A stretch of 64,000 nt of DNA, taken from positions 1-64,000 of the forward strand of contig NZ_LWSK01000002.1 of assembly GCF_001642955.1 (NCBI RefSeq), in the 5' to 3' direction. Below are positions 1 through 64,000 of this stretch, piece after piece. The position numbers and the translations under genes are program-made. Position 1 is the first letter of the stretch. Each line of letters opens with the position of its first letter. The notes under the pieces are model-generated. The model ran no database searches and had not been told where the DNA came from. It saw only the letters and a program-made list of their open reading frames with translations. Source of the DNA: Rubripirellula obstinata (GTDB lineage: Bacteria > Planctomycetota > Planctomycetia > Pirellulales > Pirellulaceae).

Positions 1-1
1 C

Positions 2-109
2 AAGGTATCCGAGAAAAAGAAGAAGAAAATCAAACCACCCGAAGTCCGCCCCATCGAGAAAGAAGAACGCGAAAAGCTACAGCGAATTGATAACAACACG
101 GCTGCATAA
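2..109 (+). CDS. C-terminal fragment of an unrecognised gene (cut by the left edge)
   Basis: The second forward frame is open from the window edge to a TAA at 107-109 and encodes a short tail very rich in Lys, Glu and Arg (five consecutive lysines near its start), ending RIDNNTAA. It reads like the hydrophilic end of a real protein and better than the overlapping frame that runs into the flippase. No domain can be named from 35 residues. The stop codon overlaps the first bases of a dispersed repeat (108-127). Confidence 0.45.
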   Translation, partial: KVSEKKKKKIKPPEVRPIEKEEREKLQRIDNNTAA

Positions 110-1121
110 AACCCTTCACGGCGTTGGGCTGACGACCGGTGCGATCACCACCCTGATCGTTGTTGCGCTAAACTTTGTGGCACTTCCCGAAGAAAAGAAA
201 TCATTACTGCCGATCGCGCTGATTTGTGCTCTTAGCCTGGTGGGTCAACACGTCATGCTGATCATGACGGCGGTCGATCGTGGCAGTGGCGAGTTTGGCA
301 AATACAATTTGCGACGGTTTATCGCCGCCGCAGCTTTTCCCACGTTGTTGCTTGGGGCTGCATTATTGATCGAGATGACGGTCCCGCTTGCGGCAATTCT
401 GTTCGTGGTTGCCTCGCTGGTCTCGATGGCCGCGTGCGTGATTGGCGTTTCCAAACCATTGAGCGGTCCGACCGCGATTCCGACCAAACAATTGTTGAAA
501 GAGAGCCGCCCTTATGGCTTTTCAATGTTTGTGACGGATCTGTTTGAGCGGCTTGATTTGCTGTTGGTTCTTTGGCTCGCTCCGCTGGTCGAACAGGGCT
601 TCTACGCCGCCATGGTCCCTGCCGCTTACCCCCTGACGGTGATTCCCAACACGCTTGGATTGTTCCTGTTTAACGCAGGTGCAGATAAAAATAAGAACCT
701 AACGCGGTCGCATGTGAATCGAATTCTGGGTTCGTCGATCGCGGTGCAAACTCTGACGACCGTTGTGTTCATGCTGTTAATTGGGCCGCTGGTGGTGTTG
801 GTCTATGGACAGGACTTTGAGCCCGCGATTGAGTTTGTATTGTGGTTGGCTCCTGCGTCCGCGATTAAGGGTGTGCTTCAGGGGCTGGACAGTTACCTAA
901 AGGGTCGCGGTCGCCCGTTGGCACCGATCAAAGCACGTGGGTGCGCGATGTTGGTGATGTTTGTCACCGCAATGACGTTGGTACCGCACTATGGCACGGT
1001 CGCGATCGCGATGGCCGCACTGGCCGGACAGGTCGTTTGCTTGATTTGGTTATCCGCAATTGTTTACGGCGATGTTGGTCGTAACCATCCCAGCATGGAT
1101 ATCGCCGAGTCGCAGCCCTAG
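87..1121 (+). CDS. Polysaccharide flippase (Wzx/MATE-like), apparently N-terminally truncated
   Basis: The product is a polytopic membrane protein of up to 344 residues with many hydrophobic helices and the mid-protein pattern of O-antigen/polysaccharide flippases (a PYGFSMF stretch, then LDLLLVLWL, then GFYAAMVPAAYPL, near residues 140-190). Such proteins move lipid-linked sugars across the inner membrane and are usually above 400 residues. By alignment of recognisable segments from memory, roughly the first two helices are missing. The only upstream start is TTG at 87, and residues 8-14 are encoded by a dispersed intergenic repeat (108-127), so the true start is doubtful; an in-frame GTG lies at 177. 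It may be a 5'-truncated pseudogene or a gene with an altered start. It stands 13 bases before a glycosyltransferase, consistent with an exopolysaccharide cluster. Confidence 0.6.
   Translation: MITTRLHKTLHGVGLTTGAITTLIVVALNFVALPEEKKSLLPIALICALSLVGQHVMLIMTAVDRGSGEFGKYNLRRFIAAAAFPTLLLGAALLIEMTVPLAAILFVVASLVSMAACVIGVSKPLSGPTAIPTKQLLKESRPYGFSMFVTDLFERLDLLLVLWLAPLVEQGFYAAMVPAAYPLTVIPNTLGLFLFNAGADKNKNLTRSHVNRILGSSIAVQTLTTVVFMLLIGPLVVLVYGQDFEPAIEFVLWLAPASAIKGVLQGLDSYLKGRGRPLAPIKARGCAMLVMFVTAMTLVPHYGTVAIAMAALAGQVVCLIWLSAIVYGDVGRNHPSMDIAESQP
108..127 (+). repeat. Dispersed repeat B, copy 1
   Basis: The 20-base sequence AAACCCTTCACGGCGTTGGG occurs here and, in reverse orientation, at 15316-15335 and 18024-18043; a near copy is at 15442-15461. 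The other copies are intergenic. This one sits exactly between the stop of the upstream gene and the recognisable flippase coding sequence. Confidence 0.85.
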
Positions 1122-1134
1122 TTACGATTGTGCC

Positions 1135-2307
1135 ATGAAATCGGATCCAATCGCGCCGCCCAACGTCCAGAATTTGCACGTCGTTTTTCAAGTCAATTTT
1201 GTCGCGCCAAATCTCATCGCAGTAATGCAGGAACTGGCGAAGCGAGTTGGGAAGCTAACAATTTTGTCTTCGGTTGACATGGAGGCAAATCGGGACTGGA
1301 AAGCCGATTGGCAGGGGTTGGAGGTGGTGGTCCAGAATACTTGGACGCTGACACGAAAGCCGGTTCATCCATCTGGTTACCAAGAGATCAACTACATCCA
1401 CATTCCATTGGATACATTCGGGCAGTTGAGACGGCTGAAACCAGATGTGATCGTGTCACTGGAAATGGGGGCGCGTTCATTGTTGGCATCGCTGCACTGT
1501 CGGTTTATGAGACGAAAGACGAAACACGTGCTGGCGGTCTATGCTTCCGAGCGTAGTGAAGCTGGTCGAGGTCCGCTGCGTCGATGGCTCAGGCGACGAC
1601 TGGTCGCAAAAGCAAAAGTGATCACGTCCAACGGCCCAAGCTGTACGAGGCTGCTAAAGAGTTATGGTGCGGAAACTGACAAAATTCTGCCTTGGAATTA
1701 TGCCTCGGATCCTTGCAAACGATTCACTGGTGAAGTGCGTGGTCGTGATGACGCGATGCAGCTAGAATTGTTGACCGTGGGACAACTCACCGAGCGCAAA
1801 GGGATCATCACGGCTGCCGAGCAGCTTACCGATTGGGCCACCCAGAATCCAGCGACGACGGTGCGGTGGAATGTGGTTGGAACCGGACCGCTCGCTGGTG
1901 ATTTGGAAACGATCAGCCGGCCTGCCAATCTAAATTTAGTCATGCATGGACACCAATCGCCACAGCAGATTATCGACCATTATCGCGACAACGACTTTTT
2001 GTTATTTCCGACCCTGGCCGACGAATGGGGGCTGGTCGTTGATGAGGCCCTGCATTCCGGGTTGCCGGTACTTGGCAGCGTACACAGCCAAGCGGCTGAA
2101 ACTTTGATCGCCAACGGAAAGAATGGCTGGACTTACGATCCCGAACATCCCGGCGGGCTGTCATCGATTCTTGGCGACGTCCAGCCGGTCTTCGGCGACG
2201 CGTATCAACAAATGACCTGTACCGCTCGCGAGAGCGTTTCCGAACGAACCGCCGAAGCTTCTGCGGAACAATTGGTGACTGCGATGAAAGCGGTTGTGTC
2301 ACCGTGA
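1135..2307 (+). CDS. Glycosyltransferase, GT-B fold, GT4-like
   Basis: This 390-residue protein has the C-terminal half of GT4 glycosyltransferases: TVGQLTERKGI near 214-224, the NVVGTGPL strand-loop near 246-253, and the donor-binding segment DEWGLVVDEAL at 296-306. The first acidic residue of the usual E-x7-E pair is Asp296, the second is Glu304. It probably transfers a sugar from a nucleotide donor to a growing polysaccharide at the cytoplasmic membrane; donor and acceptor cannot be told. The ATG at 1135 is preferred over an upstream TTG at 1060 because the latter lies inside the flippase gene. It overlaps the next gene by four bases (GTGA), so the two are translationally coupled. Confidence 0.88.
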   Translation: MKSDPIAPPNVQNLHVVFQVNFVAPNLIAVMQELAKRVGKLTILSSVDMEANRDWKADWQGLEVVVQNTWTLTRKPVHPSGYQEINYIHIPLDTFGQLRRLKPDVIVSLEMGARSLLASLHCRFMRRKTKHVLAVYASERSEAGRGPLRRWLRRRLVAKAKVITSNGPSCTRLLKSYGAETDKILPWNYASDPCKRFTGEVRGRDDAMQLELLTVGQLTERKGIITAAEQLTDWATQNPATTVRWNVVGTGPLAGDLETISRPANLNLVMHGHQSPQQIIDHYRDNDFLLFPTLADEWGLVVDEALHSGLPVLGSVHSQAAETLIANGKNGWTYDPEHPGGLSSILGDVQPVFGDAYQQMTCTARESVSERTAEASAEQLVTAMKAVVSP

Positions 2308-3425
2308 CGGCAACCGCAACTATATCGTTGGCAGTGTATCTGGCTGACCAAAATCCGCGACGTGATCGGAGTTTGGGTATCACGTCGATGACGCAATCGT
2401 TGTTGAATTCTTTTGCCAAACGTGACGATTTGGAAATCACGCAGGTGATCTCCAAAAGTTCATTCAGGGACGATGTGGCGGCCAGCAGGACCAGACGTTT
2501 ACCGTTTCGAACTGACAACCCAATCGGTCGATTGATTGCGGACAAAGGGCATAACATGTTCACAAATCCTGAGGTGGATTTGTGGTATTACCCCAAGGGC
2601 TATGTTGCTCATTTTTGTCAGACGAGTGTCCCTAAGATTGGCACGATGCATGACACGATCGTGCAATACTACGCTGACCGTTACCCTGAAACCCGTAGCT
2701 CTCGAGCCTTTGATTATTGGATTGGAAATACCCAGCGAAGTCTTCGCAAACTTGATCGGGTGCTAACGATTTCAGAAACGGCTGCCAATCAATTGCGTCA
2801 GTTTTGTGATCGCTACAAAATAGCGATCCCGACAATTGACATTACCTACGAAGGCAGTTGCTGGGAACACAGACGCGGCGAGTCTTTTCAAAAACAGGGC
2901 AATGCCGTTCACCTTGCCTCGGCTTCGCCGCACAAGGGAACCAACCGTTTGCTTGGCCTGTGGAAAGTTTTGCAGGAAAGAAACAAAGACTTGCCTAGAA
3001 TGACGTTGGTGGGAAAGCTGGATCAAACAGGTCAGGAAATCTTTGATCAACTTGATAATGTCGAAATGAAGCCCACCGAGCAAATTGACGCGTTACAACA
3101 GACAGTTGGGCAAGCATCGGTCTTGTTGTTGCCCAGTGAAATAGAAGGTTTTGGCTTGCCCGCGTTGGAGGCGTACTATGTCGGGACACCGGTTTGCTAC
3201 GCCGGCGGTACGTCGGTCGCCGAAGTCATTGACCCAATGGGACATCAGGGCGAATTTGCGATTGATGACGTCGATGACTTTGCGCGTTCACTTGATTGGG
3301 CACTGGATTTGTCGCCCACAAACATCGGTCAGATTAACGACTTGATGTACGACCGTTTTTCAATCGCCAAAGTCACCGACCGCATCATCGAAGCTTTCCG
3401 AATGACGTTGGACGACAATCGTTGA
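2304..3425 (+). CDS. Glycosyltransferase, GT4-like
   Basis: This 373-residue protein starts at a GTG overlapping the stop of the preceding glycosyltransferase. GT4 features are ASPHKGTNRLLG near 206-217 (donor-site loop), TLVGKL near 234-239, and the E-x7-E segment EGFGLPALEA from Glu281 to Glu289, followed by GTPVCYAGGTSVAEV. The N-terminal half has a Rossmann-like layout with GTMHDTI, common in mannosyltransferase-like members. It is predicted to be cytosolic and to act in the same exopolysaccharide pathway as its neighbour. The specific sugar is not inferable. Confidence 0.88.
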   Translation: MTATATISLAVYLADQNPRRDRSLGITSMTQSLLNSFAKRDDLEITQVISKSSFRDDVAASRTRRLPFRTDNPIGRLIADKGHNMFTNPEVDLWYYPKGYVAHFCQTSVPKIGTMHDTIVQYYADRYPETRSSRAFDYWIGNTQRSLRKLDRVLTISETAANQLRQFCDRYKIAIPTIDITYEGSCWEHRRGESFQKQGNAVHLASASPHKGTNRLLGLWKVLQERNKDLPRMTLVGKLDQTGQEIFDQLDNVEMKPTEQIDALQQTVGQASVLLLPSEIEGFGLPALEAYYVGTPVCYAGGTSVAEVIDPMGHQGEFAIDDVDDFARSLDWALDLSPTNIGQINDLMYDRFSIAKVTDRIIEAFRMTLDDNR

Positions 3426-3435
3426 GTAGTGTTGC

Positions 3436-3966
3436 ATGGCATTTTTGTTATTACTGATCGACGGCTACAACGTCTTATCGCCTGCTGCTGCACCGACCCG
3501 AAGTGATCCGTTGTGGCTGCACCGCGAACGAATGCAATTGATTTCTCGCTTGACGACTCACCTTGCACCGGAAACTTGCCAAAGAACCTGTGTTGTCTTC
3601 GACGCGGCCAACCCGCCCCCAGATCGTCCCGATCGTTTTGAAATCGGCGGGATCGATATTCGTTTTGCGGTCGATCACCCCGAAGCCGATGATCTGATCG
3701 AAGAGATGATTCGTGATCACCATGTTCCCAAAAAATTGACGGTCATTTCATCGGACCATCGCGTTCAGACAGCCGCGCGGCGGCGCGGCGCGACCGCCTT
3801 GGATTCGCAGCAATGGATCGATGACTTGCTTGACGGAAAGATCCGTTTGTCCAGCCAAGCGAGTGGAGCAGGGCAGGGCGGTGAGAACGAATCGATCGAT
3901 CACGATTCGAAGCCCTCGGTCGATCAGGATGAAGTCAACGAATGGATGGATAAGTTTGGGTTTTGA
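3436..3966 (+). CDS. YacP-like NYN (PIN-like) domain protein
   Basis: This 176-residue protein carries the NYN/YacP signature: an N-terminal strand ending in IDGYNVL (Asp9), a second acidic segment EADDLIEEMI near 83-92, and the ISSDHRVQTAARRRGA motif near 104-119. NYN domains are metal-dependent RNases of the PIN-like fold; the Bacillus homologue Rae1 cleaves mRNA on the ribosome, so an RNA-cleaving role is likely though not proven here. The acidic, Ser-rich C-terminus ends EWMDKFGF. It begins ten bases after the glycosyltransferase stop and may be co-transcribed, but it has no evident link to sugar metabolism. A strong palindrome follows its stop. Confidence 0.85.
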   Translation: MAFLLLLIDGYNVLSPAAAPTRSDPLWLHRERMQLISRLTTHLAPETCQRTCVVFDAANPPPDRPDRFEIGGIDIRFAVDHPEADDLIEEMIRDHHVPKKLTVISSDHRVQTAARRRGATALDSQQWIDDLLDGKIRLSSQASGAGQGGENESIDHDSKPSVDQDEVNEWMDKFGF

Positions 3967-3984
3967 AACGGTGATCGTTTCAAC

Positions 3985-4090
3985 GTAGGCCGGAACAAGC
4001 CGCTTCGGCGCAGTTCCGGCAATTGCATGTTGGGATGCCTGTCGGTGCCTGTCTGCCGGAACTGCGCCGAAGCGGCTTGTTCCGGCCTAC
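3985..4090. repeat. Large perfect palindrome, repeat family A (probable bidirectional terminator)
   Basis: Two 37-base arms, 3985-4021 and 4054-4090, are exact reverse complements around a 32-base loop. Each arm starts with GTAGGCCGGAACAAGC or its complement. It fills the space between the convergent NYN and transglutaminase genes and ends two bases before the latter's stop. A related but degenerate element lies at 7698-7784. It could fold in RNA from either strand and so end both transcripts. Confidence 0.9.
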
Positions 4091-4092
4091 AG

Positions 4093-4998
4093 CTACAGTG
4101 AAATCGGTGCAACATCGACCGAAACGCTTAACTTCGTCGAACCACCGCCGATTACCACGCCTCGCATCGGACTGACTTCGCTGTAATCGCGACCGATACA
4201 AATCGGAATGTGGTTGATTTCGGAAACGCACGCGTTGGTGGGATCAAAGCTAACCCAGCCCCATTTTTCGCCGGCATAAACGCTGATCCAGGCGTGCGAT
4301 TCATCGGCACCGACCAAGCGTGGCTGACCTTCCAACGGAATCGTTCGCAAGTAACCGCTGACGTAGCGTGCGGGGATTCCGATCGATCGCAAACACGCGA
4401 TCTGCACATGAGCAAAGTCTTGGCAAACACCGGCCTTCAAAGCGAAAGCAGCATCCGTTGCGGTGTTGACGTCGGTTGCTGCCGAATCATAACGAAAGTC
4501 CTGATGAATTCGCTTGGTCAAATCCAGCGTCGCTTGCAAGATCGGGCGTCCTGGTGGAAACGACGGAGCGGCGTACTGAGCAAACGCTTGGCTGCGCATA
4601 ATCCGCGGCGAATCATGCAGGTATTCTTGAGCTTCAAGCCAGCCAGGATTCTCGCCACTGCTGATCCGTTGGCGAACCATTTCCCACGGCGGCGAATCGA
4701 GTTTCATCACGGACTGCTTACGCGATACCGTCACCTCGCTAACAACGTTCACGGTAAGTTCGCGGTGCAGCAGCTCAATCGAAAAAGAGGTCACCTGATT
4801 GCCAAAGTAATCGAAATGATGTTCGACAAAAGTTGGCTCGGGCGTAATTTTTGTTTCCGCCTGATGACAGTTCATCGACAAACAGGGCGAATCAATGCTG
4901 TGCGGCATCATTCGCAATTGGTTCTGGCAAATGGCGACGGCGGATTCATACCGGTAATCAGTACGATGGCTGATGCGGTAGCTGGCGGAATCAGTCAA
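4093..4998 (-). CDS. Transglutaminase-like cysteine peptidase-fold protein
   Basis: This 301-residue protein has the bacterial transglutaminase-like N-terminal beta region (YRISHRTDYRYES near 7-19) and a transglutaminase core with the Cys192-His235-Asp252 triad (KAGVCQDFAH, DESHAWISV, SFDPTNAC). Family members are thiol enzymes that hydrolyse or transfer amide bonds. It is the last gene of the operon, starting five bases after the stop of the fused ATP-grasp/alpha-E gene. The start is TTG at 4998; the next in-frame ATG would remove the conserved N-terminal motif. In related operons this enzyme is predicted to trim or transfer peptides made by the ATP-grasp ligase; the substrate here is unknown. 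Confidence 0.9.
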   Translation of the reverse strand: MTDSASYRISHRTDYRYESAVAICQNQLRMMPHSIDSPCLSMNCHQAETKITPEPTFVEHHFDYFGNQVTSFSIELLHRELTVNVVSEVTVSRKQSVMKLDSPPWEMVRQRISSGENPGWLEAQEYLHDSPRIMRSQAFAQYAAPSFPPGRPILQATLDLTKRIHQDFRYDSAATDVNTATDAAFALKAGVCQDFAHVQIACLRSIGIPARYVSGYLRTIPLEGQPRLVGADESHAWISVYAGEKWGWVSFDPTNACVSEINHIPICIGRDYSEVSPMRGVVIGGGSTKLSVSVDVAPISL

Positions 4999-5003
4999 TG
5001 CGA

Positions 5004-7613
5004 TTACTCGACGTTAGGTAGCTTGGGGATGATTGCCCCTGACCCGGCGGATCCAGGTCGCGACGCGATGGGGTCAATGCGACCGGTCAATTCAACCGTC
5101 GCACCGGTGTGGATCAAATACCTTGCGGTGATGGCATCAGACAAATCGGGCAATTCGTTGGTTAGCTTCGTCAACAACTCATTCAAGCTGACGCGGACGC
5201 CTCGTGCATTGGCGTGGGACAACTCGGCTGGGTCATCCATCGTGACGCAATGCAAAAGTTTGCGAGCCATCTTTTCGTCCGGCCCCAAGCCTACTTCGTG
5301 ATGATCCGAGGGTAGCTCGCGGACGTGTTGATCAATCATCAGCAATTGATACATGATTGAACGCGGATTAGTTTCGTCGTTAACCAGCAAATCAATCACT
5401 GCGGTAGGTTGCATTTGCAGTAGATAACGCGACCGATACGTCATCATGCTATCGGTGGTTTGCAAAACTGATTCCAGAACAGGTGATTCGTCTTCGATCG
5501 GATTCACCAACATTGCCGAAAGCAGTTCGGCCGTTTGGTAGGCGCGTTCGATTCGACGTCCCAATTGCAAGAATCGCCATCCATGCGTTCGCGTCATGCT
5601 CTCGATCACTAATCCCGAAAACGCCTGTAGGTCGGTGATGATTCCATCCAGCCGGTTGATGACGGCTGCTATGTCGGTTGCATCGGAATGGTTGTCCCTA
5701 ACCAAGTGGTCGCCAATCTTTTTGATGATTCGGTAAGCGTCCAGCGAGACTCGGTCGTGGACCGACATGGCTTTTTCGCCCATGTCACGAATCCCGGCAA
5801 GCAAACCACCTAGTTTTTCGGCGTCAAACAGGCTTTCCGGAAGAACCTTTTCCAGCGATGGCAATTTCTCCCCCAGTCCCGCGATCGCGTGATCGGGTTC
5901 CAGTTGCCCCAGCGCGGCGAGGGCGGCAACCATGCGAGGAAGTTCGACAATGTCTTCGAGTTGAGTCTCGCCAGCGATTCGAATCAGGGTGGCGCGAAGC
6001 AGTCGAGCAATCGATTCGCTGCGCTCGGCACTGCGCCCAAGCCAGAACAGACTTTCGCCAACTCGGCTCGGCATCTCTGCACCACCGCGGACCAAATTGA
6101 TCGGCGCATGGGACTGCTTCAGCAGCGTGACTTCGTGATCAACCGGCTTATCATTCGCGATCCAGCAATCCAGCCCAAGGCGACCGCTGGTCGGACTCTG
6201 GTCCAACGTTCGCGGATCAGGACTGACCCTAGCCAGTCCGCCGGGCATCACTTCCACACCATCCGCGGTTTGAACTTGGAACGATCGTAACGCAACGTGC
6301 CACGATTCCAACTTGCCCTCGTGCCAAACCGGTGTGCTGCTTCGCGAAGGTCGATGCTGAGCGACAAAGTTGTGTGGTTGAGCTTTGATTTGGTCAACCA
6401 AGTCGCTTTTCTCCGCAGCGGTCATTTCGTCTGGTGAAATGGGTGGTTCAGAAGAAACATAGAACGCAGGCCTTAGAATCAGTTCATCAAGATGCTCCAA
6501 AACGAAGGCTCGTTCGGATTGTCCACCGCACCAATACGTCCCGATGCTTGGCAGCGAAGGTTCCTCGCCAAACAAAAACTTGGATGCCGCAGGCAGGAAC
6601 GGCATCAGCGCCGGCATCTGAGCGAGCGTGCTGCCGATGCTGTTGGCCACAGCGACGTTGCCGCTGCGGATCGTTTGCAGCAACCCGGTCGCGCCTTGTT
6701 GTGATGAAGGGTTCAATTCAAGTGGATCGCTTTTGCGGTCCGAGATATGTCGGCACAAAACATCAATCGGCAACAATCCGCCAAGCGTTTTTAGATTCAG
6801 CTTGCCGCCACGGACGGCCAAGTCCCGCCCCTGGACCATGGTGTAACCAAGGTAGCGTGCAAGATAGGCGTCTTCGATATAACGATAGCTGTGCTGACCG
6901 GGCGTCAGGATTGCAACTCGCGGGTTTTCGGGGCTTCCGGCTGCAAGTGAATTGAGATGTTGTCTCAACGCTGAAAAAAACGAGGCAACGCGGACGACGT
7001 TGTTTCCACGCAGCAGCTTTTGAAAAACGCGGCTGGTGATGATCCGGTTTTCCAGTGCGTAACCCAATCCGCTTGGTGCCCGCGTGCGATCACCGGTCAC
7101 CCACCATGTGCCGTCCTTGTCGCGTGCTAGGTCGGTCGCGGTAACATCCAACCGAAGCTTTGTTTGAGGCAGTTCGTGGTAGACGCGATAGTAGTTGTGA
7201 TTGGCGCTTAGCAATTCCGCTGGCAAGACTTTGGCTTTTAACAGCTTTTGTTCGCCCAGCAGGTCGCCCAAGATCGCTTCCAACAATCGCACGCGCTGTT
7301 GCAATCCGGCTTCAAGCAATTGCCATTTCTGCGCGTCCAACACCAATGGGATCGCGGCAAGTTTCCATGGCCGCGCCGATCGCTTGATAATGTCAGCGAA
7401 TTGAAAGTTCGCACCGCTTTCTCGAACAAGTCTTTCGATTTCGTGCGAAGCTTTGGAAATGCCAGCGGGACCAAGGTCGTCCAGGCTAGAAATCAATGAT
7501 TTCCAAGCCGGCCGAACGGTACCGTCGGCTGCACGACATTCGTCATACTGGTCGCCGGAAGGCATGTACTTCGTAAAGGGATCAGAGGGGAGAATGGTCT
7601 GGTTCAATTCCAA
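5004..7613 (-). CDS. Circularly permuted ATP-grasp fused to alpha-E domain
   Basis: The 869-residue protein joins a circularly permuted ATP-grasp (about 15-505, with GDQYDECRAADG, VAILTPG, VMPGGLARV) to an all-helical alpha-E domain (about 513-840, starting SRVGESLFWLGRSAERSESIARLL). ATP-grasp ligases of this family are predicted to form amide bonds between peptides or amino acids. The stand-alone paralogue at 12281-13789 has YVLEDN, RRVDD and VIKAANESGGYG, whereas here the corresponding positions read WVTGDR, CRHISD and LILRPAFYVSS. The usual ATP-contacting Lys (Lys387 in the paralogue) is Arg381, so catalysis is doubtful. The start is TTG at 7613, the first NTG after an in-frame stop; ATG at 7565 is an alternative. 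Confidence 0.88.
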   Translation of the reverse strand: MELNQTILPSDPFTKYMPSGDQYDECRAADGTVRPAWKSLISSLDDLGPAGISKASHEIERLVRESGANFQFADIIKRSARPWKLAAIPLVLDAQKWQLLEAGLQQRVRLLEAILGDLLGEQKLLKAKVLPAELLSANHNYYRVYHELPQTKLRLDVTATDLARDKDGTWWVTGDRTRAPSGLGYALENRIITSRVFQKLLRGNNVVRVASFFSALRQHLNSLAAGSPENPRVAILTPGQHSYRYIEDAYLARYLGYTMVQGRDLAVRGGKLNLKTLGGLLPIDVLCRHISDRKSDPLELNPSSQQGATGLLQTIRSGNVAVANSIGSTLAQMPALMPFLPAASKFLFGEEPSLPSIGTYWCGGQSERAFVLEHLDELILRPAFYVSSEPPISPDEMTAAEKSDLVDQIKAQPHNFVAQHRPSRSSTPVWHEGKLESWHVALRSFQVQTADGVEVMPGGLARVSPDPRTLDQSPTSGRLGLDCWIANDKPVDHEVTLLKQSHAPINLVRGGAEMPSRVGESLFWLGRSAERSESIARLLRATLIRIAGETQLEDIVELPRMVAALAALGQLEPDHAIAGLGEKLPSLEKVLPESLFDAEKLGGLLAGIRDMGEKAMSVHDRVSLDAYRIIKKIGDHLVRDNHSDATDIAAVINRLDGIITDLQAFSGLVIESMTRTHGWRFLQLGRRIERAYQTAELLSAMLVNPIEDESPVLESVLQTTDSMMTYRSRYLLQMQPTAVIDLLVNDETNPRSIMYQLLMIDQHVRELPSDHHEVGLGPDEKMARKLLHCVTMDDPAELSHANARGVRVSLNELLTKLTNELPDLSDAITARYLIHTGATVELTGRIDPIASRPGSAGSGAIIPKLPNVE

Positions 7614-7697
7614 AGCCGCCGAACATGGAATGGGAAACCATCAATCTTAGTTCGCGATTGAACTTAGCGACATGGTGGGTCATCGGTTGCAAACTGC

Positions 7698-7784
7698 GTA
7701 GGCCGGAACAAGCTTAACGCAGTTCCGGCAATTGCATGGTATTGAATCAAATTGCCGGACCTGCGCTAAGCTTGTTCCGACCGA
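7698..7784. repeat. Imperfect palindrome, repeat family A
   Basis: Arms 7704-7733 and 7750-7779 are reverse complements with two mismatches, and the outer GTAGGCC matches the element at 3985-4090. It lies in the 204-base gap between the DUF2126 gene and the fused ATP-grasp gene, on the template of one operon, where it may attenuate transcription or protect mRNA ends. Confidence 0.85.
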
Positions 7785-7817
7785 CAACTATTCTCAAAAC
7801 CAAAAACGTGACGCTTC

Positions 7818-10800
7818 CTAAAACTGTCTACGCAAATCCAAAGTCACCGGATAAGGACGATAACCTAGTGGATGGACGTGCGGCGAAACTGGGGCCGGCA
7901 CTTCGATGGTGCCCCCCGACATGCCAAAGTCCTCGAACCGGGCCGCACGACGTGATTCGGCTTCGTTGGCGTTGATCGGAAAACGATCGGTCCCGCGACC
8001 GCCCGGGTGCGCCACATGGTAAGTGCAACCACCAATCGATCGTCGATTGCGGGTGTCCACCAACTCAATCCGCAGCGGTGTGTGAACGCCAATCGTTGGA
8101 TGCAAACAACGCGGCGGCTGCCATGCACGGAAACGAATGCCCGCAACATATTGGCCGGTTACCGACGTGCTATGCAGCGGCACGTTGACGCCGTTGCACA
8201 ACACCGCATAACGAGTTGTGTCGAAGTGATCCAGCAATACTTCCACCCGTTCGACTGACGAATCAACGAACCGAGCAGTACCGCCACCGCCGGGTTCTTC
8301 GCCCATGACGTACCACGGTTCGATCGCCGAACGAAGCTGCATCGCGATGCCCTGATAATTGACCTCGCCAATCTTGGGGAACCGGAATTCAAAGTGAGGC
8401 ACGAACCATTGCGGATCCATCTTGGCATCGTCCGATGCAATTTCACCAATCGCATCGCATAAATCTTGCCAGACAAAATGCGGCAGCATGAACTTGTCAT
8501 GCAAACTGTTTTCCCAATGCGTCAGCGGCTTAGCGTAAGGTTGTTTCCAAAACGCTGCGACGATCGAGCGAATAAACAACTGCTGCGCCAGACTCATCCG
8601 AGCGTGCGGTGGCATTTCAAATCCACGCAGTTCGACTAGGCCAAGTCGGCCAGTCACACTGTCGGGCGAATAGAGTTTGTCGATGCAAATTTCGGCGCGG
8701 TGAGTGTTACCGGTCAAATCGACTAACAAATCACGGAACAGTCGGTCCACCAACCAGGGCTGGATAAATTCGCCTCGTTCGGGCAATTGCGACAGTGCAA
8801 TTTCCATTTCATAAACCGAGTCGCGGCGGCTTTCGTCAAACCGAGGTGCTTGACTGGTCGGGCCAATGAACCGGCTGCTGAACAGATACGACAGGGCAGG
8901 GTGGTTGTTCCAGAACGAAATCACACTGCCCAGCAAATCAGGCCTGCGCAGAAACGGGCTGTCCATCGGCGTCGCACCGCCCATCACGATGTGGTTTCCA
9001 CCTCCGGTACCGGTGTGGCGACCATCCAGATCAAACTTGTCCGTTCCCAACCGACACTGTTTGGCTTCTTCGTAAAGTGTTTCAGTCAGGTTGACCAACG
9101 AATCCCAGCTCGATGATGGCTGTGTGTTGACTTCAATCACACCAGGATCGGGTGTCACCTTGAAAAATTCAACGCGGTGGTCTGACGGAGGCAAATAGCC
9201 TTCGATGATCACTGGCAGTTCCAACGCGGCACAGGTGTCTTCGACCGCGCTGATCAGGTCCAAGTAGTCTTCCATCCGCTGAGTCGGCGGCATAAAGACA
9301 TGCAAGCGACCGTGACGACATTCGACGCACAGCGCGGTTCGCACAATGTCATCGCTGGTCGGCAGATCGTCATCGTCTTCTAGGTCAAGGGTTTGTTCGT
9401 TGACGTAGCCAGCGTTGGATGCCGAATCGTCGCTTGACGCACCATCGCGGACGACTTCGTATTCGTTTCCCTTTGGCATCTCGCGAGACGGCATCCCACG
9501 TGAAGAAGGCAACGAACCACGCAGAGTCGTTGGGTCCTGCGGTAACGTGTAGATCGCATCGGACTCAGCAGAAGCAACGGGCAAAGTGTCAAGCGGCAAT
9601 CGTAATCCCAACGGCGATTCACCTGGCAACAAATAAACCTTGCCACCACGCACCGGCCAGCGACCACCGATCCAACCGGGACGCGCTTGCCACCAAGCAC
9701 GTCGCATCGGGATGACGAAACCGACGGGCGTTCCCAAGCCATTTTGGAATGTGCGAATCATCATCGCCCGCTCGTTGGGGTCTTCCAGTTTTGGATCGGT
9801 CGGATCAACGTCGATCGGTAAACGTTGTTCACGCCACAAGTAATGGAAGGTGTCTTCGTAGACCGGGAACGTCATCTTTGCGCTAATGTTCAATTCGCGG
9901 GCCAAGTGACGAACGAATCGATTGGCATCTTCGGATTTGAAATTGTAATCGTGTCCTTCGTCAGCCAACCATTGCGGGTCGCGCCAAATGGGTTCGCCGT
10001 CGTTTCGCCAAAGACAGGTCAGCGCCCACCGTGGCAACGATTCACCGGGATACCATTTGCCTTGTCCGTAATGCAGCAAACCGCCCGGTGCAAATTTATC
10101 TCGCATACGAAGCAACAGCACATTGCTGAGTACGCGTTTTTCTTCGCCAACCGCATCCGTGTTCCACTGCGGATCTTCCATGTTGTCGATCGACACGAAC
10201 GTTGGCTCGCCGCCCATCGTCAAACGCACGTCGCCTTCGTCGAGTTGCTGATCAACCTTGCGACCGACTTCAAGAATGTCATTCCATTGATCGTCGGAGT
10301 ACGGCATCGTGACGCGTGGCGTCTCGTAATAACGTGACACCGACATCTCGTGCGAAAACGTGACTTCGCATGCTTCGTGCCCGCCGGTGATCGGTGCTGC
10401 GCCCTCGTAGGATGGCGTACAAGCCAATGGAATGTGACCTTCGCCCGCAAACAAACCGCTGGTGGGATCCAGTCCAACCCAACCTGCACCGGGCAAGAAG
10501 ACTTCGACCCAAGCATGCAGATCACAAAAATCTTCGGTCGGTCCCGATGGTCCATCAAGCGGCTTTTCATCCGCAGTTAACTGAATCAAATAGCCCGATA
10601 CGAATCGTGCAGCCAAACCGATTTGCCGGTAAGACTGGACCATCATCCAAGCCGAATCGCGGCATGAACCACTGTTGATCGTCAGCGTTTCTTCGGGCGT
10701 TTGAACACCCGGTTCCATCCGGACCAGATACTCAACGCGGTCCTTGGCCATTTGGTTGGCTTCGACCAGGAAATCCACCATGCGGTCGGCGGACTTGGGC

Positions 10801-11201
10801 AACTGGCTGACCCACTTTTCCAAAGCCGGCGTCATCGGCTCGCACTCTAGGTAGGGTGCCAACTGCAGTTTCAACGCAGGGTCGTAAACAAAAGGCCAAT
10901 GGTCAGATTCTTCTTCGATGAAGAAATCAAACGGATTGATCACCGTCATGTCAGCGATCAAATCGACCGTAATACTGAGGTGATCGCACAGTTCAGGAAA
11001 CACATAGCGAGCGATCGGGTTGCCAAACGGATCCTGTTGCCAGTTGCAGAAATGCTTGCCTGGCGAAACGTCCAAACCGTATGAATCGATCGGCGTCCGG
11101 CCGTGATAGGCGGGGCGCAGGCGGATCAATTGCGGACCGACTTCAATCGGTCGGTCGTAGTTGTATTGAGTCTTGTGGTGAAGTGCGACGCGAATCGTCA
11201 T
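7818..11201 (-). CDS. Transglutaminase-like plus DUF2126 protein
   Basis: This 1127-residue protein begins with a transglutaminase-like region with the N-terminal beta domain (about 1-150) and the triad Cys180 (INSGSCRDSA), His229 (FCDLHAWVEV) and Asp245 (VGLDPTSG). The remaining ~800 residues are a DUF2126 region with GEPTFVSIDNMEDPQWNT, GTGGGNHIVMGGATP and a glutamine-synthetase-like feel (amidoligase relationships have been proposed for such operons). Length matches full DUF2126 proteins (about 1100). It overlaps the upstream alpha-E gene by four bases (ATGA), indicating coupled translation. The likely role is in making or handling a peptide product together with the ATP-grasp proteins; no substrate is visible. 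Confidence 0.92.
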   Translation of the reverse strand: MTIRVALHHKTQYNYDRPIEVGPQLIRLRPAYHGRTPIDSYGLDVSPGKHFCNWQQDPFGNPIARYVFPELCDHLSITVDLIADMTVINPFDFFIEEESDHWPFVYDPALKLQLAPYLECEPMTPALEKWVSQLPKSADRMVDFLVEANQMAKDRVEYLVRMEPGVQTPEETLTINSGSCRDSAWMMVQSYRQIGLAARFVSGYLIQLTADEKPLDGPSGPTEDFCDLHAWVEVFLPGAGWVGLDPTSGLFAGEGHIPLACTPSYEGAAPITGGHEACEVTFSHEMSVSRYYETPRVTMPYSDDQWNDILEVGRKVDQQLDEGDVRLTMGGEPTFVSIDNMEDPQWNTDAVGEEKRVLSNVLLLRMRDKFAPGGLLHYGQGKWYPGESLPRWALTCLWRNDGEPIWRDPQWLADEGHDYNFKSEDANRFVRHLARELNISAKMTFPVYEDTFHYLWREQRLPIDVDPTDPKLEDPNERAMMIRTFQNGLGTPVGFVIPMRRAWWQARPGWIGGRWPVRGGKVYLLPGESPLGLRLPLDTLPVASAESDAIYTLPQDPTTLRGSLPSSRGMPSREMPKGNEYEVVRDGASSDDSASNAGYVNEQTLDLEDDDDLPTSDDIVRTALCVECRHGRLHVFMPPTQRMEDYLDLISAVEDTCAALELPVIIEGYLPPSDHRVEFFKVTPDPGVIEVNTQPSSSWDSLVNLTETLYEEAKQCRLGTDKFDLDGRHTGTGGGNHIVMGGATPMDSPFLRRPDLLGSVISFWNNHPALSYLFSSRFIGPTSQAPRFDESRRDSVYEMEIALSQLPERGEFIQPWLVDRLFRDLLVDLTGNTHRAEICIDKLYSPDSVTGRLGLVELRGFEMPPHARMSLAQQLFIRSIVAAFWKQPYAKPLTHWENSLHDKFMLPHFVWQDLCDAIGEIASDDAKMDPQWFVPHFEFRFPKIGEVNYQGIAMQLRSAIEPWYVMGEEPGGGGTARFVDSSVERVEVLLDHFDTTRYAVLCNGVNVPLHSTSVTGQYVAGIRFRAWQPPRCLHPTIGVHTPLRIELVDTRNRRSIGGCTYHVAHPGGRGTDRFPINANEAESRRAARFEDFGMSGGTIEVPAPVSPHVHPLGYRPYPVTLDLRRQF

Positions 11202-12148
11202 GTGGTAACCGCCGAGTGAAAGAAGTCTTGATTCATCGCAATGCCGATGTCATTGATGTCTGTTTGTGTCTTGTCGATAAATTCATGCATCCCCTGATCT
11301 AAGACTTCATCGACATCCGCCGAAGACAACCGAACCTGAAGCTCGCAAGCCAATTCCAACGCATGATGATCGGAATCATCGCTGGACATGCTGCCAATTT
11401 TTAACAACGATTCACAGGCACCATCGATGCAGAATAATACTGAACGTGGAAAGGTAGAATTGAATAGGAAGAATTCGACAACCGTGGGGACGCGAATCAA
11501 TCGGTGCATCGACCGATAAGGCTCGAATCCGCTAATGGCTGAAAGCAGTGCTGACCATTGCAAGTCGTCAACCGCTGTTCCCACATCATCGAGCTGCGGA
11601 AGGATGTTGAAATACTTGACGTCCAAAATACGCGACGTCTTGTCAGCCCGTTCCAGCAATCGACCGACGTTAGCAAAGTGCCAACCCATGTTGCGTGACA
11701 TCGTGCTGTCCAGGACACCCGTCCAGCGAATCGCAAATCGCCGAACAGAATCAAAGAAATCAGTGTGCGAAAGTTGAGACGCACTTGCCGCGGAGTCTCG
11801 AACGAAATAGTAAAATTCGTTCAGTTGTTCAAAGGTCTCTGACGATAACGATTCGCGAACGCTGCGGGCATTCTCGCGAGCGTGCCATAGATTCGAGATC
11901 ATGGAATTAGAATACGTATCGTCGAACGCCAAGAAATGCGTCACCGATTCAACGTCCATGACTTTGAACCGCTCGTCAAATTTTTTCTGATCGGCGGTGA
12001 CTTGAATCAGCGGTGCCCAGGGGTCCACCAAGTCTTCTGGTTGATCCAAGATTAAGTTGTGCGTGACCTCAAGAAAACGAGCTAGATTTTCTGCTCGCTC
12101 AACTTGGCGACTCATCCAATAGATTGATTCAGCAACTCGTGACAACAT
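11198..12148 (-). CDS. Alpha-E domain protein
   Basis: This 316-residue, all-helical protein begins MLSRVAESIYWMSRQVERAENLARFLEV, the hallmark opening of the alpha-E (DUF403) family. It aligns by eye with the C-terminal half of the fused protein at 5004-7613 (SRVGESLFWLGRSAERSESIARLL). Alpha-E proteins always accompany circularly permuted ATP-grasp ligases and are thought to assist them; no catalytic function is known. It lies between the stand-alone ATP-grasp gene upstream (132-base gap with hairpins) and the DUF2126 gene, which it overlaps. Confidence 0.92.
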   Translation of the reverse strand: MLSRVAESIYWMSRQVERAENLARFLEVTHNLILDQPEDLVDPWAPLIQVTADQKKFDERFKVMDVESVTHFLAFDDTYSNSMISNLWHARENARSVRESLSSETFEQLNEFYYFVRDSAASASQLSHTDFFDSVRRFAIRWTGVLDSTMSRNMGWHFANVGRLLERADKTSRILDVKYFNILPQLDDVGTAVDDLQWSALLSAISGFEPYRSMHRLIRVPTVVEFFLFNSTFPRSVLFCIDGACESLLKIGSMSSDDSDHHALELACELQVRLSSADVDEVLDQGMHEFIDKTQTDINDIGIAMNQDFFHSAVTT

Positions 12149-12191
12149 GAAGCGATACTTTGTCAGTGAAGGAGTGGGGGTGGAAGCGTAG

Positions 12192-12240
12192 CGAAAGTCG
12201 CCAGGACTTTCGGCTCTGCAGGGATGCCGAGACTCCCTGC
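12192..12240. repeat. Two adjacent hairpins inside the operon
   Basis: Stem 1 pairs 12192-12199 with 12205-12212 (CGAAAGTC/GACTTTCG) and stem 2 pairs 12218-12224 with 12234-12240 (GCAGGGA/TCCCTGC). They lie between the ATP-grasp and alpha-E genes and could process or attenuate the operon mRNA. Confidence 0.7.
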
Positions 12241-12280
12241 GGGTTTTAATGCGAATTTGGCCGCGAAATAGATTTCGGAA

Positions 12281-13789
12281 TTAGACTTCGGCGATCGTTT
12301 GTCCCGGTTCTGCCGAGACCCAGGTGTCTTTGCTGCCGCCGCCCTGAGATGAATTAACAACCAACGAGCCTTTGCGAAGGGCGACACGCGTTAGTCCACC
12401 AGGCATCACCCAAACGTCATCTTTGCCGCACAAGATATACGGACGCAGATCGACATGCCGACCCTCGATCTTGTCTCCGAACACCGTTGGGGCTCGCGAA
12501 AGTGAAAGCGTTGGCTGAGCAACAAAGTTGCGAGGGTTCTTGCGAATCTGATCAGCGAAATCTTTTCGCTCGGCATCGGTCGCGTGCGGGCCGATCAGAA
12601 TACCATAGCCGCCTGATTCATTCGCAGCCTTAATCACCAATTGGTCCATGTTCTTCAGGACGTGTTCGCGTTCGTCTTCTCGCAGACAAACATAGGTCGG
12701 CACATTGGGAAGAATTTGCTTCTCGCCGAGGTAGTATTCGATCATGTCTGGGACGTAGGCGTAGATCACCTTGTCGTCGGCAACGCCTGTTCCCGGTGCA
12801 TTGGCAAGCGAAACATTGCCCGCACGGTAGGCTCGCATCAAACCAGCGACACCTAGCATCGAATCCGAACGGAAGACTTCTGGATCTAAGAAGATGTCAT
12901 CGACCCGGCGGTAGATCATGTCAACTCGCTGCAATCCGTCGGTCGTTCGCATGTAGACGAAGTCTTTTTCGACAATCAAGTCGCGACCTTCGACCAATTC
13001 AATTCCCATCTGCTGGGCAAAGAACGAATGCTCGTAGTAGGCGCTGTTGTACATCCCTGGCGTTAGCACGACGACCTTGGGGTCATCCACCGTCGGAGGA
13101 GCCATCTCTCGCAGCATTTGGTACAACCGAGCTGGGTAATCATTCACCGGGCGAACCTGCGAAGATTGAAACGCCTGCGGAAAGTTTTTCTTCATCAAGA
13201 ATCGATTCTGCATCACGTAGGATGCACCCGATGGACAACGCAGGTTGTCTTCCAGCACGTAGAAAGCGCCGGTGTCGTCGCGTACCAAGTCAGTCCCGGT
13301 GACGTGGCACCACACGTCATTGAATGGTTTCAGCCCCATGCACTGCGGCAAGAACGTCGGTGCTGAATCGATTAACTCACGCGGCAGGATGCCATCGTTG
13401 ACAATTTCCTGTTTTGAATAGATATCCGACAGGAACATGTTCAGCGCTTTGATTCGCTGACGAAGTCCCGCATCAATATGTCGCCACAGAATCGAAGGAA
13501 CGATTCGAGGCAGAATGTCGAACGGCATGATCTTTTCGGTACCGGCATCGTCGCTGTAGACGGTGAAGGTAATGCCCATCTGATACAAGGCTTTTTCAAT
13601 CGCATTTTGTCGGCGGAACAGTTCGCCCGGAGCCAATCCATTGATCAGATTTATTAATGCGGTCGAATCGGGCCGAGATTGACCGCCCTGCAAAACCAAT
13701 TCATCAAAAAAGCCGCCTGTGTCATAACCAGCCAACGCGGATTGCGGGTGTGGAGCGGATTGCGTTTGAGATTGCGACTGTTGAGACAT
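12281..13789 (-). CDS. Circularly permuted ATP-grasp ligase, stand-alone
   Basis: This 502-residue protein is a circularly permuted ATP-grasp family member with the expected functional motifs: YVLEDNLRCPSGASY (Glu180, Asn182) for metal and nucleotide, YRRVDDIFLDP (294-303), VIKAANESGGYG (Lys387, Gly-rich loop) and VMPGGLTRVAL near the end. It is predicted to use ATP to ligate an amino group to a peptide carboxylate. It is the first gene of the operon, beginning ATG at 13789 with a Gln/Ser-rich leader (MSQQSQSQTQ) that is probably disordered. All catalytic-type residues seem present, unlike in the fused copy. Confidence 0.92.
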   Translation of the reverse strand: MSQQSQSQTQSAPHPQSALAGYDTGGFFDELVLQGGQSRPDSTALINLINGLAPGELFRRQNAIEKALYQMGITFTVYSDDAGTEKIMPFDILPRIVPSILWRHIDAGLRQRIKALNMFLSDIYSKQEIVNDGILPRELIDSAPTFLPQCMGLKPFNDVWCHVTGTDLVRDDTGAFYVLEDNLRCPSGASYVMQNRFLMKKNFPQAFQSSQVRPVNDYPARLYQMLREMAPPTVDDPKVVVLTPGMYNSAYYEHSFFAQQMGIELVEGRDLIVEKDFVYMRTTDGLQRVDMIYRRVDDIFLDPEVFRSDSMLGVAGLMRAYRAGNVSLANAPGTGVADDKVIYAYVPDMIEYYLGEKQILPNVPTYVCLREDEREHVLKNMDQLVIKAANESGGYGILIGPHATDAERKDFADQIRKNPRNFVAQPTLSLSRAPTVFGDKIEGRHVDLRPYILCGKDDVWVMPGGLTRVALRKGSLVVNSSQGGGSKDTWVSAEPGQTIAEV

Positions 13790-14123
13790 CGGGGGGCCAA
13801 TGGAGCGATCAAAAGTGTAAACGACAACACGGCCCAGCCAAAAAGCTGAGCTCGTCGGATCCGTAACCGCCTCACGGAATGCCAGAGTTTAACCGCGTCT
13901 GATCCTAGGTAAAAGTCTCAACCTCCAAAACGCCGCTATCGCCAAGGTGGGGGGACGAATTCTCGCCTTAACACGTTCTTTCATTCCCTCAAGGCTCCCC
14001 AATCGCCCAGCAATCGCCCAGCAACCGACCATCAATCGCCCAGCGTGCCGGTCACAAAGAAAGAACTCAATTCAGTGCGGGGCAAGCGGAAAGATGACAC
14101 GTGAAGTGAATCCGGGACGATTG
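13790..14123. other. Intergenic, upstream of the ATP-grasp operon
   Basis: The 334-base gap carries the presumed promoter of the leftward operon and the end of the leftward 162-residue gene. The only structure seen is the 11-base tandem repeat at 14000-14043. No open frame has convincing coding character. Confidence 0.6.
14000..14043. repeat. 11-base tandem repeat, four units
   Basis: CAATCGCCCAG occurs at 14000-14010, 14011-14021 and 14033-14043, with a degenerate unit (CAACCGACCAT) at 14022-14032. It lies about 210 bases upstream of the ATP-grasp start; it may be a simple slippage array or a set of protein sites. Confidence 0.8.
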
Positions 14124-14612
14124 CTAGATCAGTGAACGATCCGGAGTCAAAAGTTGATAGTTTCCTACTCCCACTGAATCATTGAGCGTCTGCAAGATCA
14201 TTCGTTGTCGCGATTTGTCATCGTAGGGGCCTGGCAGATAGGTCGGCTTGCCCTCGAATCCGAACTCTTCTTCAACGGCAGATTGATTGGGATCGACGTC
14301 GCCCCAAATCCATCTCACTTTGTCGTAATCCGGGTGTGGTTTCAGTCCCAGCGAAGCGGCGTAGGCGACGCCACCCTCCACGATGGACCTTCCCCGTTCG
14401 GGCGAGCACTCGATAAGGTTAATTTTCGATCTGAGTTCTTCCATCATTTCTTTCGCGAACGCGGGCGATTGGATTCCTGCGACAACGTCTTTTACTCCCA
14501 AGCACCACCTGTCGACCAAGAAGTGGGCGTTCGCCACCATTGATCTCGGAGCCCGTCTTGTGATCAAGATGGAAGTCATTCCATTGAATTCCGAATCTCT
14601 CGAATCGCCCAT
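14124..14612 (-). CDS. Conserved protein of unknown function
   Basis: This 162-residue soluble protein has no signal peptide. It opens MTSILITRRAPRSMVANAHF and contains VDRWCLGVKD near 33-42, the segment VEGGVAYAASLGLKPHPDY near 78-96 and FEGKPTYLPGPYDD near 118-131. I recall this pattern (VD-xx-CLGVKD, YAxSLGFxPHxDY, GKPxYxxGP) from widely spread uncharacterised bacterial proteins, sometimes next to SEC-C domain genes, but I cannot assign a function. It is flanked by repeat-rich DNA and probably has its own transcript. Confidence 0.8.
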   Translation of the reverse strand: MGDSRDSEFNGMTSILITRRAPRSMVANAHFLVDRWCLGVKDVVAGIQSPAFAKEMMEELRSKINLIECSPERGRSIVEGGVAYAASLGLKPHPDYDKVRWIWGDVDPNQSAVEEEFGFEGKPTYLPGPYDDKSRQRMILQTLNDSVGVGNYQLLTPDRSLI

Positions 14613-14627
14613 ATAGCAACTAAGGAA

Positions 14628-14726
14628 CGAGCGGGAAATTAGTGTCGCCTTTCGCTCCGCGAAAGTAGCGAATCCGCTGCTTTCGCGGAGCGAAAGGCGA
14701 CTATAAAAAGTCGCACGTTCCTAAGG
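14628..14726. repeat. Nested palindrome with repeat D
   Basis: The inner arms 14644-14665 and 14680-14701 are perfect 22-base reverse complements (GTCGCCTTTCGCTCCGCG at the start). Outer arms 14628-14637 and 14717-14726 pair with one mismatch. The right side contains GACTATAAAAAGTCGCACGT (14699-14718) of the 26-base unit also found at 15041-15066. Confidence 0.85.
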
Positions 14727-15040
14727 ATCTCACCCGTGGCACTCAACTTCATCGAACCTGCAAGCGATCGAGTCATTTGTTTCAGACGCGATGCTTCCCG
14801 CACTTTGCGAGCATCCTTGGCTCGTTGTTTCGCGATCTTTTGTTGACGCTTCCATAATGGCTGAGTGAATAGTCCCGGCGGGACGGAAGCTCTCTGCCGG
14901 GGATGTAAATCCCCGGATGGCAGCGTTATATCTCACCAATTCTCTGGGGCAGCCATCCGGGTGCTCGCGCACCCGGCAAGGAGCTGCCGGCCCTCCGGGC
15001 CTAACTCGCAGCAACGGATGCAACGTCCCGAGCGAAACGC

Positions 15041-15066
15041 GACTCTAAAAAGTCGTACGTTCCTAA
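15041..15066 (+). repeat. Repeat D, copy 2
   Basis: GACTCTAAAAAGTCGTACGT followed by TCCTAA matches 14699-14724 with two mismatches. The GACT..AGTC ends are complementary, giving a small hairpin. Confidence 0.8.
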
Positions 15067-15315
15067 CGTTTGGATGGATTATTCGACAACACCAAATCAA
15101 TGCGTCTGACGACGCGGGGTGCAGCACTGGTTGCGCCCAACACGAGCAATGGAAAAAGCACTGTCATGGCCGAACTTGATCAGGTTCTTTGATTTGGTTG
15201 GGCGAGGAATTTGACCACGGAGTCACTGAGGGGCACAGCGATGAAGGACGTAAAACATGCGACTCTGCGTCTCTGCGACTCTGTGGTTGTACTGTTTCTT
15301 TTGGTTGGGTCTAAA

Positions 15316-15461
15316 CCCAACGCCGTGAAGGGTTTTTGAACTGTTTAACCGCGTGGGCATCGCCCCGCGCGTCCATGCGGGGCGAAACGCGCGGGGCGAT
15401 GCCCACGCGGCTAAACGAACTAATCGGTGTTTTCCGTGACCAAAACTCTTCACGGCGTTGG
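15316..15461. repeat. Repeat B composite palindrome
   Basis: A repeat B copy in reverse (15316-15335) and a near copy in forward direction (15442-15461) flank a perfect 24-base inverted repeat (15349-15372 and 15387-15410, containing GCGGGGCGATGCCCACGCGG) with a 14-base loop. The same 20-base inner core recurs at 18059-18078. The layout resembles a small mobile palindromic element. Confidence 0.85.
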
Positions 15462-15466
15462 ATCCC

Positions 15467-15513
15467 ACCTCTCCCGCCCCGCGGGAGAGGTCGAGCCAAA
15501 GCGAGGGAGAGGG
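15467..15513. repeat. Repeat C, copy 1
   Basis: An 11-base perfect stem (15467-15477 with 15481-15491, ACCTCTCCCGC) is followed by a sequence such that 15481-15513 (33 bases) is identical in reverse complement to 27272-27304. Confidence 0.88.
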
Positions 15514-15774
15514 CTCGCGACAACGCTCGCCCCATCCCGGTAAAAAAAGGGGTTAGGACTCGATTAAAGCACAAGCGATGGAACTGTCCTAACGCCTTGT
15601 GCGTGTCACTTTTCCGTATGCAACCGTTAGCGCAGATTTCCATGCCGAAAAGGGTGGATTGGGTTGACTGCCCCTGCCGCGAATTATCTGCTGTGTCAAT
15701 GACCGCGTGAACATTTGCGTATGGCCATTACCGCACAGAGATACTAAAGCGACGTTAAGCACCGGAGAAGATCT

Positions 15775-17940
15775 ATGTTTTTACGAATGACCGTGGTGGG
15801 ACTGATTGTTTCACTAGGCTCTTGGATCGGCGTCACTTCAGCCAGTGACTTTGAAACGATCTTGTGGCCGCAAGACGCACCTACCTTATCGGATTTCCAA
15901 GAGAACGAGTTGGCGTTTCATCGTCAGCAACTAGAGCTGTATCGAAAGCACACCACGGATTCGGATCCCGAGGTTCGTGAGCTGGCCGAGACGTTTCTTG
16001 AAGTTGCGATTGCAACAGCAGTGAACGATTGGCAGCAGAGTGAAGATGAATTACTTCGTGCCAGTGAATTGCCCTCGCTTAATGCAGCGGCTTACAAGGC
16101 GGGAAGCCGCGATGCGATGGTGGAAATGCACGCGGTCAACGCGCTGCTCAATGAAGCAAGACCGTCCACCGCGGTGGCCGTTGCACGCAAGTCGATCAAG
16201 AGTCTGGAAGCGTCCGAGTATCCAGCCGGTCTGAAACTTCTAATGATCGATCGGTTGATTCAGGCTCGTCTTCGCGCCACCCAGTGGCGTTCGGTTGCGA
16301 AGGAACGCAAATCGGTCAGCCAAGCTTTGCCGCAGTGGTTTGGCTATGCATCTTCGTTTCCTGATGGATTGCGGATTGCGTATCAACAGTATTTAAGAAC
16401 GATCAGTCGCGTCCGCATGACGACTGATCTTTTGGCCGAGGATCTGCGGGTGTGCGAGGCGGCTGGCGATGTGGATCCTTGGATCTTGGCGATGATGAAG
16501 GGGCACTTTCATCGTCATAACGGTTGGCAACTTCGCGGCGGAGGCTATGCGTCAGAGGTAACGCCGAAGGGATGGGAGGATTTCGAGCGTGAAATGACGC
16601 TGTCGTATGACAACTACAAGGCGGCCCATCAGCTTCGTCCCCTATGCCCGCTCGCCCCGGCTGCACTGATTGAACTGGCGATGCTGAACCTTGGTTCTGA
16701 GTCAGTCCAGGATTGGTTTGAGGCATCCATTGCTGCGGAACTCGACTACTTTCCCGCTTATCACAAAGTGCTTTGGTCCATGCTTCCGCGATGGGGCGGC
16801 AGCGTCGAACAGATGGCAAAGTTTGCGACTCAGTGCGCCGATTGCACTCAGCCTGATTCGTTAGTTCCGTCTTACTACTTTGATGTCCTCAAGCTCATTC
16901 ACAAAGAAGGCCTCCCTTGGAAAATGATCTTAAGCTCGCCGCGGATCAAGGATTCTTCTTATCAGGTCATCCGTCAGATCCAACAGAATGATCGGTTTCG
17001 CACGAAGTCGGGTATGTCAGGGCTGGAATGCACCTGTCATGGAATGGAACTGGCGATTGCTTATTACAACGAAGACTATCCAGCCGCGATCGCCATTTGG
17101 GACGCCAAAGCCGACTTCTTGAACGAACACAATCTTTCGAAGTTCAGTCTCTCTCGCCGGATCGATCGTGACAAGCTTGATGCGTTGAATGAGTTTGGAA
17201 ATCGCATTTCAAAGATGGAAGCAGAATTGGGTTCGCAGGCCAGCCAAGCGGACCGGTGGAAGCAGTCCATCGACGTATGCGAAACGATGAAGGCAACAGC
17301 GAAGTCAACGAGAACGATTCGTTATCTGCAATCCAAGATCGATTTGGCGACCGTGGCAATCGATTTCGATGAAGGCCGTTGGGTGTCATTCGAGTTCGAC
17401 GAAGGTTTGGATCACTGGCACGGTGCCCATCAACACTTTCGGGTCGATGGGCCCACCACGTTAGTTGCATCAACGGAAACGATCACCGGCAAAGCGATGC
17501 TGACACATCAGTTGTCATTCTCCGGCCCCAGGGAGATTGAAATGATGATCGAAGTCCTGCACAAGTCCGGCAGTCGTGGGCGGGCGGGTGTCGAACTTGG
17601 TGATTGCCGATCTGGCAAAGGCGGTCGATTCTTTTCGATGGATCCCGGTCAAAAACGTGTTGACGTCTACAGCACCGGCGAGCTGTGCCACGTGTTCAAA
17701 CCCGAAACAAAGCCCAGTCGATTCGGTATCCAAGTTTGGGGACCGCACCAGTGGCAGATTTCGATTGACGGACAGCCGGACACCGACGGACCCGACCCGG
17801 AATTCGAACCGAAGACCGACAATCTATCAATCGGAATACCCTACCTGGTCCCCGTGTCAGCCACCGTCGCGATCAAGGGTTTGCGAATCCGTAAGCTGTC
17901 TGACCCGCCCCCGAAAAAGTTGATCGACGATACCGAATAA
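15775..17940 (+). CDS. Secreted protein of unknown function, helical repeat region plus C-terminal beta domain
   Basis: The 721-residue protein has a signal peptide (hydrophobic residues 4-20, cleavage probably after SAS near 24). Residues about 40-520 are helical and TPR-like, with conserved-looking segments such as MMKGHFHRHNGWQLRGGGYA and WSMLPRWGGSVEQM, resembling planctomycete proteins with DUF4034-type repeats, a resemblance I cannot confirm. Residues about 530-715 (FDEGLDHWHG..., then HQWQISIDGQ) look like a jelly-roll/LamG-like beta domain. A Shine-Dalgarno-like GGAGAAG lies seven bases before the ATG. It precedes an ECF sigma/kinase pair by 344 bases but need not be part of that circuit. 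Confidence 0.75.
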   Translation: MFLRMTVVGLIVSLGSWIGVTSASDFETILWPQDAPTLSDFQENELAFHRQQLELYRKHTTDSDPEVRELAETFLEVAIATAVNDWQQSEDELLRASELPSLNAAAYKAGSRDAMVEMHAVNALLNEARPSTAVAVARKSIKSLEASEYPAGLKLLMIDRLIQARLRATQWRSVAKERKSVSQALPQWFGYASSFPDGLRIAYQQYLRTISRVRMTTDLLAEDLRVCEAAGDVDPWILAMMKGHFHRHNGWQLRGGGYASEVTPKGWEDFEREMTLSYDNYKAAHQLRPLCPLAPAALIELAMLNLGSESVQDWFEASIAAELDYFPAYHKVLWSMLPRWGGSVEQMAKFATQCADCTQPDSLVPSYYFDVLKLIHKEGLPWKMILSSPRIKDSSYQVIRQIQQNDRFRTKSGMSGLECTCHGMELAIAYYNEDYPAAIAIWDAKADFLNEHNLSKFSLSRRIDRDKLDALNEFGNRISKMEAELGSQASQADRWKQSIDVCETMKATAKSTRTIRYLQSKIDLATVAIDFDEGRWVSFEFDEGLDHWHGAHQHFRVDGPTTLVASTETITGKAMLTHQLSFSGPREIEMMIEVLHKSGSRGRAGVELGDCRSGKGGRFFSMDPGQKRVDVYSTGELCHVFKPETKPSRFGIQVWGPHQWQISIDGQPDTDGPDPEFEPKTDNLSIGIPYLVPVSATVAIKGLRIRKLSDPPPKKLIDDTE

Positions 17941-18284
17941 TCGTCGCAGTTAGGAGCATCTAAACCATAAGCGGCATAGGCTTCCAGCCTTTTTATACCC
18001 CACAACTTTTCTGCGGGATTTGGCCCAACGCCGTGAAGGGTTTCTAAACTGTTAAACTGCGGGGCGATGCCCACGCGGCTTAACAAAACAATGGGTTTTG
18101 ATCTCTGTTGGCTTCGCTTCCATGCTCGGTCAACGTTATACTCTCGCTTCGCGAGTTCAGCTCGACGGGCGAAGACTAGCTGATACGTGTGGTTGCGTTC
18201 AGGTGCGTGGAACGGGCGTCACCGGCTCGTTAGTCTTCTCAGAAGAGTCGCTCGACTATACCCATCAAAAAGTCGCCATACGTG
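17941..18284. other. Intergenic, upstream of the ECF sigma gene
   Basis: The 344-base gap holds a repeat B copy with the GCGGGGCGATG core (18024-18080) and a stretch bounded by an 8-base inverted repeat (18171-18178 and 18231-18238, GAAGACTA/TAGTCTTC). The promoter of the sigma/kinase pair must lie here, but I could not assign its boxes. No coding frame is convincing. Confidence 0.6.
18024..18080. repeat. Repeat B, copy with palindrome core
   Basis: 18024-18043 is the exact reverse complement of AAACCCTTCACGGCGTTGGG, and 18059-18078 repeats the core GCGGGGCGATGCCCACGCGG of the 15387-15410 arm. One arm of the long palindrome is lacking, so it is a half-element. Confidence 0.85.
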
Positions 18285-18902
18285 ATGTCTGATTCAAGTT
18301 CTCAATCAATCACGATCTGGATTGAACAACTCAAGTCGGGTCGGTCGCGTGCGGCGACTGAGTTGTGGGATCGCTACTTTGAACGCTTGAAAGGACTCGC
18401 GAAGCAAAAATTGGCTTCGTCAGAAAAACGCGTTTTTGATGAAGAGGATTTAGCGATCTCGGTGTTCCAGGCACTTTGCGAAGGAGTCGAAAACAATCGT
18501 TTTGATCGCTTAGACAATCGAGACGATTTATGGTCGCTTCTGATTGCGATCACCAAACACAAATGCGTTGACCAGATTCGTCGTCAAACCAGTGATAAGC
18601 GTGGCGGCGGTAGAGTTCGTGGCGAATCGGTGTTCGGTCAACCGGGCGGAGCGGTCGAATGCTTTGACGATCTGCTGAAGGAAGAACCGACGCCGGATTT
18701 GTTCGTGTCGATGGATGAAGAATGCAATCGGTTGATGGCGATGTTGGATGACGAAGTCCAGGCAAGAATCGTAAGACAAAAACTAGCGGGCTATCGAAAC
18801 CGAGAGATCGCTGACCAGCTTGGGATTTCGCTACGCTCGGTCGAACGAAAGCTGGAAGTGATTCGCGATCTATGGTCTTTGGAATTTGACAGCAATGAGT
18901 AA
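18285..18902 (+). CDS. ECF-type RNA polymerase sigma factor
   Basis: This 205-residue protein has a sigma region 2 part (RAATELWDRYFERLKGLAKQ near 20-39; LAISVFQALCEG; DDLWSLLIAITKHKCVDQIR near 83-102) and a region 4 helix-turn-helix (NREIADQLGISLRSVERKLE near 170-189). It would direct RNA polymerase to an alternative promoter. The ATG at 18285 follows a GTG at 18282. Its last eight bases overlap the kinase start (ATGAGTAA), so the pair is translated together, a common planctomycete arrangement in which the kinase is proposed to control the sigma factor. There is no anti-sigma gene. Confidence 0.9.
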   Translation: MSDSSSQSITIWIEQLKSGRSRAATELWDRYFERLKGLAKQKLASSEKRVFDEEDLAISVFQALCEGVENNRFDRLDNRDDLWSLLIAITKHKCVDQIRRQTSDKRGGGRVRGESVFGQPGGAVECFDDLLKEEPTPDLFVSMDEECNRLMAMLDDEVQARIVRQKLAGYRNREIADQLGISLRSVERKLEVIRDLWSLEFDSNE

Positions 18903-21855
18903 GACCGATCATCGACCCGAAATGCAAACGCCGCAACGTCCGCTGCAACGGATCGACCGGGTTTGCGACGCATTTGAAACCCAATGCCTGAATGGTGAAA
19001 AACCATCGATCGATGACTTCATTAGGGAGGTTCCGCCGCAAGAACAATCGCAACTGTTCTACGAGCTTCTTCGGCTCGATTTTGAGTATGCCTGCAAACG
19101 GGGCAACACTCCCGACCGAGAGTTCTATCTGGCTCGTTACCCCGATCACCAAGACGCGATCGACAAAGTTTTTTTCAACAGCGGTGAATTGAGCCGAATT
19201 CAGGACCAACGTCGTTCAAGCGGCACTTCATCGACAGAAATCGAAGAAACACTGAACTTCTCCGCATCTGGCGACACCTTTCATTTGACCGAACCGGTCC
19301 AGAGTCAAACCGCGTCGATCGAAGGTTATGAAATCATTGACGAAATTGCTCGCGGCGGTATGGGAATCGTTTACAAGGCTCGGCAAATTGATGCCAATCG
19401 TGTCGTGGCCTTAAAGATGATTCTTAGCGGCACGCTGGCCGGGGAAAGCGAAGTTGCCCGGTTCAAGATCGAGGCTGAATCGGCCGCAAGTTTGAATCAT
19501 CCGGGCATCGTGCCGATCTACGATGTCGGTGAATCGCAAGGGATGCATTATTTCTCGATGGGATTCATTGATGGCCCCAGCTTGAAGGGCTACCAGAAAA
19601 ACCATTCGCCCGGTCCCAAACGTGCTGCCGAAATCGTCAAGGCCGTTGCCGATGCGATCAGCCACGCCCATTCCAAAGGCATTATTCATCGTGACTTGAA
19701 ACCAGCAAACATCTTGATCGACGAAGATGGCAACCCGCGCGTCACCGATTTTGGCCTGTCAAAAATCCTGGAGGGCCAAACTGATTTGACCGGCACGGGG
19801 CAATTGCTGGGAACGCCGGCATACATGTCACCAGAACAGGCTGCGGGTCAGACGTCGAAAGTCGGGCCGTTGTCGGATGTCTATTCGCTTGGTGCGATGT
19901 TGTATGAACTCGTCTCCGGTCGCACACCGTTTGAATCGGAAAGCATCATCGGAATGCTGGAACAGGTCTGCTCGAAAAACCCCGATTCGCTACGGTCGCT
20001 CAGTCCCACCGCCGACACGGACATCGAATCGATTTGCATGAAATGCTTGGAGAAAGAACCCGCCCACCGCTATCAATCCGCCGCCGCGCTCGCCGATGAC
20101 CTGGGCCGTTACTTGGACGGATCGCCGATCATCGCTCGTCGGACACCCAGGACGCAAAAACTGATTCGTTGGTGCAGACGAAAACCTCTCATCGCTGGAT
20201 TGGCAGCATGCTCGCTGGTCACGTTTCTGATCTTCGGTTCAACGACCGCCTACTTTGCCGTCTCCAGCAGCGCTAACAATTCGATCGCGATTGTAGAACG
20301 CGAAAAGAACGATACCAATTTTGCAATTGCTCAAAACGCGGTGGACCAGATGGTCGACCAAGCAAGATTACTGGAAGACATCCCGCGCACCGAGACTCAG
20401 AGAAAAGAGTTTTTGGTCAACGCAACCGATTTTTACGAAGGGTTCTTGGAACAACGCCCGGACGATCCCGAGCTGCAGCATCAAGCAGCGGTCCTGCACC
20501 GTTCAATGGGCGACATTTTCCGTTTGCTCGGCGAAGTTGATCCTGCACATCAGGCTTACGATCAATCGATCAAGCTGCTTCGCCAATTAGTCATGAGCCA
20601 ACCCGATGATGTGCGGCACAAAGAACAGCTTCGTGAAAGCCACCTTTGGCTGAGCGTCCTACTGAAACCGGTCGAGGTGGAAAGTGCGATCGGTGCGATC
20701 GACCGAGCGTTCAACATTCAAAATGCATTGTCAAAGTCAGCACCTGGGCAAACCAATAACCAGTACGGTTTAGCGAGAGTGCTGTACAACCGTGGCCTGC
20801 TGCTTAGCGAGCGTGGCGACGTCGAATCGGCCGAAAAAGATTACCAGCGAGCCGAGCGGGGATTTAAGAACGTGTTGCTGGATTTAGACGCGGCGAAGCA
20901 GCGTGAGTGTCGGCTTTACCTTTCGCACACGCTGAACAATTTTGGCATGCTGTTGAAGATGACCCAGCGCTGCGAGGAAGCGAAGGTCAAGGTTCAAAAC
21001 GCGATCGAGTTGCTGGCCGATATTAGCGAGAGCCGAAAAGAACGTCGCGAACTGGCGATCTATTTCAACAACCTTTCCAACATTTACGCCTCCACGGGCG
21101 AGGTCGATGAAGCGATCACGATCAATCAGGAATCTATCGATCTGCTCGAAAGATTGGTCCAGGATTACCCTCGTTACCCTGATCTAAAAAACTCACTTGC
21201 CAACGCCCTTAACAGCCATGGATCGCTCGCGGGTCGCGGTGGTCAACTGCCCAAGGCAGCCGAGTTTTTCGGCAAAGCTGAAGTCGTGTTCCAGCAACTA
21301 TTGGACGACTATCCCGGCAATGTGATCTATTCCAATCGGCTGGGAAATTCAAAGTACAATCATGCCGTCGTGTCGTACATGCAGGCGACTCATGATGCCG
21401 CCATCACGCAGTTAAACGAAGCCTTGACGCTGCATCGTTATGCCTTCGACTCAAATCCGAACAACGTCGAATTCGCGGGCAATTTACGCAACGACTATTC
21501 GTTGTTGGTCAAATCGCAACTCGCGATTGGTCAGCTATCTGAAATGCAGCGGACCATCGACCAGTGTTTGGACACGTTTCCTGATGACGCGGCGATTCGC
21601 GTCCAGGCGGCAAAGTGGTTGGCAAGCGGAATTAAGATGCTTCGTGGTCAGGACGACAAAAACTCCAGTGCAAGCAATCGTTTGGTTGAGAAGTTTGGCC
21701 AACAAGCGGTTTCACTGCTCGACTCGGCGAGAGAACAGGAACACATGCCATCCATCTTTGATGGTGATGAAGTGGCCGTCGCATTTGAACCGCTTGCCGA
21801 CCGCAGTGACTTTCAGCAGTTGATAGCCGAACTTCGTTCTGAATCCCAGCCTTAA
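18895..21855 (+). CDS. Membrane Ser/Thr protein kinase with TPR-rich C-terminal part
   Basis: The 986-residue protein has a Hanks-type kinase domain at about 145-410: ARGGMG loop (152-157), Lys174 in VALKMIL, HRDLKPANIL (Asp267), DFG 285-287 and GTPAYMSPEQ (306-315). One transmembrane helix follows (about 431-455), then some 500 residues of TPR-like helices (for example SGDVESAEKDYQRAERGF-type patterns) that probably lie outside the cytoplasm and bind partners. The first 140 residues contain a region (DDFIREVPPQEQSQLFYELLRLD) typical of planctomycete kinases. ATG 18895 overlaps the sigma gene. It ends 15 bases from the convergent beta-barrel gene. Confidence 0.92.
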   Translation: MSKTDHRPEMQTPQRPLQRIDRVCDAFETQCLNGEKPSIDDFIREVPPQEQSQLFYELLRLDFEYACKRGNTPDREFYLARYPDHQDAIDKVFFNSGELSRIQDQRRSSGTSSTEIEETLNFSASGDTFHLTEPVQSQTASIEGYEIIDEIARGGMGIVYKARQIDANRVVALKMILSGTLAGESEVARFKIEAESAASLNHPGIVPIYDVGESQGMHYFSMGFIDGPSLKGYQKNHSPGPKRAAEIVKAVADAISHAHSKGIIHRDLKPANILIDEDGNPRVTDFGLSKILEGQTDLTGTGQLLGTPAYMSPEQAAGQTSKVGPLSDVYSLGAMLYELVSGRTPFESESIIGMLEQVCSKNPDSLRSLSPTADTDIESICMKCLEKEPAHRYQSAAALADDLGRYLDGSPIIARRTPRTQKLIRWCRRKPLIAGLAACSLVTFLIFGSTTAYFAVSSSANNSIAIVEREKNDTNFAIAQNAVDQMVDQARLLEDIPRTETQRKEFLVNATDFYEGFLEQRPDDPELQHQAAVLHRSMGDIFRLLGEVDPAHQAYDQSIKLLRQLVMSQPDDVRHKEQLRESHLWLSVLLKPVEVESAIGAIDRAFNIQNALSKSAPGQTNNQYGLARVLYNRGLLLSERGDVESAEKDYQRAERGFKNVLLDLDAAKQRECRLYLSHTLNNFGMLLKMTQRCEEAKVKVQNAIELLADISESRKERRELAIYFNNLSNIYASTGEVDEAITINQESIDLLERLVQDYPRYPDLKNSLANALNSHGSLAGRGGQLPKAAEFFGKAEVVFQQLLDDYPGNVIYSNRLGNSKYNHAVVSYMQATHDAAITQLNEALTLHRYAFDSNPNNVEFAGNLRNDYSLLVKSQLAIGQLSEMQRTIDQCLDTFPDDAAIRVQAAKWLASGIKMLRGQDDKNSSASNRLVEKFGQQAVSLLDSAREQEHMPSIFDGDEVAVAFEPLADRSDFQQLIAELRSESQP

Positions 21856-21870
21856 ACCGGTCGCGGTCGA

Positions 21871-22821
21871 TCAAAATCGCATCGCGTATTCCAATCGGAC
21901 GATGTCGTTGTACCAGACGTCACCGGTCAGTGACCGACCGTAGCCAGCGAAGATGCTGCGATCGGAGTCCGTCCAACGCAGACCGAATTTTCCGTTGACG
22001 ATTGTGTCACCGCTGACGTCGATGATCTGGGCCTGGGTTGGCGTGTCGGGAACCGTTGCTAAGCCATCCAGGATCGACCAGCCCACAAATTCAGCAACGG
22101 CGGTCAAGCGTCGTGGGTTCTGGCCGCAGCAATCCGAAGTTTGATAGAGGTCATGGCCGATACCCATGCCGAACCTCAAAATTGATCCCGCGAAATCGCC
22201 CTCGGGGACAACTGTTCCGTTGATCGGAACCCAGACGCGAAATTCGCTTTCGATGATCGTGCGATCGCTCAACCGCCGTGCGTAAAGAAGCGCGGGTTCC
22301 AAGCTAACGTGATCGGTCCCGAGCAACCGATCGGCATCACCGGTGGGAAGGTAGGTCCGAAGCTGAGCCGACAAAATTTGATTCGGCTGCGACCAAAGGA
22401 CTCCTTTCATACCCAACTGTATATCGCCCAGACCCGATCGGTTTGGGTTCAATTCTGGATCGATAAAACGAAACGGAATGTCGACAAAGACCGACACTTC
22501 CGACGATAGCGCTAGTTCGAGATAGGACCATAGTTCCTGGTAGTCGACACCGGTCTCGGCGGGTGACAGCGGCACACCTGTGGCGGCGGTGGATGCCCGG
22601 TAAAAGAATTCCGCACGATCCGGTGTCGGGTTGTCGAACGCTGAATCGAACCGAACGCGAACCTGAGTCATCGGGATCGCCGAATCGATGTAGCCAACGT
22701 TGGTATCCGATGTGCTGAAAGGCGGATCATCATCTTGGGCGAACACGAAAGCGGGCGAGCCGATCGCAAGAAGAACTAGCAGTACCGATGACAAATTGAG
22801 TTTCATGATTGAACGCTTCAT
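21871..22821 (-). CDS. Outer-membrane beta-barrel protein
   Basis: The 316-residue protein has a signal peptide (about 1-28, ending FVFAQ) and a C-terminal half of alternating strands ending in VRLEYAMRF, with the terminal aromatic typical of outer-membrane barrels. It resembles the transporter/MetA-like family of planctomycete barrels (YLELALSSEVSVFVDIPFRF, SGLGDIQLGMKGVLWS), whose members are often annotated as hypothetical. Function is not inferable. The start ATG 22821 (MKRSIMKLNL) is preferred over upstream in-frame codons; 22806 is an alternative. It lies downstream of the LEPR-XLL gene in the same direction. Confidence 0.8.
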   Translation of the reverse strand: MKRSIMKLNLSSVLLVLLAIGSPAFVFAQDDDPPFSTSDTNVGYIDSAIPMTQVRVRFDSAFDNPTPDRAEFFYRASTAATGVPLSPAETGVDYQELWSYLELALSSEVSVFVDIPFRFIDPELNPNRSGLGDIQLGMKGVLWSQPNQILSAQLRTYLPTGDADRLLGTDHVSLEPALLYARRLSDRTIIESEFRVWVPINGTVVPEGDFAGSILRFGMGIGHDLYQTSDCCGQNPRRLTAVAEFVGWSILDGLATVPDTPTQAQIIDVSGDTIVNGKFGLRWTDSDRSIFAGYGRSLTGDVWYNDIVRLEYAMRF

Positions 22822-22874
22822 ACTCGGCACACAGATTCCAGTTCGTTCGATGGATCTATCCACCGATATACTTT

Positions 22875-22908
22875 CTAGCGATCGGATCTTGTAACCAGCG
22901 ATCGCTAG
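22875..22908. promoter_or_regulatory. 10-base inverted repeat between two leftward genes
   Basis: CTAGCGATCG (22875-22884) is the reverse complement of 22899-22908 with a 14-base loop. It sits 80 bases past the stop of the LEPR-XLL gene and about 54 bases before the beta-barrel start, so it may be a terminator of the former or an operator of the latter. Confidence 0.55.
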
Positions 22909-22987
22909 TCTTCGCTACCGAACCGCTAAGGCCCACCATCGCCCCGCTGCCTCACTAGATCCCCCAGCTCGCCAAGCGAGGCGACGT

Positions 22988-25096
22988 TTAAGCTGACTTG
23001 CCAAAATTACTGCGGAAGGCGGCGAAATCGGTCAAGCCGACAACGCCATCGTTATCGAAATCCAATGCAGCGTCGGCATTTCCGAATACGCTACGGAAGC
23101 TTGCAAAATCTTGCAGGCCAACCGTACCGTCCCCGCTTGCGTCGCCGTAAAGACGAAAGAATTCGTCGGTCGCGTTCTCGCCGGCAACTCCATCCGTATC
23201 GAGCGTGTTGCCGCTTGCGTCACTGACCGTGTCGAGTACGGTCAATCGATAGTTGCCGTCGGACAGTGAGCCTCCGAAGATTCCGTCACCACTGAAGGTC
23301 AAAGTAGCAATGGTTTTGCCGTTGATGTCTTGCGTGGAAACCTCGGGTGTGATGTTCGATCCGCTATCGAGATTCTCAAGCAGGAAGTCACTTGCACGTG
23401 TGGCCACGATTTCGCTAAAGCCGACAGTGATCTGTTGAACGGTACTACGCTGAACATCGCCATTGTTAATCACGATCGATTCAACTTGCGGACCTGAATT
23501 GTCGAGCTCGAACGCTCCGATGTCCGCTGTGCCACCGGAGATCCGAGCGAATCCTTCACCGCGTTGATCTGACAACAACGGATCGCCGTTTGAGTCGACT
23601 GCCAAAGCGTTGCTTCCTGCATCGATCGCCAAGCTGCCTTCGCGCAGTGAATGCGTCGGTGTTGGACCGCCGTTGTCGGCCAGCGGGGCCAACAATGCAC
23701 CAACGTCGCGAAGGTCACCCGTCGCCGCGTCATGGGCCGCGTTGCCGGTTGGTGTTTGTTGAACAAGGTTGTGCCCAAGTGAGGTGATTGTCAGCCCCTC
23801 CAAACTGTTGCCGCGAGCCGAAAATCGTTCAGCCCCATTGCCATTACCGCTACCGTCATCGGCGAAGATCGTATTCTGGTATTCGAACAAGACCGTTCCA
23901 GCATTTGCAACGATCTCGATCGCATCGCCGGCATTGTTGGCAATCGTGACGTTGGTCAGTGAAAGGCTATCAGCACGACTGACTCCGGAACTGAATAAAC
24001 TGATGCCGCGCGAATTGTTGCCACTGATCGTGGTATTGGTGATTGCCGTGATGCTTTCTTGCACCCGGACGGCACCGATACCGGCGGTTAGGTTGTTAAT
24101 GATCGCGCTGTCATTGATCGTCAGCCGACCAAAGCCCACCACGACCGCCGTGCCGTTGTTCTGGGAACGGTTACCAGTCATCACCACGCGATTGAAGGTC
24201 GCGTTACCACCATTACTGAACAAGGCACCGCCACCGCCGCTGGGCGAGTTGCCGTCGGCGAGAGTTACGTCATTGATCGTGATGATTCGCACACCGTTAC
24301 CGACCTCATTGAAGATTCGGCTTTGACCGCCACCGCTGATCGTCAATTGGTCCGCTCCTGGACCCTGGACCGTGATCGAACTGGTGATTCTAAGGTCGCC
24401 TTCGGTCAGTGTGATCGTTGAACCGGCCAAACTATCATCAAAAGTGATCGTGTCGATGTAGCCGACTTCGTTTACCATCCGAACGGCCTCGCGCAGTGAC
24501 ACGTTGCCAGGCGTGATGTCGCCGTCATCAATGTCGGTGCCGGAATCGACGACGATCGTGTTATCAAAATCGAAGACGATGTTGGTCACCGTCAGATTTC
24601 CAAGGATGTTTCGATTAGTGTCGCTGTTGCCGCCACCGATACGGAAGCCGAACTCTTCGCCTTGCCGAGCGTCAATCGTCGCCGAACCGCTAAACGAAAA
24701 ACCACCGTTTGTCGTCTCATCGACGATCGTGGTCGCATCATCACCTGACACAGTGTCGAACTGGGCTCCGGCCCGGAAGAAGCGTGAATTGCCCGAGAAT
24801 TGATAGTCTAGCGAGACCGTGCCGGCCGACGCCGCGGAAGTCAGAAAGTTGACGGTTTGCTGTTGAGAAAATCCTCCACTGTCCAGTTCCAGCTCGTACC
24901 CGAACGTCGCCTGCTGGGCAGGGCCGCTTGCGGGCGAAATCGACGTGATGCCGTTGTCGATTACCTGATTATTGAACCAATTTCCTAGCTCAAAATCATC
25001 GGTAAATCCAGTAACGGCGGCCAGCAACCGGCGGTCTTCGAGTGATTCAAAGCAGACTCGGCGTTTGCGAGATCGAGAGCGTTTTAGGTTTTTCAT
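22988..25096 (-). CDS. LEPR-XLL surface protein with beta-helix region and dockerin-like C-terminus
   Basis: The 702-residue protein starts with a basic leader ending in FESLEDRRLLAA, the LEPR-XLL motif of exported planctomycete proteins. A jelly-roll-like region (about 30-160) is followed by a CSLREA-type start (NVSLREAVRMVNEVG near 180-195) and a right-handed parallel beta-helix with an Asn/Thr/Gly-rich repeat (TNTTISGNNSRGISL) and a choice-of-anchor-type end (SLAIDAGSN...DIGAFEL). An Ig-like domain (VESIVINNGDVQRSTVQ...) and two EF-hand-like dockerin repeats (DASGDGTVGLQDFASFR, DFDNDGVVGLTDFAAFR) close it. ATG 25096 is chosen for the basic leader; an upstream in-frame start exists at 25216. 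It is likely to be cell-surface or secreted. Confidence 0.88.
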   Translation of the reverse strand: MKNLKRSRSRKRRVCFESLEDRRLLAAVTGFTDDFELGNWFNNQVIDNGITSISPASGPAQQATFGYELELDSGGFSQQQTVNFLTSAASAGTVSLDYQFSGNSRFFRAGAQFDTVSGDDATTIVDETTNGGFSFSGSATIDARQGEEFGFRIGGGNSDTNRNILGNLTVTNIVFDFDNTIVVDSGTDIDDGDITPGNVSLREAVRMVNEVGYIDTITFDDSLAGSTITLTEGDLRITSSITVQGPGADQLTISGGGQSRIFNEVGNGVRIITINDVTLADGNSPSGGGGALFSNGGNATFNRVVMTGNRSQNNGTAVVVGFGRLTINDSAIINNLTAGIGAVRVQESITAITNTTISGNNSRGISLFSSGVSRADSLSLTNVTIANNAGDAIEIVANAGTVLFEYQNTIFADDGSGNGNGAERFSARGNSLEGLTITSLGHNLVQQTPTGNAAHDAATGDLRDVGALLAPLADNGGPTPTHSLREGSLAIDAGSNALAVDSNGDPLLSDQRGEGFARISGGTADIGAFELDNSGPQVESIVINNGDVQRSTVQQITVGFSEIVATRASDFLLENLDSGSNITPEVSTQDINGKTIATLTFSGDGIFGGSLSDGNYRLTVLDTVSDASGNTLDTDGVAGENATDEFFRLYGDASGDGTVGLQDFASFRSVFGNADAALDFDNDGVVGLTDFAAFRSNFGKSA

Positions 25097-25486
25097 TGTC
25101 TTGCGATGGTTGTGTGACAACGGGTAAGAAACGTCCACTACGGCGGGAGCGACGCGAAACGATGCCATGGGACTATCACCTGCTCGCAATCTAGATCGCT
25201 GACCCGCCACATACATGACTTGTCGATTTCATCGACAAGCCGTATCGCGTCCGGTCTCCACACCCTGTGCGGGCGAGGTGGAAAACCGCATGACCTCCCT
25301 GGAAACCGAGTGCTCGTGTGTCTTCTAAAACGCCCTCAATTGAAGAGCCATCAAAAAAAACTGAAGGGTTCTTGCAACATTCTTCGTTAGGACATTTGTG
25401 GGCGATCTCTGAGTCGTCGGAGCTTGGGTGGAGCATCACAAATTTCCAATCGCAGTAACAAAGTCAAAAGCCAGGAACGGGAAAAA
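25097..25486. other. Divergent promoter region
   Basis: The 390-base space separates the leftward LEPR-XLL gene from the rightward subtilase gene. It should hold both promoters. A GGAACGGG stretch before the ATG at 25487 could serve ribosome binding. I see no repeats or small genes in it. Confidence 0.6.
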
Positions 25487-27193
25487 ATGAAGGTCCGCTT
25501 TACATCTTTCATATCTTTTGGCGTCATGCCTAGGTTTACAGTCTTCAGATTGGTATTGGCATCGTCCATCGTTGCCTTTGCCATCCTGAACGGGCACTTC
25601 GCTCAGGCTCAGGACATCAACACAGTCGATTGGTCTTCTGTCGTGCGTTATGACAGCACGGACCAAACAAATCCTTACTATCTGGCTCCCGACCCAACGA
25701 TCACCTGGTCGGGTATCGCCACCAGTCAGGCCGACACGGTGATGAATGTCGACTCCGCAAGGGCCAATTTTGGGGTGACAGGTTCGGGCCTAAGAATCGG
25801 CGTCATTTCGGACTCTTTCAATGTCTTAAATGGTGCAGCGGCTGGGATCAGTTCGGGCGACCTGCCCGGTGTCGGCAATCCAAGCGGATTTCGGTCGCCG
25901 GTCAACGTTGTCAAAGATGCCAACTTCGGGACGGACGAGGGGCGCGCCATGGCCGAACTCATCCATGACCTCGCTCCGGGTGCCGAAATCTTGTTTCATT
26001 CCGCGTTCAACAACCCGGGATCTGCTGGTACCGCCCCCAGTACCACGATCGCCAATGCGATTGATTCGCTTCGTTTAGCGGGTGCCGATATCATTGTTGA
26101 CGATGTTGCCATCCTGACCGCGGCGAAGTATCAGGATGGTGCGGCTGCCCAGGCCGTTGACCGTGCCTTTGCCGCCGGAATCCCTTACTTTTCCAGTGCT
26201 GGCAATAATGGCAACAACGCCTACGAGGGCTTTCAAAAGAGTTCTGCGCCCGCAGCCGGATTCAACGATCTCCACGACTTCAATCTCAATCCCGAAAACT
26301 CCTTTGATCAGATTTTGAATCTGGGTGACGTCGCCCCAGGTGGTGATCTTCGTGCAACGCTCAAGTGGGAAGACCCGTACGCAAGCGTTGGTGGAACGCC
26401 ATCGACTGACTTATCGCTATCACTACTCGCATTCGATAGCGATGGAAACTTCTTAGACCTAGTGCAGGCCGACCAAAATCAGTTGGCCGGTGCCGATCCG
26501 TTCGAGTTTATTAGTATCACCAACCCGATCACCGATCCCATTCAAGTTGGGCTTGTTGTTGACCGTGTCGCGGGTGACGCAGCGAAACTAATTAGCCTGG
26601 AGGTATTTGGAAGTCCAATCCAGGATGATTCTGACACTAATTCTCCCACGATCCACGGACATAACGCAGCGAGGGGAGCCGTTTCGGTGGCCGCCCAGTT
26701 CTTTGGCGACGCTGGATTGGATGAGGTGGAAGCGTTTAGTGCCGAGGGGCCGACGACGATTCTGTTTGACTTGGCTGGAAATCCACTCGATGTACCGGAG
26801 TTCCGTGCCACTCCGCTGATTACTGGTATTGATGGCACCGATACGTCGTTCTTCCCAGCAGAACTCGCGACGGACGTTGATGGAAACGGATTCCCAAACT
26901 TCTTCGGAACATCGGCCGCCGCGCCTCACGTCGCGGCCGTCGCCGCATTGGTGTTGGAAGAAGCAGAAAACGAGGGCATTAGCCTCTCGCCGGAACAACT
27001 TTACGAATTGCTATACGCTTCCACGGTCGATATCGAATCACCTGGCTTTGACAACCGAAGCGGCTTCGGTCGGCTCGATGCTCAACTCGCGTTATCGCGG
27101 GTCCGATTGCAGGTGATCCCCGAACCTGGGACGGCGACTTTGTTGTTGATCGCGGGCGTCTGGACAATCGGCACCAGACGTCGAAAAAGATGA
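25487..27193 (+). CDS. Subtilisin-like serine peptidase family protein with PEP-CTERM tail
   Basis: The 568-residue protein has a signal peptide (FTVFRLVLASSIVAFAIL, cleavage after AQA) and a subtilase core: IGVISDSFN (Asp109), YFSSAGNNG (Asn240) and FGTSAAAPHVAAVAALVL (Ser476). The position of the catalytic His (HGT in subtilisin) is taken by DEGRAMAELIHDLAPGA (Asp150-Glu151), typical of a group of PEP-CTERM subtilases, so catalysis is uncertain. The tail VIPEPGTATLLLIAGV plus basic end (545-568) is a PEP-CTERM sorting signal, cleaved in other bacteria by exosortase during surface polysaccharide-coupled export. The ATG 25487 has a purine-rich upstream stretch; an internal ATG at 25526 is possible. 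Confidence 0.88.
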   Translation: MKVRFTSFISFGVMPRFTVFRLVLASSIVAFAILNGHFAQAQDINTVDWSSVVRYDSTDQTNPYYLAPDPTITWSGIATSQADTVMNVDSARANFGVTGSGLRIGVISDSFNVLNGAAAGISSGDLPGVGNPSGFRSPVNVVKDANFGTDEGRAMAELIHDLAPGAEILFHSAFNNPGSAGTAPSTTIANAIDSLRLAGADIIVDDVAILTAAKYQDGAAAQAVDRAFAAGIPYFSSAGNNGNNAYEGFQKSSAPAAGFNDLHDFNLNPENSFDQILNLGDVAPGGDLRATLKWEDPYASVGGTPSTDLSLSLLAFDSDGNFLDLVQADQNQLAGADPFEFISITNPITDPIQVGLVVDRVAGDAAKLISLEVFGSPIQDDSDTNSPTIHGHNAARGAVSVAAQFFGDAGLDEVEAFSAEGPTTILFDLAGNPLDVPEFRATPLITGIDGTDTSFFPAELATDVDGNGFPNFFGTSAAAPHVAAVAALVLEEAENEGISLSPEQLYELLYASTVDIESPGFDNRSGFGRLDAQLALSRVRLQVIPEPGTATLLLIAGVWTIGTRRRKR

Positions 27194-27491
27194 AAGCGAG
27201 TGTGTTACAACCGATTCCGGTGGTAACGCTTTCTGGCGGCCAAGAGGAAGGCCAACGCAATTCGATGCGAACCCTCTCCCTCGCTTTGGCTCGACCTCTC
27301 CCGCAAGCGAGAGAGGTGAAATACTGCGAAAATCGCATCGTTTTTCAAAACGAAGAGCAGCAATTGGGTGGCGATGGCCAGGTAAACAATCTTCGCATTC
27401 GGAGGTTTTTTGATCAACTCGCGCGAAGTGGGTGGCGGGGAATTGGTTCGTAATACGAGCTAAGTGTGTTCCGTAATTTCAATCAGATGCG
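27194..27491. other. Intergenic between subtilase and second sigma gene
   Basis: About 300 bases that contain the repeat C copy (27272-27318). The promoter of the sigma/kinase pair should be here or within the first uncertain codons of the sigma gene. No further structure is recognised. Confidence 0.55.
27272..27318. repeat. Repeat C, copy 2
   Basis: 27272-27304 is identical, in reverse complement, to 15481-15513 (33 bases). Adjacent sequence (ACCTCTCCCGC then GCGAGAGAGGT) forms a hairpin with one mismatch. Confidence 0.88.
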
Positions 27492-28184
27492 TTGCAGATC
27501 CATTCGGTTTTGCTTCGCCATGTCGGCACCCAATCGTCCCGCATCGGACGTTCGCCGGCGATTGCCACCACACTAGGCAGAGTCACCTTGGCGACAGCTT
27601 GCAAACACGACGACAGCATCACCTGGATCCTGCAGGCTACTTCGGAAGGGAAACCTGGCGCGGAAGGGGAACTGTTTGACTTGACGTACCAAACACTGAA
27701 AAACCTGGCTGGTCACATGATGTCGCGACAGGCCGCGGGCCACACGCTTCAGGCGACTGCGCTGGTCAATGAAGCCACCCTGCGATTGCTGGGCGGACAG
27801 ACTTTCAAGAGGCTATCGGGAAGCAATCATTTCTTTGCCGCGATGGCCCAAGCGATGCGATGTGTGCTCGTTGACCATGCCCGCAAACGCAAATCGCAAC
27901 GGCGTGGTGGCGACTATGCCCGAGTCGATTTGGATTTTGTGTTGCAGGAACTTGAGGACTTCAATCGGGTGGATCTGATTGAGCTCGATGAGGCGTTGGA
28001 AAAACTAGCGAGGTCGAATTCGCGGCACTCAGAACTGGTCCAGCTTCGCTTTTTTCTTGGCATGACGGTCGAGGAAATTGCGGAGCGACGCGGTGTTTCC
28101 AAGACGACCGTGGAACGAGATTGGCGGTTCGCTCGCGCCTGGTTGGCGGAAGAATTGAAGCCCACCGAGTTTGCTTTTTGTTAG
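27492..28184 (+). CDS. ECF sigma factor of the planctomycete type
   Basis: Up to 230 residues; the recognised domain starts near residue 45. The order is a region 2 part (FDLTYQTLKNLAGHMMSRQA, then LQATALVNEATLRLL, then NHFFAAMAQAMRCVLVDHAR) and region 4 (RHSELVQLRFFLGMTVEEIAERRGVSKTTVERDWRFARAWL). This matches the Sigma70_ECF family that in planctomycetes accompanies Ser/Thr kinases. The start is uncertain: the TTG at 27492 adds about 32 residues of non-domain sequence, and a TTG at 27588 is a better fit. Its stop is 29 bases before the kinase start. Confidence 0.85.
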   Translation: MQIHSVLLRHVGTQSSRIGRSPAIATTLGRVTLATACKHDDSITWILQATSEGKPGAEGELFDLTYQTLKNLAGHMMSRQAAGHTLQATALVNEATLRLLGGQTFKRLSGSNHFFAAMAQAMRCVLVDHARKRKSQRRGGDYARVDLDFVLQELEDFNRVDLIELDEALEKLARSNSRHSELVQLRFFLGMTVEEIAERRGVSKTTVERDWRFARAWLAEELKPTEFAFC

Positions 28185-28213
28185 AGGATTCGTATCGCTG
28201 GGAATACACGCGG

Positions 28214-30301
28214 ATGACCGAAATGAGTGCTGAGCGTTTAGAGCGAATCGAAAGTATCTTTCGCGTCGCCATCGAACTCGATGGGACCGGGCGCGATGGG
28301 ACTGAGATGGATTCGTATCTTGCTCAGCAATGCGGCAACGATATTGAGCTAAAGCAATCGGTGTTGTCTCTGATTGAGCGAGATCGTGAACTTGAAAATT
28401 CCGCTTTCCTGGAGCAACCGACCAGTCGTCCTCTCGATGCGACGGTCGGGCACGGGGTGATGTGCGGCAAGCGTCTCGGGGCCTTTGAACTGATCCGTCA
28501 CATTGGCAGCGGCGGAATGGGCGATGTCTATCTGGGCGTGCGCGACGACGAATTCAAGCAGCAGGCGGCGGTCAAGCTGATTCGATTGGGAGTCGATGGC
28601 GAAAAAATTACGAAGCGTTTCCGAAGTGAAATGCAGTTTCTGGCAACCTTGGGAACGCACCCCGGCATCACCAGTATCCTTGATGCCGGCGCAACCGACA
28701 CGGAGCAGCTTTACATCGCGATGGACTATGTCGATGGGCTGCGAATTAATGAGTACTGCGACACCAAGCGGTTGACCATTCGGGATCGCTTGCGATTGTT
28801 TTGCAAAGCCTGCGAAGCGGTCCAATTTGCCCACCAAAATGCCGTCCTTCATTGCGACTTGAAGCCCAGTAATCTGTTGGTCACGGCCGAAGGGCAGCCG
28901 ATGCTGATTGATTTTGGCGTCGCCAAGCTTACCGCGGATGCTGCTGTGTCTTCGCCTGCTCTCACTCAAACGTTGCAACACGCCTTCACACCGGGCTACG
29001 CAAGTCCCGAACAGATCAACGGCCAGTGCGAAACCACCGCCACCGATGTGTACTCCTTGGGAGTCATCCTTTACGAACTCCTTTCGGGACGACAACCGCA
29101 TCGAATGGACGGTCGGTCCCTTGCAGAGACAGTCAAGCTGACCTGCGACATCACCCCTGCCAAACCAAGCAGCGCGGTCAAGCAAATCGTCAATGTCCTT
29201 CCGGGTGACGAGCCGTCCGCAGACTCCAACGCAGAGTCCACCCCGGCGATGCTGGGTGAACTGCGGGGTGTCGGCTCGAAACGATTGCAATACGATCTTC
29301 GCGGTGATCTCGATCGTATCATCATGAAAGCGATCGACAAACAAGTCGAACGACGTTACGCGACGGTCGAGCAATTGACGGAGGACATCCAGCGTTTCCT
29401 TGATGGTAAGCCGGTTAAAGCACAGCCTGATCGGCTTGGATATCGCGTGAAGAAGTTTGTACGTCGCAACGCCGTTGCCGTCACACTTGCCGCTAGTTTC
29501 TTGTTGATGCTGCTATTGGGCATCACGATCACGTCAAGATTGGCGTTGGTAGAGAGGCGTGCTGCAGAAGCCGCGCAAACGCAACGTCTGCTCGCCATCA
29601 TCTCCGCTGGTTCAGATCGCGAGTTGCGGAGCATCGCAGAAAAGAGAGAGAAAACAGCGAACGAAGTCGCCGAGCTATTCGACGAGATCCTGGTTGCGAT
29701 CGCCCCCCAGCAAACCGACAAGCAGCAAACCAGCGAACAGCGAACTGACAAGCAGCCAGCCGGTGAACGTGACTTCCAAGCCCGCACCTTGATTCAGCAG
29801 TTTACGGAGAGATTCGAATCAAGAGACTTCGATGATCCCGTCATTGAGGCTCGATTGCACCAGTCACTTGCGTCGGCATCGATTGCAACGGGCGATTTCG
29901 CCAACGCCAGGAAAGACATCCGACGCGCCGTCCGTTTGTTCCAAACAAGTCTTGGTCAATCGCACCCCGCAACCATCGGTGCGATACTACGCGACGGGCA
30001 ACTTTCTTTGCTGCTCTGTGAATTCACCAAGGCAAACAGGGAACTTTCTAAGATCGTTGCGATGGAAGGGTCTTGCAGCGGGAGTGATCCTGAATTGAGC
30101 TCACTTCAGTTTGCCGCCTATCTCGGCCTCTCGGAATCCGAATCAGGGCAGGGCAGACATTGTGAGGCGGTGCATTGGCTCAAACAGGCCCAAGAAAAGA
30201 TCCCGTTTTTAGTCGATTCAGAAATTCCGAACGCGAAGGCTGACCTAAGTCGGCGTCGCAATCGATTACTGAAACGTAAGACAGACAATGTCATGAATTG
30301 A
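28214..30301 (+). CDS. Ser/Thr protein kinase (HCD variant), membrane-anchored
   Basis: The 695-residue protein has a kinase domain at about 90-395 with the GSGGMG loop (98-103), Lys121, the catalytic loop HCDLKPSNLLV (213-223, Asp215) and DFG 233-235, then GYASPEQ (261-267). The Arg of the usual HRD is Cys214, so it is a non-RD kinase; Asp and Lys are kept and it may be active. A hydrophobic helix (about 421-441) is followed by a short extracytoplasmic part, with Gln/Lys/Thr-rich repeats near 498-515 and only a few TPR-like helices. ATG 28214 is chosen over an upstream start inside the sigma gene. The sigma-kinase order is the same as in the first pair. Confidence 0.9.
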   Translation: MTEMSAERLERIESIFRVAIELDGTGRDGTEMDSYLAQQCGNDIELKQSVLSLIERDRELENSAFLEQPTSRPLDATVGHGVMCGKRLGAFELIRHIGSGGMGDVYLGVRDDEFKQQAAVKLIRLGVDGEKITKRFRSEMQFLATLGTHPGITSILDAGATDTEQLYIAMDYVDGLRINEYCDTKRLTIRDRLRLFCKACEAVQFAHQNAVLHCDLKPSNLLVTAEGQPMLIDFGVAKLTADAAVSSPALTQTLQHAFTPGYASPEQINGQCETTATDVYSLGVILYELLSGRQPHRMDGRSLAETVKLTCDITPAKPSSAVKQIVNVLPGDEPSADSNAESTPAMLGELRGVGSKRLQYDLRGDLDRIIMKAIDKQVERRYATVEQLTEDIQRFLDGKPVKAQPDRLGYRVKKFVRRNAVAVTLAASFLLMLLLGITITSRLALVERRAAEAAQTQRLLAIISAGSDRELRSIAEKREKTANEVAELFDEILVAIAPQQTDKQQTSEQRTDKQPAGERDFQARTLIQQFTERFESRDFDDPVIEARLHQSLASASIATGDFANARKDIRRAVRLFQTSLGQSHPATIGAILRDGQLSLLLCEFTKANRELSKIVAMEGSCSGSDPELSSLQFAAYLGLSESESGQGRHCEAVHWLKQAQEKIPFLVDSEIPNAKADLSRRRNRLLKRKTDNVMN

Positions 30302-30319
30302 TTTCCGTTGCGATTAAAT

Positions 30320-30354
30320 GTAGGCCGTGTGTCGCGGGGCTCCACACGACCTAC
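30320..30354 (+). terminator. Hairpin after the second kinase gene
   Basis: GTAGGCCGTGTG (30320-30331) pairs with CACACGACCTAC (30343-30354) with one mismatch and an 11-base loop, beginning 19 bases after the kinase stop. No U-run is obvious. It shares the GTAGGCC start with repeat family A. Confidence 0.6.
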
Positions 30355-30395
30355 GAAGTGGCGTTCACCGAGAAGTGTCATTTTTCGCGGCATTT

Positions 30396-30421
30396 CACTT
30401 CTCCCGCTTGCGGGAGAGGTG
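30396..30421. repeat. Repeat C-like hairpin
   Basis: CACTTCTCCCGC pairs with GCGGGAGAGGTG with one mismatch. It resembles the hairpins at 15467 and 27272 without the 33-base flank. It lies in the 292-base gap before the next PEP-CTERM gene. Confidence 0.7.
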
Positions 30422-30593
30422 AAGGTAAATGGTGGCCCTCATCAGGAAGAGTCTTTTGTTCGTTGGCCACCCTTTGCATTTGAAGATTGATGAAGGGTAA
30501 AGACTTCCGTTTGCGTTTCTATCTTGCGTGAGGCGTTGCAAAGTAACTGGAACAACCTCCCCGCGATTCCCCCCCTCTATCCAAGGAACAGAC

Positions 30594-31454
30594 ATGAGAA
30601 AACTATTGTCGATCTCAATCCCCGCAATGATGGTTGTCTTTATCGGGCTACCTAATACACAAGCACAGACCGTTTTTTCGGAAGCCGGTGCGACAGCCGC
30701 CGATGTTACCGATACCGTTGATGGCTTCCGAACCGCACTTGGAACACTGAACCCTTTCGAGCCAACGGACTTTCCCTCCGGTCGAAGGCAGATCAACTGG
30801 GATGCGGCCCCAGATGCGGTCAGCGCACCGAATCCGTTCGCTGGAAACTTCTTTAACTTTAGCTCCAGCCCACGTGCTCGAGGCATCGAATTCTCGACTC
30901 CCGGAACAGGCTTTCAATTGAGCGCAACGGAGGCCAGCGGCGTCGGAGAGTATTTCGCGAATATCAATTCTCAGTACGGTCAGGTTTTTGACGCGTTTAG
31001 TCCAGAGCGTCTGTTCACACCGCTGAGCAGCAATGTGACCGAAGTGTCGTTTTTCAGCCCGTCTGATCAAACGACTCCGGCGCTAACAAATGGTTTTGGT
31101 GTCATCTTCAGCGACGTTGACTTTGCTGACACAACCAGCATTGAACTGTTTGATATTAACGATGCTTCCCTGGGCGTTTACTTTGCTGAAAACTATGCCG
31201 TCAATGGAATTGAAAACCCGAATCAACACTTTAGTTTCCTAGGGGTTGCGTATGACGATCCAATCATCAGCAGTGCTCTGATCACGACGGGCACTGATGC
31301 GCTCGGTGGCCTTGAAGACCTAAGTGCTGGTGTCGATTTGGTGGTCATGGACGACATTATCTTCGGTGAACCGCAAGCCGTTCCAGAACCAAGTTCGACG
31401 GCCGCGTTGTTGCTAGGTCTTTTGGCAGCAGTGCGACGGCGACGACGCAGCTAG
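30594..31454 (+). CDS. PEP-CTERM domain protein
   Basis: This 286-residue protein has a signal peptide (hydrophobic about 6-20, cleavage after AQA) and ends AVPEPSSTAALLLGLLAAV plus RRRRRS, a PEP-CTERM signal. The middle (TALGTLNPFEPTDFPSGRRQINWDAAPD) is the opening of a family of PEP-CTERM proteins of unknown function, followed by a beta-rich domain with SFLGVAYDDPIISSALITTG near 200-220. An AAGGA ribosome site precedes the ATG at 30594. It is probably anchored at the envelope and shares the export route of the subtilase. Confidence 0.85.
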   Translation: MRKLLSISIPAMMVVFIGLPNTQAQTVFSEAGATAADVTDTVDGFRTALGTLNPFEPTDFPSGRRQINWDAAPDAVSAPNPFAGNFFNFSSSPRARGIEFSTPGTGFQLSATEASGVGEYFANINSQYGQVFDAFSPERLFTPLSSNVTEVSFFSPSDQTTPALTNGFGVIFSDVDFADTTSIELFDINDASLGVYFAENYAVNGIENPNQHFSFLGVAYDDPIISSALITTGTDALGGLEDLSAGVDLVVMDDIIFGEPQAVPEPSSTAALLLGLLAAVRRRRRS

Positions 31455-31456
31455 TG

Positions 31457-31474
31457 GTTTTGTGATTACAAAAC
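31457..31474 (+). terminator. Short stem-loop after the PEP-CTERM stop
   Basis: GTTTTGT (31457-31463) pairs with ACAAAAC (31468-31474) around a four-base loop three bases after the stop codon. The stem is weak, and there is no clear U-tract, so termination is only a possibility. Confidence 0.4.
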
Positions 31475-31636
31475 ACTCGGTTGCCGTTTGATCGCGAGTA
31501 CACCTGACCGTTTGCAGTCCGCACCGCTCGAGTCCAGGCTTTAGCCGCTTGAGCGTTTAAGGAACACTCTTTGATCACCCCTGAAAAACTTTTCACAGCG
31601 ACAAGCGAGTGGTGATTGATCTTTCCCAACCAATCG

Positions 31637-34600
31637 TCAGCTTGGTGGGCGACGGTCTTCGCCGGCGCGACGGCCTAGGTTGCCGTAGCGATGGTAGTCG
31701 TGCGAGATCGATTGTTCGTTCATGTAACGCAGGATTTCCACATGCCCTTCATCGACGACCGGTTCACTGATGATCGTGACAAACTGCTGCGTCGCCGCCT
31801 TTGCAATCGGTGAATCGCTATCAAGACGTCTTAGCAATCGAAGGCGATCAATTTCATTGTTTTGGATTCGGTCTGCCAATTCAGCATCGCTTTCAACAAT
31901 CAATTGCACATAACGGGGCAGGGCATCCGCGATTGGATTCCATGTCGCTAGCAGGTCACTTTTTAGCGTTGGGTCCATCGACAAGCTGATCGGCGTCATT
32001 GCCGCGACGCTGCACATTGCTGCAACCAATGCGTCGTCCAGCGAATCAATACGATCGAGGCGAACCGTCACTGACGCAAGCGATCGATAGCGCCGGAGAT
32101 TATCTTGCCCGAGCAATCGCAACGTGTCGTGTTCACGAGAAAACTCATCACGGTAAGCAACGCGTGCTGATTGGCTGACCGTCAACAATCTGGTCTTCAA
32201 GCTTGCGTCCAAGGCCGAACGATCGATGCAGTTGTCAAGTGAATCAAGAAGCGGATGCGAGGGCGAATTGTCGGCCAGGGCAGGGGAGTTGCCGTTTTCG
32301 ATTTTGGCGAGCGCCAGCACGTAATGCGGTCCACCGGCTTTAACGCCTGGCCCGTACGCACTCAAGCCAACGCCGCCAAAAGGTTGCCTCAGCACGATCG
32401 CGCCGGTGGTCGGACGATTGATGTACAGATTGCCCGCCGGAATCGCCTCTTTCCAAAGCTGGATTTCGCGATCATCCAAGCTTTCCAAACCGCTGGTCAA
32501 ACCGTAGCCGGTGCTTTGCACGATCGCGATCGCTTCTTCGATCTTTGAAAAACGAATCACACCAAGCACCGGTCCGAACATTTCATTCATGTGAGAAAAC
32601 CCACCCGGCTTGACGTTCCATTTGACGCCTGGTCGATAGAGCTTTGCGTTGCCATCGGCTTTTCCCGTGATGATGTGCTGGGGAGTGACCAACCATGATT
32701 CATCGTCTTCGAGCGTTTTCAGTCCTCGCGTCAGCGTCGGTCCCGGCGGAGCGATCAGTGGCCCCATCTTGTTGTGCAGTTTCCAGGCGGAACCGACGTC
32801 CAAACTATTCACCGCATCAGCCAACGATTGTTTAAACGTTTCGTCGTCGAACACTTCGTCTTCCAACAACAGCAATGAAGTCGCACTGCACTTTTGTCCC
32901 GCGTGACCGAACGCCGAATGCAGCACATGCTTGATCGCAAGTTCTCGGTCGGCCATTGCGGTGACAATCGTTGCATTCTTGCCACCTGTTTCCGCCAGCA
33001 AATGCAGACTGGGGCGAACCGATAACATCTTCTTCGCCGTGGAAGTTGCACCAGTCAAGATGACGGTGTCCACCAGTTCGTTTTCGACCAAGCCTTCTTG
33101 AGCAACCGATTCGTCACAGGGCACGAAGTGCAGAACGTCCCGCGGAACTCCCGCATCCCAAAACGCATCGCACAGCATTTTGGCGATCAGCGTCGTTTCG
33201 GCGGACGGTTTCAATAGCACTCGATTCCCCATCGCCAACGCCGCGGCAATTCCGCCGCACGGGATTGCCAGCGGAAAGTTCCAAGGCGTGATCACGGCAA
33301 CAACCCCGCGTGGCTCAATCGAAAGACTCGAACGTTTTTTCCAATCGATCACTGTCAAAGGATAAAACTCGCAAAAGTCGATCGCCTCACTGATTTCCGG
33401 ATCGGCTTCCAACACCGTCTTACCACCCTCAGCAACCATCACACCGATCATGTCGCCGCGGTGAACCCGGATTTGCTGCGCGACAGCACGCAGGATTTCG
33501 TGAATCTGACCGATCGACTTCGTTTGCCAGCCGCTGGGATCCTGATCAGCGACACGAACGGCTTCCTTCACTTCGGCGATACTGCGGTTTCGGTAGCGAC
33601 AAACAACAACGCCTGGACGCGAAGGATCATCGGTCGTCTGGTCGCCATCATCATCAATGCAAACGTTCTTTTTCTTCCTCCATCGGTCCAACGTTTCCTG
33701 AATCCAGGCGGCGTTGTCGGGAACACCCCAATCCGTATCGGGTTCGTTCTCGAAGTGCTGCCATGAATCGCTAACCACAGGTTGTGCCGGAGCGTTGCGA
33801 CGTTCATCTCGGCGTCTCGGTCGAGTATCCAGGCTTGGTGCCAGATCAACCGATTGGCGGAAATCGTCAGCGAGTCGTTTGAACTCTTCGCTATCGCTTT
33901 TCAGCTTGAACGCATGACGAAGAAAGTTTTGCTCGCCCGTGTTTTCGTCGAGCCGTCGAATCAAATAGCCGATAGCGTTAATGAAGTGCTCGCGTCGGCA
34001 TGCAGGTGCGTAAAGCAGCATCGAATCGAAGTGTTCGGAAATGGCTCGGCGTTGATGATTGGCCATTCCCTCCAGCATTTCCATCTGAATGCGCCCGGAC
34101 AGATCTTTGTCTCTGCACCAGACCATTCCCAAGGCAACGTCGAACAGATTGTGCGACGCCAGCCCGACACGAACGACGCCATCGGCCGCTGCGATGAACA
34201 GTTCTCGCAGCATTTTCTTGTAGTTCGCGTCGGTTTCAGTTTTGGTGGTGAAGGGTGCTTGCGGATGACCACTGATCGATGATTCGACGCGTTCCATTTC
34301 CAGATTGGCACCTTTGACCAATCGAATCGTCAACGGCGTTGCTCCGGCAGCAACACGCTTTCGCGACCAAACGATCAGTGTCATTAGAACCTGGTAAGAG
34401 TCCGGAATGTACGCCTGCAACGCGATGCCCGCACGAGTTTTTTCCAAACCAGGTCGGTCCAGCGTTTCCATCATCACTTCGGACGTTAGGTACAAATCGC
34501 GATACTCTTCCATGTCCAGGTAGACGAACTTTCCATCGTCGGTTCCCGGAACCTTTTCGTGATTAGCGGTTCGGTAAAGTTGTTCCAACCGATCAGACAC

Positions 34601-35224
34601 TTTGCGAACCGTGTGCTCGCGTGCGATCGACGAAATCTGACTGTCGATCGTCGAGATTTTGATCGACACGCATTGAACTTCGGGCAACCGCAACGCCTCG
34701 ACATAGTGGACCATTCGCTTGCGAGTTTCTTCCTCACCCAAGACAGCTTCGCCAAGCAAGTTGACGTTCATGCCAACACCCTGGGCTAATCTCGCTTTCA
34801 AGTGAGGCCGAAGCAGATCAGGTTCCGCAGGCAAAATTGTGTTTGCGGTTTCTTGCCGCATCTTTTCTTTGACCAACGGCACGGCGACGCCGGGCAGGTA
34901 TTCGCCAAAGGCCTGGAACCCGCGAAGCATTGCCTGTTCGACGGGGCTGAAGAAACGCGGCACGCCTTGGACGTCCAGCAAGTGCGTCAACTGATCGGCA
35001 ACGCGAGCGGAGCAGTGGGTGCGAAACGCTTGGTCGGTGATTTCGACCATCGTCGCCTTGTCATCGGGATGCTGAATCATCCGATCAAGCTCGGCCTGCT
35101 GCCGACGTTCGGTGGTCGTTTGCAATTTTGCAGCTCGATCGAGCAAGGTCCGCGCGAGATCGATTGCCGAATCGATCTTTTCGGCACTCAAAGCGGGGAA
35201 GGGCAGGGGAGTGGTGGTGGACAT
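31637..35224 (-). CDS. putA: Bifunctional proline dehydrogenase / glutamate-semialdehyde dehydrogenase
   Basis: This 1195-residue protein has an N-terminal proline dehydrogenase part (about 1-490; RLVKGANLEMERVESS, LLYAPACRREH, AIGYLIRRLDENTGEQNFL) and a C-terminal aldehyde dehydrogenase (about 560-1000; TPWNFPLAIPCGG, catalytic Glu in HLLAETGGKN, catalytic Cys in HAGQKCSA). It oxidises proline to glutamate through pyrroline-5-carboxylate, with FAD and NAD, usually at the membrane. The last ~190 residues do not show a recognised domain, and no N-terminal DNA-binding region is present. ATG 35224 is preferred to an upstream start 18 codons earlier. It converges with the PEP-CTERM gene and diverges from serC. 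Confidence 0.92.
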   Translation of the reverse strand: MSTTTPLPFPALSAEKIDSAIDLARTLLDRAAKLQTTTERRQQAELDRMIQHPDDKATMVEITDQAFRTHCSARVADQLTHLLDVQGVPRFFSPVEQAMLRGFQAFGEYLPGVAVPLVKEKMRQETANTILPAEPDLLRPHLKARLAQGVGMNVNLLGEAVLGEEETRKRMVHYVEALRLPEVQCVSIKISTIDSQISSIAREHTVRKVSDRLEQLYRTANHEKVPGTDDGKFVYLDMEEYRDLYLTSEVMMETLDRPGLEKTRAGIALQAYIPDSYQVLMTLIVWSRKRVAAGATPLTIRLVKGANLEMERVESSISGHPQAPFTTKTETDANYKKMLRELFIAAADGVVRVGLASHNLFDVALGMVWCRDKDLSGRIQMEMLEGMANHQRRAISEHFDSMLLYAPACRREHFINAIGYLIRRLDENTGEQNFLRHAFKLKSDSEEFKRLADDFRQSVDLAPSLDTRPRRRDERRNAPAQPVVSDSWQHFENEPDTDWGVPDNAAWIQETLDRWRKKKNVCIDDDGDQTTDDPSRPGVVVCRYRNRSIAEVKEAVRVADQDPSGWQTKSIGQIHEILRAVAQQIRVHRGDMIGVMVAEGGKTVLEADPEISEAIDFCEFYPLTVIDWKKRSSLSIEPRGVVAVITPWNFPLAIPCGGIAAALAMGNRVLLKPSAETTLIAKMLCDAFWDAGVPRDVLHFVPCDESVAQEGLVENELVDTVILTGATSTAKKMLSVRPSLHLLAETGGKNATIVTAMADRELAIKHVLHSAFGHAGQKCSATSLLLLEDEVFDDETFKQSLADAVNSLDVGSAWKLHNKMGPLIAPPGPTLTRGLKTLEDDESWLVTPQHIITGKADGNAKLYRPGVKWNVKPGGFSHMNEMFGPVLGVIRFSKIEEAIAIVQSTGYGLTSGLESLDDREIQLWKEAIPAGNLYINRPTTGAIVLRQPFGGVGLSAYGPGVKAGGPHYVLALAKIENGNSPALADNSPSHPLLDSLDNCIDRSALDASLKTRLLTVSQSARVAYRDEFSREHDTLRLLGQDNLRRYRSLASVTVRLDRIDSLDDALVAAMCSVAAMTPISLSMDPTLKSDLLATWNPIADALPRYVQLIVESDAELADRIQNNEIDRLRLLRRLDSDSPIAKAATQQFVTIISEPVVDEGHVEILRYMNEQSISHDYHRYGNLGRRAGEDRRPPS

Positions 35225-35693
35225 CGTGTCATCCCAGAATGAATTGTTTTTTTTCTTCCCTGGATCAAATCGACGCAAGGAGCCTGGAGTCTATGCGATC
35301 GTCTTGAAATTGACGATGAAATGTTCGGTGGAGATTCAGTTGATCACTGACACGCAACTCCCAGGGCATTCGGTTTTATTGAGATGTGCAATTTCCTGGT
35401 GAGCCGCCGGCGGTAACTTCCTGGTGAGCCGCCGGTCGTAACTTCTCGGGCCGGTGCGGTATGCCCGACCGCTCACGCGCCCGCGGCTCACGTTTCCAAG
35501 TTGACAATTTCCAGTTTGACAAGGCAGTTGGCACTGAAAGTCAATTCTTAGCGACTTCCGTAAGGTTGCCTCGATGCTTAGAATCTGAAGCGACAGTAAG
35601 TCGAATGAGCTTTTTCTACGTCCTGGGCGGTCCCCGAATTGGGCCCCGAACTTGGCGTTCCCCCCGAAAACTCCCACTGGAATTCAACCGACG
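35225..35693. other. Divergent region between putA and serC
   Basis: A 469-base intergenic stretch that must carry both promoters. The only structure seen is a 25-base tandem repeat (35393-35442). No gene or riboswitch was recognised. Confidence 0.6.
35393..35442. repeat. 25-base direct repeat, two units
   Basis: TTCCTGGTGAGCCGCCGG and its continuation repeat at 35393-35417 and 35418-35442 with two differences. The position midway between putA and serC would suit a regulator site or a duplication by slippage. Confidence 0.8.
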
Positions 35694-36824
35694 ATGAGCG
35701 CGACGGCAACCGACGTTTCCCAAACGACCGATCAGCGAGTCTTCAATTTTTCAGCCGGTCCGGCCGCGATTCCATTGTCGGTGTTGCAGGAAGTCCAGGC
35801 CGAAATGGTCTGCCTGCCCGGTGCAGGTGCATCGGTGATGGAACTGAGTCACCGCGGAAAAATCTTCGTTGACATTATCCAGCAGGCCGAAGCGGACCTG
35901 CGAACGCTGTTATCGATTCCCGAAACCCACGAAGTTCTCTTCCTGCAGGGCGGTGCGGCGCTTCAGTTTTCGATGATCCCGGCCAACCTGCTAAAAGACT
36001 CCCAAAAAACGGCCCAGTATTTGGTGACCGGAACCTGGGGCAAAAAAGCGATTGGTGAGGCCCGCAAAGAAGGCGAGGTCGAGGCGACCTTTGACGGTTC
36101 AGCCACCAACTTTGATCGTATCCCGGCCGAAGGTGATTGCAAAATTTCTGACGATGCCGCCTACCTTTACTACTGCAGCAACGAAACGATTCAAGGCGTC
36201 CAGTTTCCCACGCCGCCTGCCGCACCGACTTCGGTGCCGCTTATTTGTGACGCGTCCAGCGATTTTCTTTCCCGTCCGATCGACATCGCCAATCACGGAA
36301 TCGTTTACGCCTGTGCGCAGAAGAACGCCGGGCCAGCGGGACTGACCGTTGTCATCATTCGCAAAGATCTAATCGATCGCGGCAACGAAAATCTGCCAGG
36401 TTACCTGCTTTACAAAAATCATTCTGCGGCTGAATCGATGTGGAACACTCCGCCCACGTTCGGTGTCTACGTGCTCGGCAAAATCGTCAAGTGGTTGCTC
36501 AATGATATTGGTGGCTTGGATACGATGGCGAAACAGAACGCTGAAAAAGCGGCCATGCTTTACGAAGTCATTGACGCGAATCCAGATTTTTACAAAGGCC
36601 ACGCTCAGGCTGATTGTCGTTCCAAGATGAACGTGACTTTCAACTTGCCTTCCGATGAATTGCTGGCGGAGTTTGTGAAGGAAGCTGCGACTCACAAAAT
36701 CGAAAACTTGAAGGGCCACCGCAGCGTCGGTGGAATTCGAGCGAGTATCTACAACGCGATGCCAGTCGAAGGCGTCAAAACACTAGCGAAGTTCATGACC
36801 GAGTTCGCAGCCAAAAACAGCTAG
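35694..36824 (+). CDS. serC: Phosphoserine aminotransferase
   Basis: This 376-residue protein is a class V aminotransferase: the start VFNFSAGPAAIPLSVLQEV and VMELSHRGKIF near 49-58 bind phosphate, the PLP Lys is Lys210 in CAQKNAGPAG, and the end HRSVGGIRASIYNAM binds substrate. It converts 3-phosphohydroxypyruvate and glutamate to phosphoserine and 2-oxoglutarate, the second step of serine synthesis; a role in pyridoxine synthesis is possible too. Length is normal. The ATG at 35694 suits the alignment. It precedes serA by 88 bases, probably in one operon. Confidence 0.95.
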   Translation: MSATATDVSQTTDQRVFNFSAGPAAIPLSVLQEVQAEMVCLPGAGASVMELSHRGKIFVDIIQQAEADLRTLLSIPETHEVLFLQGGAALQFSMIPANLLKDSQKTAQYLVTGTWGKKAIGEARKEGEVEATFDGSATNFDRIPAEGDCKISDDAAYLYYCSNETIQGVQFPTPPAAPTSVPLICDASSDFLSRPIDIANHGIVYACAQKNAGPAGLTVVIIRKDLIDRGNENLPGYLLYKNHSAAESMWNTPPTFGVYVLGKIVKWLLNDIGGLDTMAKQNAEKAAMLYEVIDANPDFYKGHAQADCRSKMNVTFNLPSDELLAEFVKEAATHKIENLKGHRSVGGIRASIYNAMPVEGVKTLAKFMTEFAAKNS

Positions 36825-36846
36825 GTTTTTGATTCCTTGCCGTAGG

Positions 36847-36870
36847 CCGTATTTGGCCCGGCAAATACGG
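36847..36870. terminator. Hairpin between serC and serA
   Basis: CCGTATTTG (36847-36855) pairs with CAAATACGG (36862-36870) around six bases. It follows the serC stop by 22 bases and may attenuate read-through into serA or stabilise the serC mRNA. Confidence 0.5.
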
Positions 36871-36912
36871 TCCACAGTTCAACACGGCCAACAACCAACT
36901 CAGTAATTCCTT

Positions 36913-38088
36913 ATGCATAAAATTTTGACGCTCAACAATATCTCCGTCAAAGGTCTCCAACGTCTGCCGCAAGACCGCTATGAAGTCGCGTCAGAAATCA
37001 CGCATCCCGACGCGATCTTGCTTCGCTCGTTCAAGATGCATGACATGGAAATCCCTGACACCGTCGCTGCGATTGGGCGAGCGGGCGCGGGCGTCAATAA
37101 CATTCCAATTGACAAAATGACCGCTCGCGGTGTCCCCGTCTTCAACGCCCCCGGTGCCAATGCCAACGCGGTCAAGGAACTTGTTTTAGCAGGCCTGTTG
37201 ATGGCTTCGCGAAACATTGGCCCCGCGATGCAGTTCGCCGCTGGTGTCCGTGGTACCGACGCTGAAATTTCTACCGCAGTCGAAGCTGGCAAGAAGAACT
37301 TCGTTGGCTCCGAATTGCCATCGAAAACACTGGGAGTCATCGGCCTGGGAGCGATCGGCGTCAAGGTTGCCAACGCTGCATCGGCATTGGGCATGAAAGT
37401 GGTCGGTTATGATCCATTGATCTCAGTGCAAAGTGCTTGGCAATTGTCTCGCAAGATCGAGAAGGCGGTCAGCCTGGATCATTTGTTTTCACAGTGTGAT
37501 GCGGTCACGGTTCACGTTCCGTTGTTGGACGCGACCAAAGGCATCGTCAACAAAGAGCGTATTGCGATGATGCCCAAGGGCGGGGTTATCGTGAATTTGG
37601 CTCGCGGCGGAATTTGTGACGACACAGCAGTCTTGGCGGCTCTCGATAGCGGTCACCTTCATTCTTACGTGATCGACTTTCCGACGTCTGCATTGATGAC
37701 GCATGAAAAGGTTCTGTCGTTTCCTCACCTTGGTGCATCGACCGACGAAGCGGAAGAAAACTGCGCCGTCATGGTCGCCGACAGCATTCGCGAGTACTTG
37801 GAAGATGGCACGATCACAAACTCCGTCAACTTCCCCGAAGCCGTCATGCCACGCAGCGAAGGCAGTCGAATCACCATCGCCAACGCCAACGTCCCCAACA
37901 TGGTCGGACAAATTTCAACGATCCTGGCCGAAGCCGGCAACAACATCGCTGACCTGCTAAACAAATCTCGCGGCGAAATCGCCTACACCATCATCGACGT
38001 CGATGGAACGGTCGAAGAATCGACCCTGGATTCACTGCGAGGCATCGAAGGCGTCCTCTCACTGCGTCATTTGCCAGCAGTTGGCTAG
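36913..38088 (+). CDS. serA: D-3-phosphoglycerate dehydrogenase, short form with ACT domain
   Basis: This 391-residue enzyme has the substrate and NAD domains of 2-hydroxyacid dehydrogenases: GLGAIG loop (144-149), Asp167 for NAD specificity, Arg231 in NLARGG, and catalytic His272 in FPHLGASTDEAEENC. A C-terminal ACT domain (about 318-390, VPNMVGQISTILAEAGNNIADL) senses serine. It catalyses the first step of serine synthesis. It is shorter than forms with an extra intervening domain. It follows serC, with which it supplies the pathway. Confidence 0.95.
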   Translation: MHKILTLNNISVKGLQRLPQDRYEVASEITHPDAILLRSFKMHDMEIPDTVAAIGRAGAGVNNIPIDKMTARGVPVFNAPGANANAVKELVLAGLLMASRNIGPAMQFAAGVRGTDAEISTAVEAGKKNFVGSELPSKTLGVIGLGAIGVKVANAASALGMKVVGYDPLISVQSAWQLSRKIEKAVSLDHLFSQCDAVTVHVPLLDATKGIVNKERIAMMPKGGVIVNLARGGICDDTAVLAALDSGHLHSYVIDFPTSALMTHEKVLSFPHLGASTDEAEENCAVMVADSIREYLEDGTITNSVNFPEAVMPRSEGSRITIANANVPNMVGQISTILAEAGNNIADLLNKSRGEIAYTIIDVDGTVEESTLDSLRGIEGVLSLRHLPAVG

Positions 38089-38193
38089 GCAGGGCTATTT
38101 CAAGGTCTGAGTGAGCTCAGGAAATTGCTAACGCGTTGCGGTTGATGACTGATCCGATGCTGGTAATCATCCGGAATGAACGCCAGGGCAACC

Positions 38194-38235
38194 CTGGCTA
38201 CTGACCCCTGGCTACTGACCACTGGCTACTGACCA
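38194..38235. repeat. 14-base tandem repeat overlapping the stop codon of the giant gene
   Basis: CTGGCTACTGACCC/A is repeated three times (38194-38207, 38208-38221, 38222-38235). The third unit includes the stop codon (38226-38228) and the last two codons of the leftward giant gene. Confidence 0.85.
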
Positions 38236-38420
38236 AACCCAGCCCGGAACGCTGCAAAGTCGGATAGCCCGATCGTTCCATCGCGGTTGGCGTCCAGTCC
38301 GCTGTTGAAACCGTTATCCAGGTCGTTGGCGTCGTATTCCAAGCCAAAAGTAGCTCGGAAAGCCGCGAAGTCAATCAGCCCCACAACATCGCTGCCGTCA
38401 TCATCGCCGTACTTACGGAA
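38226..38420 (-). other. Dockerin-like EF-hand pair at the C-terminus of the giant protein
   Basis: Two calcium-loop repeats, DDDGSDVVGLIDFAAFRATF and DANRDGTIGLSDFAAFRAGF, close the protein. The 702-residue protein at 22988 ends in the same arrangement (DASGDGTVGLQDFASFRSVF). Confidence 0.85.
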
Positions 38421-41400
38421 GAAGTCGTCGATCGCAACTTCTGAATCATTTTCACTTGGATCATTCGGGCGATAGCGAAGCTGGTACACCCCGTTGGCTA
38501 GCGTTGGCGGAACTGGGTCCGTGATGCTTCCGATCACGCTGTTGCCACCGGTGAAAGTTAAGGTCGCAATCGTTCTGTCGTTGGCGGTATCCTGCAGGAA
38601 AGACACCGCGATGCCGGTTACAAATTCGCCGGTCGTTTTGTTTTCCAGGACGAAGTCGCTACTCAGAACTTGGTCAACGAGTGAGTTAAACTGCACTTCG
38701 ACGGTCGTTATTTCCGACCGGCTCGTTGGATCAATGTTGTCAATTATGGCAACGGGAGCGGTGTCTTGTTCCCCAACGGTAACTGCATAGTCTTCGACTT
38801 CGCCATCGGCGGCAGCACCCGATGGGATAAGATTTCCTTGGGAACTCACTCGCACCCGGGCGAACGTGACACCGTCGGTGGCATCCGATGGCACGGTGTA
38901 GTTGAGTGTTTGTAGTCCGCCGATCACAGGAGCGTTGGCCAGAATGTGTTCGCCCACGTCGTCCCAATCGCCGTCTTGGTTGAAGTCAATCCATGCGTTA
39001 ACCAGAGCGTTTTCAGTCGCTGCCAGGTTTTGAACGTCGATATTGATGCCAGCGCTAGATCCAGCCACAATCCGTCCGAACAGCACACCATCTTCATCCC
39101 CACTATCTCCATCAGCAACATTACTTCGCTGTATTCCTGGTTCCAGATCACGCGTATTGCCCAGTCGCGGCCCGGCATCTGGGTGACTTGCCGAACCTGG
39201 ATACGGCAACGGAGCGTCGCCGTAATCTCGCGTCGGCTCACCCGCCACACCCGTGATCGTAATCGAAGCGGTTTGCGGTACCACACCGCCGCGTCCATCG
39301 GTCACGTCATAGCTGTAGTGGATCACTTCGGCCTCACCCAATGCCAAATATAGGTAGGCCGATGGATCGATTTGCAATGTGTTCCCAGAAACAACCACAC
39401 CCGATGCATCACCTTCGGTTCGTGTGAGTGACGCGACACTAAGCACACTAAACGGATCGACATCGGTCGCACCTGCCAACAGATCCACCGCGCTCGGTGG
39501 TTCATCCTCGTTCACCGCAGCGTTAACAGGACCATCGACGGTGGGATCTGTATTTACAGGTAGCACAACGAACTCGCGAACGTAGTTGCCGCCTTCCGTG
39601 CCGTTATTGTCACCGTCGAGCCGAATTCCGGCGGTGTCGTGCTGGCTGGCCGAAGAATTACTGAACAGCGTCAAACGGTAGTCACCAGCGGGCAAATCTC
39701 CTTCCACGAGATTCAAGGTGACTGAGGTACCACCAAACTCGAATTCGGGTAGCAAAGAAATAATCTGGTCGTCACCGTCATCAAAGACTCCGTTTGCTCC
39801 GCTGCTACGAAGCTCGTAAGCCGCCGGTGCCTCCGCGTCGACCTGATTGATCTCTTCGCTGAAATCGATACGAATCGAATCGGTAATTTCAATCAGCGTT
39901 TCTTCATCCACACCAAGCGGACCTGAGCCGACAATGGTCGGTGCCAGAGAATCATCGGAGTCACCACGGAATTCGTAAGCACCGATGTCGACGAAGCCTT
40001 GGACGGACTCAAGTCGGATCGATGTGGCATTCGTCAGCGTCGCCTGACCGTCGTGCACGGCTAGATGATGCGTGCGTCCGTTGCCTGCGGAAATGCCGAC
40101 GGTGGGTGTCAAGGTTGTATTGCCATCGCCGTAATGGAATTCAATGTCGCCAGACGCGAACAACGTCACCGCAAAATTCACATCACTATTGTCAACCGCA
40201 TTGGATCCATCCCAGCGAATCGTCACTTGATCGGTCTGAGATTCATCGACGAAAATGTTGTCCCCGGATCTGCCCGTGTTGATCAAGTTGTCCCACAGCG
40301 GCGCAATTCGTGGATACTGCAAAAAGTCATACGGCGTGTTCGGCGTGTTGGTTGCCCCATTGGATGATCCAAACTGCAGCAGTCCATTAGACGTAACCGT
40401 GACATTTGAATACAGCTCGCCATAAAAGGTGAAGTCAAACGGCAATGCATAGTCCCACCGAAACAAGCCGGATCGCCAGTTCTGTGCGACTTCGCTGGCA
40501 CCGGGTGGGTAAGCGGTATTCGCGACCGCTTGTTGCACATAGCCGGTCCTCCCTTGGTTGATCGTGCTGGGGTCATCCAGACGCGGTGAGCCCGCGATAT
40601 CGGCCGGCAACGCGGTCGCGCTAAACGCAGCGTCGATCGCCGGCGAGTTCTTTCGGAGGGTGAAGTTGTCATCCAGTCCACCATCGATTCCGTTGGTTGA
40701 ATCAAACCCAAGCAGATTGTCTGCACCATCGCGATCGATGAACAGCGGTTCGCCTTCCAAACTGGTCGTGTCTAAGCCAGATGCGGTTTGCCAGTCAGAC
40801 AGACCGCTGTGATCTTCGCCTCCCCAGTGCCCCACAAACGCATTGGCGGCAACGCCAGTGTGAAATAGGTTGTGTCGACTGATCAAACCCGTTTGGCTGT
40901 TATCAGCCACGTATAAATCGTGCCCCGAATCTACCCACAGAATATTGTTAGCCACCTGGACATTGGACGAAATGTTTTCGATACGGACAGCTTCGCCAAC
41001 GCTTTGGAACACCGTGTTGTTGACGATGTCGGCCCCGCTGCGTCCATAGTGAACCAAGATGCCTTGATTCGTATTGGCGTAGACGACGTTGTTTGCAATG
41101 TCGCCTTGATAGTAATAGCTGGCAGACGAACTGCTGCGATTGGTTTGGATCCCGATCGAATTGGAGTAGACGTAATTGTTCAGCACGTCACTGCTGTAGT
41201 AGGCATAAATACCAACGGCGGAGTTGCCAAAGACGCGATTATCCATCGCCGTTGCAGTGGCAAAAATGCTGTTGCTGGATCTACCTAATTGAATTCCGGT
41301 TGCATTGGCATGAACCACGTTTCGCTCAGCGATTGCCTCGCTCTTAACCCAAACACCAATTCCCACGTTATCGTGAACATGGTTGTCAAAAACGCGGACC

Positions 41401-44400
41401 TGTCGTGTGGCATCAATTCCATTGACGCTATTGTCAAAGACTTCGTTGCCGAACACCTGAACGGCTGAGCCAGTTCCCGTGTCGTACACCTCGATACCAG
41501 TCTGGTTTGCAAAAACGCGGTTGTTGTCGATGTTCAAGCTATCGCCGGACTGACCGTTGAAATAGATCCCGCGATTGGCATTTTCAAACACTTCATTGTC
41601 GCGGATGGTCGCACCAACACCCGTGAACGAGATGCCATCGCTTACATCATGAAAACTGCTGTTTTGAACCAGTGTGCCATTGCCGTAGATCACCAACCCA
41701 TCGTCAGAGGTATCGTCGATGTCAAAGATTTCAACGCCGTCGATCACCCAGTTGTCACTATCAGAACCAATGACGATTTCTTCGTGGGCGTTACGGTAGA
41801 CCCGCGAGTTCAGAATATGAATGTTGTCACTGTCACTGGCTCCTTGGATACCGCGATAGCCGCCGGTGATCTCCAGTGAATCAATCGTCACGTCGTCGGC
41901 ACCCAAGAAATACAGGCCGTACGCCCGCACATCCGTATTGCCGCGATTCAAGATCGTTGCATTGTCTGCTCCGGTCGCACCCACGATGCGGACACCGCTA
42001 TCGTTGTCCGTAATCTCCAGATTGCGATACAGCGGATACTCGCCAGTATCGACGTATACCGTGTCGCCAGCGTCAAGGTCATACTCTCTTAACAGTGCGG
42101 CCAAGTCGGCCATCGGCGCGTCGGGCGACTTTCCTGAATTCGCATTGTCGCCAGCCGCCGTCGTGTATTCGTTGTCAGACAGATCACCATCGCCGGCCAA
42201 GTTCACGTAGTACTCATCGCCAGAATGCGAGATACGGAACGGCTGGTCCGAAAGATCCGAAACCGTTGTAGCAGCGTCCGTGGCCGTTGCACGAATCAAG
42301 TAGTTTTGATCCGTTGGCACCGTTTCTGGAATCGTCCAGTCCATCGATCGTCCCAGCAACTGCGTGTTGTCAACAATTGTTTCGACCGTTGCGAGCGTGT
42401 CCGCATTGACCAGTTCCAGCGTCAGATTCGCGGCTCGGGGATTTGCCAGTGAGTCGGCGTCTCGATCGGTGATTGGATAGTCGAACAGCGCCAGTTCATC
42501 AATGCGTCCTTTGTATCTTGCATACTGACTTGACCCCAGTTCGCTGATCGTCAGCGGATCGGTGGAACTGACGGCATCGACGCCCGGCTGGATATCGCCA
42601 ATGGCTTGCTGGGCTCCGTCAATGTAAATCACCATGCGTCCGGAATCGCGATCGATGGCTCCGGCAACATGATGCCAGCGACCCGCTTGGATCATATCAC
42701 GAGCAGTTCGCACCGAATCGTTCGACGATGGGGTTCGGGTGCTAAGCAGAATTTCGCCATAGTGCGTCAGCGAAACCGCATACGTTGCGGATGATATATG
42801 AGACCCGCCCTTTTGCAGGAGTTTGTTGCTTTGCCAGTAGTTGACCGGCAACTGGTCCGGATTCATCCAGAACGCGAATGACAGATTGTGCGTTAAGTCC
42901 AACGTGCCATCGTCAGCAAATTGAATTTCGTCGCCATCGCCGTCCAGCGAAATCGAGCGTCCGACTGAATTCGTAAACGCGCCGTTGGCTTCCAGGATTG
43001 GATCACCCAATGTCGTTCCATCCCGATCACCGAATTGGTCCACGAAAGTCGTCTCGCCAACAACTTCATCAAACCGCCACGCCGCGACCGGATTCAAGCT
43101 GTCGATGTAAAGACGATAGGCGTCTTGATACGTTTCGTTGAATTCGCCGTACTGATGCCAGCCGATTTCGATTTCTTGTCCGACTTCGTATTTCTCATAT
43201 CCGTTCGGCGTATAGACCTGAACGATTTCGGCATCACTGCTGGCAGCTTGCTCGCTATTTCCGTAAGCTCCAATGTTGATACGTCCGCCATTGTCACCTG
43301 GCTCGTTCGCAAACGGATCTTCGCGATAGCCACGATCAATGGCTGGCGAGGTGGTTTGTAGACGGAAATCATCATCCGCGCCGCCGTTGACATCCCCGGC
43401 AAATCCCAGAATCTGATCGTCGCCATCGATATCGATGAACTGCGGATCAAACGCGATCGTCTCGCCTGCCAAACTGTCTCCATCAAGCCCTAGTTGGTAG
43501 TACCAATCGCCGTGCTGGTCAAAGTCCGTCGATCCCCAGCGTCCCAAGATCGCAGCACCGGGGGTGTAGATCAAATTGAAATTCGACTTGAATCCGTGTT
43601 GGCTGTTGCTGGTGACTTCGATAGCCGCGTCAGCACCGGTTTGAATGATGTTGCCGCGAAGCTCCACATTCAGTGACGCGTCTGAAACCGCGACTCCCAG
43701 TCCGCTTGGTTGATAAACAGTATTGTTATTGACCAAGACTGTTGAACCTCGCTCGACCGAGATTCCCACCGTCATATTGGCGTAGGCGATATTGCCTGAA
43801 ATCTCTCCATCGTAAGTCGCGCTGTAGAACGTGTGGCCGCCTCGAACACCAATGTTGTTGGAGTACACCGTGTTGCCAACGGCGGTCGCATTGTTGACAG
43901 CGTAAACACCAGCGCCAGAATTGTCATAGGCAACATTTCCGCGAGCAATGCTGTCGTGAATGGCCAGGATCCCGTCCGTGTTGTCGAACACAACGTTGTC
44001 TTCAGCGACCGTTGTCCCATGCAGGACGATACCGGAGTCCTGATTGGACCAGGCCGTGTTGTCTCGAACTGTCGCGTTATTTGAGACAATTCCGTCCCGA
44101 TTACCGTGGACTTGGTTATTGTGGATGACTAACGTCGCGGATGAAGACGTAGGTGGGGGGGCTGATGCCTGGATGCCCGTATAACTTCCATAGACCAAGT
44201 TGTTGTCAATCGACGAAGTACCGTACACAGTCGGTGCATCAATCCCGGAGCCTCGATTGTCGTAGAGCGTGTTACCGGAAATGGTTAGATTGCTGACTTG
44301 TACGCTGCTTTGGAACGTATTCACGCCGGATTGATGACGGTAAATCGTGTTACCGATGATCGACACATCATTTCCGAATACCGAGATACCGTGGTATCGA

Positions 44401-47400
44401 GTCGAGTTCGTGTCCACGCCAAAGATCACGTTGTCCTGGATCGTCAGGAAATCGTTCGTCGCTGCAAAACGAATCTGGTCGCGAGTGTTGTCATAGATCC
44501 GGCTGTTCAAAATCGTGACATTGTCACTGTCTGTGCTGCCGCCAATCACGCCGTACCGCCCACCGGTGATTGATAGACTTTCTAAAGTCACATCGTCTGC
44601 ATTATCCAAAAGGATCGTGTAGGCACCGACTGCTGTATTGCCGCGATCGAGCACCGTTTCGTGTCCATCGCCAGTCGCTCCGACGATTCGTACACCCGAA
44701 TCATTCGCGGTGATGACGATGTTGGATTCCAGTTCGTAGACGCCCGTATCCACGTAAACAGTGTCGCCAGGGCCAAGTTCATACGCTGCCAACAGAGTTC
44801 CCAGACTTGCGAGCGGCGAATCGGGCGATTTTCCCGTGTTGGAATTGTCACCCGCTGCGGTCGTGTATTGGTCGCCAGTCAAGTCCGAGTCGTTCACGTA
44901 ATAGTTGCCACCCGAATTGGCAATCAAGAACGGCCCGCCAGACAGATCCGACGGATCGCCCAGAGCACCTTCAGCGGTGACGCGAATCAAATACTCCTGG
45001 TCCGCAGGGACACTCTCTGGAATCGTCCAGTCGTAATAGCCCCCCAGTAGCTGAGTGTCAGAAACGATGGTCTGCACCGTGCCCGCCGGGTTGCCGCCGC
45101 TGACCAATTCCAATGTCACGTTCGCGGCGAGCGGCCGTGTCAACGCGTTCACATCGCGCGGCGTGATCGCGTGGTCGAAAACCGCAAGTTCGTCGATCCG
45201 ACCAGTAAAGTATCTGGGACTGAATCCCCCAGATCGCCCAATTCGCAGTGGACTCGTCTGACTGACCGCGTCGACGGTGGTCGAGACTTCACCACTGACT
45301 ACCTGCACTCCATCGACATAGATCGTCATCACGCCCGCATCGCGATCGATCACGCCTGCGATGTGATGCCATTGACCTGGTGCGTACGCGTTACTGGCCG
45401 TCTGAACGCTGCGCGTCGTCGATCCTTCGCGTGTCTGCATCCGCAAACGGCCGTAGCCATCCAGCGTCATGGAATAAGTTGCTGAGCTGGTCCCCGTAGC
45501 ATCCTTAGAAATCAGCGGGAATTGCTGGTGGATTGGGGACGGCTGCTCGGCGTACATCCAAAACGAGAACGACATGTTATGCGTCAGGTCCAGCGTGCCG
45601 TCGTCGGCAATTTCAACGTAGTCGTCGACGCCATCGAATCGCATCGAACTACCAGAGTCGCCTTGAAAAACTCCATCGGCCCCCAGCGTCGGATCACCAA
45701 AGAAGGTTCCATCGCGATCTCCCACCGCGTCTAACGCCACGGTCGCACCAGCCAATTCATCTAGTTGCCAAGATGCGACCGGACTGAGGCTGTCGACGTA
45801 CAACCGATGAGCACTTTGCGGTGCTTCGCTAAATGCTCCATGTTGATGCCAATTGATCTCGATCTCTTGCCCGACTTGGAACTTTTCTAATCCGTTGGGG
45901 GCAAGGACCTGAATCACTTCGGGCGAACTGCTGGCCGCGTCGGCGGTATTTCCGTACGCGCCCACATTGATGCGTCCGCCGTTAGATCCGACTTCATTTT
46001 CAAACGAATCATCGAGGGAACCAAGGTCAATCGCGGGCGAACCCGATTGAATACGGAAATCATCATCCAGCGCTGTGCCCCCATCGTCGATTCGTACTAA
46101 GCGAACGGCATCGGCGACCAGCCTGTTTCCATCGTGCTCGGTCAATTCGACCGTCACCGAGGTTTCCGACGTGGGAACGGTTGCCGCGCCGAGCACTTCC
46201 CACCAAACGCCATCGGTGGAAAAGTCATTGGGCATGTACCATTGGTTGAAGCTCTTGGATGCCAGAACATCGTCGCCGCCAATGACTTCGTAAACGGCTG
46301 CCGTTGTATTGCTTCCGTTCGTAGTGCCGTTTTGATTGGTTCGCCAGGTCACCGCGACTGAATAGATCGCTCCTGAAACCAAGTTGTCGAACGTCCAAGT
46401 CGCCAGTTTTTCATCGGATGTCGTGATGTCCAGAACATCGCCGTTGAATCCGCCGGTCGTGTTGACGTTCCAGGTTCCCGTCGTGGTGAAACCAGCATCG
46501 CCATCGTCGATCAGAATGGAGGCTGCCAAGTCGAACCCTAGAACTCCGTCCGCACCGTCCAGGTCCACAAATTGCGGATCAAATTCAGCGGACTCGCCCG
46601 CCAGAGTGTTGGCATCCAGTCCAAGATCATAAAACCAATCCGCTCGGCGATCGTACTCGGTCGCACCCCATTTACCCAGCGTGCCCGCACCGGGTGTGTA
46701 GATCAGATTGTAGTTGGACGCAAAACCGTTTTGACTGTCACTGGTGACTTCGATTGCTGCATCGGAATTCGTCTGGATGATGTTGTTGCGAAGCTTCACA
46801 CCGGAAGATGAGTCACGAACTTGAATTCCAATCCCGATCGGTTGGTAGACGGTGTTGTTGCTGACCAGAGTCCCCAGGCCGTAATCAACCACGATTCCAT
46901 AGTTCAAGTTGTCGTAGGCAATATTGTTCGTCAGTTGGCCCTCGAAGTCGTTTCCAAACTGGCGGGCGCCAGTGATTCCGACCCCGTTTGTATAGGCTGT
47001 GTTGCCAACCACGATTGCGTCTTCACTTCCAAAAATGCCCGCATTGGAATTGTTGTAGGCTGTGTTTCCCCTCAGGATCGTATCCGCGCGAGACAAGATT
47101 CCGTTGGTGTTGTCGAATGCCGTATTGTTCTCCGCCACGGACTCAACCGTTGAAAACCCGCTGAGAAAAATTCCGTTGTCAGCATTCGCCCAAACAGTGT
47201 TGTTTCTGACGGTGCCTCGCGCCGCGACGATCCCGTCATTGCTGTTGTTGTAGACGTGATTGTTTTCGACAACCATGCTGGATCCCGCGGTCGTGCCGCC
47301 AAACGCATAGATCCCCTCGACGTTTCCATGCGAAACATTATCGGCAATGACGATCTCGCCTCGGAATCCTGTCACACGAATACCATACGTGTTGCCGTGT

Positions 47401-50400
47401 GTGACGTTGCCCGAAATCGTCGCGTCGGAAACGATCGCGCCGTTGTCATCGATGTTGATGCCATACCGAGATCGGTAGACTTCGTTTCCGACCAAAGTCG
47501 TGTTCTCGCCCGATGCGGAGATGCCGTCGTAGGTCGTTGACGTGGTCAGCGTGCCATACACTTCACTGTTCATCACTGTGAGATTGTCGTTGGTGCCCGC
47601 AAATCGAATCTGTTCGCGAGCGTTTCCAAAGACTCGACTATTCAGGATGGTGACGTTGTCACTATCGGACGATCCAGACACGATTCCTTGATAGCCGCCG
47701 GTGACGGAAAGACTTTCCAAAACAACATTGTCTGCGTCCTGAAGCAGAATCGTGTAACTTCCGCTTGCCATGTTGCCGCGGTCTAGAAGGGTTTCATTTT
47801 CGGCCTCTACGGCGCCCAGAATTCGCACTCCGGCATCATCCGCGGTGATAACGATATTGCTTGCTAAGTTGTAGATGCCGGTGTCGACCAAGATCGTGTC
47901 ACCTGGTCCCAGATCATACGCTGCTAAGATCGACTGAATCGACGCCATCGGTGACGCCGGAGACAAACCCGTGTTGGATTCCGATCCAGCTGCGCTGGTG
48001 TATTCGTCATTCGCTGTGGAACCGTCGTTGACGTAGTACGTGTTTGTCTCCGCTGAGATCTCGAATGCACTATTGCTTGTGTCGGTGATTGTTGGGAAGT
48101 CGATACGCGTGACTTTCAGCCGAAAGTCATCGCCTTCGGGAACCGTCGCATCAACGACCCAATCGAACTGCCCATCGTTGGGTGTCGAAGCGGCGATTGT
48201 GTGAGTAAATCCTGGATCACTATCGCGAACTATTTCCAACGAAACCGTTCCGGTTCCGGTTGATTCGGTTCGCCAGTCCAGCGAGAAAGTTTGGCCCGCT
48301 GGCCAGGCTTCGCCACCGTCGGGCTGTGTCACCAACACGTACTGCGCGGGACTTTTTGATGCATGCGTCGTATTTCCAAACGCACCCAAGTTCACGAACC
48401 CACCGCTCGGTGTCGGTTCATTGGTCAGCAGCGAAGCCGCGTCGCCGCGATCGATCGCTGGTGACTGAACCATATCGGTCACTTCGACGGAACTCAAAAA
48501 GACGACTTGCCCGGTCGCCGCCTCGAAAACGGGAGCCAACGAGCCAGTGAAACGACCTTCGGTGCTTTGCAAATGGAAATCGTCGTCGCGTCCATCATTG
48601 GTCGCATCCACATAACCCAAGGTACCGTCGGCCCCCAGCGGATCAACGAACAGTGGGTTTTGCGTGGTGCTGTCCTGGTCGGTAACTGTCGCGTTTTGCC
48701 AGTTCAGCAAACTTGGGCGACCGATGCTCTGCCATTGGCCAACGGAACTCATGCCAGTCAGATGGAACAGGTTGAAATCACTTTGCAATCCTGCCTGACT
48801 ATTGCTGGCGATCGAGAAACCGACGGAATTTTGCAGCCACAAAATGTTGTCGGACAGGTTTGCACCTCTTGTATTTGTATCGATGCGAACGGCAGTCCCA
48901 TCGGCCTGATGAATCGTGTTGCCTTGTAGACGGAAGTTCGATCCAAATTCGACATCAACGGCAATCGAATCGTTTCCATAAACAATATTTCCGCCGATGA
49001 TTCCGGAGAATTCAGTACTTTGTGGCGAATCGACATCGATGCCGATCGGATTGCTATAGACGACGTTGCCGATCACATCGTTGTCGTGATAGGTCAAAAT
49101 ACCGATGGACAAGTTATCGTAGACGCGGTTGTAGTTTGTGTCTGACGGCAATCCCCGAAACGCTTCGATACCAATTGCATTGGTAAACACCACATTCTCG
49201 ATCGCGTCGGCACCACGTCGTGTGTAAATCCCCCGGCCGATGTTGTCGTGAGATGCGTTTTGAATGATCAGAACATTGTCGATGCCTTCGATGCCGTCGA
49301 CGCGATTGCCAAACACGTGGTTGCCACGAACTTCGGCACTGCCAGCAAAGGCTCTCGCGTAGATGCCCGTGTCGGTGCCGCTAACCGTGTTGCCGGAAAT
49401 GATCGACGGCTCGCCCGCGATCGCTTCCAAGTAGATGCCGTAGTCCAAGTGGTCATCCACCGTGTTGTTGGCAATCAATAAGCCTTCTTGATCCGTGGCA
49501 TAGATGCCACGACGAACGTTGCTAGTGATGACGCTGCCGGAGATTTCGGCGATCGCCGAATTGACATAAACGCCGTATCGACCATTGTCCGTGACGGTCA
49601 GATTTCGCAGCACTGTGTCTTCTGAGTTATCGACGATCGTGATTCCGTCCAAATCGTGACCTGACAAAATCAGATCTTCGCCCGTGAAACGTGTGCTACC
49701 CGAATGGACGTAGATGCCCCGCTCGGCATCGCTGAGCGTCAAATTCCGGACCGTGACCAAATCCGCGTCGTTCAATTCGACCAGTGCCGCGACGGTGTCG
49801 GGGTGAACGTGATACAGACTTGCAACCTGTCCTACGGGACCGGTCCAAGTGAACCCTTCGTCATCGCCGTCAACGGAGTTGTTGGAGATGACCGTCGGAT
49901 CAAACAGTGGGTAAGACCCTACGTCGGTGTACAGCGTTTGGTCAGAACCCAGCGAATAGATTCGCAGCACGTTGTTCGGATTGGGTTTGGGGTCACTGGC
50001 TGTTTTTCCCGTATTGCGATTGTCGCCCACGGCGGTCGCGTATTGATCATCCGTCAACGAATCGTCATTGACGTAATAGGTGTTGGTGTCCAGTGGCACG
50101 GTAAAGGTCTCCACCGCCCGATCCATCACCTGTGGTTGGCCCGCGATCTGAATTTCGATCCGTAAACCTTCCGTTCCGAAATCGACATTCGATGTGGCCG
50201 GGATCCAAGTGAAGCTGCCATCATCGGCGGTGGTTTCTGTGATCGTGCGATGAATCACTGGCCCGTCGGCGGTGTCTTGCAGCAAGACAATTCTGACAGG
50301 GTTGTCGTCGGTATTGCCGTAGGAATCCCACAAAATGTCGCGAGGCAGTTCGCGACTCCAATCGGTATACAGATCGGGCGACCGCAGGTTGATCGTCGGT

Positions 50401-53400
50401 CGGACGCCGCTGGTATCCGCATCGTGGTGGGTCAACCCATACGCACCTGCGTCAGCGGCCTTGGTGTCGGCAACCAGGCGCACAAACGCATTGTCAAACA
50501 ACGACGGGTTTGTTCCCGTGCTCGCTAACCGCGATCCCTCATAGCGGAAGCGCAGGCTTCGCGTGCCAATTGGCAGATCGGTCTCGCCGGCGACCAATTC
50601 CCATCGCTCGTCGGCTTCCCTGGTCGCGTTGACAATCACGGGGGAACCCAGCGGCTGATCGCTAGCGTCAAGCGGCGTCAGCGTGACGCGACTGAAACCA
50701 AGCAAATCGATTTCAGCGTGTCGAACCCGCCCACCAAACACGGCTCGCAAATCCAACGAGTCCAACTCCGCAGTCGTATAACCGGCTGCGACCAAATCAA
50801 TCTCTTGTTCCAAGAACGCCAAAGGCGAACTGCCAGCGACAAAATGGTTCTCGCCAACAAACGATGATGTGGCATCGCCGCCGGTCGACGCTTCCGCATT
50901 GCTGGACCAGTCGGTCAGCGAACTGGCGAAATCGACGTTCGACAACAAGTTCGCCGCGTCCCCACCGGGAACCGCCAAGTCCGCGCTGGTGTGACCAGCA
51001 TCGATGGCTGGCGACGACAACGAAAGTCTCGCCAATATCGGTGCGAGCGAGAAATCGCCTTGCGCGAGACTTTCAAATCGAGGCCTTGCCCCGTCGGGAT
51101 TGACCCGCGTCGTGCCGTGTGAGTGCAAATCAAACCGCGCGACATCCTCTTGCCAGTCCAAAATGTCGTCAAAGTCCAAGCTGTAATGGACTAGCGTGCC
51201 ACTTGGCCCCGTGTGCAGGACGTTGTAGTCGCTGGCGAAGCCGGATTGGCTGTCGTCGGCGACATGGATCACCGTGGACGTTTCCGATGCCAAGATGTTG
51301 CTGCGAAGTTCGATTTCCCTGGAATCGTTGTCGATCTGAATCGCGACTCCCGCATCCATCACGACGGTGTTCTGAAAAATACGACTGCCGGTTGCATCGG
51401 ATGAGTGAATGCCGATTGCAGAATCATCGCCACGCAGACTGGCGACCGTGTTGTGGGCCACCAGTTGCCTGTCGAATATTTGGATCGCGGTGCCGTTGTC
51501 GACAAAGTGGTTGTACTGCACTGTTCCGGTCACCAGCGAACCGGTTGCGTTTCGCTCGATGCGGTTGGGCCGTTGCCAGTCGTCATCACCAAGTTGCCCG
51601 CTGCCGGTCACGCCAACGTCGTTGGCAATCACGCGCTGCCCCACGACTTGGTCGCGAACGTCCACACCGATCGTGTTGCCGCGGATGGTGTTGGCCGTTG
51701 ATCCAGCAACGCCGCCAAAGGTCAAGCTGCCGCCACCAATCGCCGGTCCGACTTGGACACCGACTGGCGAGGAGTGGACAACGTTTCCAGAAACATTCGC
51801 GTTGGCTTGATAGAGAACCGCAATGTTCTCACTTTGCAGATCGTTACCCGCAATCAAGCCCGCGTTGTCGGCGGACACGTGAATCCCTGCCGTTCTGCCC
51901 ACGATCTGGTTGCTCAGCAGATCGATGGTTGCGACCACACCAATGTGGACACCGACATCACCGTCGATTTCATTGAACTCGATGGTCGCTTGCGTGTCCG
52001 CTTGAACATCGACAGCGATGTCGCCAGAGTCGATTTGGTTTCCAGTGATTCGATGCCCGGTTCCACCGGAGAGTAACAACTGGTCGAACTGCGAATCACG
52101 GATCGTGATGTTCGTCCCGCTGGCGATGCTAATGGTTCGGGCATCAAAACCCTGCAGCGAAACATCCGTCGCGCCGGTGATCGTGATAGGACCTCGAATC
52201 AGCGTGGCCGGCTCGGACTCGATCGTCAGGTTTGTTACCGTCGCGTCCAGATTGATGCCATTGGCGTAGTTTCCGGGTGATAGAAGAATGGAATCGCCAG
52301 CAACCAGCGTGCCGCTATCGAGCAACGATTCGAGCGCTGCGTTGCCAGTGACGCGGTACTGATTGGTCGGTGTCGTGCCTTCGCTACGAAGATAGATCGC
52401 CGGCAATTCACCCGATGTTGCCGACTGTACTGACTGAGCGGTCCAGGCGATCGCCGGGTTGCCCAACGCATCATTGGCAACCGCAAAGTCGCTGATGTGT
52501 GTGCCAAGGCTTTGCGTTCTTGGCAGCACGCCGGTTTGTGCCGCATCACTTGCTCCAACCAGCGGTTCGCTAAATTCACCGTCGATCAAACGCATGCGAT
52601 AAATTGTGTCGGATTTCGCATCGCCGGATTCGTCCAGCGTTTCGATCCAGATCAAATCGAGTTCGCTGCCCTGCGTGAACTGGGGCTGGCGCGAGAGTGC
52701 AAAACCGTTATCAACATTTGTTGCGACGGTGTTGACGGTGGTTGGAACCCACTGCGAATCATCTAACTGTTTGACGACGATCGACGTTCGTGATCCGATT
52801 TCGGTTTGATCAATTTGTTGCCAAGCGACAAAGGGAACGCCATCATGCCAAGCGATCGTTGGTGACGCGACATCGCCAAGCGTGTCGCTGATCCCCGATC
52901 CAGAATCGGAAGCGGCGACAGCTTGCCAAGCACCGGCAACCAACTGCCGACCATAAACGTCTCGCGAATCGCCGGATTCGTCGGTCCATACAATCGCCGT
53001 CTCACCGTCGGTCGTCATTCCCAGTTCGGCGATCGCATTTCCGTTTGCGGCCACCGGCGTGCCCAATGCCTGCCAATCCGTCCCATCGAAAACGCGAACA
53101 TGAATTTCTCGTGTCGCCCCGGTTTGCGAGACCCACGCGACGACCGGACCGGCGGTTGACTGCCGAGCGACGAGTTCAACGACGTTCGCTGAGTTGCTAA
53201 TCCCACCGGACATCATCGAATCGTCCAGCGGTAACCACTGGCTGGTCGCGGAATCAAAAGTGGCCAGTTTCACGTCCGCGCTGCCAACTTCGCCTTCCAA
53301 CCATGCCACGACCGGCTGACCCGCCGAATCGATCAGTTGGGGACTGGACGATGGTGTGAGCGAGGCACTAATTCCGCCAGCCGATGCGCTGCCATCAAGT

Positions 53401-56400
53401 TCGTTCCACGCATCATTTTCGTAGCGTGCGACGTAGATTTCCGAGTTGCCGTTGCGGTTGTCTGACCAAGCGACGACATGCCTGCCTGCCGAGTCAATCG
53501 CGATGGACGGGGTCGCGTTTTCTGCACTGCGACCGCTGATACCGGCACCGACGGCCGATGGTCCAAGTTGACGCCAGCCTCCCGCTTGGACGGGGCCAGT
53601 CGGCAGCGTCGCGAACGTTCTTGCCGCCTGCGCGGTGGGCTGAACTCCTGGTGGCGGTGTAACTGCGGGAGCGACAAACGCTGCTGGATCGACGGCTTCG
53701 CCCATGCCATAGTCGACGCGATTGGCCGCACCGGTTCCGGGATCGATGAAATCATCATCGTCTTCACCGAACAACAAATCGCTGCCGCCACCACCGAATA
53801 ATTGGTCGCGTCCCATGGCCACATTGATCGTCGTGTCGCCCGCGTCACCGTACAAGTAATCGACGGCATTGTCATCACCCACACCGTCAGCAGAGTGACC
53901 ATGAATCACATCGTGATGCACGCCGCCAATCAGAATGTCGCTGCCCGCGCCGCCTTCGATTAGATCGTCGCCCAGACCGCCTTCAACACGATCGTCTCCC
54001 GCACCCGCGATCAACGTATCGTTGCCACCGTGACCTTGCAGCCAATCGTCGCCCGCACCCCCGTCGATGATGTCAGCACCGTCGTCACTGCCTTCCAGCC
54101 GATCCGCACCTTCGCCACCGAGGATCACGTCACCCACACCGCCGCCACCAAGAATGTTATCATCTCCCTGGTTACCAGTCAGCTGATCGGCGTCGCCCCC
54201 ACCATCAATAAAGTCCGCGCCGTCACCACCAGAAATCGTATCAGCATCGGCTTCACCATAAAGGTTGTCGTTGCCCAGATTGCCTTCGATCAAATCATCT
54301 CCGACCCCACCATAGATCGTATCGTTGTCGGGTCCGCCCATCAGGTAATCACCAGCCGCACCACCGTCGATCCAGTCATCGCCTTCGCCGCCGTCTACAA
54401 TGTCTGCTCCACCGCGGCCTTCGATGCGGTCATCGCCGGAATCACCGAACAGCTGATCGCCAAAGTAAACGTTATCCAGCAAGTCAGGGTCATCCGCACC
54501 CCAATCGCTACCCACCAAATGGTCATTGCCGCCGCCGCCGCGAAGCACATTGACGATCCCCGTACCAGCCAACAATAAGTCGTCACCCTCGCCACCGGAC
54601 AGGTCATCTTCGCCAGCACCGCCATCGATCTGATCGTTGCCGGTACCGCCTACGATCGTATCATTGCCGGATTCACCAAGCAGTATGTTGGCCCCCGCGA
54701 TCCCAGTGATGTTGTCATCACCGAGTCCGCCAAACACGCGATCGTTCCCGGTGCCCCCACTGAGAATGTCATCGCCAGTGCCACCGAAGACCTCATCGTC
54801 TCCACCGCCGCCGGTTGCCGTGTCATTACCCTGGCCGCCCTCGACCAAATCCTCGTCATCGCCTCCGTCCAGCGTGTCATCACCAACATCACCGAACAGA
54901 TCGTCACGCCCCTGTTCGCCGAACAACTGGTCGTCACCGCCTTGACCAAGAATGATGTCGCGATGGCCAAACACAAAGGTTGTCACCTCGCCAAGCGGAT
55001 GGCTAATACCTTGATCGCCGTAGATGACGTCGGACGCCAGATCGTCATCGGAGTCATCGATCGCGTGACCATAAAGGCGATCAATGCCAAGACCGCCAAA
55101 AATCGTGTCGCTGCCCGATCCGCCTTCGATCAAATCTCTACCAGAACCGCCGTAGAGAACGTCGTCACCATCGTGACCTCGAACCTCGTCCGTCCCACCG
55201 CCTCCGCGAGCGGTATCGTTTCCATCGTTGCCGCTCAGACTGTCGTTTCCAGAGCCACCGTCCAGCGAATCGTCGCCATCGCCGCCAATCAAACGGTCTG
55301 CACCGCTGTCGCCGCGAAGGATATCGTCGCCACCTTGCCCGCGTAGCACGTCATCGCCGGATCCACCCATCAAAATGTCGGTCACGTCGTCGTCAACGAT
55401 TCCGATCGTGTTGTATCCGAAAAGAAGATCGTCCCCAGCATCACCGCGTATCGTGTCGAGTCCTGCAAAACCGACCAGCGTATCGTTGCCGCGACCTCCG
55501 TAGAGAAAGTCATTCCCATCGGCACCGATCACATAGTCATCACCGCCATCTCCCCAAGCAGAATCATCGCCATCACGGCCTAACAGTTGGTCGTCTCCAT
55601 CGCCGCCCCGTAGTTGGTCATTGCCGGTGCCGCCGTCTAGATCATCATTTCCGGTTCCCCCGTAAAGCTGATCGTTACCGCCACCGCCAAAGAGCGAGTC
55701 ATTGCCGCCGATGACCGTGACCGAATCTTCGCCCGGCGACGCATCCCCGTACAGAAAATCCGGTGCATCATCGTCGGCAACTGAGGTGTTTGCAGCATGA
55801 CCTTCCATCCAATCATTACCTGGTCCACCAACCAGAATGTCGGACCCTAACAAACCACGCAGCGAATCATTGCCAGCGCCTCCATAGATCGTGTCGTCGC
55901 CGTCGTTGCCATCGATGTTGTCATCGCCGGCATCGCCATAGATTTCATCGGCACCGCCTTCACCATGAATCACGTCATCACCGTCTTGCCCCGATACGAG
56001 ATCGTCACCACCACCGGCATAGATCAGGTCATTTCCCGCGTTTGCGATGATCAAATCATTCCCTGACATTCCGATCAAAGTGTCTGCCAGTGGACCACCG
56101 TGAAGCTCATCATTTCCATCGCCCCCGGTCAAATGATTGACACCGCTTCCACCGACCAGAACGTCATTCCCTTCGCCGCCATCAAGCTGTACCGGGACAT
56201 TGACATCGGCATCAATGTAGATCGTGTCGTGGCCGGTTCCCGCGACTCCAGAGATACGAGTGACGTCCGCAAAATCAAAGTCCTGGAAGTTGTTTTTTCG
56301 CCAAACCCGATAGACGGGTTGTTCTTCGACGACAACGTCATTCTCACCCTCCTCGTTGATGACCTCCACCGCAACCTTTCGCTTGTCGATGGAAACATGC

Positions 56401-59400
56401 ATTTCGTCGTCGCGGTCGGGCTTGAGATTGAGGATCAATTCGCCGTCGCTGAGGCTGGCCAAATGACTGACTTCCCCCGGCGAGCACGATCCGCTGATAT
56501 CAAGCAACGTCGCTTTGGCAAGCGTCTTGCTACGTTTGATATCCGGAATTCCAAACGGCATTTTGATTTTGAATCCCGCCTTCAAACCGACGCTCAACTT
56601 CCCGCTCGGTTCGACAAAGCACCCGCTGTTCATTTCATCAAATCGGACGGCACCGTCGCCGTCGATGTCGGCTAGGTTGAAGCCAAGTTCGCCTTTGACG
56701 AAGCCTCCGCCAAAGACGCTCGCCAGCCCCGCGTCAAGCAGCGCATCGATTTGAATCGTCGCCGAAAGCGATAGCTCATCAATGTCTTGGTCTTTCGGGT
56801 CAATACTTGGCTGGCCGTAGATATCAATCCGGTCGTACGCGAACAATCCATTACTCAGCAAATTGACTTTTGTTGGATGGTAGCCAGCATCGGCAAACTG
56901 TTGGATGCCATAGGTGTCGTAGCCAAACGCCAAATCCGCACTGGCCGCTAATCGCCCACCAAGCCGTCCGTACAACGGCGGCAAAATCGGCATGCGAAGG
57001 GCTGGCAACCCAACACCTATGCTTAGCGGTGCCAGATCAAGTTGCAGAAGTGGCACATTGCGTCCCAGGACCAAGCCAAAAAGGCTCGCTGGATCATTGA
57101 AGAATGGAAAACTAAAATGATTGCCTTCCGGGGCCACTTGGCTGGTTGCAAACGCGAACGTCGCCTTCCGCACTTCGGGATCCGATATCACATTGGGATC
57201 AAATGGCTCAAAGCTGGGCAACTCATAAGCCGCCAAGGACTCAGCACTTTGAAAGATTTCTGTCGGAAAGTTGATGTCTGGGACGGGAATCAGCAGCGAT
57301 GCATAGGAAACGGTCTCTGCGGCCGTCGTGATTGTCTTGATTTGCTTTTGCAACTTGATGATGAAGTCCAAGCCGGTGAAGAATCCCGGATTGAAATGAC
57401 TCGTCCGTTTCGCGATGTCAAGCAGCGTGACCTTTCCGTCCGAGTCGAAATCCAATGCGTACCGAATTTCGTCGATGTCTGATAGGACTGGCACACGCCG
57501 ATCAAGCACTCGAATCAAAGGCTTAAACGGCTTGACCACGTCATCGATTGTTTCAAAAAACTTGTCACCTAGTTGACCGAACAGATCACCCATGTGAATC
57601 TGTGCATTGGTAAACCTGACGTGGTCTAGCCGAGATACCGAGGTCGTCAGCGTCCACGCAAAATCCAGGTCGGTCGCCAGATAGGGCAGGACACCGCCGA
57701 GAAACGAGGTGCTTAATTTCGCCTGCATATCGACGTTGGCATCACCGTCAAAAGACGCACTTAACACATCGCTAAGATCTCCATCAACCAATTGCGCATG
57801 GCTGATTCGGGTCGTTCCGATCCTAGGCGTCAAATCGATCAATAGTTCGGCATCCAGCTCGGTTCCCAAATCGAAAAAGTCCATTTGCAGAAAACCGATC
57901 GAGCCTGGCAACTGCGTATCCGGCGCAAAGCCCGCGTCGACCTCAATGCTAAGCATCTCCTTAGCCGGATCGACTTGGACGAAGAAGCCGTCGGTCGTTG
58001 AAATCCCCAAACCCAAGTTGATCGACCATGCAAAATCAACATCGATGTCACCATCAACTTGGATGTTCAACGCCTTTGGCCCCAAGTTGTCCCCGATGGG
58101 AACCGACCGAGTTGGAAGCGATGTTCCGATTTCGATCGTGACGAAGAACTCATCGGTTGGCGAAGTCGTGTCCAGCGTGACAGCGCTGGACGGCAACACG
58201 CTTTGTAAAGCAGTTTGGATCGCGCTTGTGATCGAGGCCTTCGTCGGCGTGGCAGAAGCGATTTCCCCACGCAATTGTGATACCAGTGTCGGCAGAAAGC
58301 TCTCTACAAAATTGAAGTCGGCAGAATCGGCAAGCGTACTGCCGAGCAAGGGCAGAGGCGTTTGAAAGAAATCGTCGACGGTGGAAGCCAATCCCGGAAA
58401 AAAGGCTTCGATTCCATCGGCCAACAATCGATAGGAATCCTCCAATTGCAGGTCACCGGCAGCCGATGCGAAGTTGGGTGAAGTGACTTCGACATTGTCG
58501 CCGGAACTTCCGGTAAACGGCCCGCTATTGCCAAGCAGCCATTCTTCAAGACTCTCAATGTTGCCCGTTAGGCTTGATGGACCTCCCAGCCCGTCGGCAA
58601 AGGGAGTCGAGCCATCCGAAAAGAAGACCGGTAGGTCAAACGACATCCCGCCAACGGTCATCACGTCCAACGCGTCAATCGTCGGTGTGCCACCGGTTTC
58701 GTCCAAATAGTATTTGACCGTATCGTCGCTTGCATCCCGCGATCCCACGGCAATGGAATAGCTAGCCGGCTGTTGGTCGGCGGATCCATCCCCGGCATCG
58801 TCAATGCCATCGGCGTCCAGAATCAAATGGCCGCCACGGATCGAGAGAGGCAACACATTTTGAGCTGTAACGTCAATGTCCAAGTCGTCGACGAAGACTT
58901 CGGCGCTTAGAACCAATTCGCTGTCGCCGCGTAGGTAAGTGACGGGGTCTTCGCTGGGTGACAACTCGATTCCAAACTTCAAATCAAATGTCGCCCCGGC
59001 AGCGACATCTAGTTGATCCTGGCCGTGGTTGCCCAGCAGCGTGCCAGGCGGCAAACCCAAGCTTTGTAAATCCAAATCAAAATCGACCTGCCGAGTGTCG
59101 GTTCGATTCCACTGGGCGGTGAGCAAGATATCCTGACCGTGTACATCGAGGCTCAGTGCGTCGGTATTGATTCCAAGCTGAGAAAAAGACTCCATGATTC
59201 TCGTTTGCAGGTCTTCCAATCGCTCGCTTCCTTGACCCTCGTCACTAAGCTTTACAACCAAGTTTTTGATGTCTTCGCCCAGGTCCAATAGCTCCCCTGC
59301 TGGGATTCCAATGATGGGAATCGCTGTCCCCTGAATCGGATCGCTGCCGATTGCGACCAGCCCGTTCGCCAGAGACTGGAGCGTCGACACAAAATCATCG

Positions 59401-62400
59401 AACTCGAAATTCTGGAATGCGGTCAGATTTCCGGTCGCCCCCGGATCCTGAATGATGGTGGTCGTGCCAGATGGGTTAGATTCCGATAGCCCCGTCAATT
59501 CAAGTCCGATTGGAACAACGGCGGCGGCCAGTGTCGCAGGGTCAGGTAACGCAAAGTCGAAGCCGCCACGGGACGCCAACTCGGACACCTCAAGATTGCC
59601 CTGGCCGGTCCATTGCCGCGAGATGTCGGATGTCGGTGACAGATCGGTCAAGTCAACGGCTGCGAAGTCAGAGATTGCAAACTGATTTCCGCTGCCGAAA
59701 AGAACCCCGACGTCAATCTGTCCGTTAGCATCTAAGTTGCCATCGACACTGGCCATTCCCATTGACGCGATTGCATCGACATCGCCGCTGATCATGACAC
59801 CGACGTCAAGACTGACATTCTGGATAGAGGCGTGATCGATTACCGAATCAATTTCAGCTTGGCTGGTCGGGAATCCCAGCGGGTTTTCTTCGGTCGCCGA
59901 GATCACCAAAAAACCGCCTTCGCCATCGGCGGAAGTTAATGTCAGGACATTGGCGTTGCGACCCGCCATGACGGAATCGCCAAGTCCAGCCGCGTCCAAT
60001 CCAGCTTGCAGGTCAATGACCCAGTCATCAATCGACGCTTTGGGGTTGGCAGCAAGCGTCACCGTGACCGGCACGACCGGACCGACCGATAATTGGAATT
60101 CAGGAACCTCGGTGAAGGTAACATCCGTTAGGGGGCTACCGATGGCCTGGATCGTGGCTGACAGCGGGCTGGCATCCAAGATGAAATCGAATCCGGTGTC
60201 AATCGTGGTGGTAAGACTGAGACGTTCGTTTGTACTTAGTTCTAGCGAACCCTCCTTGAAGTCATCGGCAAAGTCAATGAGCTTGGGGCTAGCGGTTTGA
60301 CTCGCTGCGACGCTGATTGATAGGTTGCGGAGAACTGGATCAAAGTCCAGCACGATTGCCGAGGGGTCAACGCCCAGCACAGACGCCAACTCCTGTGCTA
60401 ATTCTTGCACCGTTCCAACTGTCGCGTTGCCCTCATTGTCACGAAGTTGCGTGCCGAGATTGAATCCTGTCTCTGCCACATCGCCAACGGTTGCGTCAAC
60501 AAACGGCACGCCAACATCCAGAACCGGCGAATCAGAAAGGCCTAACAGCACGCTATCAATCGAAACGAATGAGTCCACGATCGACTCAATGTCGAATTCG
60601 CTAAATCCCGAAAGCTCATCCAGTCCCGACAGAGTTCCACTAGGTAGGCCATCGATGGTTTCAATATTCAGAGATCCGTTCTGACTAAAGGAGCCAAGTG
60701 CTACGCTGGCTGGCAAAGCGGCATCGATCGACACTTCGGGTGTGACTTCCATTAGATCACTTGGCGGTGTCTGAAGATCAATCAATGAAAACCCTCGTAA
60801 TCGACGGTCATCACTCTCGTCACTCAGCCTGACGTTAAAACCGGAGTCGATGTCGATCACACCATTGGATATGGTTGATCCAAGCGGGCCAATATTTAAA
60901 TCAGCGGACAGATCATCCGACTGACCGACGACCGATCCATCCAGCTTTGCAATTCGGAAGAAAAACCGCTCGTCACCCACACCTTCGTCAAGATGCAATC
61001 CAAATTCAACATCGACGTCGATCACCACGTTGGCAGCGATCTGTCCGTCGATCGTCAACCCAGAAATACCAAGTTGCTGTCCCAAAGCCAGCGGCAAGCT
61101 AATCGCCGTTTCGGTCGTTCGATCGATCCGCCAAATCAATTCTCGCTGCGGATCTTGCTGCAAGTCAGGTTGCGTCCCCACAACCTCCGCCAAAGACAAA
61201 GAATGAAGATCGACAACGCCACCAACAACATTCAGCCGCGTGACATCAGCGGATTGCAGTTGGGATTCGATGACCGCTGCGATTTCTGCGGAATCGGAGG
61301 CGCCGCCAATTGCAGCACTGATCGCGTCGAATTGATTCGCGAGACTTGTGAAATACGGGGCGACTTGCGCGGAGATTTCCGAGAAGAAACTACCGGTACT
61401 ATCGGCCAAATCGTTGACGGGCAATTCAGTCTCGCGGTCCAACTTGATTGCAGCGTCTGAGATCGCAGCGGGGACGTCTGTCACTAGCGTGGAGACTTGC
61501 GAAAGACCTGTCTGCAGGTCATCCACATCGCTGGTTGAAACCGACGAAAGCTCTGTCAAACGATCGAGTTGCAAGATGCCTAACTTTGCCGAGGCAACCG
61601 CTGCTTGAGCTGTCGTTCGCTGCAGTGAACTAGACGAATCGACCGAACTGGGATCAACACCAGAATTCCTCAGTACCGTCCTTAAGACCAGCGGATCGGC
61701 AACGATTCCAAGTCGCGTCGAATCGCCGATTGACCCCGAGATTTCGATGGTTTTGAGCTGCGGGTCAGGGTCGCCGGCAAATTGCCCCAAAGATGATGAA
61801 CGTGTCACCAATCCATCACCGGGCAAACTGGCGCCGCCAGCAACGACTTGCTCTGACCAAGCTTCCCCGGCGAGGGGAGCTCGCGGCGTCTGCTCCGTAA
61901 AGGGAAAAATTAACGTGCCGGCCGCGCTGCCAACACGTGGTTGGACGCTGGTGGCGGTTGCCTGGTCGATGCCAGCAACAACCGACACATCGCCGCTGAT
62001 CAGACTCGGATCTGCAAATCGATTTGCGTCGCGCGCCATACCTGAGACTACGATCGTTTCTGATCCCGCCGCGATCCACTGCTGTAGCGTGTAGTCGACA
62101 TCCAAACCGTCATTCAAATCCAGCAGCAGGCTGCTGGATTGCTGACCAATTGCGCCGTCTTGAGCGCCGACGTAATCAAACGTGGGCAAAACATCAATGA
62201 GCCCAGGATAGTAGCGGCCGATGAAGTCCGACTCGGACAAGTTCTCACTGCTCAGTATTTCGCCGCCGGGTGTGAGAATCGTTGAACCGTTTTGCAGTTG
62301 CCCATAGGCGGCATCGAGAGTCGCGGCGGTGATGATCCGAGGTGTCGCGTCGCTGGTCAGTTCCGTTGCAAAGTCATTCTGAAGTTGATTCAACGCCGAA

Positions 62401-63053
62401 ACGATTCCCCGATTTGGCGCACCAATCAACGTTAAGTCGTTCACCGCTGGTAAATTCCATCCTTCTGCTGTCGTGGCCTGGTAAGCACTACTTTGCACGT
62501 AGGCGCGAACCATGATCGCCCCCACTCCATGACCAACGATATCCACCGTAGTCGGCCGAGCACCTGTTTTCTGCAACCATGCATCCGAGGATTCATGCAA
62601 CCAATGTCCGAGGTAGTCAACAGCGTGATTGAATTCTCGGTCCAAGATAGACGCGGAAGTCAATGCATCAAGCTGACCATCGTACGACGTACTGGGATCT
62701 GTTGGAGCAATTGCCAGTCGCCAATCAAACGGAGCCGCGATCAGATCTTCACCTAGCGTGAATCCAGCTTCATCCAAGGAATCGATCAGGGGTGCGTACG
62801 TCAGCGAGACTGGATCAAGTTCGAGTTTCTCAGGCGCAATTCCGACAGTCGATAGCCATGTGTCTTCGGCACCTGCCACCGGACCGCTCAAGGGCGCATC
62901 GGGAATGATCAGCAAGGGACGCTCCGGCACGACTTCGCCGGCTAGCATCATTCGCGGTTCCAGCAGTTCCGCGAAAACGCGTCTCCGCCGTTGCTGACGC
63001 TTGCTTTTGGTTCGCTTTTTTCGCCGTCGCTCGTCTTTCTCGCGAGATGTCAT
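38226..63053 (-). CDS. Giant LEPR-XLL surface protein (8275 residues)
   Basis: One open frame of 8275 codons, likely near 0.85 MDa. A basic leader ends in the LEPR-XLL motif (ELLEPRMMLAG, 30-40). Then come a lipase/LCAT-like domain without its Ser and His (about 45-460), a long beta-rich region (about 460-2280) and an RTX-type Gly/Asp repeat array (about 2290-3105; 53740-56190). A beta-propeller-like region (VVAWSDNRNGN) follows, then beta-helix modules with LamG and Kre9-like domains (39958-50405). The C-terminus has a cadherin-like repeat, a GEVED domain, an Ig-like domain and two EF-hand dockerin repeats. I found only two cysteines (near CFVEPSGK and SGSCSPG). ATG 63053 is chosen for the basic leader; a start at 63149 would add 32 residues. 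A role in adhesion or surface layers is plausible, unproven. Confidence 0.88.
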   Translation of the reverse strand: MTSREKDERRRKKRTKSKRQQRRRRVFAELLEPRMMLAGEVVPERPLLIIPDAPLSGPVAGAEDTWLSTVGIAPEKLELDPVSLTYAPLIDSLDEAGFTLGEDLIAAPFDWRLAIAPTDPSTSYDGQLDALTSASILDREFNHAVDYLGHWLHESSDAWLQKTGARPTTVDIVGHGVGAIMVRAYVQSSAYQATTAEGWNLPAVNDLTLIGAPNRGIVSALNQLQNDFATELTSDATPRIITAATLDAAYGQLQNGSTILTPGGEILSSENLSESDFIGRYYPGLIDVLPTFDYVGAQDGAIGQQSSSLLLDLNDGLDVDYTLQQWIAAGSETIVVSGMARDANRFADPSLISGDVSVVAGIDQATATSVQPRVGSAAGTLIFPFTEQTPRAPLAGEAWSEQVVAGGASLPGDGLVTRSSSLGQFAGDPDPQLKTIEISGSIGDSTRLGIVADPLVLRTVLRNSGVDPSSVDSSSSLQRTTAQAAVASAKLGILQLDRLTELSSVSTSDVDDLQTGLSQVSTLVTDVPAAISDAAIKLDRETELPVNDLADSTGSFFSEISAQVAPYFTSLANQFDAISAAIGGASDSAEIAAVIESQLQSADVTRLNVVGGVVDLHSLSLAEVVGTQPDLQQDPQRELIWRIDRTTETAISLPLALGQQLGISGLTIDGQIAANVVIDVDVEFGLHLDEGVGDERFFFRIAKLDGSVVGQSDDLSADLNIGPLGSTISNGVIDIDSGFNVRLSDESDDRRLRGFSLIDLQTPPSDLMEVTPEVSIDAALPASVALGSFSQNGSLNIETIDGLPSGTLSGLDELSGFSEFDIESIVDSFVSIDSVLLGLSDSPVLDVGVPFVDATVGDVAETGFNLGTQLRDNEGNATVGTVQELAQELASVLGVDPSAIVLDFDPVLRNLSISVAASQTASPKLIDFADDFKEGSLELSTNERLSLTTTIDTGFDFILDASPLSATIQAIGSPLTDVTFTEVPEFQLSVGPVVPVTVTLAANPKASIDDWVIDLQAGLDAAGLGDSVMAGRNANVLTLTSADGEGGFLVISATEENPLGFPTSQAEIDSVIDHASIQNVSLDVGVMISGDVDAIASMGMASVDGNLDANGQIDVGVLFGSGNQFAISDFAAVDLTDLSPTSDISRQWTGQGNLEVSELASRGGFDFALPDPATLAAAVVPIGLELTGLSESNPSGTTTIIQDPGATGNLTAFQNFEFDDFVSTLQSLANGLVAIGSDPIQGTAIPIIGIPAGELLDLGEDIKNLVVKLSDEGQGSERLEDLQTRIMESFSQLGINTDALSLDVHGQDILLTAQWNRTDTRQVDFDLDLQSLGLPPGTLLGNHGQDQLDVAAGATFDLKFGIELSPSEDPVTYLRGDSELVLSAEVFVDDLDIDVTAQNVLPLSIRGGHLILDADGIDDAGDGSADQQPASYSIAVGSRDASDDTVKYYLDETGGTPTIDALDVMTVGGMSFDLPVFFSDGSTPFADGLGGPSSLTGNIESLEEWLLGNSGPFTGSSGDNVEVTSPNFASAAGDLQLEDSYRLLADGIEAFFPGLASTVDDFFQTPLPLLGSTLADSADFNFVESFLPTLVSQLRGEIASATPTKASITSAIQTALQSVLPSSAVTLDTTSPTDEFFVTIEIGTSLPTRSVPIGDNLGPKALNIQVDGDIDVDFAWSINLGLGISTTDGFFVQVDPAKEMLSIEVDAGFAPDTQLPGSIGFLQMDFFDLGTELDAELLIDLTPRIGTTRISHAQLVDGDLSDVLSASFDGDANVDMQAKLSTSFLGGVLPYLATDLDFAWTLTTSVSRLDHVRFTNAQIHMGDLFGQLGDKFFETIDDVVKPFKPLIRVLDRRVPVLSDIDEIRYALDFDSDGKVTLLDIAKRTSHFNPGFFTGLDFIIKLQKQIKTITTAAETVSYASLLIPVPDINFPTEIFQSAESLAAYELPSFEPFDPNVISDPEVRKATFAFATSQVAPEGNHFSFPFFNDPASLFGLVLGRNVPLLQLDLAPLSIGVGLPALRMPILPPLYGRLGGRLAASADLAFGYDTYGIQQFADAGYHPTKVNLLSNGLFAYDRIDIYGQPSIDPKDQDIDELSLSATIQIDALLDAGLASVFGGGFVKGELGFNLADIDGDGAVRFDEMNSGCFVEPSGKLSVGLKAGFKIKMPFGIPDIKRSKTLAKATLLDISGSCSPGEVSHLASLSDGELILNLKPDRDDEMHVSIDKRKVAVEVINEEGENDVVVEEQPVYRVWRKNNFQDFDFADVTRISGVAGTGHDTIYIDADVNVPVQLDGGEGNDVLVGGSGVNHLTGGDGNDELHGGPLADTLIGMSGNDLIIANAGNDLIYAGGGDDLVSGQDGDDVIHGEGGADEIYGDAGDDNIDGNDGDDTIYGGAGNDSLRGLLGSDILVGGPGNDWMEGHAANTSVADDDAPDFLYGDASPGEDSVTVIGGNDSLFGGGGNDQLYGGTGNDDLDGGTGNDQLRGGDGDDQLLGRDGDDSAWGDGGDDYVIGADGNDFLYGGRGNDTLVGFAGLDTIRGDAGDDLLFGYNTIGIVDDDVTDILMGGSGDDVLRGQGGDDILRGDSGADRLIGGDGDDSLDGGSGNDSLSGNDGNDTARGGGGTDEVRGHDGDDVLYGGSGRDLIEGGSGSDTIFGGLGIDRLYGHAIDDSDDDLASDVIYGDQGISHPLGEVTTFVFGHRDIILGQGGDDQLFGEQGRDDLFGDVGDDTLDGGDDEDLVEGGQGNDTATGGGGDDEVFGGTGDDILSGGTGNDRVFGGLGDDNITGIAGANILLGESGNDTIVGGTGNDQIDGGAGEDDLSGGEGDDLLLAGTGIVNVLRGGGGNDHLVGSDWGADDPDLLDNVYFGDQLFGDSGDDRIEGRGGADIVDGGEGDDWIDGGAAGDYLMGGPDNDTIYGGVGDDLIEGNLGNDNLYGEADADTISGGDGADFIDGGGDADQLTGNQGDDNILGGGGVGDVILGGEGADRLEGSDDGADIIDGGAGDDWLQGHGGNDTLIAGAGDDRVEGGLGDDLIEGGAGSDILIGGVHHDVIHGHSADGVGDDNAVDYLYGDAGDTTINVAMGRDQLFGGGGSDLLFGEDDDDFIDPGTGAANRVDYGMGEAVDPAAFVAPAVTPPPGVQPTAQAARTFATLPTGPVQAGGWRQLGPSAVGAGISGRSAENATPSIAIDSAGRHVVAWSDNRNGNSEIYVARYENDAWNELDGSASAGGISASLTPSSSPQLIDSAGQPVVAWLEGEVGSADVKLATFDSATSQWLPLDDSMMSGGISNSANVVELVARQSTAGPVVAWVSQTGATREIHVRVFDGTDWQALGTPVAANGNAIAELGMTTDGETAIVWTDESGDSRDVYGRQLVAGAWQAVAASDSGSGISDTLGDVASPTIAWHDGVPFVAWQQIDQTEIGSRTSIVVKQLDDSQWVPTTVNTVATNVDNGFALSRQPQFTQGSELDLIWIETLDESGDAKSDTIYRMRLIDGEFSEPLVGASDAAQTGVLPRTQSLGTHISDFAVANDALGNPAIAWTAQSVQSATSGELPAIYLRSEGTTPTNQYRVTGNAALESLLDSGTLVAGDSILLSPGNYANGINLDATVTNLTIESEPATLIRGPITITGATDVSLQGFDARTISIASGTNITIRDSQFDQLLLSGGTGHRITGNQIDSGDIAVDVQADTQATIEFNEIDGDVGVHIGVVATIDLLSNQIVGRTAGIHVSADNAGLIAGNDLQSENIAVLYQANANVSGNVVHSSPVGVQVGPAIGGGSLTFGGVAGSTANTIRGNTIGVDVRDQVVGQRVIANDVGVTGSGQLGDDDWQRPNRIERNATGSLVTGTVQYNHFVDNGTAIQIFDRQLVAHNTVASLRGDDSAIGIHSSDATGSRIFQNTVVMDAGVAIQIDNDSREIELRSNILASETSTVIHVADDSQSGFASDYNVLHTGPSGTLVHYSLDFDDILDWQEDVARFDLHSHGTTRVNPDGARPRFESLAQGDFSLAPILARLSLSSPAIDAGHTSADLAVPGGDAANLLSNVDFASSLTDWSSNAEASTGGDATSSFVGENHFVAGSSPLAFLEQEIDLVAAGYTTAELDSLDLRAVFGGRVRHAEIDLLGFSRVTLTPLDASDQPLGSPVIVNATREADERWELVAGETDLPIGTRSLRFRYEGSRLASTGTNPSLFDNAFVRLVADTKAADAGAYGLTHHDADTSGVRPTINLRSPDLYTDWSRELPRDILWDSYGNTDDNPVRIVLLQDTADGPVIHRTITETTADDGSFTWIPATSNVDFGTEGLRIEIQIAGQPQVMDRAVETFTVPLDTNTYYVNDDSLTDDQYATAVGDNRNTGKTASDPKPNPNNVLRIYSLGSDQTLYTDVGSYPLFDPTVISNNSVDGDDEGFTWTGPVGQVASLYHVHPDTVAALVELNDADLVTVRNLTLSDAERGIYVHSGSTRFTGEDLILSGHDLDGITIVDNSEDTVLRNLTVTDNGRYGVYVNSAIAEISGSVITSNVRRGIYATDQEGLLIANNTVDDHLDYGIYLEAIAGEPSIISGNTVSGTDTGIYARAFAGSAEVRGNHVFGNRVDGIEGIDNVLIIQNASHDNIGRGIYTRRGADAIENVVFTNAIGIEAFRGLPSDTNYNRVYDNLSIGILTYHDNDVIGNVVYSNPIGIDVDSPQSTEFSGIIGGNIVYGNDSIAVDVEFGSNFRLQGNTIHQADGTAVRIDTNTRGANLSDNILWLQNSVGFSIASNSQAGLQSDFNLFHLTGMSSVGQWQSIGRPSLLNWQNATVTDQDSTTQNPLFVDPLGADGTLGYVDATNDGRDDDFHLQSTEGRFTGSLAPVFEAATGQVVFLSSVEVTDMVQSPAIDRGDAASLLTNEPTPSGGFVNLGAFGNTTHASKSPAQYVLVTQPDGGEAWPAGQTFSLDWRTESTGTGTVSLEIVRDSDPGFTHTIAASTPNDGQFDWVVDATVPEGDDFRLKVTRIDFPTITDTSNSAFEISAETNTYYVNDGSTANDEYTSAAGSESNTGLSPASPMASIQSILAAYDLGPGDTILVDTGIYNLASNIVITADDAGVRILGAVEAENETLLDRGNMASGSYTILLQDADNVVLESLSVTGGYQGIVSGSSDSDNVTILNSRVFGNAREQIRFAGTNDNLTVMNSEVYGTLTTSTTYDGISASGENTTLVGNEVYRSRYGINIDDNGAIVSDATISGNVTHGNTYGIRVTGFRGEIVIADNVSHGNVEGIYAFGGTTAGSSMVVENNHVYNNSNDGIVAARGTVRNNTVWANADNGIFLSGFSTVESVAENNTAFDNTNGILSRADTILRGNTAYNNSNAGIFGSEDAIVVGNTAYTNGVGITGARQFGNDFEGQLTNNIAYDNLNYGIVVDYGLGTLVSNNTVYQPIGIGIQVRDSSSGVKLRNNIIQTNSDAAIEVTSDSQNGFASNYNLIYTPGAGTLGKWGATEYDRRADWFYDLGLDANTLAGESAEFDPQFVDLDGADGVLGFDLAASILIDDGDAGFTTTGTWNVNTTGGFNGDVLDITTSDEKLATWTFDNLVSGAIYSVAVTWRTNQNGTTNGSNTTAAVYEVIGGDDVLASKSFNQWYMPNDFSTDGVWWEVLGAATVPTSETSVTVELTEHDGNRLVADAVRLVRIDDGGTALDDDFRIQSGSPAIDLGSLDDSFENEVGSNGGRINVGAYGNTADAASSSPEVIQVLAPNGLEKFQVGQEIEINWHQHGAFSEAPQSAHRLYVDSLSPVASWQLDELAGATVALDAVGDRDGTFFGDPTLGADGVFQGDSGSSMRFDGVDDYVEIADDGTLDLTHNMSFSFWMYAEQPSPIHQQFPLISKDATGTSSATYSMTLDGYGRLRMQTREGSTTRSVQTASNAYAPGQWHHIAGVIDRDAGVMTIYVDGVQVVSGEVSTTVDAVSQTSPLRIGRSGGFSPRYFTGRIDELAVFDHAITPRDVNALTRPLAANVTLELVSGGNPAGTVQTIVSDTQLLGGYYDWTIPESVPADQEYLIRVTAEGALGDPSDLSGGPFLIANSGGNYYVNDSDLTGDQYTTAAGDNSNTGKSPDSPLASLGTLLAAYELGPGDTVYVDTGVYELESNIVITANDSGVRIVGATGDGHETVLDRGNTAVGAYTILLDNADDVTLESLSITGGRYGVIGGSTDSDNVTILNSRIYDNTRDQIRFAATNDFLTIQDNVIFGVDTNSTRYHGISVFGNDVSIIGNTIYRHQSGVNTFQSSVQVSNLTISGNTLYDNRGSGIDAPTVYGTSSIDNNLVYGSYTGIQASAPPPTSSSATLVIHNNQVHGNRDGIVSNNATVRDNTAWSNQDSGIVLHGTTVAEDNVVFDNTDGILAIHDSIARGNVAYDNSGAGVYAVNNATAVGNTVYSNNIGVRGGHTFYSATYDGEISGNIAYANMTVGISVERGSTVLVNNNTVYQPSGLGVAVSDASLNVELRGNIIQTGADAAIEVTSNSQHGFKSNFNLIYTPGAAILGRWGSTDFDQHGDWYYQLGLDGDSLAGETIAFDPQFIDIDGDDQILGFAGDVNGGADDDFRLQTTSPAIDRGYREDPFANEPGDNGGRINIGAYGNSEQAASSDAEIVQVYTPNGYEKYEVGQEIEIGWHQYGEFNETYQDAYRLYIDSLNPVAAWRFDEVVGETTFVDQFGDRDGTTLGDPILEANGAFTNSVGRSISLDGDGDEIQFADDGTLDLTHNLSFAFWMNPDQLPVNYWQSNKLLQKGGSHISSATYAVSLTHYGEILLSTRTPSSNDSVRTARDMIQAGRWHHVAGAIDRDSGRMVIYIDGAQQAIGDIQPGVDAVSSTDPLTISELGSSQYARYKGRIDELALFDYPITDRDADSLANPRAANLTLELVNADTLATVETIVDNTQLLGRSMDWTIPETVPTDQNYLIRATATDAATTVSDLSDQPFRISHSGDEYYVNLAGDGDLSDNEYTTAAGDNANSGKSPDAPMADLAALLREYDLDAGDTVYVDTGEYPLYRNLEITDNDSGVRIVGATGADNATILNRGNTDVRAYGLYFLGADDVTIDSLEITGGYRGIQGASDSDNIHILNSRVYRNAHEEIVIGSDSDNWVIDGVEIFDIDDTSDDGLVIYGNGTLVQNSSFHDVSDGISFTGVGATIRDNEVFENANRGIYFNGQSGDSLNIDNNRVFANQTGIEVYDTGTGSAVQVFGNEVFDNSVNGIDATRQVRVFDNHVHDNVGIGVWVKSEAIAERNVVHANATGIQLGRSSNSIFATATAMDNRVFGNSAVGIYAYYSSDVLNNYVYSNSIGIQTNRSSSSASYYYQGDIANNVVYANTNQGILVHYGRSGADIVNNTVFQSVGEAVRIENISSNVQVANNILWVDSGHDLYVADNSQTGLISRHNLFHTGVAANAFVGHWGGEDHSGLSDWQTASGLDTTSLEGEPLFIDRDGADNLLGFDSTNGIDGGLDDNFTLRKNSPAIDAAFSATALPADIAGSPRLDDPSTINQGRTGYVQQAVANTAYPPGASEVAQNWRSGLFRWDYALPFDFTFYGELYSNVTVTSNGLLQFGSSNGATNTPNTPYDFLQYPRIAPLWDNLINTGRSGDNIFVDESQTDQVTIRWDGSNAVDNSDVNFAVTLFASGDIEFHYGDGNTTLTPTVGISAGNGRTHHLAVHDGQATLTNATSIRLESVQGFVDIGAYEFRGDSDDSLAPTIVGSGPLGVDEETLIEITDSIRIDFSEEINQVDAEAPAAYELRSSGANGVFDDGDDQIISLLPEFEFGGTSVTLNLVEGDLPAGDYRLTLFSNSSASQHDTAGIRLDGDNNGTEGGNYVREFVVLPVNTDPTVDGPVNAAVNEDEPPSAVDLLAGATDVDPFSVLSVASLTRTEGDASGVVVSGNTLQIDPSAYLYLALGEAEVIHYSYDVTDGRGGVVPQTASITITGVAGEPTRDYGDAPLPYPGSASHPDAGPRLGNTRDLEPGIQRSNVADGDSGDEDGVLFGRIVAGSSAGINIDVQNLAATENALVNAWIDFNQDGDWDDVGEHILANAPVIGGLQTLNYTVPSDATDGVTFARVRVSSQGNLIPSGAAADGEVEDYAVTVGEQDTAPVAIIDNIDPTSRSEITTVEVQFNSLVDQVLSSDFVLENKTTGEFVTGIAVSFLQDTANDRTIATLTFTGGNSVIGSITDPVPPTLANGVYQLRYRPNDPSENDSEVAIDDFFRKYGDDDGSDVVGLIDFAAFRATFGLEYDANDLDNGFNSGLDANRDGTIGLSDFAAFRAGFGQ
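39958..50405 (-). repeat. Tandem beta-helix modules with Kre9-like, LamG and other insertions
   Basis: About 3480 residues made of at least four modules, each starting YYVND...NTGKSPDSPLASL, followed by a GPGDTVYVDTG segment and parallel beta-helix repeats rich in NxVxxN. Between modules lie Kre9/KNH-like domains (about 50405-50060, 48340-48045, 45930-44930, 43225-42230). LamG domains (about 45795-45135 and 43105-42440) split two of them. A golvesin-like stretch (about 46520-46075) and a nidogen-like one (about 40560-39990) are also inserted. Confidence 0.75.
53740..56190 (-). repeat. RTX-type Gly/Asp-rich repeat array
   Basis: About 815 residues of nonapeptide repeats such as GGAGNDSLRG, GGTGNDQLRG and GGDGDDQLLG, with the GGxGxDxLx pattern that forms Ca2+-binding beta-rolls. 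It lies in the middle of the giant protein, not at its C-terminus as in type I-secreted toxins. Confidence 0.92.
61700..62930 (-). other. LCAT/lipase-like domain, catalytic Ser and His replaced
   Basis: Within the giant protein, AAPFDWRLAI resembles the YDWR motif of LCAT-family acyltransferases, and VDIVGHGVGAIM stands where GHSxG is expected (Gly176, codon 62526-62528). A later GDGLVTRS keeps the Asp (Asp413), but the His position reads STRLGIV (Arg447, codon 61713-61715). Confidence 0.6.
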
Positions 63054-63457
63054 TTGATTGGCTCTGGATCTGAAACGCAATTTGAGTCGAACTACGAACG
63101 AATGGGTCGTATTCTGGAGGTCGCTACTGACTGTGCTGAGAGTCGCCACGCAAACTACCTTTTGGCTGTTTGGACCTCCAGGAAAGTTAAAGTGAACTTA
63201 GGGAGAATTTCCTCTCGGCTGGGGCGATAACACTCCTGACTCCTGGGCAAACCGGTAAAAACGAGACGGACCCTAAAAGCTAACGTGGGGAAATTCTCGT
63301 CTCCATCCCCGAATCCGGGGATCGAACCTGGCGGGAACGGTTGGCATATTCCTGACGCCTACGCGCAAGCCGATACGCGCGACTAGCGTCTCAATCGTGT
63401 AGTTTGTAAATCCGTCAGGCGATCATCGTCCGTCATCAAAGCCCAAGCGTCCGGATC
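63054..63457. other. Divergent region between the giant gene and the last gene
   Basis: A 404-base region carrying a 10-base inverted repeat (GAGAATTTCC at 63203-63212 and GGAAATTCTC at 63289-63298, 76 bases apart) and a small hairpin TCCCCG..CGGGGA (63306-63321). The promoters of both genes should be here. No RNA gene was recognised. Confidence 0.55.
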
Positions 63458-64000
63458 ATGATCGAAGATATATCTCAACGAAACACGTCGGAAATCGAGT
63501 CGGAAATGGATTCGGATCTGGCGTTGGATAAGGTCGGTCGCTTGATCGCTGGTGTCGCCCGAATCGGAGAGATGCGACTCGACGTCGGGGAGTGTCGATC
63601 CAAAACTCTCACGCTGTTGGTTGAATTGATCGATGCGACGTCGGCTGCATGGGCTTGGGGCGTTGCCAATGATTCCGCGGAATCGATCGCCGCGATCGCC
63701 ACGGTCGAGGTGGGCGTGACGGCATCCCAGTCGGCGGCGATCATTAACATGGGACTTGATCCCAAAATGTTCGAAGAGTTTCGTCGTCCGATTACCGAAA
63801 AATGGAAGGTGGCCGCGCGGGGCACTGACTTACGGACAGATTTGTATGATGATCAGCAATGGAAAACGACGCGGATGTACGCGAATTTGATTGAGGGTGG
63901 CTATGACGAGTGGTTGCACAGTTTTCAATACGAGTCTTCGGAAACTTGGTCTGGGGTTTTCTTTTTACGCCAAGCTGGTTTGGCTCCCTTTCAACCTGCC
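63458..64000 (+). CDS. Probable transcriptional regulator, 3'-truncated by the window edge
   Basis: The forward frame from ATG 63458 stays open for 181 codons to the window end. It begins MIEDISQRNTSEIES, then LALDKVGRLIAGVARIGEMRLDVGECRSKTLTLLVELIDATSAAWAWGV, and later FRRPITEKWKVAARGTDLRTDL and WSGVFFLRQAGLAPFQPA. I associate this pattern with the N-terminal sensor part of planctomycete LuxR-family regulators, whose helix-turn-helix would be beyond the edge; this is recollection, not a match I can verify. It is transcribed divergently from the giant gene and could regulate it. Confidence 0.6.
   Translation, partial: MIEDISQRNTSEIESEMDSDLALDKVGRLIAGVARIGEMRLDVGECRSKTLTLLVELIDATSAAWAWGVANDSAESIAAIATVEVGVTASQSAAIINMGLDPKMFEEFRRPITEKWKVAARGTDLRTDLYDDQQWKTTRMYANLIEGGYDEWLHSFQYESSETWSGVFFLRQAGLAPFQPA

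Follow-up and report, generated by a model that had tools for sequence, protein, structure and literature searches.

Five adjacent genes of Rubripirellula obstinata raise the question of why a bacterium would keep a circularly permuted ATP-grasp protein and an Alpha-E protein as separate polypeptides and, close by, a fusion of the same two domains. The genes lie in a stretch of 64,000 nucleotides of contig NZ_LWSK01000002.1, referred to here as the window, and a sequence-only reading had described them as two versions of one ATP-grasp/Alpha-E/transglutaminase system in a single operon. All five ORFs are intact and run leftward from 13789 to 4093, and the Pfam scores of their products far exceed the curated cut-offs, so that the gene content given in that reading, with a separate and a fused ATP-grasp/Alpha-E pair, is borne out. 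The features are as follows.

4093-4998, minus strand: TGA, stand-alone transglutaminase-like protein, 301 aa (Pfam Bact_transglu_N and Transglut_core)
5004-7613, minus strand: FUS, fusion of an ATP-grasp-like part and Alpha-E, 869 aa (CP_ATPgrasp_2, 420 bits)
5115..6074, minus strand: Alpha-E half of FUS (PF04168, about 233-235.5 bits)
7086..7094, minus strand: FUS codons 174-176, G-D-R, at the place of the AG E-D-N in the residue alignment
7695..7795, no strand: dispersed hairpin repeat between TGD and FUS (99 genome matches; DNA fold z -9.5)
7818-11201, minus strand: TGD, transglutaminase-like protein with a DUF2126 putative amidoligase domain, 1127 aa (PF09899, 1268-1269 bits)
11198-12148, minus strand: AE, stand-alone Alpha-E, 316 aa (Alpha-E, 295 bits)
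12281-13789, minus strand: AG, stand-alone circularly permuted ATP-grasp, 502 aa (CP_ATPgrasp_2, 557 bits)
13244..13252, minus strand: AG codons 180-182, E-D-N, putative Mg-binding ExN motif (63/63 distinct AG)

Reportedly, Iyer et al. in 2009 predicted a peptide-tagging or peptide-synthesis system composed of ATP-grasp, Alpha-E and transglutaminase (DUF2126) proteins. The assignment of the locus to these amidoligase systems agrees with its Pfam domains and with the prediction as described in passages of PMC5666114, PMC6376114 and PMC3597751. The locus contains an intact ATP-grasp motif (in AG), the Alpha-E E-R motifs and the Cys-His-Asp triad; FUS, taken by itself, does not have the ATP-grasp motif. 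The motifs E17-R18 and E166-R167 occur in 100% of 64 AE rows (62 distinct), and both E-R pairs are found in at least 95% of 64 AE and 64 FUS rows (62 and 63 distinct). The Alpha-E domains of AE and of the C-half of FUS both exceed the Pfam cut-off and are the only two matches in the whole genome (E <= 0.001; contig C112). The triads of TGD (Cys180-His229-Asp245) and TGA (Cys192-His235-Asp252) are intact, the three residues being present in 100% of 71 TGA rows (70 distinct) and 109 TGD rows (107 distinct). The N-terminus of the TGD model matches 3isr; for the DUF2126 part the best glutamine synthetase match by Foldseek is weak (E 0.24, prob 0.77; model pLDDT 72.5).

It is at the active site that the two ATP-grasp copies differ. 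From the ORFs found (68 AG, 103 FUS, 80 AE, 81 TGA and 128 TGD), 64 AG and 95 FUS passed the length limits; addition of the pair of the window gave 65 and 96 rows, and discarding three duplicate rows, two of AG and one of FUS (a second copy of the window, and one contig under two records), left 63 distinct AG and 95 distinct FUS, the FUS residue counts referring to lineages outside Actinobacteria and Cyanobacteria. E180, N182, K387, G393, G394, G396, D447 and R449 occur jointly in 63/63 distinct AG, including that of the window, while E180, N182, D447 and N479 are each absent from all 95 FUS. Clustering at 90% leaves both outcomes unchanged (all eight residues in 54/54 AG, any of the four in 0/80 FUS). 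FUS retain 41 of the 94 AG-invariant columns at a frequency of 80% or more and 21 at a frequency below 5%. The glutathionylspermidine synthetase of Escherichia coli carries E330 and N332, which we take to bind Mg and to correspond by motif to E180 and N182 of AG; global and local profile alignments of AG with this enzyme gave no usable alignment, and hence the active site was mapped by motif only.

The fold has nevertheless been retained in FUS. The sole PDB sequence match (E <= 0.01) of both proteins is 3n6x (2e-155 for AG and 1e-60 for FUS), which is also the top fold match of the FUS model (pLDDT 86; E 4e-30), the next Foldseek matches of its N-half being 2hgs, 2io7, 2io8, YgiC and YjfC (E 1e-9 to 2e-6, identity 10-13%). 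In a tree of the 51 AG and 78 FUS left after removal at 85% identity, one branch parts all AG from all FUS, and the support readings of 0.93 and 1.0 belong to this identical branch, re-rooted. Of 15 gene pairs, 14 show saturated synonymous divergence and the last has a value of 2.95; therefore, no dN/dS ratio is claimed. As judged from residues, AG has an active site that looks intact and is predicted to be catalytic, and FUS appears to be an ancient and conserved pseudo-ligase that has kept its constraint and lost its catalytic set. Since the E and N found in every AG are missing from all 95 FUS, the two would probably represent a catalyst and its non-catalytic partner. Hence, to speak of two versions of one system is misleading, and probably a wrong reading of the two ATP-grasp copies.

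The distribution of the genes adds a modular structure to this picture. A scan of genome contigs confirmed at least 591 relatives among the 593 pattern matches listed, and the best 80, biased towards the kin of the query, were kept. The order TGD-FUS-TGA is a common one, found in several phyla with AG-AE present or absent. Within the phylum, and with related genomes counted separately, AG accompanies FUS in 34/34 FUS-bearing genomes and occurs without it in 11, and DUF2126 accompanies FUS in 32 of the 34 (G104 and G111 have FUS without DUF2126; G072 and G140 have DUF2126 without FUS). In four relatives, [AG-AE-TGD] and [FUS-TGA] lie apart as two unlinked modules, and in one they converge. Clustering of neighbouring genes at the best 80 of the at least 591 loci yielded mostly apparent reading-frame shadows and lineage-specific neighbours. 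The single genuine neighbour that recurs encodes a zinc metallopeptidase (Peptidase_Mx in the L069 copy) and is present at 6 loci only.

The single operon is a putative one. The AE and TGD genes share 4 nt, and 5 nt lie between FUS and TGA, but the gap from TGD to FUS is 204 nt long and bears the strong hairpin, a palindromic repeat whose matches fall on both strands, and the two modules are separable in the relatives mentioned above. A scan of the locus for sigma-70 promoters and terminators gave no excess over shuffled expectation. The upstream ORF at 14124-14612 was considered as a sixth gene and rejected, with no Pfam match (E 0.001) and no counterpart in the 21 other loci compared; relatives of it are present in 7/40 genomes, its own included.

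Taken together, we judge it somewhat more probable than otherwise that the five genes form one system making or breaking amide bonds, rather than two parallel ones, with AG-AE as its catalytic part and FUS as a partner. AG and AE would be the engine, in which AG, by family resemblance, would activate a carboxylate with ATP-Mg and join it to an amine. TGD would combine another putative ligase domain, DUF2126, with a thiol hydrolase/transferase domain, and TGA would supply a further thiol domain; both may extend the amide-linked product, transfer it or trim it, and this product would probably be a peptide or protein modification. FUS would be an ancient AG duplicate fused to a second Alpha-E; having lost the ExN motif, the glycine loop and further residues that are invariant in AG, it is most likely a non-catalytic partner of AG-AE and TGA, which may bind substrate or product or act as a scaffold or regulator, and with TGA it makes up a detachable two-gene module. 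More tentatively, FUS could be a trans-acting pseudo-ATP-grasp subunit across several phyla, whose vacated site, where an Arg replaces a Mg ligand, senses or holds the product of AG-AE and passes it to TGA. This more specific proposal is possible rather than probable; if true, both "versions" would be halves of one ligation-transfer machine, in a manner reminiscent of pseudokinases.

Retained residues could also be read as signs of activity. FUS would then have a rewired site, in which an alternative set of conserved residues, for instance the Arg found at the place of N182, serves another nucleotide-dependent reaction. FUS indeed has near-invariant residues of its own (R at the N182 place in 84/95, G at the S190 place in 94/95) and keeps several AG residues (K387 in 62/95, D167 in 85/95, R449 and D302 in 95/95), and the retention of K387 and D167 makes nucleotide binding or a rewired activity possible. 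However, positions 393 and 396 and the stretch 479-482 are highly variable and partly gapped, 393 and 396 without a consistent substitute, and the FUS of the window has R at K387 and SSEP as its loop, so we regard a rewired enzyme as unlikely. A different possibility is that the system is functionally an Anbu (proteasome-like) pathway. The sequence-only reading had seen no proteasome-like Anbu peptidase, which holds for the window, but the only proteasome-family match of the genome (PF00227, E <= 0.1), on another contig (C280), is Anbu by sequence (its top PDB hit is a designed Anbu protein, 1e-38), and its gene overlaps a transglutaminase gene. This orphan pair might act in trans with AG-AE, and contiguous AG-AE-Anbu-TG in L169-L171 and AG-AE-Anbu in L168, together with an Anbu-like ORF in 3 of the best 80 DUF2126 loci (of at least 591 relatives), are in its favour. 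Only the transglutaminase adjoins the C280 Anbu, with neither AG nor AE beside it. Among 40 genomes, the own included, Anbu is matched in 8 and FUS in 20; three genomes carrying both modules (G001, G006, G009) yield no hit with the own Anbu as query at E <= 0.001, a threshold that a very divergent Anbu may escape, and G017 has Anbu-TG with no match to Alpha-E or CP_ATPgrasp_2. An Anbu pathway is accordingly rather doubtful here.

ATP-grasp ligases and thiol enzymes are also found in clusters for ribosomal peptides and secondary metabolites, and the locus could in principle be a graspetide-like or other small-metabolite cluster. The sequence-only reading had noted no small precursor peptide and had proposed a search for conserved short ORFs near orthologous operons; around 12 loci (1490 non-core ORFs of at least 22 codons within 2.5 kb of these loci, E 1e-3), no short-ORF family recurred in more than 3, in line with that observation. 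Moreover, the four flanking genes of the window that were compared have no match in 21 other loci, and the five-gene core is the same across phyla, unlike a variable metabolite cluster, so this explanation is improbable. A role in anti-phage defence was considered and rejected as very improbable: AE weakly matches HEC-01B in PADLOC (E 0.001, 16.8 bits), but the remaining four of the five proteins match nothing in PADLOC at E <= 0.01, and none of 36 pattern matches in a viral collection encodes a TGD relative.

The physiological context of the favoured single system may be approached from related clusters. Passages of PMC5491218 place the Burkholderia cenocepacia cluster under NtrC/sigma54. According to sections of PMC7801951, PP_2686-2688 of Pseudomonas putida are induced 11- to 37-fold under nitrogen control, and an rpoN mutant still induces PP_2686 14-fold against 13-fold in the wild type, which speaks against strict sigma54 control in that species. 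Nitrogen limitation also raises expression of the P. putida Anbu operon, as related in parts of PMC6376114 and PMC5666114. Among loci offering 200 nt or more of upstream sequence, sigma54-like sites precede AG in 8/28 and TGD in 10/79, with near-identical strains counted separately and shuffles that preserve base composition only. None was detected on either strand of window positions 1-20000 or in the 29 upstream stretches (27 distinct) that precede the AG or FUS genes of the window and of its relatives. By analogy, the product is perhaps used under nitrogen stress, a suggestion that is weakly supported for this genome.

Many bacteria carry these genes, and a division into catalyst and partner would shift the choice of the gene to assay and of the handle for pull-downs. 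A ligase label given to FUS by automatic annotation should be treated with caution. The two modules, and the link to nitrogen in other bacteria, point to double mutants and to growth conditions for a product search.

Comparison with known systems places the locus near several of them. The Methylobacillus flagellatus structure 3n6x, which its depositors named "putative" glutathionylspermidine synthase, shares LEDN, SGGYG, HVDLRP and NSSQGGG with AG, whereas the residues of these AG stretches are absent from FUS. Glutathione and glutathionylspermidine synthetases, YgiC and YjfC share the fold of the FUS N-half; we know of no Alpha-E or DUF2126 partner for any of them. The predicted ATP-grasp/Alpha-E/transglutaminase system has the same Pfam families (CP_ATPgrasp, Alpha-E, Bact_transglu_N/Transglut_core, DUF2126), but the R. 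obstinata locus differs from it in having Alpha-E and ATP-grasp proteins in two copies each, with one ATP-grasp copy apparently non-catalytic, and in the absence of Anbu from the locus. The Yersinia and Pseudomonas Anbu operons, as portrayed in parts of PMC6376114 and PMC5666114, share ATP-grasp, Alpha-E and transglutaminase proteins with it. In favour of the proposed single system, the ATP-grasp of the Yersinia Anbu operon releases phosphate from ATP; against it, pull-downs baited with Anbu gave no specific partner in the experiments covered by those parts of PMC6376114. In R. obstinata, by contrast, Anbu lies on a separate contig with a transglutaminase of its own, and TGD and the FUS-TGA pair are additional to the components of the Anbu operon.

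Five leftward genes at window positions 4093-13789, proposed in the sequence-only reading, are all intact and each has strong Pfam matches; at E 0.001, 0 of the 5 proteins has an NCBIfam match. In transcription order they are:

First, (-) strand, 502 aa: AG, a stand-alone circularly permuted ATP-grasp
Second, (-) strand, 316 aa: AE, a stand-alone Alpha-E protein
Third, (-) strand, 1127 aa: TGD, a transglutaminase-DUF2126 protein
Fourth, (-) strand, 869 aa: FUS, an ATP-grasp-like domain fused to Alpha-E
Fifth, (-) strand, 301 aa: TGA, a stand-alone transglutaminase

The genes, first claimed to be a single operon, run in the same direction, but a near-perfect hairpin repeat of ~90 nt (7695-7795) separates TGD from FUS, and co-transcription of all five is therefore not assured. 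The repeat is dispersed and palindromic; its 99 genome matches (74-95% identity at other places) are read by us as ~50 places, because a palindrome matches on both strands. The genome comprises 6.58 Mb in 307 contigs, with the window on contig 112, and a Rubripirellula metagenome genome (L062) carries the same five genes. Elsewhere in the window, a giant ORF of 8307 aa (38226-63149, (-) strand) contains beta-helix, laminin-G, cadherin-like and many RTX calcium-binding repeats, and the 54-56 kb region of strong GC skew falls within it; at 18282-21855, by eye, a sigma-factor-like ORF is followed by a Ser/Thr kinase-like ORF with a repeat-rich C-terminus.

The five-gene system is not rare. Alpha-E occurs in 48, CP_ATPgrasp_2 above cut-off in 46 and DUF2126 in 34 of 195 phylum genomes, own genome included. 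Among the loci gathered around DUF2126 (best 80 of at least 591 relatives), TGD-FUS-TGA stands alone within the stretch covered in 26, divergent AE-AG lies beside TGD-FUS-TGA in 13, the window-like AG-AE-TGD-FUS-TGA in a single direction is found in 12, and the remaining 29 are mixed or cut. Record titles of these loci name Planctomycetes, Verrucomicrobia, Acidobacteria, Proteobacteria and Nitrospirota, and further genera are taken by us as Bacteroidetes and Desulfobacterota; within the same best 80, FUS was not seen at the Acidobacteria loci L064 and L065 nor at Flexithrix L091. Both inside the genus and across the phylum at large, the genes divide into two modules, [AG-AE-TGD] and [FUS-TGA]. 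The two adjoin each other colinearly in the window, L146, L147, L148 and also L155 (cut at a contig end), converge in L145, and lie apart in G003 (L149/L150), G001 (L151/L152), G012 (L153/L154) and G215 (L158/L159). The four flanking genes of the window that were tested (glycosyltransferase, NYN, ORF 14124-14612 and a TPR protein) had no match in the 21 other loci compared. The orphan hypothetical protein encoded by ORF 14124-14612 (-) is matched at a second place in the same genome, and 7 of 40 genomes, counting this one, hold relatives. Six loci (L068, L069, L081, L088, L093 and L123) share a zinc-ribbon/Peptidase_Mx metallopeptidase-like gene; the Pfam family refers to the L069 copy only, which adjoins AE.

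The two ATP-grasp types differ in their residues. In an alignment of the ATP-grasp regions, counted over distinct sequences only (63 AG, 95 FUS), 94 columns were invariant in AG; 41 of them are retained in at least 80% of FUS, so that the FUS fold is under constraint, and 21 are present in less than 5%. E180, N182, D339, K340, P426, D447 and S481 (AG numbering) each occur in 0, and Q482 in 1, of 96 undereplicated FUS rows, and the glycine loop SGGYG (~392-396) is scrambled; in the window FUS, G-D-R replaces E-D-N, the loop has R instead of its lysine, and its sequence is SSEP. By motif and spacing, the E. coli glutathionylspermidine synthetase counterpart of E180-x-N182 is E330-x-N332; the K-12 sequence of that enzyme has D318, E330 and N332, which we take to be Mg ligands. 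The solved relative 3n6x has the AG stretches, and the AlphaFold2 model of FUS (pLDDT 86) matches 3n6x first, then glutathione and glutathionylspermidine synthetases, so the fold is retained without the catalytic set. FUS has conserved marks of its own, Arg at the N182 place (84/95) and Gly at the S190 place (94/95). K387, still present in 62 of the 95 distinct FUS, and D167, in 85, speak against a site that is wholly dead. In the tree, a single branch sets the 51 AG and the 78 FUS included apart: one old divergence rather than repeated decay.

FUS, counted by hand as ATP-grasp plus Alpha-E in one long frame, is present in 34 of the 195 genomes, all 34 of which also have AG (two contig-end pieces in G136, cut in G120) and a separate Alpha-E. 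A further 11 genomes have AG but lack FUS (G047, G063, G072, G080, with one stop in the frame, G081, G117, G140, G141, G161, G222 and G226; G133, barely above cut-off at 35 bits, was omitted). In the 40-genome relatives set, FUS is found in 20, three as pieces only, and a separate Alpha-E is absent from G038 only, where AG lies at a contig end. This one-way dependence, from counts that ignore kinship, fits a partner role for FUS. Both Alpha-E types retain two E-R pairs, and R91, N110, R173 and W198, invariant in AE, are not retained in the FUS half. The Cys-His-Asp triad is present in 100% of 71 TGA and 109 TGD rows, and DUF2126 has many invariant polar residues. In the full TGD model (pLDDT 72.5) the transglutaminase end matches 3isr at 5e-10; for the predicted ligase fold of DUF2126, the first glutamine synthetase match is weak (E 0.24).

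The proteasome-like peptidase Anbu, an occasional partner of such systems, is absent from the window as first noted, but an Anbu gene is present on contig 280 of the genome (26540-27280(-)); among PDB entries, its product best matches a designed Anbu protein (1.4e-38). The gene overlaps a transglutaminase gene (pair at L166 5711-7281); no AG or AE lies beside the pair, the contig ending ~600 bases upstream of Anbu. G012, G019 and G017 have the pair as well, and in the short stretch covered of G003 Anbu stands alone. Since G017 has no match to Alpha-E or CP_ATPgrasp_2, the pair can stand without AG-AE. Other planctomycetes have AG-AE-Anbu-transglutaminase (L169-L171) or AG-AE-Anbu (L168), and an Anbu-like ORF neighbours 3 of the DUF2126 loci (best 80 of at least 591; L128, L136, L139). 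The absence of a precursor peptide held up: around 12 loci from 9 genomes, 1490 non-core ORFs (22 codons or longer, no farther than 2.5 kb away) yielded no family shared by more than 3 loci. The most distinct family (L150, L152, L154) was an ordinary gene of ~390-420 codons with its reading-frame shadows.

P. putida PP_2685 and PP_2686-2688 are presumably Anbu-operon genes. Passages of published work put relatives under nitrogen control. The NtrC/sigma54 regulon of B. cenocepacia includes a cluster of DUF404/407, DUF403 and two transglutaminase genes (PMC5491218). In nitrogen-limited P. putida, Anbu is up, and unchanged under various other conditions (PMC5666114); PP_2686-2688 rise 11- to 37-fold, with NtrB/NtrC as putative regulator, and PP_2685 changes only 1.1-, 4.8- and 1.5-fold (PMC7801951). 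In marine metagenomes relatives correlate with urea-metabolism domains (PMC3597751). Induction in the P. putida rpoN mutant (14-, 16- and 20-fold versus 13-, 11- and 15-fold in the wild type; PMC7801951) is equally strong, which counts against strict sigma54 control. Sigma54-like sites lie upstream of AG in 8 of 28 loci (0.05 in shuffles) and of TGD in 10 of 79 (0.45 in shuffles), one of the TGD sites belonging to Phycisphaerae locus L087 and some loci being near-identical; the background is 0.007 per 350 nt across all 80 loci (best 80 of at least 591). No such site turned up in window 1-20000, nor among the 29 stretches (27 distinct) lying ahead of AG or FUS in the window and in related genomes of the phylum, so a nitrogen link for this genome would be drawn by analogy only.

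On our best reading of the anatomy, conservation, residue loss and co-occurrence observed, AG-AE would form one ligase engine, TGD a second, large putative ligase that also carries a thiol domain, and FUS-TGA a detachable helper module in which the ATP-grasp half of FUS would be a pseudo-ligase. What we infer extends to the reaction, the substrate and a physical partnership; passages on the Yersinia Anbu operon, in which Anbu-bait pull-downs gave no specific partner (PMC6376114), call for caution with any complex. No statement that the fused copy is inactive was found in the partial texts searched, the key 2009 paper lying outside them. The amidoligase-type system predicted at the outset is of a known predicted kind, and the window locus is a further member of it, with a common layout.
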